From: a virus
Virus record (IMG/VR): IMGVR_UViG_3300031669_005974
Location: 1-26,629 of that record
Length of the DNA stretch: 26,629 nucleotides
Direction: 5' to 3' (one strand)
In this document: piece after piece, positions 1 through 26,629 of the stretch
How positions within the stretch are numbered: position 1 is the stretch's first letter
How the letters are laid out: every line of letters begins with the position of its first letter
Notes under the pieces: generated by a model
The model's input: the letters and a program-made list of their open reading frames with translations, nothing else
What the model was told of the DNA's origin: nothing
The model's database searches: none
Made by a program: the position numbers and the translations under genes

Positions 1-857
1 TATGAGCCCGGATGTACCTGTTCGAGCAGACCGCTGGTCGCCCCGATATCGGGGTCGGTGAGGCCGGACGCCGGCGCGGTCACGGCGATTGCGACGCCAT
101 CGACGGTGACCGGCGCGGAACACGGTATGTAATTGCCGCAGGTCCCGCCGTTCTTCGCCCGGATGGTCACCGTTCCGGTGGCCACAGACGCGGTAACCGG
201 CAGCAGGTGTTTCTTGGCATTGATTGCCACGCCGATCGCCGTGGCGATTTCGGATGCGGTATCGGTATCGGTGACCGCGACCGGGATGCGCACGTTGCCG
301 ATATAGAGCACCACGGCGCCGGTCTCGGCGGCGGTGCCCGTGACCACGAAGGTCCCTGACGCCACAACCGCGGCTGCGTCGTCGTCGGCCGTGATAAGCG
401 TGCAATCGATACGCGGACTGACCGCAAAGGCCGCCGCGGCCATCAGGTGCGCGGTTGAGCCGGCGCCCGCATACTGGGACGCATCCTCGGCGCTGTAGAT
501 TGTGGTGGCCGTCAGTGCCGCCACCAGGTTGCTGATACTCTCAAATTCCATCCAGGTCACCGTACCGTCAGTGACCGTTCCGGCCGAGGCGGTCGGCCAG
601 GTCGGGGCGGTGCCGGCGGACGTACCCGCCACCACGCAGATATACCAGTGGCCGTTGGTGGTAACCGGCTTGACCTTTGCGCCCAGGATGTACGCCGTTG
701 TCGCCGCCCAGGCGGAAGGTTCTTTCAGGCGCTGCCCGATAATCAGCAGCTTGTTGGCGTTTGCCGGGAGCCCGGTACGGGCTGCCGCCAGGTTGAACTC
801 GCCGTATACGCCTGGCTTACGGATGTCGGTCCCGATCTCATTGAATGAGATACCCAT
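1..857 (-). CDS. L: Tail sheath protein (Mu gpL-like), partial
   Basis: The minus-strand frame opens at ATG 857 and is still open at the window edge, so only about 285 N-terminal residues are visible. A GAGGGGAG ribosome site lies about 7 nt upstream. The start MGISFNEIGTDIRKPGVYGE matches the opening of Mu-family contractile tail sheaths, which polymerise around the tail tube and contract at infection. Residues about 50-105 form a Trp/Gly/Thr-rich module ending PTWPTASAGTVTDGTVTW, a small domain common in phage virion proteins, which looks inserted near the N-terminus. The rest is Ala/Thr/Val-rich beta sequence. It is the last visible gene of the leftward capsid-tail operon, so tube, tape-measure and baseplate genes are expected beyond the left edge. 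The family call rests on the N-terminal signature and on gene order after gp36/gp37/gp38. Confidence 0.85.
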   Translation of the reverse strand, partial: MGISFNEIGTDIRKPGVYGEFNLAAARTGLPANANKLLIIGQRLKEPSAWAATTAYILGAKVKPVTTNGHWYICVVAGTSAGTAPTWPTASAGTVTDGTVTWMEFESISNLVAALTATTIYSAEDASQYAGAGSTAHLMAAAAFAVSPRIDCTLITADDDAAAVVASGTFVVTGTAAETGAVVLYIGNVRIPVAVTDTDTASEIATAIGVAINAKKHLLPVTASVATGTVTIRAKNGGTCGNYIPCSAPVTVDGVAIAVTAPASGLTDPDIGATSGLLEQVHPGS

Positions 858-858
858 G

Positions 859-1074
859 TTATTTGCTCCCCTCGCGTTTTCCGCTCTTGCTGACGACCGG
901 CACCGGCCGCGGCCGCGCAATCACCAGGGACCCGTCGCCAAGCAGCGCGCGTGTCACCCGGCCATTGGGCAGCGCAACCGGTTCCTGACCGATTGATTTG
1001 TCCATGCGTCCCGGCCACGGGCATGTATGCCCTTCCGGCGCCTGCACCAGTATTTTACCGCCACGATAGCTCAT
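859..1074 (-). CDS. Small tail-region protein, DUF2635/Mu gp38-like
   Basis: A 71-residue protein beginning MSYRGGKILVQAPEGH, stopping one base before the sheath start codon. ATG 1074 is chosen over the longer upstream frame because GGGAGCTGAC precedes it and because it then starts right at the end of the gp37-like gene. The central pattern, with Arg-x-Leu followed by GDGSLVIA, resembles the short DUF2635 proteins found between gp37 and the tail sheath in Mu-like phages. Their function is unknown. The C-terminal 25 residues are rich in Pro, Arg, Lys and Ser and probably disordered. The assignment depends on position as much as on sequence. Confidence 0.6.
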   Translation of the reverse strand: MSYRGGKILVQAPEGHTCPWPGRMDKSIGQEPVALPNGRVTRALLGDGSLVIARPRPVPVVSKSGKREGSK

Positions 1075-1075
1075 G

Positions 1076-1624
1076 TCAGCTCCCTGTTTCGACCACGTCC
1101 ACGACTTCCGGCACCGTCTGCCAGGGCTTGAGCAGGTAACCAAGCCCTATCTCCTCGATGTACGCCGCCGTGTCCTCGTCCTGCGGCACCGTGAACCACC
1201 AGGTGCTTGTCGTTTCAAAGGCCCACGCCAGACGCGCATTCGTTTCCAGTACCTTGCGCAAGGGACCCAACCGCAACTTCCCCGCCCCCAGCGTCGTTGT
1301 CACCGCGCCTTCAACCAGTACCGGCTTCCAGTCCCCCAACAGAACCATGGCCGCCATCACCACCGGGTACGCATCACGGCGCCGTTTCTTCTCACTGCGC
1401 GGGTTGGTGACAATCACCGTGACGTAGAACTTGCCATCCACCCGGTACGTCCGCTCAGTCTTTGGTACGATTCCGGCGGAATACAGAGCCACATTCACCG
1501 CCGGACAGCGCACCACATCAGGATCGTCATTGATATCAAACTGCCCGACACCACTCAACCCCTGCAGCCGCTGAATGATTGCATCCTCGATATCTCCTAT
1601 CAGCGTGGTGTCGTCGTGCGCCAT
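1076..1624 (-). CDS. DUF1834 family (Mu gp37-like) virion assembly protein
   Basis: A protein of 182 residues. The start ATG at 1624 overlaps the TGA stop of the endolysin (TGATG), indicating translational coupling; a GTG one codon earlier is a possible alternative. The sequence begins MAHDDTTLIGDIEDAIIQRL, an N-terminal helix typical of DUF1834. It continues with beta-rich segments (VNVALYSAGIVPKTERTY, KFYVTVIVTN) and a long C-terminal half. Family members occupy the head-tail joining region of Mu-like phages and probably act in connector or tail completion; the exact role is not established. It lies between a lysis gene and a gp38-like gene. Confidence 0.75.
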   Translation of the reverse strand: MAHDDTTLIGDIEDAIIQRLQGLSGVGQFDINDDPDVVRCPAVNVALYSAGIVPKTERTYRVDGKFYVTVIVTNPRSEKKRRRDAYPVVMAAMVLLGDWKPVLVEGAVTTTLGAGKLRLGPLRKVLETNARLAWAFETTSTWWFTVPQDEDTAAYIEEIGLGYLLKPWQTVPEVVDVVETGS

Positions 1625-2103
1625 CACACGCCCCAGAGCCTGGTCATCCAGGCGCGCGCAAACCGGGGACGCACATACCCGAGCTTGCGGTAATGCCGGT
1701 ACGCCCGCATGAGAAACCGCACCATCAGCAGCACCTGGTCGACGCGGCCGATCTGGCTCAGACTCAAAGGCCCCAGCTCGCCATCAACTTTCAGATTGCC
1801 GCCCAGGTCATTGACCGCTTCCTGGAGCCAGCTGTTTGCCCTGGCCGCGCCCACGTTGACCGCGATGTCCATCACCTTGGCCGCCAGGCCGTCGGATGCA
1901 AAATCGCCATACCCATGCGGCATCCAGAAATCACGGTGGTAAATCTCCACCGCCTGCGTCCTGGTGAGGTTGCGGATATCCAGATCGGGGTAGCTTCGCC
2001 GGCTTATCCCGTATTTGGTTTCACCGCCGGGATCGGCCTGGTCGTTTACGTAGCCGCCCTCGTGACGCAGCACCAGTTCGATTGCAGGGTCAAACCTGGC
2101 CAT
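1624..2103 (-). CDS. Endolysin, GH108 family N-acetylmuramidase
   Basis: A protein of 159 residues. The N-terminus carries the GH108 signature: RHEGGYVND, with the probable catalytic acid Glu15, followed by DPGGETKYGIS at residues 24-34. The middle section (YHRDFWMPHGYGD, then AAKVMDIAVNVGAARA) matches the alpha-helical lysozyme-like fold with its C-terminal peptidoglycan-binding helices. It should cleave the glycan backbone of host peptidoglycan at lysis. No signal peptide or SAR membrane anchor is visible, so it probably needs a holin. The only membrane candidates in the late genes are the proteins at 5960 and the coat N-terminus. Its place between the gp36-like and gp37-like genes is unusual, since Mu keeps lysozyme upstream of the terminase genes. 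The ribosome site is weak, and coupling to the upstream gene two bases away is likely. Confidence 0.88.
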   Translation of the reverse strand: MARFDPAIELVLRHEGGYVNDQADPGGETKYGISRRSYPDLDIRNLTRTQAVEIYHRDFWMPHGYGDFASDGLAAKVMDIAVNVGAARANSWLQEAVNDLGGNLKVDGELGPLSLSQIGRVDQVLLMVRFLMRAYRHYRKLGYVRPRFARAWMTRLWGV

Positions 2104-2105
2104 GT

Positions 2106-2549
2106 TCAGTACTGGTCGAGAACCGTTTTGGGAAAGAGCCTGTCATCACTGGTCTTATTGACCTGGATGGTCCCGCTTGCCTGCTCTTCATCGAACAGGC
2201 GTATCTTGTCGTCCCTGATATGCTCCAGCATCCTGATGACTGATTTATACGCCTCTTCGATCTTTGCCGGGATCTCCTCGATATCGCTGAGTAAATACAG
2301 AAACCAGGCGGTGAGTGTGTTCGACATTTCAGAGACCATCGCCGGTACGGTGATGAGCGGCAACGTGTAGTGCCCGCGCAGGTACGTATCGATGTACGTG
2401 TCCGCTTTGGTCCCCGCATTCACCACCCGGGTATAAGCGGCATTAGGCGGGCTCACGACCAGGCTGCCGGCGTCCTCGTGGTCAACGAGTTGCAGGACCC
2501 TGTCCGCCGGAACTATCCCGTAAAGCCCGCTTAATGTCCAATATGCCAT
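2106..2549 (-). CDS. DUF1320 family (Mu gp36-like) protein
   Basis: A protein of 147 residues starting MAYWTLSGLYGIVPADRVLQLVDHE. DUF1320 proteins begin with a short helix containing a 'Y-x-x-x-x-D-L' type segment, then a helical bundle with a conserved 'YLRGHYTLPL' stretch, seen here at about residues 57-66 (TYLRGHYTLPLITVP). They follow the major coat gene in Mu-like phages and are believed to be head-completion or head-tail connector components. The C-terminus carries the usual 'R-x-F/L' segment near the end (DDRLFPKTVLDQY). It lies 15 bases downstream of the coat gene and 2 bases upstream of the endolysin. Confidence 0.82.
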   Translation of the reverse strand: MAYWTLSGLYGIVPADRVLQLVDHEDAGSLVVSPPNAAYTRVVNAGTKADTYIDTYLRGHYTLPLITVPAMVSEMSNTLTAWFLYLLSDIEEIPAKIEEAYKSVIRMLEHIRDDKIRLFDEEQASGTIQVNKTSDDRLFPKTVLDQY

Positions 2550-2564
2550 GCCTGATACCGTCCC

Positions 2565-3656
2565 TTACGACACGCAATCCTGGATGAAGTAGCCCAGGTC
2601 GTTTGCCGAGACCAGCTCCTTGATGTACTCGCCGGCGCGAACCAGCGTGCTGCCCTTGAGCCCGACTTTCGGCTCGGGAATGGTGCCGGCCACCTTCGGA
2701 CCCCACTGGGCGGTCAAGCCGAATGTCACCTTCCCACGCGGGTCCTGGACGCTCTTGTCGCGATAGATAAGGGAGCAATGCTTGCCCCACAGGCGCGACA
2801 GCGACGCCGTCTGGCCTTTCTTGGCCGTGTTGTACAGACTCATGCCGACCAGCACCTCGTCCAGTTCGAACAGCTCCGCGATCTCCTCGCGCTTGGCCAT
2901 GCCGCTGTCGCCTGACGTGCGGTTGATTGCCTTCATGATGTAGGCGTTGGTCCGCAGCCCCACCCAGGCCGCGGCCCCGATAACCATCACGTTCGGCCGC
3001 AGCACACAGGCATCCAGCCCCGTGTTGATGTCGGGTATCGGGTTGCTGTCGGCATGGACCACGCTCCACTGGTGGTTGCCCGAAAGCTGGACCTTGTTGG
3101 ACGCGCCGTAGGTGTCGGCCGAAAACACCAGATCGGCCGCCCGTTTTTCGCGGGACAAGGTGAGCAGCTCCGCGATGCCCTCCACCGCGATATTTACGGG
3201 ATTGTATCCCGCCGGCGCGTTGTCGATGTCGTCCTGGGGCACGTAGTCATCGAGCCCATGGCCATCACACGACGCTTCGGCTTTCGTAGCGCTGAACTCA
3301 ACCTGGTCCGGAGTTCCTTTGCGGCCGACAAGCGTGTTTGGTATCGTGAACGTCTCGCGACGGTCATACTTGTTGTATTCGAACGTCTGCCTGCCTACCA
3401 GCACTCTCGGCAGCACCGCATCAGCGATGGCCTTGGCGTTGCGGTAGGCGACCACGATTGCGGCCAACACCGGGTCAAACGGGAACGGCGCCAGGGCCAT
3501 GGCCAGCACCATGTTGCCCCCGTCTTTGGGGCTCATCCCGAAACTCGTTGTCATGAACGTCTGCAATCCACCCACATCCAGTGCAAATACCGTGGCCAGT
3601 GCCGCGATCAGCGCCAGCCACACCCCGAATGCCCACATCCTCTCACTCTTTTTCAT
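2565..3656 (-). CDS. Major capsid (coat) protein of Mu-like type with an extra hydrophobic N-terminus
   Basis: A protein of 363 residues from ATG 3656, preceded by AGGAGCAAGGGC, the best ribosome site in the region; an ATG five codons further upstream lacks one. From about residue 49 it matches HK97-fold coats of Mu-like phages: MALAPFPFDPVLAAI, a YRNAKAIADAVLPRV segment, a GLDDYVPQDDIDNAP motif, AVWTQL-like GAAAWVGLRTNAYI, KKGQTASLSRLWGK, TFGLTAQWGPKVAG and the terminal ISANDLGYFIQD-type segment. Residues 1-26 are positively charged then strongly hydrophobic (MWAFGVWLALIAALATVFAL), like a signal anchor, which is not usual for a coat protein. A second possible start, ATG 3512, follows a GGGGG run and would give a normal-length coat of 315 residues. 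The extra segment might be removed by the phage protease. Confidence 0.88.
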   Translation of the reverse strand: MKKSERMWAFGVWLALIAALATVFALDVGGLQTFMTTSFGMSPKDGGNMVLAMALAPFPFDPVLAAIVVAYRNAKAIADAVLPRVLVGRQTFEYNKYDRRETFTIPNTLVGRKGTPDQVEFSATKAEASCDGHGLDDYVPQDDIDNAPAGYNPVNIAVEGIAELLTLSREKRAADLVFSADTYGASNKVQLSGNHQWSVVHADSNPIPDINTGLDACVLRPNVMVIGAAAWVGLRTNAYIMKAINRTSGDSGMAKREEIAELFELDEVLVGMSLYNTAKKGQTASLSRLWGKHCSLIYRDKSVQDPRGKVTFGLTAQWGPKVAGTIPEPKVGLKGSTLVRAGEYIKELVSANDLGYFIQDCVS

Positions 3657-3733
3657 GCCCTTGCTCCTCATGTTTATTGTTGTCTGTTGTCGGGCCAGCC
3701 CTGCCAGTGTGGTTTGTGTAAACTCAGTTGATG

Positions 3734-4486
3734 TTATGCCGCGTGCGCGATGACAGCGCTGACCACGGACGTTCCGTTCGGCAGCACCACCACCAGATAC
3801 GCGTTCTTGGCGCCGGTTTCGGTGATTGCCAGGTCGATGTCGCCATCGGCTTCCGACCGCAGAAACGCGGACTTGTTGGTGACAACCGGCAGAAGCACGC
3901 CATCCGTGCCGATCGCCCAGCCGCCCGAATGCGCCGTGGCGATAACCGAATCGCCGGTCGCGTCGTCGGACAGGAACGCAAACACGGTCCCGCGGACCGC
4001 CAGGTCCACACCCGCCGCGTCCTTGAGCTGGATGGTCACCGCGACCACGTTGGTGTTCTCTGCCCCCACCACGATTGTCGCGGTTGCGATCTCGTAGGCG
4101 TTGTTGCCCGCGACACCGGGCTGCACCAGCACCTTGATGATGTCGCCGGTGACGCCGCTCTGCAGCGCCATCGCGCCGACACGCTGTCCGGCCGCCGATA
4201 CCGCCACGCCCTTGCCGTCGGCATCGGAAGTGAGAAGCTGTCCGCGGGTAACCGCACCGCCGATAAGCAGGTCGGCAATCCCGACATGCTGTATGTCGAG
4301 ACGTACGCCAACGAGCGCGTAATTGGGTGTCGTCGTGTTGGTCGGAAGCGCCGAAACGCCGATTATCAGGTCACTGGACGCGGCCGCCTGCAGCGCGTAC
4401 CCGTCACCCGTGGTTCCCTCTTTGACGAACCGGTTCTGGTAAATCGTGCCGTCCGCCACTCTGTTCTTTACAAGTACTTCATCCAT
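3734..4486 (-). CDS. Capsid decoration protein with C-terminal Ig-like surface domain
   Basis: A protein of 250 residues, with ribosome site AGGAGG 7 nt before ATG 4486. Residues 1-125 have the small beta-barrel pattern of capsid cement proteins (DUF2190-like): an opening VKNRVADGTIYQNRFVK, a repeated hydrophobic/Gly alternation, RGQLLTSDADGKG and GDIIKVLVQPG at the end. Residues 126-250 are a second beta domain with the phage surface-domain pattern VFAFLSDDATGDS...GGWAIGTDG...KSAFLRSEADGDIDLAITE. This occurs at the C-termini of several phage capsid proteins and probably projects from the capsid. It sits between scaffold/protease and coat genes, as decoration genes do. Function is inferred from fold pattern and position. 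Confidence 0.72.
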   Translation of the reverse strand: MDEVLVKNRVADGTIYQNRFVKEGTTGDGYALQAAASSDLIIGVSALPTNTTTPNYALVGVRLDIQHVGIADLLIGGAVTRGQLLTSDADGKGVAVSAAGQRVGAMALQSGVTGDIIKVLVQPGVAGNNAYEIATATIVVGAENTNVVAVTIQLKDAAGVDLAVRGTVFAFLSDDATGDSVIATAHSGGWAIGTDGVLLPVVTNKSAFLRSEADGDIDLAITETGAKNAYLVVVLPNGTSVVSAVIAHAA

Positions 4487-4546
4487 CGAAATCCTCCTGG
4501 TGAAATCCGTTTCTGATCATTGTCTCTTACCTGTCCATTGAACCGC

Positions 4547-5041
4547 TTACGCCTTCGTTACCGCCTCCACCGCCTGGGCGATGGTCACCGTGATACCCTT
4601 TTCCGCCTGCGACTTCTGGAACGAGACGGCGCGATTGGCGATGTCCTGCGCATTCGTGTTGTCGGGCTGGCCGCCGGCGGCGCCCTTGTCGGCCACGCGC
4701 GAGAAGTTGATCCGCGCGGGATACGACCCGAGCAGCTCTTTCATCGCGTCCATCGGCGTTGCCGTCTTCTCGGCCGAGAACTGCACCGGCTGCGCGGTGT
4801 GCAGCAGTTCCAGGATGCCCTCGACGATCGGGGCGTTGGCGGGCAGCAGCCTGCCGTCCTTGACCAGTCCCGCCGTGTACGCGGAGAACTCCGCGCCCCG
4901 GGCCTTCTTCGCCGTAGCTTCGGTTGCAGCCTTCAGGGTCGCGTTCTCCTGCTCGACGGCAGTGAGGCGCGCCTGGTTTTTTGAGAACTCGGCAACCTGG
5001 GCTTTCAGCGCCTCGTTCTCCTGCTTCAACAGTGCATCCAT
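4547..5041 (-). CDS. Possible internally started scaffold protein (Mu gpZ analogue)
   Basis: ATG at 5041 is codon 223 of the protease/scaffold gene and in the same frame. AAGGGGAAG lies 5-8 nt upstream, a good ribosome site. The resulting 164-residue product would begin MDALLKQENEALKAQ and contain exactly the coiled-coil and tail region without the protease domain. In Mu, scaffold protein Z is made from an internal start within gene I, so the arrangement has precedent. Nothing else proves that this start is used. Confidence 0.5.
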   Translation of the reverse strand: MDALLKQENEALKAQVAEFSKNQARLTAVEQENATLKAATEATAKKARGAEFSAYTAGLVKDGRLLPANAPIVEGILELLHTAQPVQFSAEKTATPMDAMKELLGSYPARINFSRVADKGAAGGQPDNTNAQDIANRAVSFQKSQAEKGITVTIAQAVEAVTKA

Positions 5042-5707
5042 TGGGTCTTCCCCTTTGGTTATAGGTGTTGCGGGAGCGCTGAAAGCCGTGCCGCCCGCGG
5101 TGTCAATTTCTCCAATGTCCTCGGCCGCCCACCCCAGTGATTCGGAGGTGATGACCTTGTTGGCTGTGTCCGCGTCGTATTTCTCGACCAGAAAATCACG
5201 CACCCGCTGGAACGTGTTCATGAACGTCCGCAGGACGCCTTTAAGGCGCCAATCGTTGTCCTGCGCGAACTCCACCACCAGGTCGCTTCCCTCGCCGGCG
5301 GTAAACTGCACCGGACCGAGTCCCTCCACCGCCGGGGCGGCCGCGCCCAGAAATCCGATGTGCTTCAGTGTCGTCAGGTCGGGCTGCAGGGAGATTGACA
5401 GGTTTTTGTACATGCCGGCATTCACCGCGTCGTAGAACTCCACGACCGCGTCCTTCAACTGCGCGTACAGCGTCGGCACGCCGTCGACCATGTCCTTCTT
5501 CAGGCCGGCCAGCCAGCCCCACGCCGGATCGTCGGTCTTGGGATGTCCCACAACAGCCGGCACCTGGTCGAGCCGCGACGCATTGAACTGCACGATCTTG
5601 TCGAGCTGCGCTTCGTCGAACTCTCTGGCCACGCCGGCGGAGTCGGTGTGCGTGCCTGCCCGAAAAATCGGAAACCACTGAGTTTTCTTCACGGTCTTGA
5701 TTGCCAT
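4547..5707 (-). CDS. I: Head maturation protease and scaffold (Mu gpI-like)
   Basis: A protein of 386 residues starting MAIKTVKKTQWFPIFRAGTHTD, typical of Mu gpI. The N-terminal protease domain (about 1-200) contains VVGHPKTDDPAWGW, with His55 a candidate catalytic residue, and YKNLSISLQPD, with Ser104 and Ser106 candidate nucleophiles. Residues about 220-275 form a coiled coil (LLKQENEALKAQVAEFSKN onward) typical of scaffold segments. The remainder is an Ala/Gln-rich helical tail like Mu scaffold Z. The protease is expected to cleave scaffold and itself during prohead maturation. It is the first gene of the leftward operon, with AAAAGGG upstream and a hairpin in the leader. An internal in-frame start at 5041 could yield the scaffold alone. 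Confidence 0.85.
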   Translation of the reverse strand: MAIKTVKKTQWFPIFRAGTHTDSAGVAREFDEAQLDKIVQFNASRLDQVPAVVGHPKTDDPAWGWLAGLKKDMVDGVPTLYAQLKDAVVEFYDAVNAGMYKNLSISLQPDLTTLKHIGFLGAAAPAVEGLGPVQFTAGEGSDLVVEFAQDNDWRLKGVLRTFMNTFQRVRDFLVEKYDADTANKVITSESLGWAAEDIGEIDTAGGTAFSAPATPITKGEDPMDALLKQENEALKAQVAEFSKNQARLTAVEQENATLKAATEATAKKARGAEFSAYTAGLVKDGRLLPANAPIVEGILELLHTAQPVQFSAEKTATPMDAMKELLGSYPARINFSRVADKGAAGGQPDNTNAQDIANRAVSFQKSQAEKGITVTIAQAVEAVTKA

Positions 5708-5731
5708 TGTCAGCCCTTTTCGGTTTTAAAA

Positions 5732-5768
5732 GCACGGAGAGAGGCTCGCCCGAACGCTCTCTCCGTGC
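5732..5768 (-). terminator. 12-bp perfect hairpin with T4 tail in the leader of the capsid-tail operon
   Basis: Bases 5732-5743 are perfectly complementary to 5757-5768, with a 13-nt loop. Read on the minus strand the stem is followed directly by TTTTAAAA, then by the ribosome site of gene I about 15 nt later. This has the form of an intrinsic terminator or attenuator lying in the 5' leader of the leftward operon. It could instead be an mRNA-stabilising 5' structure. The plus-strand side has no T run, so it is not a plus-strand terminator. Confidence 0.45.
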
Positions 5769-5865
5769 CCCACACCAGCAGAAAGGAGGCCGCTGCGAAG
5801 CGACTACTGCAAAACTATCCCGTTTACATTTAAGAGTCTACTGCGCCCGCGCATGCGCTTGCGCG

Positions 5866-5895
5866 TTGGACAGACTGCCCGGTTTCCGGTAGATT
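5866..5895 (+). promoter_or_regulatory. Possible promoter of the rightward packaging operon
   Basis: TTGGAC at 5866-5871 and TAGATT at 5890-5895 are separated by 18 bases, a fair sigma70-like pair. Transcription would start near 5902, right at the base of the 5903-5924 hairpin and about 58 nt before the first gene at 5960. Mu late promoters depend on activator C and have poor -35 elements, so this site could be weak or activator-assisted. Confidence 0.3.
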
Positions 5896-5902
5896 GACGT
5901 GG

Positions 5903-5924
5903 GCGCGGCGCCAAAGCGCCGCGC
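5903..5924 (+). promoter_or_regulatory. 9-bp GC hairpin at the 5' end of the packaging operon
   Basis: GCGCGGCGC (5903-5911) pairs perfectly with GCGCCGCGC (5916-5924) around a CAAA loop. It is followed by TTGTCATTATT, which is only mildly T-rich, so termination is doubtful. Position just after the proposed start site suggests a protective 5' stem-loop or an attenuator. Confidence 0.4.
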
Positions 5925-5959
5925 TTGTCATTATTACACGTGCGCCGGAAAGGCAACCC

Positions 5960-6352
5960 ATGGGTGAAGGCATCGCAGCGTCACTGGTCGCGCAGCTCCT
6001 GCAGCTCCTGGGACCGGGAATGGTCGCCGTGGCCCTGGTCACCATCATGGCGTACCTGTGGACCAAACAGTTGCGCGACAAGACCGAGAAGGACCGCGCC
6101 GAGCATACGAAGAAGTGGGATTCGATGGTCCAGCAGCAACGCGAGGCAATTCAGGCGATGGCCGCGGCCAATGAGGCCAACGTAAACAGGATCATGAAAG
6201 CGCAGGCCGAGGAAATCGACCGGCTTTTCCAATTGCACGAGCGCAAGGCCGACGCGCTGGACCTTCAGGCGCGCATGCTCACTGTTCTGGTGAGTAAGAT
6301 CGATTCCAACCAATTTTGTCCCATGATTCGGAGGAAAGATGGACCGACTTGA
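5960..6352 (+). CDS. Membrane-anchored coiled-coil protein (DUF2730/Mu gp25-like or holin candidate)
   Basis: A protein of 130 residues. ATG 5960 follows GGAAAGG by about 6 nt. One transmembrane segment at about residues 8-33 (LVAQLLQLLGPGMVAVALVTIMAYLW) is followed by a charged, helical, coiled-coil-prone domain (QLRDKTEKDRAEHTKKW to about residue 115). Mu-like phages carry similar small proteins (gp24-gp26, including DUF2730) just upstream of the terminase genes. Their role is unknown. A holin or spanin-like function is possible, because this is the first gene of the late unit and the endolysin has no export signal. The sequence alone does not decide. It overlaps the next gene by 14 bases. 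Confidence 0.6.
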   Translation: MGEGIAASLVAQLLQLLGPGMVAVALVTIMAYLWTKQLRDKTEKDRAEHTKKWDSMVQQQREAIQAMAAANEANVNRIMKAQAEEIDRLFQLHERKADALDLQARMLTVLVSKIDSNQFCPMIRRKDGPT

Positions 6353-6593
6353 ACTGAGGGGCCGGCTGCAGGAAGCCAACAGCAAATACGACGAACTGAA
6401 CACGCTGGCCAGCGCGGATGTGTCACTCGCGAACCGTTTGCTTGAACCATTCGCCAAGTACATCGAAGAAGACCTGACCCGGCTGGAAATGGTGAAAATC
6501 ACCGCCATAGTGACACGGCTCAACGGAACTATCGACGGGATGATTGAACAAAAGCGCATCATCGGCAGGCTAAAAGAGGAGCTGGGCGAGTGA
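6339..6593 (+). CDS. Small helical protein upstream of terminase (Mu gp26 position)
   Basis: A protein of 84 residues, all predicted helix and highly charged, starting MDRLELRGRLQEANSKYDELN. ATG 6339 follows CGGAGGAAAG, a strong ribosome site. There are no cysteines and no membrane segment. It lies between the membrane coiled-coil protein and the small terminase and is coupled to both: its start lies inside the preceding gene and its stop overlaps the next start. The position corresponds to the small unknown genes before gp27 in Mu. No function can be assigned. Confidence 0.6.
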   Translation: MDRLELRGRLQEANSKYDELNTLASADVSLANRLLEPFAKYIEEDLTRLEMVKITAIVTRLNGTIDGMIEQKRIIGRLKEELGE

Positions 6594-7033
6594 AAAAGCA
6601 CGCGTTCTCCGCGATCGCGGAACGGATGTATGTGGCCCAAGAGTACAGTTTCGAGGCCATCGCCGCGGAGCTGAAGCTCTCGGACAAGACCGTGCGCACC
6701 TGGGCGCAGGAGGGCAACTGGCAGGGCAAGAAAGCCGCTCTGCTCAAGCAGAAGACCGCCCTGCATGAAGACCTGTACGCATTCACCCGCAAGCTGGTGC
6801 AACTCATTTCGACTGACATGGACCGGCTCAGCGAATCGGCCGGATCAAATCCCGAGACCGACTCCCGCCTGGAAAGCCGCATCAACAGTCTTTCGCGCCT
6901 CCTGGCAAAACTGCCCACCGCGCGCGGGTATGAAGAGACGGTGGATGCGGCGAAGAAAGCCGAAGAGGTTGGCAAGCAGGGTGCGTCCAGTGACGAGATC
7001 GAAAAACGAGTCAACGAACTCCTGGGGTTGTGA
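6590..7033 (+). CDS. Terminase small subunit, HTH type (DUF1804-like, Mu gp27 position)
   Basis: A protein of 147 residues from GTG 6590, with GAGGAG about 10 nt upstream. The N-terminal 50 residues form a helix-turn-helix: RMYVAQEYSFEAIAAELKLSDKTVRTWAQEGNW, the pattern seen in small terminases and DUF1804 proteins of Mu-like phages. The remainder is a long helical region suited to oligomerisation. It should recognise phage DNA at the packaging site and pass it to the large subunit, whose gene overlaps its stop codon. The start overlaps the stop of the preceding gene (GTGA). Identification rests on HTH plus exact position. Confidence 0.75.
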   Translation: MKKHAFSAIAERMYVAQEYSFEAIAAELKLSDKTVRTWAQEGNWQGKKAALLKQKTALHEDLYAFTRKLVQLISTDMDRLSESAGSNPETDSRLESRINSLSRLLAKLPTARGYEETVDAAKKAEEVGKQGASSDEIEKRVNELLGL

Positions 7034-8454
7034 TGGCCGACGAGCGCTCCTATTTCATGTCATACCAGAAACGCTGGCTCGATGACGAGTCGCGCGTGAA
7101 GATATGGGAAAAGTCGCGGCGGATCGGCGCGACCTATGTGGCGGCATTCGAAGACGTGCGGGACGCAAACCGGGGCTGCGTGCCGGCGTGCTGGTTCTCC
7201 AGCGCCGATGAAACCGCCGCCCGGGAATACATCGAGTATTGCGTAAAATGGGCCTCAATCTATAAAATCGCGGCAGAAAGCCTGGGCGAGCAGGTAATCG
7301 ACGAGAAGGCGGGAATCAAGACCTACCAGGTGCTCTTCGCCAACGGGATTAAAATTCATGCGCTCAGCTCCAACCCCAAGGCGTTCCGGTCCAAGGGCGG
7401 CAAGGTCACCCTGGACGAGTTCGCCTGGCACGATGACGCGAAGGGCATGTGGGCGGCAGCCAGGCCCTGTATCACCTGGGGATTTCCCCTGCGCATCCTG
7501 AGCACACACCACGGGGTCAACAGCCAGTACAACCAATTTATCCAGAAGGTCAAGAAGGGCAAACTGAACTGGTCCCTTCACCATACGCCGATTACGGTTG
7601 CGGTTGACGACGGTCTGGCCGACAAGATCGCAAAACGGAAACTGACGCTGGAGGAGCGGCTGGCCTGGCTGGAGCAGGAACGTCAGAGCGTGGCCGACGA
7701 CGCGGTCTGGGCGGAGGAATACCTTTGCCAGCCGCAGGACGAGGCAACGGCGTTCCTGACATACGAGATGATTTTGAAACTTCAGCGCGACGGCATCCTG
7801 ATGCCGCTCTCCGAATGCGGCGGCGAGCTGTATGCGGGCATGGACATCGGCCGCCGGCACGACCTGTCGGTGATCTGGGTGTTTGAACGGGTCGCCGGGA
7901 TGTTGATAACGCGTCAGGTCATCGTGCTGCGCCAGATGCCCTTTGCCAATCAGCGCAAAGTGCTGTATGACCTTTTACGAAACCTCAACGTGCGGCGCTG
8001 CTGCATCGACCAGACGGGTCTGGGCATGCAACTGGCCGAGGAAGCGCAGCAGAAGTTCGGCACTTACCGGGTGGAGCCGGTCACGTTCACCGGGCCGGCC
8101 AAAGAGGAAATAGCGTACCAGGTGAAAGCCATGGCCGACGACCGTCTGCTGGTGATTCCGGAGGACTTTGATATCCGCGAGGACCTGCACAGCCTGCGCA
8201 AGGTGGTGACCGCGGCCGGCAATATCCGGTTCGACGTGAACTCCTCCGACTCGCGCCAGAGCCATGCTGACCGGTTCTGGGGCATGGGTCTGGCGGTCCA
8301 TGCGGCCAGCACCGCCGGGTTCACAACACCGGAAATATTGACCCGGCGGGATTTCAAAAAGGGCCATGATTCCAGGCCGATATTCGGGCCTCCAGGCGAG
8401 CAGTTGCTGACCAGGCTGGACAGGCGCCTGGGAGCCCCGGTCAGGGCGTTTTAA
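7033..8454 (+). CDS. Terminase large subunit (Mu gp28-like ATPase/nuclease)
   Basis: A protein of 473 residues. ATG 7033 overlaps the previous TGA (TGATG); a GTG one codon earlier is also possible. The motor domain has the Walker A-like KSRRIGATY at about residues 27-35 and Walker B KVTLDEFAWHD near residue 125, with the adjacent SSNPKAFRSKGG segment typical of gp28. The C-terminal RNase H-like nuclease shows MDIGRRHDLSVIWV (first Asp near 270), CCIDQTGLGMQLAEE (second Asp near 327) and SRQSHADRFWGMGLA (third acidic site near 412). It would drive headful packaging through the portal and cut concatemeric or integrated DNA, taking some host flank as Mu does. Confidence 0.93.
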   Translation: MADERSYFMSYQKRWLDDESRVKIWEKSRRIGATYVAAFEDVRDANRGCVPACWFSSADETAAREYIEYCVKWASIYKIAAESLGEQVIDEKAGIKTYQVLFANGIKIHALSSNPKAFRSKGGKVTLDEFAWHDDAKGMWAAARPCITWGFPLRILSTHHGVNSQYNQFIQKVKKGKLNWSLHHTPITVAVDDGLADKIAKRKLTLEERLAWLEQERQSVADDAVWAEEYLCQPQDEATAFLTYEMILKLQRDGILMPLSECGGELYAGMDIGRRHDLSVIWVFERVAGMLITRQVIVLRQMPFANQRKVLYDLLRNLNVRRCCIDQTGLGMQLAEEAQQKFGTYRVEPVTFTGPAKEEIAYQVKAMADDRLLVIPEDFDIREDLHSLRKVVTAAGNIRFDVNSSDSRQSHADRFWGMGLAVHAASTAGFTTPEILTRRDFKKGHDSRPIFGPPGEQLLTRLDRRLGAPVRAF

Positions 8455-8534
8455 AACGACCGCCGGAAACGGCCTTTTAAGCCCGGCGGCGGCTTTTCGG
8501 CCAACGGGTCGCAAAAACCGGAATCGTCAGATTT

Positions 8535-8566
8535 AAACGCCGTTAAAGGGTAATTAAACGGTGTTT
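8535..8566. repeat. Imperfect inverted repeat in the terminase-portal gap
   Basis: AAACGCCGTT (8535-8544) can pair with AACGGTGTTT (8557-8566) with one G-U pair, loop 12 nt. It lies in a 150-base gap without a gene (8455-8604) inside an otherwise tightly overlapped operon. The gap also holds several GC-rich short inverted segments just after the terminase stop. No clear promoter or T-run terminator is visible. Confidence 0.35.
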
Positions 8567-8616
8567 GGACGGTAGATCGAGAAACACCTGTTCCGTAAAG
8601 AAGGATGGCGGTAAAA

Positions 8617-10083
8617 ATGGCAAAAAAAGCACTCACAACCCGCATCGCGCTGCGGTCCGAAGCCGAGTATCAGTTCGTTTCCGGGCAGCTGCCCGATCCG
8701 GACCCGGTTTTACGCAAAATGGGCAAGGACATCACCACCTACCGCGAGCTGCTGAGCGACCCGCGCGTGGGCTCAAACGTGGAAAACCGCCAGTCTGGCG
8801 TTCTCAGCATGCTCTGGGAGGTTGACCGGGGGAAGAGCAAGTCGCGGATAGCGCAGTTTGTGACCGACATGCTCGGCAACCTGGACATACCCACAATCAC
8901 CTCGGAGATTCTGGAGGCCCCGCTGTTCGGCATGAAGCCCCTGGAGGTGCTCTGGACGAGCGACGGCAGCCGGACGGTCCCCGGAGCAATCGACGGGCTG
9001 CCGCAGGAGTGGTTCGTGTTCGACCACGAGAACCATCTGCGGTTTAAAACCAAAGACAACCCCACGGGGATCGACCTGACCACGCCGGAATACCAGTACA
9101 AATTCCTGTTGCCGCGTTACCGGTCCACCTACGCAAATCCCTACGGGGTCCGCATACTCAGCCGGGTGTTCTGGTATGTGGTGTTCAAGAGGGGCGGGAT
9201 GCGGTTCTGGGTGACGTTCACCGAGAAATACGGCATGCCCTGGCTCTTCGGCAAATACCGCGCGGGCGCTACGGACGCGGAAAAATTAGCGCTTCAGGAA
9301 GGGCTTGAGGCGCTCATACAGGACGGCGTCGGCATTCTGCCCGAGGGTGACGGTGTCGATAAACTCGATGTAACCACCTCCGGAGCATCAGCGCAGCTCT
9401 ACGAGAAACTGCTTCGCTACTGTGATGAGGAAACCTCGATTGCCATACTGGGCCACACCGGCAGCTCGCAGAGCACGCCCGGCCGGCTGGGGTCGGAGGA
9501 CGCGGCCCTGGAGGTGCGGGCCGATATCATTGACAGCGATCGACGCCTCGTTGAACAGACCTGGGACCAGGTGATACGCTGGGCGGTCGATATCAACTTC
9601 GGCGCGCAGAAGCAGTATCCGCGCATGGAGTTTTTCGCCGAAGAGGACGTTGACCAGGAAATGTCCGAGCGGGACAAGAACCTGCATGACATCGGCGTGC
9701 GATTCAAAGAAGAGTATTTCGTCGAGACCTACAACCTGCCTGAAGGCCAGTTTACGGTTGACAACACGGCGCCGCGGCCGGCGCCGGCCGTACCGGGACA
9801 GGGCGCGGAGTTCGCGGCGGCCGGGCAGGCACAGGGTGATGCGGCGCAGACAGCCGTTGACACCCTCATCGACGGACTCCCGCCGGAACTCCTGCAGCAG
9901 CAGATGGAAGAGCTGTTGAAACCAATCATCGATATGATCAAACGCGCCGATTCGCTGGAGGAGATCCAGACGAAGCTGGCGGAGTTGTTCCCGAAACTCG
10001 ACGCGACCGGGTTGGAGAAAACCCTGGAGAAGGCGTTTCTACTGGCCGAGACCTGGGGCAGGGCCACTGCAACGGAGGGGTGA
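8617..10083 (+). CDS. Portal protein (DUF935, Mu gp29-like)
   Basis: A protein of 488 residues starting MAKKALTTRIALRSEAEYQF. ATG 8617 is preferred because GGATGGCGG lies 5 nt before it; an in-frame ATG at 8605 has its AAGAAGG site directly abutting the codon. DUF935 features are clear: ELLSDPRVGSNVENRQSGVLSMLW near residue 50, the APLFGMKPLEVLW segment near 110, RVFWYVVFKRGGMRFWVTFTEKYGMPWLFGKY at about 190-220, and GHTGSSQSTPGRLGSEDA near 290. The C-terminal 130 residues are Ala/Gln/Pro-rich and helical. The portal forms the dodecameric DNA channel of the head vertex. The stop overlaps the next start. Confidence 0.93.
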   Translation: MAKKALTTRIALRSEAEYQFVSGQLPDPDPVLRKMGKDITTYRELLSDPRVGSNVENRQSGVLSMLWEVDRGKSKSRIAQFVTDMLGNLDIPTITSEILEAPLFGMKPLEVLWTSDGSRTVPGAIDGLPQEWFVFDHENHLRFKTKDNPTGIDLTTPEYQYKFLLPRYRSTYANPYGVRILSRVFWYVVFKRGGMRFWVTFTEKYGMPWLFGKYRAGATDAEKLALQEGLEALIQDGVGILPEGDGVDKLDVTTSGASAQLYEKLLRYCDEETSIAILGHTGSSQSTPGRLGSEDAALEVRADIIDSDRRLVEQTWDQVIRWAVDINFGAQKQYPRMEFFAEEDVDQEMSERDKNLHDIGVRFKEEYFVETYNLPEGQFTVDNTAPRPAPAVPGQGAEFAAAGQAQGDAAQTAVDTLIDGLPPELLQQQMEELLKPIIDMIKRADSLEEIQTKLAELFPKLDATGLEKTLEKAFLLAETWGRATATEG

Positions 10084-10412
10084 TGGCGGGATTTATCACA
10101 ATCAACAACCAGCAGATATCCTGGTCGTTTATCGGCAAGGTCCGCAAGGCCCTGGGCGGCGACATGGAACGCACGATGGACTGCTTCTACAAGGCCCGCA
10201 ACGCGACGCCCCCCAACGGAGTGGTGAAATATATCGCGGCTGGATTTATCGCGGAGAAGCCGGAGGACCGTTACAGCCTGCTGCCCAGCAAGGACCGCGA
10301 AGAGCGGGGCATGCAGCCGATACGCGACTGGTGGTACCAACTCACCAAGCCCAAGGGCGGGGCAACGAGCCTGCGTGACATCATGCGCGAGATCGCGCGC
10401 GATGGTCCATAA
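10083..10412 (+). CDS. Unknown small protein between portal and patatin lipase
   Basis: A protein of 109 residues. ATG 10083 overlaps the portal TGA (TGATG) with GGAGGGG just upstream. The N-terminus reads MAGFITINNQQISWSFIGKV. Later come short helical segments and a basic, Trp-containing middle (IRDWWYQLTKPKGG). There is no membrane segment, signal peptide or cysteine cluster, and no family was recognised. Tight coupling to the portal and the 11-base gap to the lipase suggest co-expression as part of the head module or with the lipase. It could be a lipase partner or a head component. Confidence 0.6.
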   Translation: MAGFITINNQQISWSFIGKVRKALGGDMERTMDCFYKARNATPPNGVVKYIAAGFIAEKPEDRYSLLPSKDREERGMQPIRDWWYQLTKPKGGATSLRDIMREIARDGP

Positions 10413-10423
10413 CGGAGGAACCC

Positions 10424-11413
10424 ATGAATGAGCGTTCATGTCTGAAGATCGGCCTGCAAATCGACACCGGCGGAGCAAAGGGATTCATCTCGATAATGGG
10501 ATTGATTCACCTGGAGAAGAGACTGTGCGCACTCGTCTCCGCCCTGGTTGACATTATTGTTGGCGGGTCGATTGGCGCAATCGAGGCCGCGGCGCTTGCA
10601 ACCGGGAAGCTGTCCGCGCAGGATCTGCGCGGCATGATGCGCGCGACGGTCCCGAAGGTTTTCACCAGGTCGGGCCTGGTCCCGCTCTATCCACGCGAAC
10701 CGTTCCGCGCGGAGTGGGACGCCGCCATCGGTCCCATGAAACTGGGAGATGTGAAGGTGCCGCTGGTGCTGACGGCGGTAAACCAGTGCACGGGCGATAT
10801 GGAGTATTTCACCAGCGACAATTCCGCCCATGCGGACCTGCGGCTGCGCGACGTTGTCGAATACTCATTTGCCGCGCCGGTCTATTTCGGGGGAATCCCG
10901 GACCCGGTCCGCAAAGCAGTCTGGCTGGACGGCGGTACGGGGATCGACGGGTGCTCCCTGCTTCAGTGCCTGCGGCAGATGATGCGCCGCGGGTGGCTTA
11001 CCCACAAGGGCCACTCACACGTCCTGTCGCTGGGATGCGGCCACTATCAGGACCGGATATCATACAAGAAAGCCACCTCCTGGCTCGGGAGAAACTGGCG
11101 GCAGCTCAAATTGTACTGGTCGCATGATGACGGCGGGCTGGCACGCAGGCAGTCCATTGCCGATCGGGTGAGCTTCGCGAAGGACCTGGACTTCGCGTTT
11201 CTGAACTTCTCGTTCAACCGCCTGGACTGCGAGATCCCGAAGAAGATGGATATCATGGACGGCAAGCAGTTTATCGACCAATACGAGGCGTTCGGCCTTC
11301 AGTGCGCGAAGGACCTTGACCTGGCCCCGTTTCAGGAGCGTCTGGACCAGCGCTGCGCCGAGTTGCGCGCGCAGTCCCGCGCCCTTCATGCGGCCGCCGG
11401 CGGCCGGGCCTGA
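10424..11413 (+). CDS. Patatin-like phospholipase
   Basis: A protein of 329 residues, with GGAGGAA 6 nt before ATG 10424. All three patatin elements are present. The Gly-rich oxyanion loop is DTGGAKGF at residues 14-21, the nucleophile elbow is GGSIG with Ser49, and the catalytic Asp169 lies in WLDGG. Between them sit the usual SFAAPVYF segment (residues about 147-154) and ASA-like helices. Patatins are Ser-Asp dyad lipid acyl hydrolases acting on membrane phospholipids. No signal peptide or membrane segment is seen, so it would act in the cytoplasm or travel with the virion. It lies inside the packaging operon between portal and MuF, where Mu has no such gene. Roles to consider are lysis aid, virion-borne lipase at entry, or a defence/exclusion effector. 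The sequence does not choose among them. Confidence 0.87.
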   Translation: MNERSCLKIGLQIDTGGAKGFISIMGLIHLEKRLCALVSALVDIIVGGSIGAIEAAALATGKLSAQDLRGMMRATVPKVFTRSGLVPLYPREPFRAEWDAAIGPMKLGDVKVPLVLTAVNQCTGDMEYFTSDNSAHADLRLRDVVEYSFAAPVYFGGIPDPVRKAVWLDGGTGIDGCSLLQCLRQMMRRGWLTHKGHSHVLSLGCGHYQDRISYKKATSWLGRNWRQLKLYWSHDDGGLARRQSIADRVSFAKDLDFAFLNFSFNRLDCEIPKKMDIMDGKQFIDQYEAFGLQCAKDLDLAPFQERLDQRCAELRAQSRALHAAAGGRA

Positions 11414-11428
11414 CCAGGAAGAGGACCC

Positions 11429-13828
11429 ATGCCGCCATCAGGAATACTGCTCGATGCGTTCAAGCTGAAGCCGGCGGATGCGATTGCATTTCTGAAGGCC
11501 AAGGGCAACAAGTTTTCCTGGAACTGGTACGACACCTGGAAGGATGCGAACTCCCGATCGTTCACCGTCGCAAAGGCCATGAAAGCAGATGTGCTGAAAG
11601 CGATCCGCTCCGAGGTGACCAAGGCAATTGAGGGGGACTGGTTCGACGTGGTTGGACCTGATGGCGCCACGACCCGTATCAAGCGCGGCCTGACACTCCA
11701 GGAATTCCAGAAGCGGCTGAAGCCGCAACTTAAAACCCTGGGATGGTGGGGTAAAGGGGTCGACGACCAGGGCAAAGAGATTCAGCTCGGTTCTCCATAC
11801 CGGCTGAGGACCATCTACCGCACCAACATCCAGACATCATACATGGCCGGGCGCTACAAGCAACAGACCGCCGCTGTCGGCGGATTGCCGTATTGGCAGT
11901 ATGTCGCTATCATGGATGCGAAGACCAGGCCGGCGCACCGGGCATTGGACGGGAAGGTATTCCCGGCCGACGACCCGTTCTGGGACACGCATTATCCGCC
12001 CAACGGCTGGGGTTGCCGTTGCCGCGTGCGGCCGTTGACCAGGTCCGCTCTCGACCGGGAAGGGCTGAAGGTTGAGGACTCGGACGGCAAATTCACTACG
12101 AAGGAAGAGCCAATCGGGTCCGGAGACGAAAGAAAGCTGGTCAAGGTCACCGGCTACAAAACCACCAACGCATTCGGCCAGCCGGTCACCGTATATCCCG
12201 ATGCCGGCTGGGACTACAATCCCGGCAAGTCGGCGTATCCGCCAGGACTCAGCCTCGATGCCGGCAAGCCGCCGCCGAAAACGCCGAAGCCTGTTTTCCC
12301 GCTGCCGCCCGCGGCGACCGGGTCCGTACCGAGCCTGCCAACCGATACCGCCGGGCTCTCGACCATAAAGAACCTGGGAGGAAGCACCGGCGCGGTCCTG
12401 GTTCAAGACAAGGCCGGTGCGCAGTTCGTGATGAAGAAGGGCGCGGGCGCGGTGCATATCCGGGAAGAGGCGCTGGCCGACGATCTGTATGCAGCCCTGG
12501 GCGTAGATGTTCCCGAGCACACGCTCATCGATGCGCCGGGCGGTCCCGTTAAAATCTCCCGGTTCATCGACGGCACCCCGCTGAGCAAACTGCGCGGCGC
12601 CAAGCGTACCGCCGCGGTCACCCGCCTTCGTGAGGGATTCTCGACCGATGCGTTCCTGGCCAACCACGATGTAATCGGCCTGGATGAAGACAACATCCTG
12701 GTCGACAAAGTCGGCAAGGTCTGGCGGATCGACAACGGTGGTGTCCTGCGGTTCCGCGCACAGGGAAAAGAGAAGGCGGGGTTCGATGCCTACCCCATGG
12801 AACTCTGGACCCTGCGGGACAAGGATAAAAACAAGGCAACCGCCACGCTGTTCGGCGCACTCACGCATTCTGATATTGTAAAACAGTCCGAGGCGCTCCT
12901 GGCGAAACGGGAAACGGTCCTCAACCTTGTTAAGGACAAAGAACTGAAAAGCATCCTCGCCGCCCGGCTCGACAACATGCAGGACATGGTGAACACCTCG
13001 CGCACATTCATGGCCGATAAATGGGTGGATGATTACACGGGAGGATTCACCCGCAATGTCATGGGAATCAAGAAGGCGGGAGTTTCCGCGCTGCTGCCGA
13101 AGCGGCTGTCGAAAGGCCACAAGTCTCAGTATGTCGTGTATGACGAGAACGGGGTCAAGTGGGACAAGATGCGCGGCGAGGGCTCGTCGATCTCGAAGCT
13201 GGCGCACTACATGGGAGAGAACGGCGGGGACTACAAGCTGCTCGGGTCCTGGCTCAGCGCGCAGTCCGGCAGCTCCTGGAGCAGCGAATCAATTGCCCTG
13301 AAATACTGGTACGCGACACAGCGGTCGCTGAATCCGGACGCGTTCTACTGGCGGGGCAGCCTGGAGAGCGCCAAGCGCCAGTTCGAAAGCCTGGTCGGCC
13401 GCAATCTCCAGAAGTATTCCAACACCATGCAGACGTATCACGCCTATACCTACGAGCTGCTGCGCACCGCTGATATCGATTATGTCAACCGGGCGGCCGG
13501 CACGGTCCGGCTGATGCGGACTGAAGACAAGACGGTGCTCTCCGCCCACAAGGTGAAGCGCGGCGCGGAGGGGACCCTCAAACGGGGCGTGCTGGAATCA
13601 ACCTCAATCTACCGCAAGACTGCGGTGAGGGGCTCCGAGGTGACCGTGCAGGATGTTCCGCTGCAGCGGGTGTTCGGCACCTATTTCCATTCACAAACGC
13701 CAGGCGGCGACGGGTGCGCGTTCTACGGCGACTCGGAAAACGAATTCGTCGCGTTCCTTGACGGCGTGAAACTTCGATACGATCCGGGGTATGTAAATGC
13801 GGACGGGTATGTCAGGCAGAAGCCATAA
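11429..13828 (+). CDS. MuF head protein fused to HipA/PI-kinase-like and ADP-ribosyltransferase-like domains
   Basis: A protein of 799 residues; AGGAAGAGG precedes ATG 11429. Residues about 1-205 are the MuF minor head domain: YRTNIQTSYMAGRYKQQ near 130, then DAKTRPAHRALDGKVFP (about 163-179) and PPNGWGCRCRVRPLT ending near 202. Residues about 308-500 resemble HipA/PI-kinase proteins: LGGSTGAVLVQDKAG, FVMKKG with a candidate ATP-binding Lys, a loop NHDVIGLDEDNILV (about 412-425) and a DFG-like RIDNGG (about 432). Residues about 600-790 resemble R-S-E ADP-ribosyltransferases: VRLMR near 693, LESTSIY near 721 (STS motif), VPLQRVFGTYF, and ENEFVAF near 770 (E-x-E). MuF proteins with toxin C-termini are a known class carried in phage heads. 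The kinase plus transferase pairing is read directly from motifs, while toxicity is inference. Mu gpF is about half this length. Confidence 0.85.
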   Translation: MPPSGILLDAFKLKPADAIAFLKAKGNKFSWNWYDTWKDANSRSFTVAKAMKADVLKAIRSEVTKAIEGDWFDVVGPDGATTRIKRGLTLQEFQKRLKPQLKTLGWWGKGVDDQGKEIQLGSPYRLRTIYRTNIQTSYMAGRYKQQTAAVGGLPYWQYVAIMDAKTRPAHRALDGKVFPADDPFWDTHYPPNGWGCRCRVRPLTRSALDREGLKVEDSDGKFTTKEEPIGSGDERKLVKVTGYKTTNAFGQPVTVYPDAGWDYNPGKSAYPPGLSLDAGKPPPKTPKPVFPLPPAATGSVPSLPTDTAGLSTIKNLGGSTGAVLVQDKAGAQFVMKKGAGAVHIREEALADDLYAALGVDVPEHTLIDAPGGPVKISRFIDGTPLSKLRGAKRTAAVTRLREGFSTDAFLANHDVIGLDEDNILVDKVGKVWRIDNGGVLRFRAQGKEKAGFDAYPMELWTLRDKDKNKATATLFGALTHSDIVKQSEALLAKRETVLNLVKDKELKSILAARLDNMQDMVNTSRTFMADKWVDDYTGGFTRNVMGIKKAGVSALLPKRLSKGHKSQYVVYDENGVKWDKMRGEGSSISKLAHYMGENGGDYKLLGSWLSAQSGSSWSSESIALKYWYATQRSLNPDAFYWRGSLESAKRQFESLVGRNLQKYSNTMQTYHAYTYELLRTADIDYVNRAAGTVRLMRTEDKTVLSAHKVKRGAEGTLKRGVLESTSIYRKTAVRGSEVTVQDVPLQRVFGTYFHSQTPGGDGCAFYGDSENEFVAFLDGVKLRYDPGYVNADGYVRQKP

Positions 13829-14123
13829 CTTCGAGTGTGCCCGTATCGACGGCCTTGAGGAAATCCCGGACCGCGGACACGACCGCGTCGTCACGGGTGT
13901 ACCCGCGCAGCGTCATGGCGTTACGGCCGGTCGCGGCATCCGCGGGAAGCAACACCGAGGTTACGGCGGATTCCCACTCGGGACCCAGAAACACCAGGTT
14001 CTCGTCATCCAGCAGCGACCGCTTCACCTGGTCGGAGGAAATGAGCGCAGACCGTCCGTCGATGCTGCAACGCATCTCCGGGTACCCGTCGTTCACAGCG
14101 TATTTGATATCAGAGACCTTCAT
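13812..14123 (-). CDS. Convergent small gene of unknown function; candidate immunity protein
   Basis: A protein of 103 residues starting MKVSDIKYAVNDGYPEMRCS. ATG 14123 is chosen because AAGGA lies 5 nt upstream, and the longer frame has no ribosome site. It is an acidic, single-domain soluble protein with one Cys and no membrane segment; no family was recognised. It is the only leftward gene inside the rightward packaging operon, and its 3' end overlaps the last 17 bases of the MuF-kinase-transferase gene. It has its own sigma70-like promoter (14134-14162). Independent expression beside a toxin-like gene fits an immunity protein that protects the lysogen, but a repressor, exclusion protein or antisense regulator would also fit. 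The function is not shown by the sequence. Confidence 0.65.
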   Translation of the reverse strand: MKVSDIKYAVNDGYPEMRCSIDGRSALISSDQVKRSLLDDENLVFLGPEWESAVTSVLLPADAATGRNAMTLRGYTRDDAVVSAVRDFLKAVDTGTLEVMASA

Positions 14124-14133
14124 GATTGTCCTT

Positions 14134-14162
14134 ATAATACACCTTTTCGGACCGTCCGTCAA
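14134..14162 (-). promoter_or_regulatory. Promoter-like pair upstream of the convergent small gene
   Basis: Read leftward, TTGACG (14162-14157) and TATTAT (14139-14134) are exactly 17 bases apart. Predicted transcription would begin only about 4-6 nt before the ATG at 14123, so the leader would be very short and the AAGGA site nearly at the 5' end. The -10 could shift a few bases. The opposite strand also reads TATAAT here, without a -35 at good spacing. Confidence 0.45.
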
Positions 14163-14179
14163 CAGCGAGGAGCTGTATC

Positions 14180-14665
14180 ATGCCTTTGCCCGTGATGACA
14201 GTTGACGACACCAGGCTGAAAATTGTGCTGAAACAGCTCCTCCGGAAGAGCAAGGACGCCTCCACAGCATTCGCTGAAATCGCACAGGTCCTGGCCTCGT
14301 CGGTTGAAAAGAACTTCCACCAGGAAGGCCGGTATTTGGCGCCGAACTCGATGTATGGCGGATCGAGCAAGTGGCAGAAGCTCGCGGATTCCACTGTCGC
14401 GAACCGCGCCAGGAGCGGCCGCGGGGCGCACCCGATACTGCAGGTATCCGGCCAGCTCGCGTCCTCAATCACCACCGCGAGCGGTCCCCGGCATGCCCAG
14501 ATCGGCACCAGCCTGGTGTATGGAGCGATTCACCAGTATGGCGGCAAGGCCGGCCGCGGCCGCAAGGTCACGATCCCGGCCCGGCCGTTCCTGGTTGTCC
14601 AGGACGAGGACATCGACGACGCCCTCGATATCATCGCCCGGCATTTAACCAGGGGCGTGAAATGA
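14180..14665 (+). CDS. G: Virion morphogenesis protein (Mu gpG-like, tail completion family)
   Basis: A protein of 161 residues; GAGGAG lies about 8 nt before ATG 14180. The family signature is complete: an N-terminal helical region, a KWQKLADSTVANRARSG segment, ILQVSGQLASSI, GTSLVYGAIHQYGG at about residues 112-126, and IPARPFLVV near 136-144. This family (phage virion morphogenesis, P2 gpS/Mu gpG) helps in head-tail joining or tail completion. In Mu it follows gene F; here a reversed gene lies between the two. Its stop overlaps the next start (ATGA). Immediately to its right the phage structural genes stop, and the protease and coat follow on the opposite strand about 8.5 kb to the left. 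Confidence 0.88.
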   Translation: MPLPVMTVDDTRLKIVLKQLLRKSKDASTAFAEIAQVLASSVEKNFHQEGRYLAPNSMYGGSSKWQKLADSTVANRARSGRGAHPILQVSGQLASSITTASGPRHAQIGTSLVYGAIHQYGGKAGRGRKVTIPARPFLVVQDEDIDDALDIIARHLTRGVK

Positions 14666-14871
14666 CCGGGCAGGAGACGATCTGCCAGGTGGATGTTCCC
14701 TGCCCCAAGTGCGGGTCCAACTACCGGAGAGGCGACTGCTGTAATATCTGCGGGGAGTTCTGTCCGGTTTCACCAGCCGACATCGATTGGCATGCCAAGA
14801 GGAAGGCGCGGCGGTTCGGGATGATCTGGAGCAGCAAGGAACACAGGTATGTGGGGATGAAGTATGAGTGA
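14662..14871 (+). CDS. Small zinc-ribbon protein
   Basis: A protein of 69 residues from ATG 14662, overlapping the gpG stop by four bases (ATGA). Four cysteines in CPKCGSNYRRGDCCNICGEFC-like spacing at about residues 14-34 would bind zinc as a ribbon or knuckle; seven Cys fall in the first 35 residues. The basic C-terminus (AKRKARRFGMIW) ends KHRYVGMKYE-like. No enzymatic motif is visible. It is the last gene of the rightward operon and ends 3 bases from the convergent cargo gene. It may be a late regulator or a DNA/RNA-binding accessory. Confidence 0.6.
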   Translation: MTGQETICQVDVPCPKCGSNYRRGDCCNICGEFCPVSPADIDWHAKRKARRFGMIWSSKEHRYVGMKYE

Positions 14872-14874
14872 ATA

Positions 14875-15303
14875 CTAATCGTCGCCCTTCTTTTCCCACC
14901 CAACCACAAAGGCATCCTCCAGCGTGACACGTAAGTGAAACCTACCTTTTGCATATTGATAGTATTTCCACACTTCAGATTTCTTGCCCTTCAGAACTGC
15001 CTGGTCGACACTTTCCGGATCGCCCAACGACTGTCGCACCTGGTCTTCCGTTTCTCCGTTCCAAATGATTTTTTCTATGATGCGATCGACAATCTCCTCA
15101 TCGTTATAAAGATTCATCAAGTGTTGTCTGCGGTCTTCGTCTTGTCGGTGTTCAGACCAATTTTTAATCCATATTATCGCAATCATAATGCCGACGACGA
15201 CACACAAAAACGTCCACGCAAGAGCATTGCTTGCCGAATCATTTATCCATGCCGCAATGAGTATTGCCACCGCCGCGGTCCAGAAGATCACTTTCGGACT
15301 CAT
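14875..15303 (-). CDS. Membrane protein with BamE/SmpA-like C-terminal domain (cargo)
   Basis: A protein of 142 residues; ATG 15303 overlaps the stop of the upstream gene (15300), so the two are co-translated. There are two transmembrane segments at about residues 5-18 and 27-47 (VIFWTAAVAILIAAW, ALAWTFLCVVVGIMIAIIWI), then a charged cytoplasmic or periplasmic linker. Residues about 80-138 read like a small SmpA/BamE-type repeat: GETEDQVRQSLGDPESVD, KKSEVWKYYQYAKGRFHLRVTLED, VVGWEKK. Such domains bind partner proteins in envelope assembly and also occur in orphan bacterial proteins. Lower GC than the phage genes on either side suggests cargo. No virion role is indicated. Confidence 0.65.
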   Translation of the reverse strand: MSPKVIFWTAAVAILIAAWINDSASNALAWTFLCVVVGIMIAIIWIKNWSEHRQDEDRRQHLMNLYNDEEIVDRIIEKIIWNGETEDQVRQSLGDPESVDQAVLKGKKSEVWKYYQYAKGRFHLRVTLEDAFVVGWEKKGDD

Positions 15304-15857
15304 CTTATGTCCACCCTAAGGTTTATTTGCCTTGAATTTATCACCTTCACTCCGCATTGCGATCCGTCGTCCACTCTCCCGCGCAAGTCGAATGCCGGGG
15401 CATCGATGGTAACATTCGTGGTTGATGCCGGCACCCGCCTGGCTATGACCCCGACCGCCGGCAGAATACGAAACAGGGATGTATAAGCGGTATCGTGGCG
15501 ATCCCCAAGGTTCATGATTGCTATGCGACAAGAGTCAGAGACGGAGCTGACGGCCGGTGCAGCAGTGATACTGTCACAAACCCAGAGAGTGCTGCGAACC
15601 TTCCATTCGAAGTACATGGTGTCTATGTCTGTGAGTCCATACCACATCTGCTCACTAAGGCACCATCGATATGGGAATCTACCGTTTTTAGAAATCATTA
15701 CACGGTCTCCGAACAATCCTCCTGGATACGGGCCATATACAAGGCGAATGGTGTCGCCGACATGATACTCCGGCTCAACGTCCTGGTAGATGGTCGGGGC
15801 CGCGTGGGCAATTACCACGGAAACCATGACGACGAGAACCGCTGGGCGTATTGACAT
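15300..15857 (-). CDS. Secreted protein of unknown function (cargo)
   Basis: A protein of 185 residues. ATG 15857 is selected because GGGAGGTG lies 5-6 nt upstream and the promoter start point is about 18 nt away. A Sec signal peptide is clear: MSIRPAVLVVMVSVVIAHAA, with cleavage likely after AHA. The mature part contains IYQDVEPEYHVGDTIRLVYG, several Trp/Tyr-rich beta segments and four or five cysteines, suggesting a disulfide-bonded periplasmic or extracellular beta domain. The family was not recognised. It heads a two-gene unit with a separate promoter and lower GC, the hallmarks of a phage moron expressed in the lysogen. A role in altering the host surface or excluding other phages is possible but only inferred. 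Confidence 0.65.
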   Translation of the reverse strand: MSIRPAVLVVMVSVVIAHAAPTIYQDVEPEYHVGDTIRLVYGPYPGGLFGDRVMISKNGRFPYRWCLSEQMWYGLTDIDTMYFEWKVRSTLWVCDSITAAPAVSSVSDSCRIAIMNLGDRHDTAYTSLFRILPAVGVIARRVPASTTNVTIDAPAFDLRGRVDDGSQCGVKVINSRQINLRVDIR

Positions 15858-15880
15858 GGTGCACCTCCCTGCCAACCCTA

Positions 15881-15909
15881 ATACTATTGCAGTCCTTCGC
15901 CGATGTCAA
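15881..15909 (-). promoter_or_regulatory. Near-consensus sigma70 promoter of the cargo operon
   Basis: Read leftward, TTGACA (15909-15904) and TAGTAT (15886-15881) are separated by exactly 17 bases. Transcription would start near 15875, about 18 nt before the ATG at 15857, leaving room for GGGAGGTG. This implies constitutive expression of the secreted/membrane protein pair from the prophage, independent of phage control. Confidence 0.7.
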
Positions 15910-15930
15910 TACTGATTTAAAAAAAACGTT

Positions 15931-15943
15931 CACCAATTTGGTG
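15931..15943. promoter_or_regulatory. Perfect 13-bp palindrome, operator-like
   Basis: CACCAA-T-TTGGTG is a perfect dyad centred at 15937, about 22 bases upstream of the cargo promoter -35 and preceded by a run of eight A. Its form and position suggest a binding site for an activator or repressor of the cargo unit. The binding protein is unknown. Confidence 0.4.
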
Positions 15944-16011
15944 TACAGTGCAGGTGTTGTCCGTGGACGGTATAATAGATAATCCAGAACCTGAAAGCAA
16001 GCACTTTTTTC

Positions 16012-16038
16012 AAATGCGAAGCGCTACTTCGCATTTTT
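16012..16038 (+). terminator. Intrinsic terminator between cargo unit and repressor
   Basis: AAATGCGAAG (16012-16021) pairs perfectly with CTTCGCATTT (16027-16036) around a 5-nt loop. A T run continues to 16038, so the arrangement works best for plus-strand transcripts. It lies 18 bases beyond the end of the repressor gene and may also end the leftward repressor transcript, although that side is followed by A rather than T. Confidence 0.6.
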
Positions 16039-16055
16039 CCACGTATCAGGGCAAA

Positions 16056-16739
16056 CTACCCCCCTGGCACAGCAGAGGAACGAAGATAGGCGGTAGCTAC
16101 TCCCGTCTTTGCCGGCTGGGCGGGCTGGCGCAGGCGTTCGTTTTCCGCTTCAATCTGCGATAGGCGCTTTTCACAGCCAGCCAGCAAATCAACCAGTTTA
16201 TTGTTCTTATCTCTAAGCTCGATGATTTCTTTTCGCAATTCCGCCTTGTCGTCGCTGAGACCCTGTGCCTCCAACGCCTGCAATCGCTCTTTTTCGGCTT
16301 CTTTATCCTGGGGCAATATGGGCGCGTGGTGACGGTAGGCGTTGCCAAGTATGTCGTTAAGGGTTGTGCCCGTTTCTTCGGCAATGCGCTGTAAAAATTC
16401 ATCAGCCGCGTCAATCTCACCACTGATGATTGCGGAAAGAAATTTCTCTGGTACTTCCAGGAGCTTCGATGCCTTTCCCTGCGAGCCCTTGAACACCCGA
16501 TCAAACACCATGCCGACAGTATTCCCGATGTTCGGCCGAACATCCCCGGAGAGTAACCACTGAGGCGTAACAGACAGCGCCCTTGCTATAATCAACACAA
16601 ATTCGTATGATGGCTTGGTGTCTTTTTCCCATCGCCCCCAGTTCCCCTGCGAAGTTCCAACCGCATCGGCCAGTTTCCCCTGGCTACAATCCAGGAGCTT
16701 CCTAACGAGTCGCATACGATGACTGAGATCTGGCTTCAT
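16056..16739 (-). CDS. Phage repressor (c-like) with XRE HTH, second HTH-like region and coiled coil
   Basis: A protein of 227 residues from ATG 16739; a GTG 24 bases upstream is an alternative, and neither has a good ribosome site. Residues about 1-62 form an XRE-type helix-turn-helix: MRLVRKLLDCSQGKLADAVGTSQGNWGRWE followed by PSYEFVLIIARALSVTPQWLL. Residues about 70-130 look like a second, degenerate HTH unit (GKASKLLEVPEKFLSAIISGE). Residues about 145-205 are a coiled coil (LRKEIIELRDKNNKLVDLL onward) for multimerisation. It is divergent from the early operon with operator-like repeats between them, the position of Mu c. It should repress the early promoter in the lysogen. Mu c instead has a winged Mu-type DNA-binding domain, so this is an analogue rather than a clear homologue. 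Confidence 0.8.
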   Translation of the reverse strand: MKPDLSHRMRLVRKLLDCSQGKLADAVGTSQGNWGRWEKDTKPSYEFVLIIARALSVTPQWLLSGDVRPNIGNTVGMVFDRVFKGSQGKASKLLEVPEKFLSAIISGEIDAADEFLQRIAEETGTTLNDILGNAYRHHAPILPQDKEAEKERLQALEAQGLSDDKAELRKEIIELRDKNNKLVDLLAGCEKRLSQIEAENERLRQPAQPAKTGVATAYLRSSAVPGG

Positions 16740-16743
16740 ACAG

Positions 16744-16790
16744 ATAAGTGTTGATTTCCACACGAATAAGTGTTATATTGTGTAAGTGAT
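16744..16790. promoter_or_regulatory. Operator-like direct repeats in the repressor/early gap
   Basis: ATAAGTGTT occurs at 16744-16752 and 16766-16774, a 22-base step of about two helix turns. A third, weaker copy is GTAAGTGAT at 16782-16790. The first abuts the early -35 and the second runs into the early -10, so a bound repressor or Ner-like protein would block the early promoter. Operator identity is inferred from the repeats and position. Confidence 0.5.
16751..16779 (+). promoter_or_regulatory. Early promoter
   Basis: TTGATT (16751-16756) and TATATT (16774-16779) are exactly 17 bases apart. Transcription would start near 16786 and run into the Ner-like gene at 16822 and on to the transposase. 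The promoter overlaps the ATAAGTGTT repeats, as expected for the phage early promoter under repressor control. Confidence 0.65.
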
Positions 16791-16821
16791 TACATCTTTC
16801 CCCGCAAAAAGGAAGCGGCCC

Positions 16822-17031
16822 ATGAACCGGTACAGAATCCTCAAAATCGCACTTGCGTGCTCCGGCACCACGGTGACCGACCTGGCGAATCGGTTCGGCG
16901 TTGCGCTGCCGACCATCACACAGGTCGCCCAAGGGGTCAAGCACAGCAGGCGAATCGAGGCGCTTATCGATGCGTTCAGCAGTCAAGCCATCCGCCGCGC
17001 AGGCATCGATATCGGTCGCAAGGCTGCTTAG
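16822..17031 (+). CDS. Ner/Cro-like HTH regulator
   Basis: A protein of 69 residues. ATG 16822 is preceded by AAGGAAG, and a longer frame from 16786 has no ribosome site. It contains one helix-turn-helix: CSGTTVTDLANRFGVALPTITQVAQG (residues about 13-38) followed by HSRRIEALIDAF. It is the first gene of the early operon and is divergent from the repressor, as ner is in Mu. Ner turns down the repressor and early promoters after induction; the same role is inferred here from position and size. Confidence 0.72.
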   Translation: MNRYRILKIALACSGTTVTDLANRFGVALPTITQVAQGVKHSRRIEALIDAFSSQAIRRAGIDIGRKAA

Positions 17032-17052
17032 TAACCAATATACCCAACCCCC

Positions 17053-17523
17053 ATGACCAGGTCAATGTCCACAGACACTCCGCGAATAGACAGCCACCAG
17101 CAGCTCGATCTTTTCGGCGTCGATCGACGCGAGCCGGCCGCCGGCAGTATGGACATCAGCGCCCGGGTGCGTGGGGTGTTAAAGCAGGCAATCAAGGTCT
17201 GCCCGCTCAGCCGACACCACATCGCGGCAGGCATGAGTGTCGCACTGGACCGCGATATCAGCAAGGCCCAGATCGACGCCTGGACCGCGCCGGCGCATGA
17301 GGCGCACCGGTTTCCGCTGGAATACGCGCCCGCGTTTTGTGTGGCGACCGGCGACACCGGGCTTATCGAGATGCTTGCGGATTTTTGCGGAGGCACGTTT
17401 TTACCAAGCCAGGACCTTATCGATTTGGAACTCGGCCGTCTCGCAGCCGCGGAGCGTCGCCTGAAGGACAAACGCCGCCGGCTGTTGAAAACACTTCCAC
17501 CCCAGCAGGAGAGCGCAGCATGA
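17053..17523 (+). CDS. Early phage regulatory-type protein (CII/CP76-like, tentative)
   Basis: A protein of 156 residues. The start at ATG 17053 has no visible ribosome site; ATG 17065 with AGGT upstream is an alternative. The core (VALDRDISKAQIDAWTAPAH, then PLEYAPAFCVATGDTGLIEMLADFCGG at about 75-115) follows a pattern common in early proteins of Mu-like phages. There an HTH-like segment precedes 'ATGD..LL..LA', reminiscent of phage CII/CP76 regulators. Residues 125-150 are a charged helix (AAAERRLKDKRRRLLK). A DNA-binding regulatory role is likely but the promoter it acts on is unknown. The stop overlaps the next start (ATGA). Confidence 0.6.
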   Translation: MTRSMSTDTPRIDSHQQLDLFGVDRREPAAGSMDISARVRGVLKQAIKVCPLSRHHIAAGMSVALDRDISKAQIDAWTAPAHEAHRFPLEYAPAFCVATGDTGLIEMLADFCGGTFLPSQDLIDLELGRLAAAERRLKDKRRRLLKTLPPQQESAA

Positions 17524-17984
17524 CCACCATCGAAGCGGCACTCGATTCGAAGTTGAGCGAGCTGAAACTGCAGATGAAATGCGAAGCGGCCAGGAAGCAC
17601 GGCAATATCAGGCCGGTCGGTAAATACCCGACCCTGGACGCGTGCTTCACTCTCCAGTCCGGCCATGGCGTAAAACCCGCGAAGTTGATCTTCTGGTACA
17701 ACCTTCCCAGCCATACGACCAAGACAATTGTCAGGCATCTGATAACCCCTGATGTGCAGCCGCTGCATTCTGAATGCGGACCCACTGGCGAGTGCTGGTA
17801 CTTCTCGTTCCGGCACAAGGACCACATGACCGTAACCGGTGGATACGCGGCGGGACTGACAGTCGCTGATGCCAAATACAACGCCACGTATGCGCTCGCT
17901 GAACAGCTCGGTATTTCCCGGCAGCGGTTCGGCAGGGACTACTCGATGCTGTGCTCGCAGAAGTGCGAGGTGATTCGTGAATAA
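17520..17984 (+). CDS. Unknown early protein
   Basis: A protein of 154 residues from ATG 17520 with AGGAGAG upstream, coupled by ATGA to the preceding gene. The N-terminal 30 residues are a charged helix. The middle is beta-rich (LIFWYNLPSHTTKTIVRHL) with several His and Cys residues (HSECGPTGECWYFSFRHKDH near 88-107) that could bind a metal. The C-terminus is helical (DAKYNATYALAEQLGISRQRF). The family was not recognised. Its place in the early operon ahead of the transposase suggests an accessory replication or host-takeover role, without direct support. Confidence 0.55.
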   Translation: MTTIEAALDSKLSELKLQMKCEAARKHGNIRPVGKYPTLDACFTLQSGHGVKPAKLIFWYNLPSHTTKTIVRHLITPDVQPLHSECGPTGECWYFSFRHKDHMTVTGGYAAGLTVADAKYNATYALAEQLGISRQRFGRDYSMLCSQKCEVIRE

Positions 17985-18312
17985 TCCCGCCGCGATAAAC
18001 AGGTTCGCAAGCGACCTGCGCTGTGAGCTGGTGCGGGCAACGGAGAAGGTACTGCATCCCGACATCAGAGATCGATACCTGTTGGCCGCGCTGGAGTTGA
18101 GCGTGTCTGACCTGCGGGCCGCAATTGAAACCGGCAACCGTAAAGACATCATTCACGCGCGAGCGGTGGAGGTGGCAGCGGTCGCTGGAAGGCTGGCGAT
18201 TGACGGGGACGACCTGTGCGCGCCTAGAGAAATTCTCGCGGACAATGGGAAAGCGTTTCTAGGCGGGCGCCAAGTGAAGGCGGCGGGAGCCGATGGAAGG
18301 ATGGGGAATTAA
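17977..18312 (+). CDS. Unknown small early protein
   Basis: A protein of 111 residues from GTG 17977, overlapping the end of the preceding gene by 8 bases. It is mostly helical, with an N-terminal basic-acidic helix region (RFASDLRCELVRATEKVLHPDI) and an Ala/Val-rich helix (HARAVEVAAVAGRLAI). There are no membrane, zinc or nucleotide-binding motifs. It ends one base before the start of the repeat gene. No function can be given. Confidence 0.5.
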   Translation: MNNPAAINRFASDLRCELVRATEKVLHPDIRDRYLLAALELSVSDLRAAIETGNRKDIIHARAVEVAAVAGRLAIDGDDLCAPREILADNGKAFLGGRQVKAAGADGRMGN

Positions 18313-18313
18313 G

Positions 18314-18871
18314 ATGTCTTATAAAGATCCCGAGAAAAAGCGCGAGTCGGCTCGTCGCCTGTACGCCGCGAATCCCGAGAAGCATCGCGAAAGAAGCCGT
18401 CGCTGGTACGCCGCGAATCCCGAGAAAAAGCGCGAGTCGGATCGTCGGCGTCGCGCCGCGAATCCCGAGAAGCATCGCGAGTCGGTTCGTCGCTGTCGCG
18501 CCGCAAATTCCGAGAAATATCGCGAGTCGGATCGTCGCCGGTACGCCGCGAATCCCGAGAAGCATCGCGAAAGTAGCCGTCGCTGGTACGCCGCGAATCC
18601 CGAGAAAAAGCGCGAGTCGGATCGTCGGCGTCGCGCCGCGAATCCCGAGAAGTATCGCGAGTTGGATCGTCGCCGGTACACCGTGAATCCCGGAAAGGGG
18701 CGCGAAAAGAGTGCTCTAGCCAAGCGATATCACACCGCGCGTGTTCCCAATTCTTTTCGTATACCATTAGCCAACCTTAAAATCGCCAATCGCCTACTCG
18801 GTGGAGAACGGTTCTCCCCCGAGATTTTTAACCGCATAGCGGAAGGAGAAACACATGTCGCGTACCAATGA
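18314..18871 (+). CDS. Repeat protein with eight 15-residue 'AANPEK-RE' units
   Basis: A protein of 185 residues from ATG 18314; GGGGA lies about 6 nt upstream. After a short lead (MSYKDPEKKRESA), eight tandem 15-residue units follow, with consensus RR-x-YAANPEK-x-RES-x. The last, degenerate unit ends near residue 133. Similar 'NPEK.RE..RRW' helical repeats occur in front of HNH or AP2-type DNA-binding domains of phage endonucleases. Here no nuclease domain follows, only about 50 residues (SFRIPLANLKIANRLLGGERF onward). The basic repeats probably form one long charged helix that could bind nucleic acid. It may be a truncated homing-endonuclease relative or an independent protein. Its stop overlaps the next gene by 17 bases. 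Confidence 0.65.
   Translation: MSYKDPEKKRESARRLYAANPEKHRERSRRWYAANPEKKRESDRRRRAANPEKHRESVRRCRAANSEKYRESDRRRYAANPEKHRESSRRWYAANPEKKRESDRRRRAANPEKYRELDRRRYTVNPGKGREKSALAKRYHTARVPNSFRIPLANLKIANRLLGGERFSPEIFNRIAEGETHVAYQ
18353..18712 (+). repeat. Eight 45-bp tandem repeats with a 180-bp higher-order duplication
   Basis: Units begin at 18353 and every 45 bases to 18668; each starts CGTCG and contains GCCGCGAATCCCGAGAA. Units 1-3 and 5-7 are nearly identical: 18361-18480 and 18541-18660 differ at two positions in 120. Four units were therefore probably duplicated together, recently. The array stays in frame with the coding gene. No spacers are present. Confidence 0.9.
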
Positions 18872-19157
18872 GTTAAGGTTGTACCGGGAGGCAAAGGCTG
18901 AAATTTTCAACCTGAACGAACTGGACCTTCTGACCGACGAAGAAAAGGCGTCCAATGCCACTCACGTCAAGGCGATTCTTGCATACAACGAAGGAAAATG
19001 CGACGGCGTAAAACTGCGGCAAATGACGGCGGCCGCAGCTGCGATCGCCAAACGCCAGCAGTCGAGATCCGCTACCGCTGTTTTAAAGTGGACCATGCTC
19101 CAGAAGACCCTCTCACTTCCAACCATTCCCGACAACAGGATAAACCCCGATGAGTGA
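18855..19157 (+). CDS. Unknown small early protein
   Basis: A protein of 100 residues; GGAAGGAG lies 7 nt before ATG 18855, and the start overlaps the previous gene. It is helical and polar, with an Ala-rich basic stretch (MTAAAAAIAKRQQSRSATA, residues about 57-75). No recognised domain. It overlaps the ParB-like gene by 8 bases (ATGAGTGA), which suggests that the two are made together and might function together. Confidence 0.55.
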   Translation: MSRTNELRLYREAKAEIFNLNELDLLTDEEKASNATHVKAILAYNEGKCDGVKLRQMTAAAAAIAKRQQSRSATAVLKWTMLQKTLSLPTIPDNRINPDE

Positions 19158-20388
19158 AATATCTCTTGTCAAGCTGACCGACATCGCCGTCGGAGATCGC
19201 ATCCGCAAGGACATGGTCGATCTGAACGCCCTTGCGCGCAGCATTCAGACCCTCGGACAGATTCAGCCGGTCACCGTGTACCGCCTGCCCGATAAGAGCC
19301 TGCACCTGGTTGACGGTGAACGCCGCATCAGGGCAACCCAGCAAAACGGCGGCAACGAAATCCTCGCGAACGTCACGGACAGTACGCCGGAAGAGCTGGC
19401 AGCCAAGAGACAAGAGGTTGAGATCGCGGCAAACAACGAGAGAGAGCCGTTTCGTATACGCGAAAAACTCGCAATTGCCAAAGAGATTATCAACAACCCG
19501 GAGCGTTTTCGCACGCGAAACGCCATATCAGACAACGAGATAGAGAAATGCAAGGAAGATGCTGAGCGTGACGGGATTCCTCTCCCGAAGGTTAGCGACA
19601 AGCAAATCGCCAAAGTACAGTATGCCGCACGAATCGCAGGCATAGGTGGGGCCACGTCATACTACCGACTTTCCCATATCGAAAAAAATGGTGTTTCGGC
19701 ACTTCTCGACGCCATTGAGTCAAAAGCCGTTGGCATCGAACAGGCATACTACATATCGAAGAATCCCAGCGAGGAGCAGCTGGAAATTCTCGAATCCATT
19801 GTTAAAGTGGTTCCACGTCCCGACAGCCCCGCCGGCCGTCCCGCCGGCTCCCCGAACAAGAAGAAGGTTAAGTCCCATGTCGGCAGTTACAAAGGCCCGA
19901 CGTTCGAGGTTGGTCTGGCCTGGCTCGGGTGGAAGCTCGACGACCCGTCCATGCCCGGGCGCTGGCCGTCAATCACGCAGCTCAAGGGGTACCCGATTCA
20001 TGAGGTGATGGCCATGGATGGCAGCGTGATTTTCATGCGCGCGGGCGCGCTCAACATCACGGACGCCGTATCGGTGCTCAACGCCTGGGGATTCCAGTTG
20101 ATGAGCGCGTTCTGGCTGGTGGATGACGCTCTGCGCAAACTGCCGGTCGAGAAATACGGTCTGTGCTCCTGGACCCAGCGCGTGCCATCGGCGCTTCTGC
20201 TGGCAACCGCAGGTGAATACCGGCAAGGGCTCAAAATCGAAAACCGCATCGAGCCATATCTCAGCGGCAAGATGCCGGACGCGGTATACCGGATGATTGA
20301 GGCGATTCTCCCGAAGCACCCGAAGGTCGAGCTGTTCTGCCAGGGAGAGCCGCGCAAGAGATGGCACAAGTGGCTGGCGGTGGACTAA
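19150..20388 (+). CDS. ParB-like protein fused to a degenerate MT-A70 methyltransferase domain
   Basis: A protein of 412 residues. ATG 19150 follows AGGA by about 10 nt. Residues 1-100 are a ParB/Srx-type domain with LVDGERRIRA at 53-62, the ParB box II-like motif. Residues about 145-225 are helical and HTH-like (SDKQIAKVQYAARIAGIGG). A Pro/Lys linker follows (about 234-252). Residues about 257-412 align in pattern with MT-A70 adenine methyltransferases: PSITQLKGYPIHEVM, GSVIFMRAGALNITDAVSVLNAWGFQ, WTQRVPSALLLATAGEY, and a KMPDAVYRMIEAILP...VELFCQGEPRKRWHKW end. The catalytic DPPW, expected after FEVGLA, is replaced by WLGW, so methyl transfer is doubtful. It may act as a DNA-binding adaptor or recognise methylated or unmethylated DNA. 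Confidence 0.8.
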   Translation: MSEISLVKLTDIAVGDRIRKDMVDLNALARSIQTLGQIQPVTVYRLPDKSLHLVDGERRIRATQQNGGNEILANVTDSTPEELAAKRQEVEIAANNEREPFRIREKLAIAKEIINNPERFRTRNAISDNEIEKCKEDAERDGIPLPKVSDKQIAKVQYAARIAGIGGATSYYRLSHIEKNGVSALLDAIESKAVGIEQAYYISKNPSEEQLEILESIVKVVPRPDSPAGRPAGSPNKKKVKSHVGSYKGPTFEVGLAWLGWKLDDPSMPGRWPSITQLKGYPIHEVMAMDGSVIFMRAGALNITDAVSVLNAWGFQLMSAFWLVDDALRKLPVEKYGLCSWTQRVPSALLLATAGEYRQGLKIENRIEPYLSGKMPDAVYRMIEAILPKHPKVELFCQGEPRKRWHKWLAVD

Positions 20389-20400
20389 CCGGAGGGCAAT

Positions 20401-20643
20401 ATGGTCTGCGCTGAACCATCACAGAAAGAAATTCTGCTTCAGCACCTGCGCGCGCACGGGAGCATCACGAAGCTCCAGGCGCTGCAGCAGTACGGAATCA
20501 TGAACACCGGCGGGCGGATGTTCGAGCTGCACGAAGAAGGACATCCGGTTTCATCGCGGAGGGTGGTGACGACAAGCGGCAAGCGGGTTGCGGAGTATTA
20601 CCTGGTGAATTTCGACGCGAACGGACAGGGGTCTTTATGGTAG
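20401..20643 (+). CDS. HTH_39-type DNA-binding protein
   Basis: A protein of 80 residues; GGAGGG lies 5 nt before ATG 20401. It has a winged-helix pattern: SQKEILLQHLRAHGSITKLQALQQYGI, then GGRMFELHEEGHPVSSRRVVTTSGKRVAEYYL. This is the small HTH_39 family found in many phages. Such proteins are thought to be regulators or terminase-like DNA-binding factors. It lies immediately before the transposase and overlaps its start by 7 bases, so it may tune transposase expression or bind phage ends. The target is unknown. Confidence 0.75.
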   Translation: MVCAEPSQKEILLQHLRAHGSITKLQALQQYGIMNTGGRMFELHEEGHPVSSRRVVTTSGKRVAEYYLVNFDANGQGSLW

Positions 20644-22607
20644 AAGTGGCACGGTGGATTGCGGCTGAGGAAGTGGCACGGATTACGGGATGGTCAATGA
20701 GAACCATACGCCGGCGCGGCGCGTCCGGCGAGCTGCCCCGCGCCAGGGACGCCTGCGGGCACTTCCAGTATTGCTCCGCAACCGCACTGTCAATCGCCGA
20801 AGCGAATACCGCGCCCACCGGCCGCGAGGCGGATATCTCCGCCGATGCCGAGGCGTATGCCAACGCGCCCTCATACGCCCGCAAACACGCGGACCGATAC
20901 ACGGCGCTCATGACTGTGTTTCAGGGGCTCAACGGCAGGGAGCTGACGGCGCGTATTGAGCAGTGGAACAAGGACCATCCGGATGATACCACCAGCGTGT
21001 CCAGCCTTCTCGCGGCCCGGAAAGCGTTCGCCGAGGGCGGTATCGCCGCCCTGCTGTCGCGGTACGGCACCCGCTCCGGCGCCACCATCGTGCCGGACAT
21101 ATATATGGAATACTTCAAAGGGCTGTACCTGAAGGAAGGCTCCCCGGGCGCCATGAGCTGCTGGCGCTGCACCATGGGCTGGGCAATCCAGCGGGACCCG
21201 GCGGTCACCCCCGATTCATTCCCCAGCTACGCATCGTTCATCCGCCGCCTGCGGGCGGATCTGCTGCCCGAAAGCATCTATCGCGCGCGCCGCGGCGCGA
21301 AAGCCTGGAACCGTAAATACGCCTCATACATCCGCCGCGACTACAGCAACGTGCTGGCCGGCCAGGTGTGGGTGAGTGACCATGCGCAGATCGATATCGC
21401 CTGTGCGCTTCCCGACGGTAAATACTGTTTCCCCTGGGTTACCGTATGGCGTGATTTCAAATCCGGGAAATGGCTCGGGTGGGAGCTGCGCGAGATCGCG
21501 CCATCGAGTGACCCGATCTTCTCGGCGTTCTACCGGGCCGCGTCGATATATGGCGTTTGCAGCACCCTTATTCTTGACAATGGAAAAGACTACCGCTGCA
21601 AGGATTTCGCCGGCGGACGGCGGAAGATACGCGTTGAAGTGGACCAGCAGAAGGTGCGATCTCTCACCGCCGGTCTGAACATCGAGACCGTGTTTGCGTG
21701 GCCGTATAACGCCCAGAGTAAACCAATTGAACGCGATTTTCTCCGCAACAAGGAATGGCTCTCGAAACATGCGGTCGGGTATCGCGGCGGGAACGTCGTC
21801 GAACGGCCGGAGTCGCTCAACAAGCGGATCGGCGAGAATGCAATCGAGACGCTTGACGAACTGCGCGAACTGTTCGATGTGTTCGTGACCGAAGTAATCA
21901 ACCGCAGCGTTGTCGGCTCAGGTTACCGCGCCGGAAATTGCCCGGACCAGATATGGGACGACGAGGCGCAGACCGCCGCCGACAACGGATTGCTGCGGTC
22001 GGTGACTCGTGATGCGCTGAAGCTGTTCTGCGCCCGGGCATCCGGGACCATGACGGTCGGCCGCAACGGCGTGCGTGATGCGGACCTGGGCTGCGACTAC
22101 TGGGCGGATTGGATGTTCGCGCACAAGGGCCGCAAGGTTTACATGCGCCGGGACCCCAAGCAGCACGAATCCGCATGGGTATTCGACACCGCGACGGATG
22201 ACTTTCTCGGGGCGGCCGACCTGGTGCAGGCAGTGCCGGCACTCGCCCGCACCGATATCGAGCGCGGGCAGCTCCAGGAGGCAATACGCCTGAAGCGTCG
22301 CGCGGGCAAGATCGCGCGGGTGTATGCGCGCGCGGACGTAAACCCGTCGCTGCGTGAGAAAGTGGCCAACCTGGTCACGGTCACCCGCGCCATCAACGAG
22401 TCCCGCGGGTACACTCCCGCGGACCAGCCTGCCGTGCGCCCGACGGTGATACTCACGGACATGGATCGCGTGGTCGCGCAGGAAGCAGCAATGGCCGGGC
22501 GCGGAAAATCAATCGCGCGAAAACTGGGAATTTCGGACATCAGTTCCGAGTCAAATACAATCGATCCACTCGCGGCCTATTACCCGATAAAGGCCGCAAG
22601 CGCATAG
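20637..22607 (+). CDS. A: MuA-type DDE transposase
   Basis: A protein of 656 residues, close to Mu A (663). ATG 20637 overlaps the preceding stop. The N-terminus (WIAAEEVARITGWSMRTIRRRG) is the Mu-type HTH that binds enhancer or end sites. The catalytic triad is D248 (WVSDHAQID), D314 (LILDNGKDY) and E365 (AQSKPIERDF); spacings of 66 and 51 are like Mu D269-D336-E392. A Mu-C-type beta-barrel follows (about 480-540, including KVYMRRDPKQH). The last about 80 residues form the basic helical tail that in Mu contacts MuB and ClpX (KLGISDISSESNTID). It catalyses end pairing, nicking and strand transfer for integration and replicative transposition. It is the central early gene and is coupled to B downstream. 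Confidence 0.96.
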   Translation: MVEVARWIAAEEVARITGWSMRTIRRRGASGELPRARDACGHFQYCSATALSIAEANTAPTGREADISADAEAYANAPSYARKHADRYTALMTVFQGLNGRELTARIEQWNKDHPDDTTSVSSLLAARKAFAEGGIAALLSRYGTRSGATIVPDIYMEYFKGLYLKEGSPGAMSCWRCTMGWAIQRDPAVTPDSFPSYASFIRRLRADLLPESIYRARRGAKAWNRKYASYIRRDYSNVLAGQVWVSDHAQIDIACALPDGKYCFPWVTVWRDFKSGKWLGWELREIAPSSDPIFSAFYRAASIYGVCSTLILDNGKDYRCKDFAGGRRKIRVEVDQQKVRSLTAGLNIETVFAWPYNAQSKPIERDFLRNKEWLSKHAVGYRGGNVVERPESLNKRIGENAIETLDELRELFDVFVTEVINRSVVGSGYRAGNCPDQIWDDEAQTAADNGLLRSVTRDALKLFCARASGTMTVGRNGVRDADLGCDYWADWMFAHKGRKVYMRRDPKQHESAWVFDTATDDFLGAADLVQAVPALARTDIERGQLQEAIRLKRRAGKIARVYARADVNPSLREKVANLVTVTRAINESRGYTPADQPAVRPTVILTDMDRVVAQEAAMAGRGKSIARKLGISDISSESNTIDPLAAYYPIKAASA

Positions 22608-22635
22608 TCACCCACACCACATTAAAGGAGAAGCG

Positions 22636-23538
22636 ATGTCGCCCAACATCAACCTTCATGAAGCCCTTGCGGAGCACCTGCGCAAGACCGGCAACAGCAT
22701 GGCGGCCGCCGCCCGCCAGATTGGATTCTCTTCGACCGTCTTGTCTCTCTGGGCAAGCGGGAAGTACAAGGGAAATGTTACACACGTAGACGAATCCGTG
22801 TTTGCGTTCCTGCAGCGCCAGGAAGAAATCTCGTCGCTTAAAAAAGTCGACCGCAAATTTGTTGAGATCACAGCCGCGAAGCGGATATTCGGGCTGGTAC
22901 GGCTGGCGCATCTGCGCAGCAAAATGTGTGTACTCACCGGACGCGCCGGCAGCGGCAAGACCGTGACCCTGCAGGAGTACACCAAGCATAATCCGAGCAC
23001 CATCCTGATTGAGGCGGATTCACTCCACACCAAGGACGCCTTGCTGCGCGAGATTCACAGGCGCCTGGGATTCACCGGCCGGGGAGTGCTGCGCCATGTG
23101 ATGGACGATATCGTTGACAAGCTGCTGGGCAGCGACCGCCTGCTGATAATTGACGAAGCGGACCAGCTTTCCGTATATGCCCTGGAAGTCATTCGCGGCA
23201 TCCACGACAAGGCCCATATCGGCGTGGTGCTGGCCGGGCTGCCGAGGCTTATTGAGAACATCCGTGGCCTGCGTGGCGAGCTGGAGCAGATATACAGCCG
23301 CGTGGTCCAGCACCTGCGCCTGGACGACAACCTGTCCGTCGAAGACGCCGGGCTTATCTGCCGCGCGTACCTGGACAGCGGGGTAAACGGCACGGTAAAG
23401 ACATTTCATTCATGCGCTCGCGGCAACGCCCGCATGCTGACAAACCTAATCGGCACTACGGTTGACTACTGCGAGCACCAGCATGTCGCCCTGTCGAAAG
23501 ACGTTGTTTCCGAAATTTCCAAAACAATGCTTGTGTGA
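22636..23538 (+). CDS. B: MuB-type AAA+ target-selection ATPase
   Basis: A protein of 300 residues (Mu B is 312); AAAGGAGAAGCG precedes ATG 22636. The N-terminal about 60 residues are an HTH (LRKTGNSMAAAARQIGFSSTVLSLWASGKY). The ATPase has Walker A GRAGSGKT at 102-109 and Walker B LLIIDEAD at 169-176, with a sensor-like VVLAGLPRL near 205. The C-terminal 60 residues form the helical DNA-binding domain (NARMLTNLIGTTVDYCEH). MuB polymerises on DNA with ATP, delivers target DNA to the transposase and gives target immunity. It lies 28 bases after A. Confidence 0.95.
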   Translation: MSPNINLHEALAEHLRKTGNSMAAAARQIGFSSTVLSLWASGKYKGNVTHVDESVFAFLQRQEEISSLKKVDRKFVEITAAKRIFGLVRLAHLRSKMCVLTGRAGSGKTVTLQEYTKHNPSTILIEADSLHTKDALLREIHRRLGFTGRGVLRHVMDDIVDKLLGSDRLLIIDEADQLSVYALEVIRGIHDKAHIGVVLAGLPRLIENIRGLRGELEQIYSRVVQHLRLDDNLSVEDAGLICRAYLDSGVNGTVKTFHSCARGNARMLTNLIGTTVDYCEHQHVALSKDVVSEISKTMLV

Positions 23539-23546
23539 GGTGACGC

Positions 23547-24011
23547 ATGGCCCCGACCAAAAAGCAGATACGTGCGATCCACACGCTAAAAGGTGCGCTG
23601 AAAATGAATGACGAGAGCTACCGGGATGTGCTCTCGTCGTTCAATGCCCGCAGCAGTCTGGACCTTTCATTCGACAAGGCAAAAGAGTTGATTGAATTGC
23701 TGAGTTCACGCGCCAGCGTCGCCGGCTTGTGGGTCCCACGGCGCAGACAAAAAACCGCATTACCGTTCGAGGAGTTGGGCAACCGGCCCGGGTTCGCATC
23801 GCCAGCGCAGCTGCGCAAGGTCTGCGCGATGTGGGACCAGGTGTCGCGTGTCGAGCCGGCGGATCGCCGCAAGGCGCTTGAATCGCTCCTGACGCGGCAG
23901 TACCGGATCGAGAAGCTGGAGTGGTTGCCCGAGCACCTGGTTGGCAAGGTGGTGAAGACCCTCAGCATAATGCAAAAGCAGAAGGAGGCACACGATGTTG
24001 CCGGTAACTGA
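23547..24011 (+). CDS. gemA: GemA/Mu gp16-family regulatory protein
   Basis: A protein of 154 residues from ATG 23547 with GTGAGGTG upstream. It begins MAPTKKQIRAIHTLKGALKMNDESYRDVLSSF, the diagnostic opening of the DUF1018/GemA family, and has the second conserved part FASPAQLRKVCAMWDQVSRV at about 90-110. GemA in Mu is a non-essential early protein that alters host gene expression and DNA topology. It sits 8 bases after B; in Mu several small genes lie between. Its stop lies inside the next gene. Confidence 0.9.
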   Translation: MAPTKKQIRAIHTLKGALKMNDESYRDVLSSFNARSSLDLSFDKAKELIELLSSRASVAGLWVPRRRQKTALPFEELGNRPGFASPAQLRKVCAMWDQVSRVEPADRRKALESLLTRQYRIEKLEWLPEHLVGKVVKTLSIMQKQKEAHDVAGN

Positions 24012-24585
24012 AATGGAAGGGGTAACGTCCCTGGAGGATATCCGGGAGTGTTCCAAGGAATACGCGGATACGCGCGACATCCTGGTCCAGCGCGTGCAGC
24101 ACTTGAATGACGAGCTGGAGTCAACCAAGCGGCGCCTGCTGCCCGGTATCCGCAACGCAGTGCAGCTCGCGTCGACGGCCAAGGCTGCCCTGGTGGCGAT
24201 GGTAGACCAGGCCCGCGGGCTATTCACCAAGCCGCGAACGCACATCCTGCACGGAATCAAGATCGGATTGCAAAAGAAGAAAGACGGACTGGTGTGGGAC
24301 AGCGACGACATGGTGGTGAAGGCCATCAAGAAGCACCTTCCAGAGCAGGTTGATGCCCTGGTAAAGGTGGTTGAAAAGCCTGTTGAAGACGCACTGGCCA
24401 ACCTGTCTGTCGCGGACCTGCGCAAGATAGGGGTCCGGCTCGATCCAGGTGTTGATACCGTAGTGGTAAAGCCTGTCGACAGCGACGTGGACAGGCTGGT
24501 CGCCGCCCTGTTGAAGGATAATGAGCAGAACCAGGCTGTGGACGACAGCGCCGGCCGGGGATGCGGTGTCGAGGTGGTCAATTGA
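23995..24585 (+). CDS. Gam-like host-nuclease inhibitor (tentative)
   Basis: A protein of 196 residues; AAGGAGG lies 7 nt before ATG 23995, overlapping gemA by 17 bases. An N-terminal coiled coil (about 15-55, ending in a lysine-rich turn) is followed by HGIKIGLQKKKDGLVWDS, an acidic helical middle, and DLRKIGVRLDPGVDTVVVKPVDSDVDRLV at about 140-170. This helix-plus-small-beta layout and size match the Gam family, Ku-like proteins that coat DNA ends against host RecBCD. The early position near gemA agrees. The match is one of pattern only, with no decisive motif. Confidence 0.5.
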   Translation: MLPVTEMEGVTSLEDIRECSKEYADTRDILVQRVQHLNDELESTKRRLLPGIRNAVQLASTAKAALVAMVDQARGLFTKPRTHILHGIKIGLQKKKDGLVWDSDDMVVKAIKKHLPEQVDALVKVVEKPVEDALANLSVADLRKIGVRLDPGVDTVVVKPVDSDVDRLVAALLKDNEQNQAVDDSAGRGCGVEVVN

Positions 24586-24743
24586 CCCTGATAATTGCAT
24601 GGCTGACATTTGCAGCCGGCCTGACGATCGGCATCCTGCTGATGCTGGCCCTTGTCTGGAGTTACGGGAGACCGTGGCATGACGACATTAAACGAGAACG
24701 TAGCAAAACATACGAATTCAAAGCTCATCGAGCTTTTAGATGA
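24582..24743 (+). CDS. Small single-pass membrane protein
   Basis: A protein of 53 residues from TTG 24582, chosen because GAGGTGG lies 5-6 nt upstream and the codon overlaps the previous stop (ATTGA). The first 28 residues are one hydrophobic helix (LIIAWLTFAAGLTIGILLMLALVWSY), followed by a basic cytoplasmic tail (DIKRERSKTYEFKAHRAFR). The 3' part overlaps the next gene by 65 bases in another frame. It could be a holin-like or kil-like host-effect protein. Real translation is plausible but unproven. Confidence 0.45.
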   Translation: MTLIIAWLTFAAGLTIGILLMLALVWSYGRPWHDDIKRERSKTYEFKAHRAFR

Positions 24744-25152
24744 GGTTGAAGCGCTGAAGCGCCAACTCACTGAGGCTGAGAATCGGTACCAGTATGAGTT
24801 GAGCCGCGAGCGGCGGCCCTTGGTGTACCTGGCCTGCCCGTATACGCATCCGGACGGGAGCATGCGCCAGCAGCGCTACCTGGCGGCAACCAGGGCGGCC
24901 GTGGTCCTCACGCAGAAAGGGCTGTTCGTGTTCTCTCCCATAACCCACTCGCATCCGATGGCGCAGTGCAGCGAGCTGCCGGGCACCTGGGAATTTTGGA
25001 GGGATATCGACAGGGCATTCATCAGTTGCTGCCACACCATGTATGTGTTGCGGCTGGAGGGTTGGGAGGACTCCCGCGGGGTCGCCGAGGAGGTGGCGAT
25101 CGCAGGCGGATTCGGCATCAAGGTGGATTATATAGACGAGGTGGTTTGCTGA
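24679..25152 (+). CDS. DUF1937 protein (deoxyribosyltransferase-like fold)
   Basis: A protein of 157 residues from ATG 24679 with GGGAG about 8 nt upstream; a TTG nine codons earlier is less likely. An N-terminal coiled coil (about 10-45) precedes the DUF1937 domain: LVYLACPYTHPDG, RYLAATRAAVVLTQKGLFVFSPITHSHPMAQ, TWEFWRDIDRAFISCC, and ESRGVAEEVAIA-like DSRGVAEEVAIAGG near residue 135. The fold resembles nucleoside 2-deoxyribosyltransferases, where an equivalent Glu is catalytic. A role in nucleotide salvage or modified-base metabolism is inferred, and no substrate is known. It is followed by a strong hairpin. Confidence 0.78.
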   Translation: MTTLNENVAKHTNSKLIELLDEVEALKRQLTEAENRYQYELSRERRPLVYLACPYTHPDGSMRQQRYLAATRAAVVLTQKGLFVFSPITHSHPMAQCSELPGTWEFWRDIDRAFISCCHTMYVLRLEGWEDSRGVAEEVAIAGGFGIKVDYIDEVVC

Positions 25153-25154
25153 AA

Positions 25155-25247
25155 TGCACAACGTGCGCAGCATGCCATCCGGGACAGCCGGACAGCATGC
25201 GTGCGCTTCGTTGTGCAAAAATCAGGCCGCCCTCAATTCAGAGGGCG
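25155..25247. repeat. Long 63-nt hairpin plus second 7-bp hairpin between early genes
   Basis: TGCACAACG (25155-25163) is the exact reverse complement of 25209-25217. Inside, TGCGCAGCATGC can pair with GCATGCGTGCGC with a one-base bulge, and TCCGG...CCGGA closes the centre: about 25 base pairs in all. A second stem, CGCCCTC/GAGGGCG with an AATTCA loop, lies at 25228-25247. Neither is followed by a T run, so terminator function is unlikely. A structured RNA, a cruciform or a protein-binding site is possible. Confidence 0.6.
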
Positions 25248-25268
25248 CCCACACACAGGGAGGGTAGG

Positions 25269-25508
25269 ATGGTCAGAGCCAAATTTCGTTGTGTCAAGGT
25301 AGAGCAGAACATCGATGGCGAAGGCGGTGCGGCTATTCGCCTTGAGGCCGTCACCGGTGGGAGTGTTGAAAACGACCAGTTCTTTCACTACACGCCCTCT
25401 GGATACTTGGAGATGGGCACTGTAAACCCCGCTGCCGCCAAAGAGTTCGCCGTCGGAGCTGAATACTACATTGATTTCACGCGAGTGGATGCTGGCGTAT
25501 CAGGATGA
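25269..25508 (+). CDS. Small phage protein of unknown function
   Basis: A protein of 79 residues. ATG 25269 has GGGAGGG 4-6 nt upstream, which decides the start; a longer frame would run through the hairpin. The sequence MVRAKFRCVKVEQNIDG, then RLEAVTGGS, QFFHYTPSGYLEMGTVN and AAAKEFAVGAEYYIDFTRVD is an all-beta small protein. I have seen this pattern in many unrelated tailed phages, with no known function. It is rich in aromatic residues in the second half. It follows the DUF1937 gene and the double hairpin. Confidence 0.7.
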   Translation: MVRAKFRCVKVEQNIDGEGGAAIRLEAVTGGSVENDQFFHYTPSGYLEMGTVNPAAAKEFAVGAEYYIDFTRVDAGVSG

Positions 25509-25524
25509 GGTGGAAGGATTATAA

Positions 25525-26004
25525 ATGACAATATCAGGTTTCGACCCAACAACACACGTTCGTTCAATGTCTCGGAAGGGGTATGCGTTCAAGCCGAGGC
25601 AATGTGCCCACGCGGGGTGTCACCTGTTATTTGTCCCAAAGTCTGCGGAACAGACAGAATGCGAGCAATGCATGAGAACATATAAGGTAAAAATCTGTAA
25701 AAGGCCGGCCTGCGGGAAAGAATATATGCCAACCAGCAATGGGCAGAAATACTGTCCGGATTGCATCCCGATCGCGGATAAGGAACGGTCGTTACAATAT
25801 GCGGCACAGAAGGGTGGTACAAAAGCGAGAAACAAACCGCGTGACGCCTCAGTTCCGGATACGGCGTCGATGCCCAGAGCATTGGTCACTGTGGCGGAAT
25901 CCCCGCTCATTGCCTCCGCGCGTGCACTGATGCGGTCGGCGCAGATTAAAGAGGTTACGCTCCACACGCCCGGTCTCGAAATCACATTTCGGGAAGTGGC
26001 CTGA
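25525..26004 (+). CDS. Double zinc-finger protein of unknown function
   Basis: A protein of 159 residues from ATG 25525; GGAAGG lies about 8 nt upstream. There are two zinc-binding units: CAHAGCHLLFVPK...CEQC (about residues 27-50) and CKRPACGKEYMP...KYCPDC (about 58-79), each with four Cys/His ligands in ribbon spacing. A basic, low-complexity linker follows, then a C-terminal segment (LIASARALMRSAQIKEVTLHTPGLEITFREV) that looks like a small alpha/beta domain. It is likely a nucleic-acid-binding regulator placed just before Mor. No family name can be given. Confidence 0.65.
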   Translation: MTISGFDPTTHVRSMSRKGYAFKPRQCAHAGCHLLFVPKSAEQTECEQCMRTYKVKICKRPACGKEYMPTSNGQKYCPDCIPIADKERSLQYAAQKGGTKARNKPRDASVPDTASMPRALVTVAESPLIASARALMRSAQIKEVTLHTPGLEITFREVA

Positions 26005-26018
26005 CAGAAGGAGAATTC

Positions 26019-26369
26019 ATGCAGACAGCCAGAGAACGCGAAGAAGAGTTGCTCCTGAGCCTGGCAACGGAGCTGAACCCAGAAGACATGCCGTCTGACA
26101 CGCTCCAGTGGGCGGCAAAGGCTATCGGGGTGGCTCCGTGTCTGCGGTTGATATTGGAGCTGTCAGGCATCACCTTTTACATCCCCAAATCGGCCAAAAC
26201 AATGCTGAAAAAGATGTATGTAATCAAGAAATTTGATGGCTCAAACCTTCGAATCCTTGCCCATCAGCTAGGCCTGGCCGAACGCACAATCCGAGACTGG
26301 ACCAAGGAACCAGGGGAGAATATTCAGCAGCTCTCTCTGCCCTTCGATGCCGCAAAAAAACCGCTTTAA
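26019..26369 (+). CDS. mor: Mor-family transcription activator
   Basis: A protein of 116 residues; AGAAGGAG lies about 7 nt before ATG 26019. The C-terminal half carries the Mor/C family signature: GITFYIPKSAKTMLKKMYVIKKFDGSN then the helix-turn-helix LRILAHQLGLAERTIRDWTKE, ending QQLSLPF. The N-terminal half is the helical dimerisation domain. In Mu, Mor binds the middle promoter and activates transcription of C, which then activates late genes. It is the last visible gene, and no C paralogue lies within the window, so either Mor acts directly on the late promoters or C lies beyond an edge. Confidence 0.93.
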   Translation: MQTAREREEELLLSLATELNPEDMPSDTLQWAAKAIGVAPCLRLILELSGITFYIPKSAKTMLKKMYVIKKFDGSNLRILAHQLGLAERTIRDWTKEPGENIQQLSLPFDAAKKPL

Positions 26370-26629
26370 ACACCCCTTTAGGTACCTTCCAATGTCTATT
26401 TTAATTCAGAAAATTGACATAAGAAGGTCAATATTTAAATTTGAACCATCTGCAAATATCCGGCAGAATACCGGTAAAATCGGCATTTTCAATTTTTGGC
26501 CGCGCCGGGCTTCAAAATTGCACAAATTCTAACCATTCAACAACTTACAACAACTCATCCCGCGAGGCCACGATCCGAAACTACCTGCAAAGGGATAACG
26601 GGCCTGCGCATTACCGCAGGCACCCCTCC
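26370..26629. other. AT-rich gap after mor, no gene seen
   Basis: The 260 bases after mor contain no convincing coding frame. The base composition turns AT-rich, unlike the early operon. A weak promoter-like pair faces right (TTGACA 26414-26419, TAAATT 26436-26441, spacer 16). TTGAC at 26414 and GTCAA at 26427 form a short dyad. A 7-bp hairpin (GCCTGCG/CGCAGGC, 26602-26621, loop CATTAC) lies at the window edge. This could be a middle promoter region, the phage right end or the junction with host DNA. Confidence 0.4.

What the first reader, a model, noticed from the sequence alone, without database searches (positions are those of the whole stretch)
11429..13828. Three-domain MuF protein: head protein, HipA/PI-kinase-like domain, R-S-E ADP-ribosyltransferase-like domain
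The MuF domain is unmistakable (the DAKTRPAHRALDG and GWGCRCRV motifs), but the protein is about twice normal length. The middle has a kinase-like layout (FVMKKG, a DEDN catalytic loop, RIDNGG). The end has an Arg, STS and E-x-E arrangement typical of ADP-ribosyltransferases. MuF proteins with toxic C-termini are known in temperate phages. Two successive enzyme-like domains on one virion protein are not something I know to be described. They could be delivered with DNA at infection or act in the lysogen.
Basis: partly seen in the sequence, partly recalled or inferred. Interest (0 to 1): 0.8.

Follow-up and report, generated by a model that had tools for sequence, protein, structure and literature searches.

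The report
Phage head protein carrying two enzymes
A Mu-like bacterial virus makes a head protein whose tail end is a kinase joined to a predicted ADP-ribosyltransferase, a pair that recurs in environmental phages and is often followed by a small gene that may protect the host cell; it looks like a two-enzyme weapon carried in the virus particle, but no activity has been tested.

Summary
Observation confirmed. Window 11429-13828 encodes MuF (residues 1-272), a kinase-like domain (303-534) and an ADP-ribosyltransferase (ART)-like domain (550-784). Kinase: confident model (pLDDT 91.7), CtkA Z 14.8, then HipT; catalytic residues kept in 131-133 of 133 domains. ART: likely but weaker; R697, STS 724-726 and E770-x-E772 are conserved and the 50 listed structural neighbours look like ARTs, but Z is at most 5.5 and sequence profiles fail. 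It is a family: 70 of 132 non-redundant kinase ORFs carry one of two ART types behind the kinase. Searching with the ART alone gave 12 contigs outside the kinase-seeded set; all 12 have the kinase upstream in the same ORF. Homologues follow 15 of 25 genes of this type, on either strand, and none of 108 other kinase ORFs. Best reading: a MuF polymorphic toxin with a two-enzyme effector and a candidate immunity gene. Packaging, injection, catalysis and immunity are inferred. MuF-ART toxins with immunity genes and multidomain injected phage proteins are known; I found no print of this kinase-ART pairing or this partner.

The parts
11429..12244 (+). MuF (phage Mu gpF-like) minor head domain, residues 1-272
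   Evidence: Pfam PF04233 E 2.4e-28; phrog_220 E 4.7e-87; 44% identity to phage Mu over residues 1-270
12245..12334 (+). proline-rich linker between MuF and kinase, residues 273-302
   Evidence: sequence; low-confidence start of the model
12335..13030 (+). HipA/CtkA-like kinase domain, residues 303-534; G318-S319 loop, K336, E347, D414, N422, D435
   Evidence: profile hit 303-534 (the window is one row of that profile); model pLDDT 91.7, pTM 0.91; CtkA Z 14.8, HipT (7wcf) Z 11.8; conservation over 133 domains
13076..13780 (+). ADP-ribosyltransferase-like domain, residues 550-784; R697, S724-T725-S726, E770-x-E772
   Evidence: family profile and alignment; model pLDDT 89.7, pTM 0.90; 50 listed structural neighbours ART-type by title or recall, Z up to 5.5
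13812..14123 (-). small convergent gene, 103 residues, candidate immunity protein
   Evidence: coding signal; homologues right after 15 of 25 kinase-ART genes of this type and none of 108 other kinase ORFs
14134..14162 (-). sigma-70-like promoter TTGACG-17-TATTAT ahead of the small gene
   Evidence: 10 of 12 consensus matches; as good a site in 0 of 200 shuffles of its upstream stretch
7030..8454 (+). terminase large subunit (context)
   Evidence: phrog_5909 E 1.3e-32
8605..10083 (+). portal protein (context)
   Evidence: phrog_113 E 1.5e-116
14180..14665 (+). neck / tail-completion protein (context)
   Evidence: phrog_26 E 1.6e-31
20637..22607 (+). Mu A-type transposase (context: transposable phage)
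   Evidence: phrog_310 E 5.4e-70
22636..23538 (+). Mu B-type transposition protein (context)
   Evidence: phrog_296 E 3.5e-65

Best explanation
The gene encodes a MuF polymorphic toxin whose C-terminal half is one coupled two-enzyme effector: a HipA/CtkA-like Ser/Thr kinase followed by an R-S-E ADP-ribosyltransferase. MuF places the protein in the phage head; the kinase-ART part enters the cell with the DNA (inferred) and modifies host proteins, with the ART as the main host-modifying or toxic activity and the kinase acting with it on the same or a linked target (inferred). The 103-residue gene that converges on it, with its own promoter-like site, most likely makes an immunity protein that can be expressed in the lysogen and holds the ART in check when the late genes are read (inferred). 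Shown here: domain order, kinase fold and conserved catalytic residues, conserved R-S-E pattern, recurrence of the pair, association with the small gene. Not shown: packaging, injection, catalysis, toxicity, immunity.
For: Head-gene setting: portal, patatin-like gene, this gene, neck protein, in a Mu-like phage with A and B transposition genes and an HTH_3-type repressor-like gene. Kinase: CtkA Z 14.8, HipT Z 11.8, actin-fragmin kinase 11.7, RIO and JAK kinases 11.1 or less; over 133 kinase domains D407, N412 and D414 are invariant, K336 is K in 131 (2 gaps), N422 is N in 132, D435 is D in 132 (1 gap). ART: R697, S724, E770, E772 invariant in 24 rows; the 50 listed structural neighbours are ART-type by title or recall. 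Coupling: 70 of 132 non-redundant kinase ORFs carry an ART of one of two types in the same ORF; 12 of 12 contigs found with the ART alone, and absent from the held kinase-seeded loci, have the kinase before it in the same ORF. The pTM of 0.91 suggests that both domains pack as one body. Particle: the kinase-ART protein of Yersinia phage fHe-Yen8-01 is annotated 'phage particle associated protein'. Partner: 15 of 25 loci of this type against 0 of 108 other kinase ORFs; 7 of the 12 further contigs. A scan with the partner alone gave 5 loci, four of them on contigs whose own copies were in the query; the fifth (L196) is on the contig of L176, which carries this kinase-ART type. Precedent: Bxa, a MuF ART with two adjacent immunity proteins (PMC11699363); 89.4% of 191 MuF toxin genes are followed by an ORF under 150 residues (PMC5576092).
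Against: The ART model has no Foldseek match below E 0.001 and its best Z is 5.5, in the range that can mean only a common arrangement; its profile finds no ART in the PDB and does not match the PF03496-type ARTs behind the same kinase (hhalign probability 0.2%, 39 of 47 sequences used). Ten of 25 loci of this type lack a recognised copy of the small gene. Nothing shows that the window protein is in the virion or leaves it. Three of eight window-type relatives scanned whole show no MuF in Pfam (L079, L088, L078). The kinase has no recognised ART in the held locus for 53 of 132 ORFs, so from the kinase's side the pairing is not obligatory. Foldseek by E-value ranks ordinary eukaryotic protein kinases ahead of CtkA (rank 5), so the CtkA/HipT affinity rests on the second alignment.
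Confidence: 0.55

Rival explanations
1. The kinase is not a host-directed effector but a control part: it phosphorylates the ART or the head protein in cis, keeping the ART off in the particle or releasing it on entry. Only the ART acts on the host.
For: Window-type ARTs were found behind the kinase in 12 of 12 contigs outside the kinase-seeded set; a pTM of 0.91 suggests one packed body; a conserved Ser/Thr lies in the G-rich loop (S 118, T 11 of 133), and E. coli HipA and Legionella HipT autophosphorylate a Ser in the P-loop (PMC9325769, passages).
Against: The same kinase family ends some proteins with 3 to 22 residues after it (L036, L050, L014, L034) and is joined to NUDIX instead of an ART in others, so it is not tied to one ART as a dedicated switch.
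Confidence: 0.25
2. The protein is a counter-defence or takeover tool like T4 Alt, not a toxin against competitors: it modifies host RNA polymerase or an immune enzyme at entry, and the small gene is a regulator or chaperone rather than immunity.
For: Kinase-ART proteins occur in 86-95 kb phages of Yersinia, Enterobacter, Morganella, Pseudomonas and Aeromonas; PMC9503650 (section 3.7.1) argues that packaged ARTs act at the earliest stage; NUDIX, an ADP-ribose-chemistry domain, is a recurrent neighbour.
Against: The window-type ART often travels with its own small gene on either strand, as toxin-immunity pairs do; no copy of that gene was found at the 108 other kinase ORFs, PF03496-type included.
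Confidence: 0.25
3. One or both domains are inactive and serve in structure, for instance as a scaffold in the head.
For: The ART domain is very divergent from known ARTs.
Against: Kinase and ART active-site residues are among the most conserved positions of the family; two ART families not related by sequence profile follow the same kinase.
Confidence: 0.05
4. The convergent small gene is an unrelated passenger gene (moron) that happens to sit in this slot.
For: It lies on the opposite strand with its own promoter-like site in the window; Pfam gives nothing beyond one member's DUF7309 at E 0.062 and the PDB nothing below E 0.43; a different small gene family sits in the same slot in L088 and L082/L083.
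Against: The 15 family members found among 11,685 ORFs lie right after a kinase-ART gene of this type, 6 opposite and 9 on the same strand.
Confidence: 0.15

Closest known systems
Bxa of a Bacteroides stercoris prophage (MuF ART toxin with immunity proteins Bsi and BAH; PMC11699363, abstract and passages read)
   Same: N-terminal MuF domain, C-terminal ART, head-gene location, small adjacent ORFs that act as immunity.
   Different: The word kinase does not occur in its main text; its immunity proteins are an ADP-ribosyl hydrolase and a binder. Here the one linked gene is convergent and matches no Pfam family. Sequence similarity to Bxa was not tested.
Apk2 MuF toxins (adenosine 3'-pyrophosphokinase; PMC12226406, passages read)
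   Same: MuF head protein with a toxic enzyme at the C-terminus, immunity genes directly downstream.
   Different: Apk2 makes (p)ppApp and is not a protein kinase; one effector enzyme instead of two.
Polyvalent proteins of phages and conjugative elements (PMC5512222, passages read)
   Same: Several enzyme domains in one injected polypeptide, including ARTs, kinases and MuF fusions.
   Different: Their kinases are described as a monophyletic Ser/Thr/Tyr group lacking the C-terminal subdomain, mainly in Verrucomicrobia-Chlamydia and Bacteroidetes (pro)phages; here the kinase is CtkA/HipT-like. 'HipA' does not occur in that paper's text. The two kinase groups were not compared directly.
CtkA of Helicobacter pylori and HipT of HipBST (PDB 3akk/3akl; 7wcf, 7vkb)
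   Same: Kinase fold over 188-210 aligned residues at rmsd 3.4-3.9.
   Different: 13-15% identity in the alignment; not known to me as virion proteins or ART fusions (recall).
Kinase-ART proteins of cultured phages (Dolphis, Touem01, ST4, Mecenats66, fHe-Yen8-01, phiT5282EW)
   Same: Same kinase family followed by an ART in the same protein; one annotated as particle-associated.
   Different: PF03496-type ART instead of the window type; no MuF found by Pfam in the four of these six scanned whole (Dolphis, Touem01, ST4, Mecenats66); the product names do not mention the kinase.

Membership tests
MuF polymorphic toxins | N-terminal MuF domain | tested here: met
   PF04233 E 2.4e-28
MuF polymorphic toxins | gene lies in the head/DNA-packaging module | tested here: met
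   terminase and portal upstream, neck protein downstream
MuF polymorphic toxins | temperate phage | tested here: met
   Mu A and B-type transposition proteins and an HTH_3-type repressor-like gene; lysogeny itself not observed
MuF polymorphic toxins | small ORF under 150 residues right after the gene | tested here: met
   103-residue gene, on the opposite strand
MuF polymorphic toxins | toxic C-terminal domain | not testable with these tools
   needs expression in cells
R-S-E ADP-ribosyltransferases | R, S-T-S and E-x-E in order, conserved | tested here: met
   R697, S724, E770, E772 invariant in 24 rows
R-S-E ADP-ribosyltransferases | ART fold | tested here: inconclusive
   50 listed neighbours ART-type but best Z 5.5; Foldseek best ART E 0.27
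R-S-E ADP-ribosyltransferases | sequence-profile relation to a known ART family | tested here: not met
   no Pfam ART hit in the window; no PDB ART by profile; hhalign to PF03496-type ARTs 0.2%
R-S-E ADP-ribosyltransferases | catalytic residues meet in one NAD pocket | not testable with these tools
   model coordinates not available; only the order of strands and the end of the structural alignment fit
HipA/CtkA-like kinases | kinase fold closest to CtkA and HipT | tested here: met
   Z 14.8 and 11.8 among 999 chains aligned; Foldseek's own E-value order puts eukaryotic kinases first
HipA/CtkA-like kinases | Lys, catalytic Asp, Asn and metal-binding Asp conserved | tested here: met
   K336, D414, N422, D435 in 131-133 of 133 domains; roles assigned by recall of kinase motifs
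HipA family proper (Pfam HipA_2 / HipA_C) | Pfam score above cut-off | tested here: not met
   no HipA match in the window protein; the best relative has HipA_2 at 20.9 bits against a cut-off of 27 (L043; weaker)
HipBA/HipBST toxin-antitoxin operons | HipB-type partner gene beside the kinase | not tested
   no HipB profile was run; neighbours named by PHROGs/Pfam are head genes and a patatin-like gene
Polyvalent proteins | several effector domains in one polypeptide delivered with invading DNA | tested here: inconclusive
   two enzyme-like domains on a head protein shown; delivery not shown

The most novel reading that the evidence does not exclude
A dual-modification phage weapon: the kinase and the ART form one obligate machine in which phosphorylation and ADP-ribosylation are linked (the kinase primes the host target or licenses the ART after injection), neutralised by a dedicated small protein that the lysogen can make from a convergent promoter. 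The kinase has been joined to at least two ART families not related by sequence profile, which would make 'kinase plus ART on a head protein' a widespread, undescribed infection strategy of phages.
Probability: 0.25. Interest if true: 0.88.

Novelty: new variant of a known kind. Interest (0 to 1): 0.72.

Why it matters
The MuF toxins characterised in the passages I read (Bxa, Apk2) carry one effector enzyme each. If the pair works as a unit, it links two protein modifications in one injected particle and gives a ready test: a compact two-enzyme effector, catalytic residues to mutate and a candidate immunity gene. It would also show what the annotations of cultured phages such as Dolphis and fHe-Yen8-01, which name only the ART, leave out.

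Tried and rejected
Single-sequence searches with the ART part found nothing in viral contigs, genome contigs or phages; relatives came only through the kinase. A PDB profile search with the first 14-sequence kinase alignment gave only a chance hit, so the kinase fold rests on the model. The plus-strand ORF 13797-14195 was considered as the gene after MuF and rejected: its codon score is -0.08 against 0.41 for the minus-strand ORF. Scans for the small gene with the single sequence found no relative; relatives appeared only by comparing the slots after kinase-ART genes. PDB and Pfam name no family for it. The idea that the convergent copies generally have their own promoter failed: only the window's site stands out; the five other opposite-strand copies do not exceed their shuffles. 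A first paper search on CtkA and HipA gave nothing.

The idea of a free cassette swap of all parts was tested on a FastTree kinase tree of 131 rows: window-type ART needs 7 changes (at least 3 forced by well-supported branches; shuffled mean 23.1), the PF03496 type 17 (at least 7 forced; shuffled mean 37.9), so types cluster but have changed several times. Surveys in whole genomes found the family rarely: 5 of 369 genomes in one class and 2 of 286 in another, the seed genomes included.

Biases and rows dropped. The 80 viral loci kept are the best of 562, so shares of architectures are not estimates for all phages. Of 158 ORFs with a kinase hit (window included), 154 besides the window passed E 1e-30 and 22 near-copies were removed, leaving 132. 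The C-terminal Pfam scan used 116 of 122 pieces plus the window, the N-terminal one all 123 pieces of 60 residues or more plus the window, and the PF03496-type profile 39 of 47 sequences. Near-copies among the 12 ART-seeded contigs were not removed; L162 looks like a near-copy of the L088 contig, and the ART query was built only from kinase-linked proteins, so a more divergent ART without the kinase could be missed. Window-type ART fragments outside a full kinase-ART ORF exist: a 142-residue ORF in L165, L082/L083 4499-5197 with a partial kinase, and L089, where kinase and ART lie in two frames, which I left as it is. I did not check whether each of the 108 other kinase loci holds enough sequence after the gene to show the small gene. 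The 53 ORFs without a recognised ART include L036, which has a weak Scabin-like match before the kinase, below its cut-off.

In the structural alignment the catalytic Glu of C3bot (E214) and iota Ia (E380), named in entry titles, fall within one residue of E772 if no gap lies in the last 20 residues; this is an inference, not a measured pocket. The ART identity of rows whose titles do not say so (for example Certhrax, VahC/VsdC, 6aqk, 8s2m, 9ld3) is recalled.
Full report
OBSERVATION. The reading frame at 11429-13828 (+) is real and encodes 799 residues. Residues 1-272 are a MuF domain of phage Mu type. Pfam recognises nothing above its cut-offs in residues 300-799.

CONTEXT. The window is a Mu-like transposable phage: terminase 7030-8454, portal 8605-10083, neck protein 14180-14665, A-type transposase 20637-22607 and B-type protein 22636-23538, plus an HTH_3-type repressor-like gene at 16056-16763 (-). 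The window is the whole of a 26,629-base virus record, probably incomplete (Mu itself is 36.7 kb).

THE KINASE PART IS A FAMILY. tblastn found relatives in 19 phage records. Over 133 domains the catalytic residues are almost invariant: K336 131 (2 gaps), D414 133, N422 132, D435 132 (1 gap). A model of residues 291-799 from 24 sequences has pLDDT 91.7 and pTM 0.91. Foldseek ranks eukaryotic protein kinases first by E-value and CtkA fifth, but with a higher TM-score for CtkA (0.30 against 0.22-0.23). VIA-align over 999 of those chains puts CtkA first (Z 14.8, rmsd 3.6, 210 residues aligned), then HipT 7wcf (11.8), actin-fragmin kinase (11.7), HipT 7vkb (11.4) and RIO kinases. That 7wcf and 7vkb are HipT is stated in PMC9325769 (passages).

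THE ART PART. An iterative profile found 30 ORFs with this type of C-terminal domain, fragments and near-copies included, with no reversed decoy at convergence. R697, S724, P744 and E770-N771-E772 are invariant in 24 rows. A model of residues 550-799 has pLDDT 89.7 and pTM 0.90. Foldseek gives no match below E 0.001; its first row is unrelated (E 0.14) and ART toxins stand at rows 3 and 4. VIA-align lists 50 entries, ART-type by title or recall, with Z 5.5 at most. Strand order fits an R-S-E ART: R697 lies in a strand, STS at the next strand, ExE at the start of a later strand (the fit is recalled). Sequence profiles do not link it to classical ARTs. I put the chance that it is an ART at about 0.9; this is a judgement.

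THE PAIR. Of 132 non-redundant kinase ORFs, 24 carry the window-type ART and 46 a PF03496-type ART in the same ORF; 9 have an ART in another ORF of the held locus; 53 show none. The PF03496-type group is well founded: its profile (39 of 47 sequences) matches Lmo0066 at E 3.7e-30 and VIP2 at about 1e-28. Six cultured phages of 86-95 kb belong to this group. A search seeded with the ART alone returned 32 loci; 20 lie on contigs already held through the kinase and 12 do not, and all 12 have the kinase before the ART in the same ORF. NUDIX is another partner: 4 of 117 C-terminal pieces and 11 of 124 N-terminal pieces. Head fusions are common: MuF in 22, Phage_min_cap2 in 6 and portal families in up to 10 of 124 N-terminal pieces, each cut to at most 370 residues. 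Of eight window-type relatives scanned whole, five have MuF (L080, L076, L077, L075, L081) and three do not (L079, L088, L078).

THE LINKED SMALL GENE. After the MuF gene a 103-residue gene runs the other way (13812-14123). Its codon score is 0.41, like the phage's known genes, while the overlapping plus-strand ORF scores -0.08. A sigma-70-like site (TTGACG-17-TATTAT) lies just ahead of it. Comparing the slots after kinase-ART genes revealed homologues. An iterative profile found 15 members among 11,685 ORFs, each right after a window-type kinase-ART gene (in L089 after the ART part, which lies in another frame), 6 on the opposite strand and 9 on the same strand. That is 15 of 25 loci of this type against 0 of 108 other kinase ORFs (Fisher p 1.3e-13, which ignores relatedness). 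Seven of the 12 further contigs also have it. A scan seeded with the small protein gave 5 loci; four are contigs whose copies were in the query, and the fifth shares its contig with L176, a kinase-ART locus. Because the kinase is shared by all loci while the small gene follows only one ART type, the ART is its likelier target (inference).

MECHANISM. Best reading: a MuF protein loaded in the head and entering the cell with DNA, carrying a kinase and an ART that act together on host proteins; the small gene protects the lysogen. Only domain order, predicted folds, conservation and gene association are shown. Delivery follows the model argued for MuF toxins (PMC5576092, passages) and for packaged ARTs (PMC9503650, section 3.7.1). 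The particle-associated annotation of the Yersinia phage protein is a depositor's note whose basis I did not see; the phage name occurs in no paper of the library.

KNOWN OR NEW. Known: MuF-ART and MuF-NUDIX fusions (PMC9503650), MuF ART toxin Bxa with immunity proteins (PMC11699363), multidomain injected proteins with kinases of another type (PMC5512222), MuF toxins in general (PMC3482391; PMC5576092; PMC12226406). Of these I read passages, plus the outline and one section of PMC9503650. Searches for the combination showed no paper that, from its listing or the passages read, describes a kinase-ART pair on head proteins. The library lacks most subscription journals and preprints.

VERDICT. 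A new variant of a known kind: a MuF polymorphic toxin with a coupled kinase-ART effector and a specifically linked small gene, recurrent in environmental phages.

Noticed in passing
window 10424-11413 (+): A patatin-like phospholipase gene (PF01734 E 4.2e-10, GGSIG at residue 47) sits between the portal gene and the MuF gene, inside the head operon; possibly a second effector.
   Followed up: partly
window 14935-15486 and 16056-16763: GC falls to 0.48 and 0.53 in these stretches against about 0.60 in the late genes; a possible later acquisition around the repressor-like gene.
   Followed up: no
window 19150-20388 (+): ParB-like N-terminal part joined to a DNA-methyltransferase-like C-terminal part.
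   Followed up: no
L088, L082, L083 just after the kinase-ART genes: A second small-gene family (about 107-138 residues, opposite strand) fills the slot where the window has its 103-residue gene.
   Followed up: partly
L016, L075, L081, L098, L108, L125, L143, about 335-660 bases after the kinase-ART gene: A conserved same-strand gene of 105-133 residues follows in seven loci.
   Followed up: no
L165 4012-6756 and 8766-10418: One contig encodes two kinase-ART proteins of the window type plus a third ORF with a PF03496-type ART.
   Followed up: no
L014 2-4729: A Streptomyces megaplasmid protein of at least 1576 residues with a glutaminase-like domain ends 6 residues after the kinase domain, as if the kinase were itself a terminal toxin.
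   Followed up: partly
L036 4786-6675: A weak Scabin-like (ART) match, below its cut-off, lies before the kinase instead of after it.
   Followed up: no
L043 3943-6663: Two kinase copies in one protein; the second seems to have lost the catalytic Asp (NWN for NWD), so it may be inactive.
   Followed up: no
L025, L028, L031, L048, L051, L085, L097, L099, L100, L130, L134, L136, L144, L148, L150 after the kinase: A look-alike, unidentified C-terminal domain with motifs like NETIFK and PDGR, seen by eye; it may be another enzyme paired with the kinase.
   Followed up: no
BFVD entry A0A6J5S481: A viral protein named portal protein contains a stretch 41% identical to the window's model over 239 alignment columns, consistent with a kinase in a portal fusion.
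   Followed up: no

Follow-up and report, generated by a model that had tools for sequence, protein, structure and literature searches.

Introduction

What does an MT-A70 domain contribute to a phage protein once its catalytic motif has been replaced? The question is raised by a gene in IMG/VR record IMGVR_UViG_3300031669_005974, of which positions 1 to 26,629 (26,629 nucleotides, hereafter the window) were analyzed. A preliminary description of this DNA had proposed that the gene joins a ParB domain to an MT-A70 domain with WLGW in place of DPPW, that the ParB part may bind or hydrolyze CTP, and that the dead methylase could act as a reader on phage DNA. We examine these proposals by means of profile searches, structure prediction and comparison with related phage proteins. 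We will argue that the fusion protein probably works by binding and not by methylating.

Results

Early region

Judged by Pfam and PHROG gene calls, the window comes from a Mu-like transposable phage, of which it is a fragment (Table 1). The neighbours of the fusion gene (repressor, MuA, MuB, gp16-like protein and Gam) bear out its earlier placement in the early region of such a phage, and the fragment also encodes transcription regulators. The start of the fusion gene overlaps the end of the preceding gene by 8 bases, and the HTH_39 gene that follows overlaps the start of MuA.

Table 1. Positions of the fusion protein, its parts and its neighbours in the window.
Feature	Residues	Position	Strand	Basis or remark
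Repressor gene		16056-16763	leftward	
100-aa protein		18855..19157	+	upstream of fusion gene; no convincing family match (Pfam, PHROG)
ParB-HTH-pseudoMT-A70 fusion protein, 412 aa	1-412	19150..20388	+	open frame; Pfam, PHROG and fold matches
ParB N-domain (nucleotide-binding fold)	1-102	19150..19455	+	Pfam, Noc alignment, pLDDT
GERR P-motif	56-59	19315-19326	+	alignment to Noc
Helical ParB M-domain-like (HTH) region	103-220	19456..19809	+	seven predicted helices
Low-confidence linker	221-250	19810..19899	+	pLDDT <50 from residue 225
Degenerate MT-A70 domain	251-412	19900..20385	+	fold match, conserved-position tally
WLGW at DPPW position	258-261	19921..19932	+	alignments including 39 related MT-A70 domains
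LSGKMP where relatives have HSxKP	371-376	20260..20277	+	short deletion precedes
RWHKWLAVD end	404-412	20359..20385	+	C-terminal G-N-Q/E absent
Winged-helix protein, 80 aa		20401..20643	+	HTH_39 (Pfam E 1.4e-13); PHROG 4973 (E 5.1e-15)
Mu-type transposase A (MuA)		20637..22607	+	PHROG 310, E 5.4e-70
MuB-like ATPase		22636-23538		PHROG 296, E 3.5e-65
gp16-like protein				further gene of the fragment
Gam				further gene of the fragment; PHROG 491
Late activator				further gene of the fragment

Some other elements of the window can be mentioned here. Two 16-nt direct repeats at the repressor start (16737-16774; CATACAGATAAGTGTT / CACACGAATAAGTGTT) are possible operators, and a 27-bp near-perfect dyad (18797-18823), directly ahead of the genes that run up to the fusion gene, is a putative terminator or binding site. 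None of the repeats listed in the window is assignable as a parS-like target of the ParB part. Nine tandem 45-nt repeats (18308-18712) within an ORF at 18293-18871 code for a charged 15-residue unit, RR-Y-AANPEK-RES; this ORF has a weak match to PHROG 17714, a family of unknown function. A nucleoside 2-deoxyribosyltransferase-like gene (24652-25152; PHROG 355, E 7.9e-20) follows Gam.

The ParB part

The N-terminal part matches ParB_N (PF02195) over residues 20-82 with an E-value of 1.1e-9, above the cut-off of that profile, while the cut-off of the TIGR00180 family is missed (44.8 bits vs 58.45). In the full-length AlphaFold2 model, built on an alignment of 39 sequences, the ParB N-domain (pLDDT about 88-97) and the helical M-domain (mostly 88-97, weaker near residues 121-130) are predicted with confidence, the pLDDT means of blocks being mostly 87-97. 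Confidence is low over residues 225-270, and a core resembling a methyltransferase comes next. A Foldseek search of the PDB with this model matches both Noc/ParB (best E 3.2e-8) and METTL3, and the M-domains of Noc/ParB structures align across residues 103-220. The C-terminal dimerization domain of ParB is absent, the MT-A70 domain being found there instead in the PDB fold matches.

The suggestion that this part binds or hydrolyzes CTP fares differently in its two halves. The GERR motif is present, and with it the equivalent of B. subtilis E78 (E57). The Glu-Asn of the third ParB motif corresponds, in the pairwise alignment with Noc, to Ala93-Asn94, with Ala93 opposite the second hydrolysis glutamate, E111 in B. 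subtilis. Since the B. subtilis ParB variants E78Q and E111Q lose CTP hydrolysis and retain binding and gate closure (PMC8494293), nucleotide binding by the fusion protein appears plausible from these residues and hydrolysis doubtful. The ParB-CTPase-fold survey (PNAS 2025, PMC12704722) gives no reliable rule for the nucleotide and has methyltransferase fusions binding ATP, and the identity of the nucleotide is therefore not predictable on that basis.

The MT-A70 domain

Pfam MT-A70 (PF05063) matches residues 276-407 with an E-value of 1.4e-4, slightly under its cut-off (22.3 bits vs 23.9), and covers positions 29-168 of the 172 in the profile, leaving the DPPW-bearing part unmatched. PHROG 359 (DNA methyltransferase) also matches (E 1.9e-12), and PADLOC returns only a generic type II methyltransferase (E 4.7e-11). 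When the C-terminal domain is modelled alone (pTM 0.79), its best PDB match is METTL3 (Foldseek E 1.3e-10, TM about 0.7), in agreement with the MT-A70 scaffold recognized earlier from the sequence. It is important to point out that the loops around the lost pocket have low model confidence, which we count against the explanation preferred below.

The replacement of DPPW by WLGW is confirmed by the alignment with 39 other phage MT-A70 domains, in which W258-L259-G260-W261 sits on D-P-P-W. Neither the rest of the protein nor the two alternative forward reading frames of this stretch contain a D/N/S-P-P-W/Y/F motif. A misplaced motif was thus rejected, and a single frameshift does not explain the loss either, because the other forward frames do not contain the motif.

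To see how far the damage extends, we took the columns with at least 85% conservation among the other 39 domains of this 40-sequence alignment, 38 in number, a tally that is mildly biased in that the columns were picked from the same 39 sequences; the fusion protein keeps 16 of the 38, compared to 33 to 38 (mean 36.9) in the others. The lost positions that are invariant in the other 39 are D258, P259, W297, K326, E347, H372, S373, K375, R398, G404 and the Gly after W408, and P260, conserved in 97% of them, is lost as well. The replacements include D258W, P259L, P260G, K326D, E347S, H372S and S373G, and the terminal G is missing. Kept are W261, F295, W313-G314-F315, L350, G355, P376, I383, P391, E394, L395, F396, W405 and W408. 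As judged from the alignment, the damage is wider than DPPW, with K326, E347, HSxK and the C-terminal G-N-Q/E all replaced or lost. In METTL3, it is the DPPW loop that holds the target adenine, and the SAM ribose is bound by Asn549 and Gln550 (PMC5023411); both elements are absent from the fusion protein. The losses are concentrated on catalytic and SAM-contact residues and those of the hydrophobic core stay, a pattern that fits a retained scaffold.

Related fusions

Scans of IMG/VR return many fusions with the order ParB-like, HTH, MT-A70, colinear with the fusion protein (in one scan with such a fusion, the best 80 of 488 relatives were kept). Whether phage homologues share the loss of DPPW had been left as a check: among 81 other distinct full-length IMG/VR fusions, a survey biased by search patterns and ranking that favoured canonical members, the Asp is kept in every one and DPPW in 60. 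The remaining 21 have DPPT (6), DPAT (5), DAPW (3), DPCW (2), or, once each, DPAS, DPAW, DCPW, DPEW and DDEW, and all of them retain HSxKP and the C-terminal WG. Erosion as deep as that described above is seen in none of the 81. Standalone MT-A70 ORFs have D-P/C-P/A/N-W/Y/F/H/N in 90 of 95 cases; for four of the remaining five, DPPW or DPAW lies a short way upstream or in a different frame, and the last one begins at the end of its contig.

Twelve distinct fusions with DPPT, DPAT or DPAS (L061, L043, L271-L274, L276, L277, L279, L299, L301 and L316) are without the stacking Trp and keep the other motifs; this set may mark a different substrate.

PHROG 21315 covers such fusions across nearly their full length (L275, E 3.8e-108; L112, E 8e-129; and L018). 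They have the same domain order as the fusion protein and a full-length colinear alignment, whereas the match of this family to the fusion protein itself is limited to residues 290-408 (E 1.1e-9). Their N-domain is also mostly of the DGRNR type, in contrast to GERR here, which answers the earlier question of whether homologues keep the ParB CTP motif. The ParB-HTH-MT-A70 layout is thus already catalogued, in a family of unknown function, and what sets the fusion protein apart is the full loss of its active site.

Beside one DPPW-intact fusion (L018), positions 5147-5341 encode a homologue of the HTH_39 neighbour (37% identity, PHROG 4973). A conserved pairing of the two genes was considered and rejected, this being the only case among the 81 fusion loci and its sequence being already in the search model. 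Searches of the DNA of the fusion loci gave no match to MuA, MuB, the gp16-like protein or Gam of the Mu-like fragment, and a transposable-phage context as a rule for such fusions is therefore not supported.

Origin of the gene

No orthologue of the fusion protein came up when IMG/VR and the GTDB genome collection were scanned for exact peptides, and plasmids gave none either. INPHARED phages gave single-domain matches only, and in 386 genomes from the phylum of a Gastranaerophilales transposase relative nearly all matches were in the ParB part, with none full-length. The closest relatives of the transposase (40-42% identity) are found in Candidatus Gastranaerophilales MAGs (L129, L207) and IMG/VR contigs (L209-L211). 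Six of the closest relatives, checked through their genomes or records, are without the fusion gene, which is therefore accessory in the lineage and not a constant of the early region. In the prophage-like loci of the two MAGs (L129, 2-5610; L207, 3142-9791), two pairs of Mu-type transposase and ATPase genes lie in tandem.

The two halves of the protein were also scored separately. The N-half scores about 82-83 bits with a phage ParB-only model, for which the sequences were gathered using the fusion protein as query, vs 30 with fusion N-halves, and the C-half scores 54 bits with standalone MT-A70 vs 45 with fusions. An independent fusion event, as opposed to a divergent member of PHROG 21315, is only suggested by these scores, since some other fusions score as high as 70 bits with the ParB-only model. 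GC3 is about 0.52 over residues 100-220 and about 0.8 after residue 223, where the best split is found (z 4.5, 0 of 500 shuffles), and this shift suggests a mosaic gene.

Discussion

We now turn to what the protein may do. The explanation we prefer, to which we give an even chance, is a pseudo-methyltransferase on a DNA-binding ParB core, that is, an early, possibly NTP-gated phage protein whose MT-A70 part is a non-catalytic module. Like ParB and Noc, the protein would use its ParB N-domain and helical M-domain to attach to a DNA site and probably also to bind a nucleotide. Occupying the place of the ParB dimerization domain, the MT-A70 domain would neither bind SAM nor methylate; it would serve self-dimerization, docking of a partner, or an additional nucleic-acid contact. 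A role as a reader, of phage DNA as proposed earlier or of methylated DNA, is conceivable but speculative. Produced early, directly ahead of the transposase genes, the protein would, through its occupancy of phage DNA, most likely influence early transcription or transposition. The domains, the fold prediction, the residue losses and the location are observed here; binding of DNA and nucleotide, dimerization, partner, ligand and biological role are what we infer. In favour of it we count the domain and fold matches, the conserved GERR, the known non-catalytic MT-A70 subunits and the intact 412-residue frame without stops. Against it, no orthologue was found in the collections searched, so that selection on the dead domain is not measurable, the record holds no active MT-A70 partner, and the closest transposase relatives are without the gene.

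The main rival is a decaying relic. In that case the ancestor would have been an active ParB-MT-A70 methylase whose methylation became useless, and the C-terminal domain now drifts while the ParB part may still work. The loss of 22 of the 38 conserved positions, the truncated C-terminus and the short deletion that precedes HSxKP are all consistent with decay, as are the status of the protein as a singleton without a conserved orthologue and the milder motif changes in about a quarter of the other fusions. The domain is, however, free of stops and frameshifts and keeps its core residues selectively, and its GC3 (0.80) is as high as that of the transposase gene (0.76). On balance, we consider the relic less likely than the pseudo-methyltransferase, though a real possibility.

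A more elaborate version of the pseudo-methyltransferase reading, which we consider improbable, is that a METTL14-like protein has evolved in the phage as a nucleotide-gated ParB clamp, in which the eroded MT-A70 domain, having replaced the dimerization domain, would recognize DNA or its methylation state and so control Mu-type transposition or early transcription.

Another option is a two-part methyltransferase, with the dead subunit paired to an active MT-A70 protein from the host or from a missing part of the phage and the ParB part targeting the pair. Known MT-A70 pseudoenzymes do pair in this way (METTL3-METTL14, MTA1-MTA9), and phages often carry standalone MT-A70 genes. However, a PF05063 search of the 26.6-kb record, which is possibly partial, brings up no further MT-A70, and such an enzyme seems to us distinctly unlikely. 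An enzyme that is still active, by way of an unusual active site or with a different cofactor, is highly improbable: otherwise intact DPPT, DPAT, DAPW and DPCW fusions are common, but all the variants keep the Asp, HSxKP and the C-terminal WG, every one of which the fusion protein has lost.

Comparison with known systems

Returning to the non-catalytic module on a ParB core, eroded MT-A70 pseudo-methyltransferase subunits are known in the eukaryotic m6A and 6mA writers. METTL14 has EPPL for DPPW, with Pro/Thr replacing the Asn/Gln that bind the ribose (PMC5023411), and MTA9 has NALW and no bound SAM (PMC9852454). As in the fusion protein, DPPW is eroded and the SAM pocket lost on an MT-A70 fold; unlike it, both are eukaryotic and work with an active partner, while the fusion protein has a ParB part fused to it and no partner in the record. 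We would take the two as a functional precedent and not as kin, the fusion protein having been compared only with phage MT-A70 profiles. Among prokaryotic systems, the part of the survey by Kaljevic et al. used here (PNAS 2025, PMC12704722) describes the ParB-CTPase fold joined to MT-A70, enriched in archaea, and to other methyltransferases in phages; an active-site-dead methyltransferase fusion is not mentioned in that part. Phage ParB-like proteins (PHROG 12047; Vibrio phage eugene 12A10, Pseudomonas phage phiAH14a) share the ParB and HTH regions at about 24-31% identity and are without an MT-A70 domain. If the preferred explanation is true, this phage ParB-switch case would show that prokaryotes, too, can convert the MT-A70 fold into a nucleic-acid module without catalysis, and it would make the contribution of MT-A70 in the many phage ParB-MT-A70 fusions testable.
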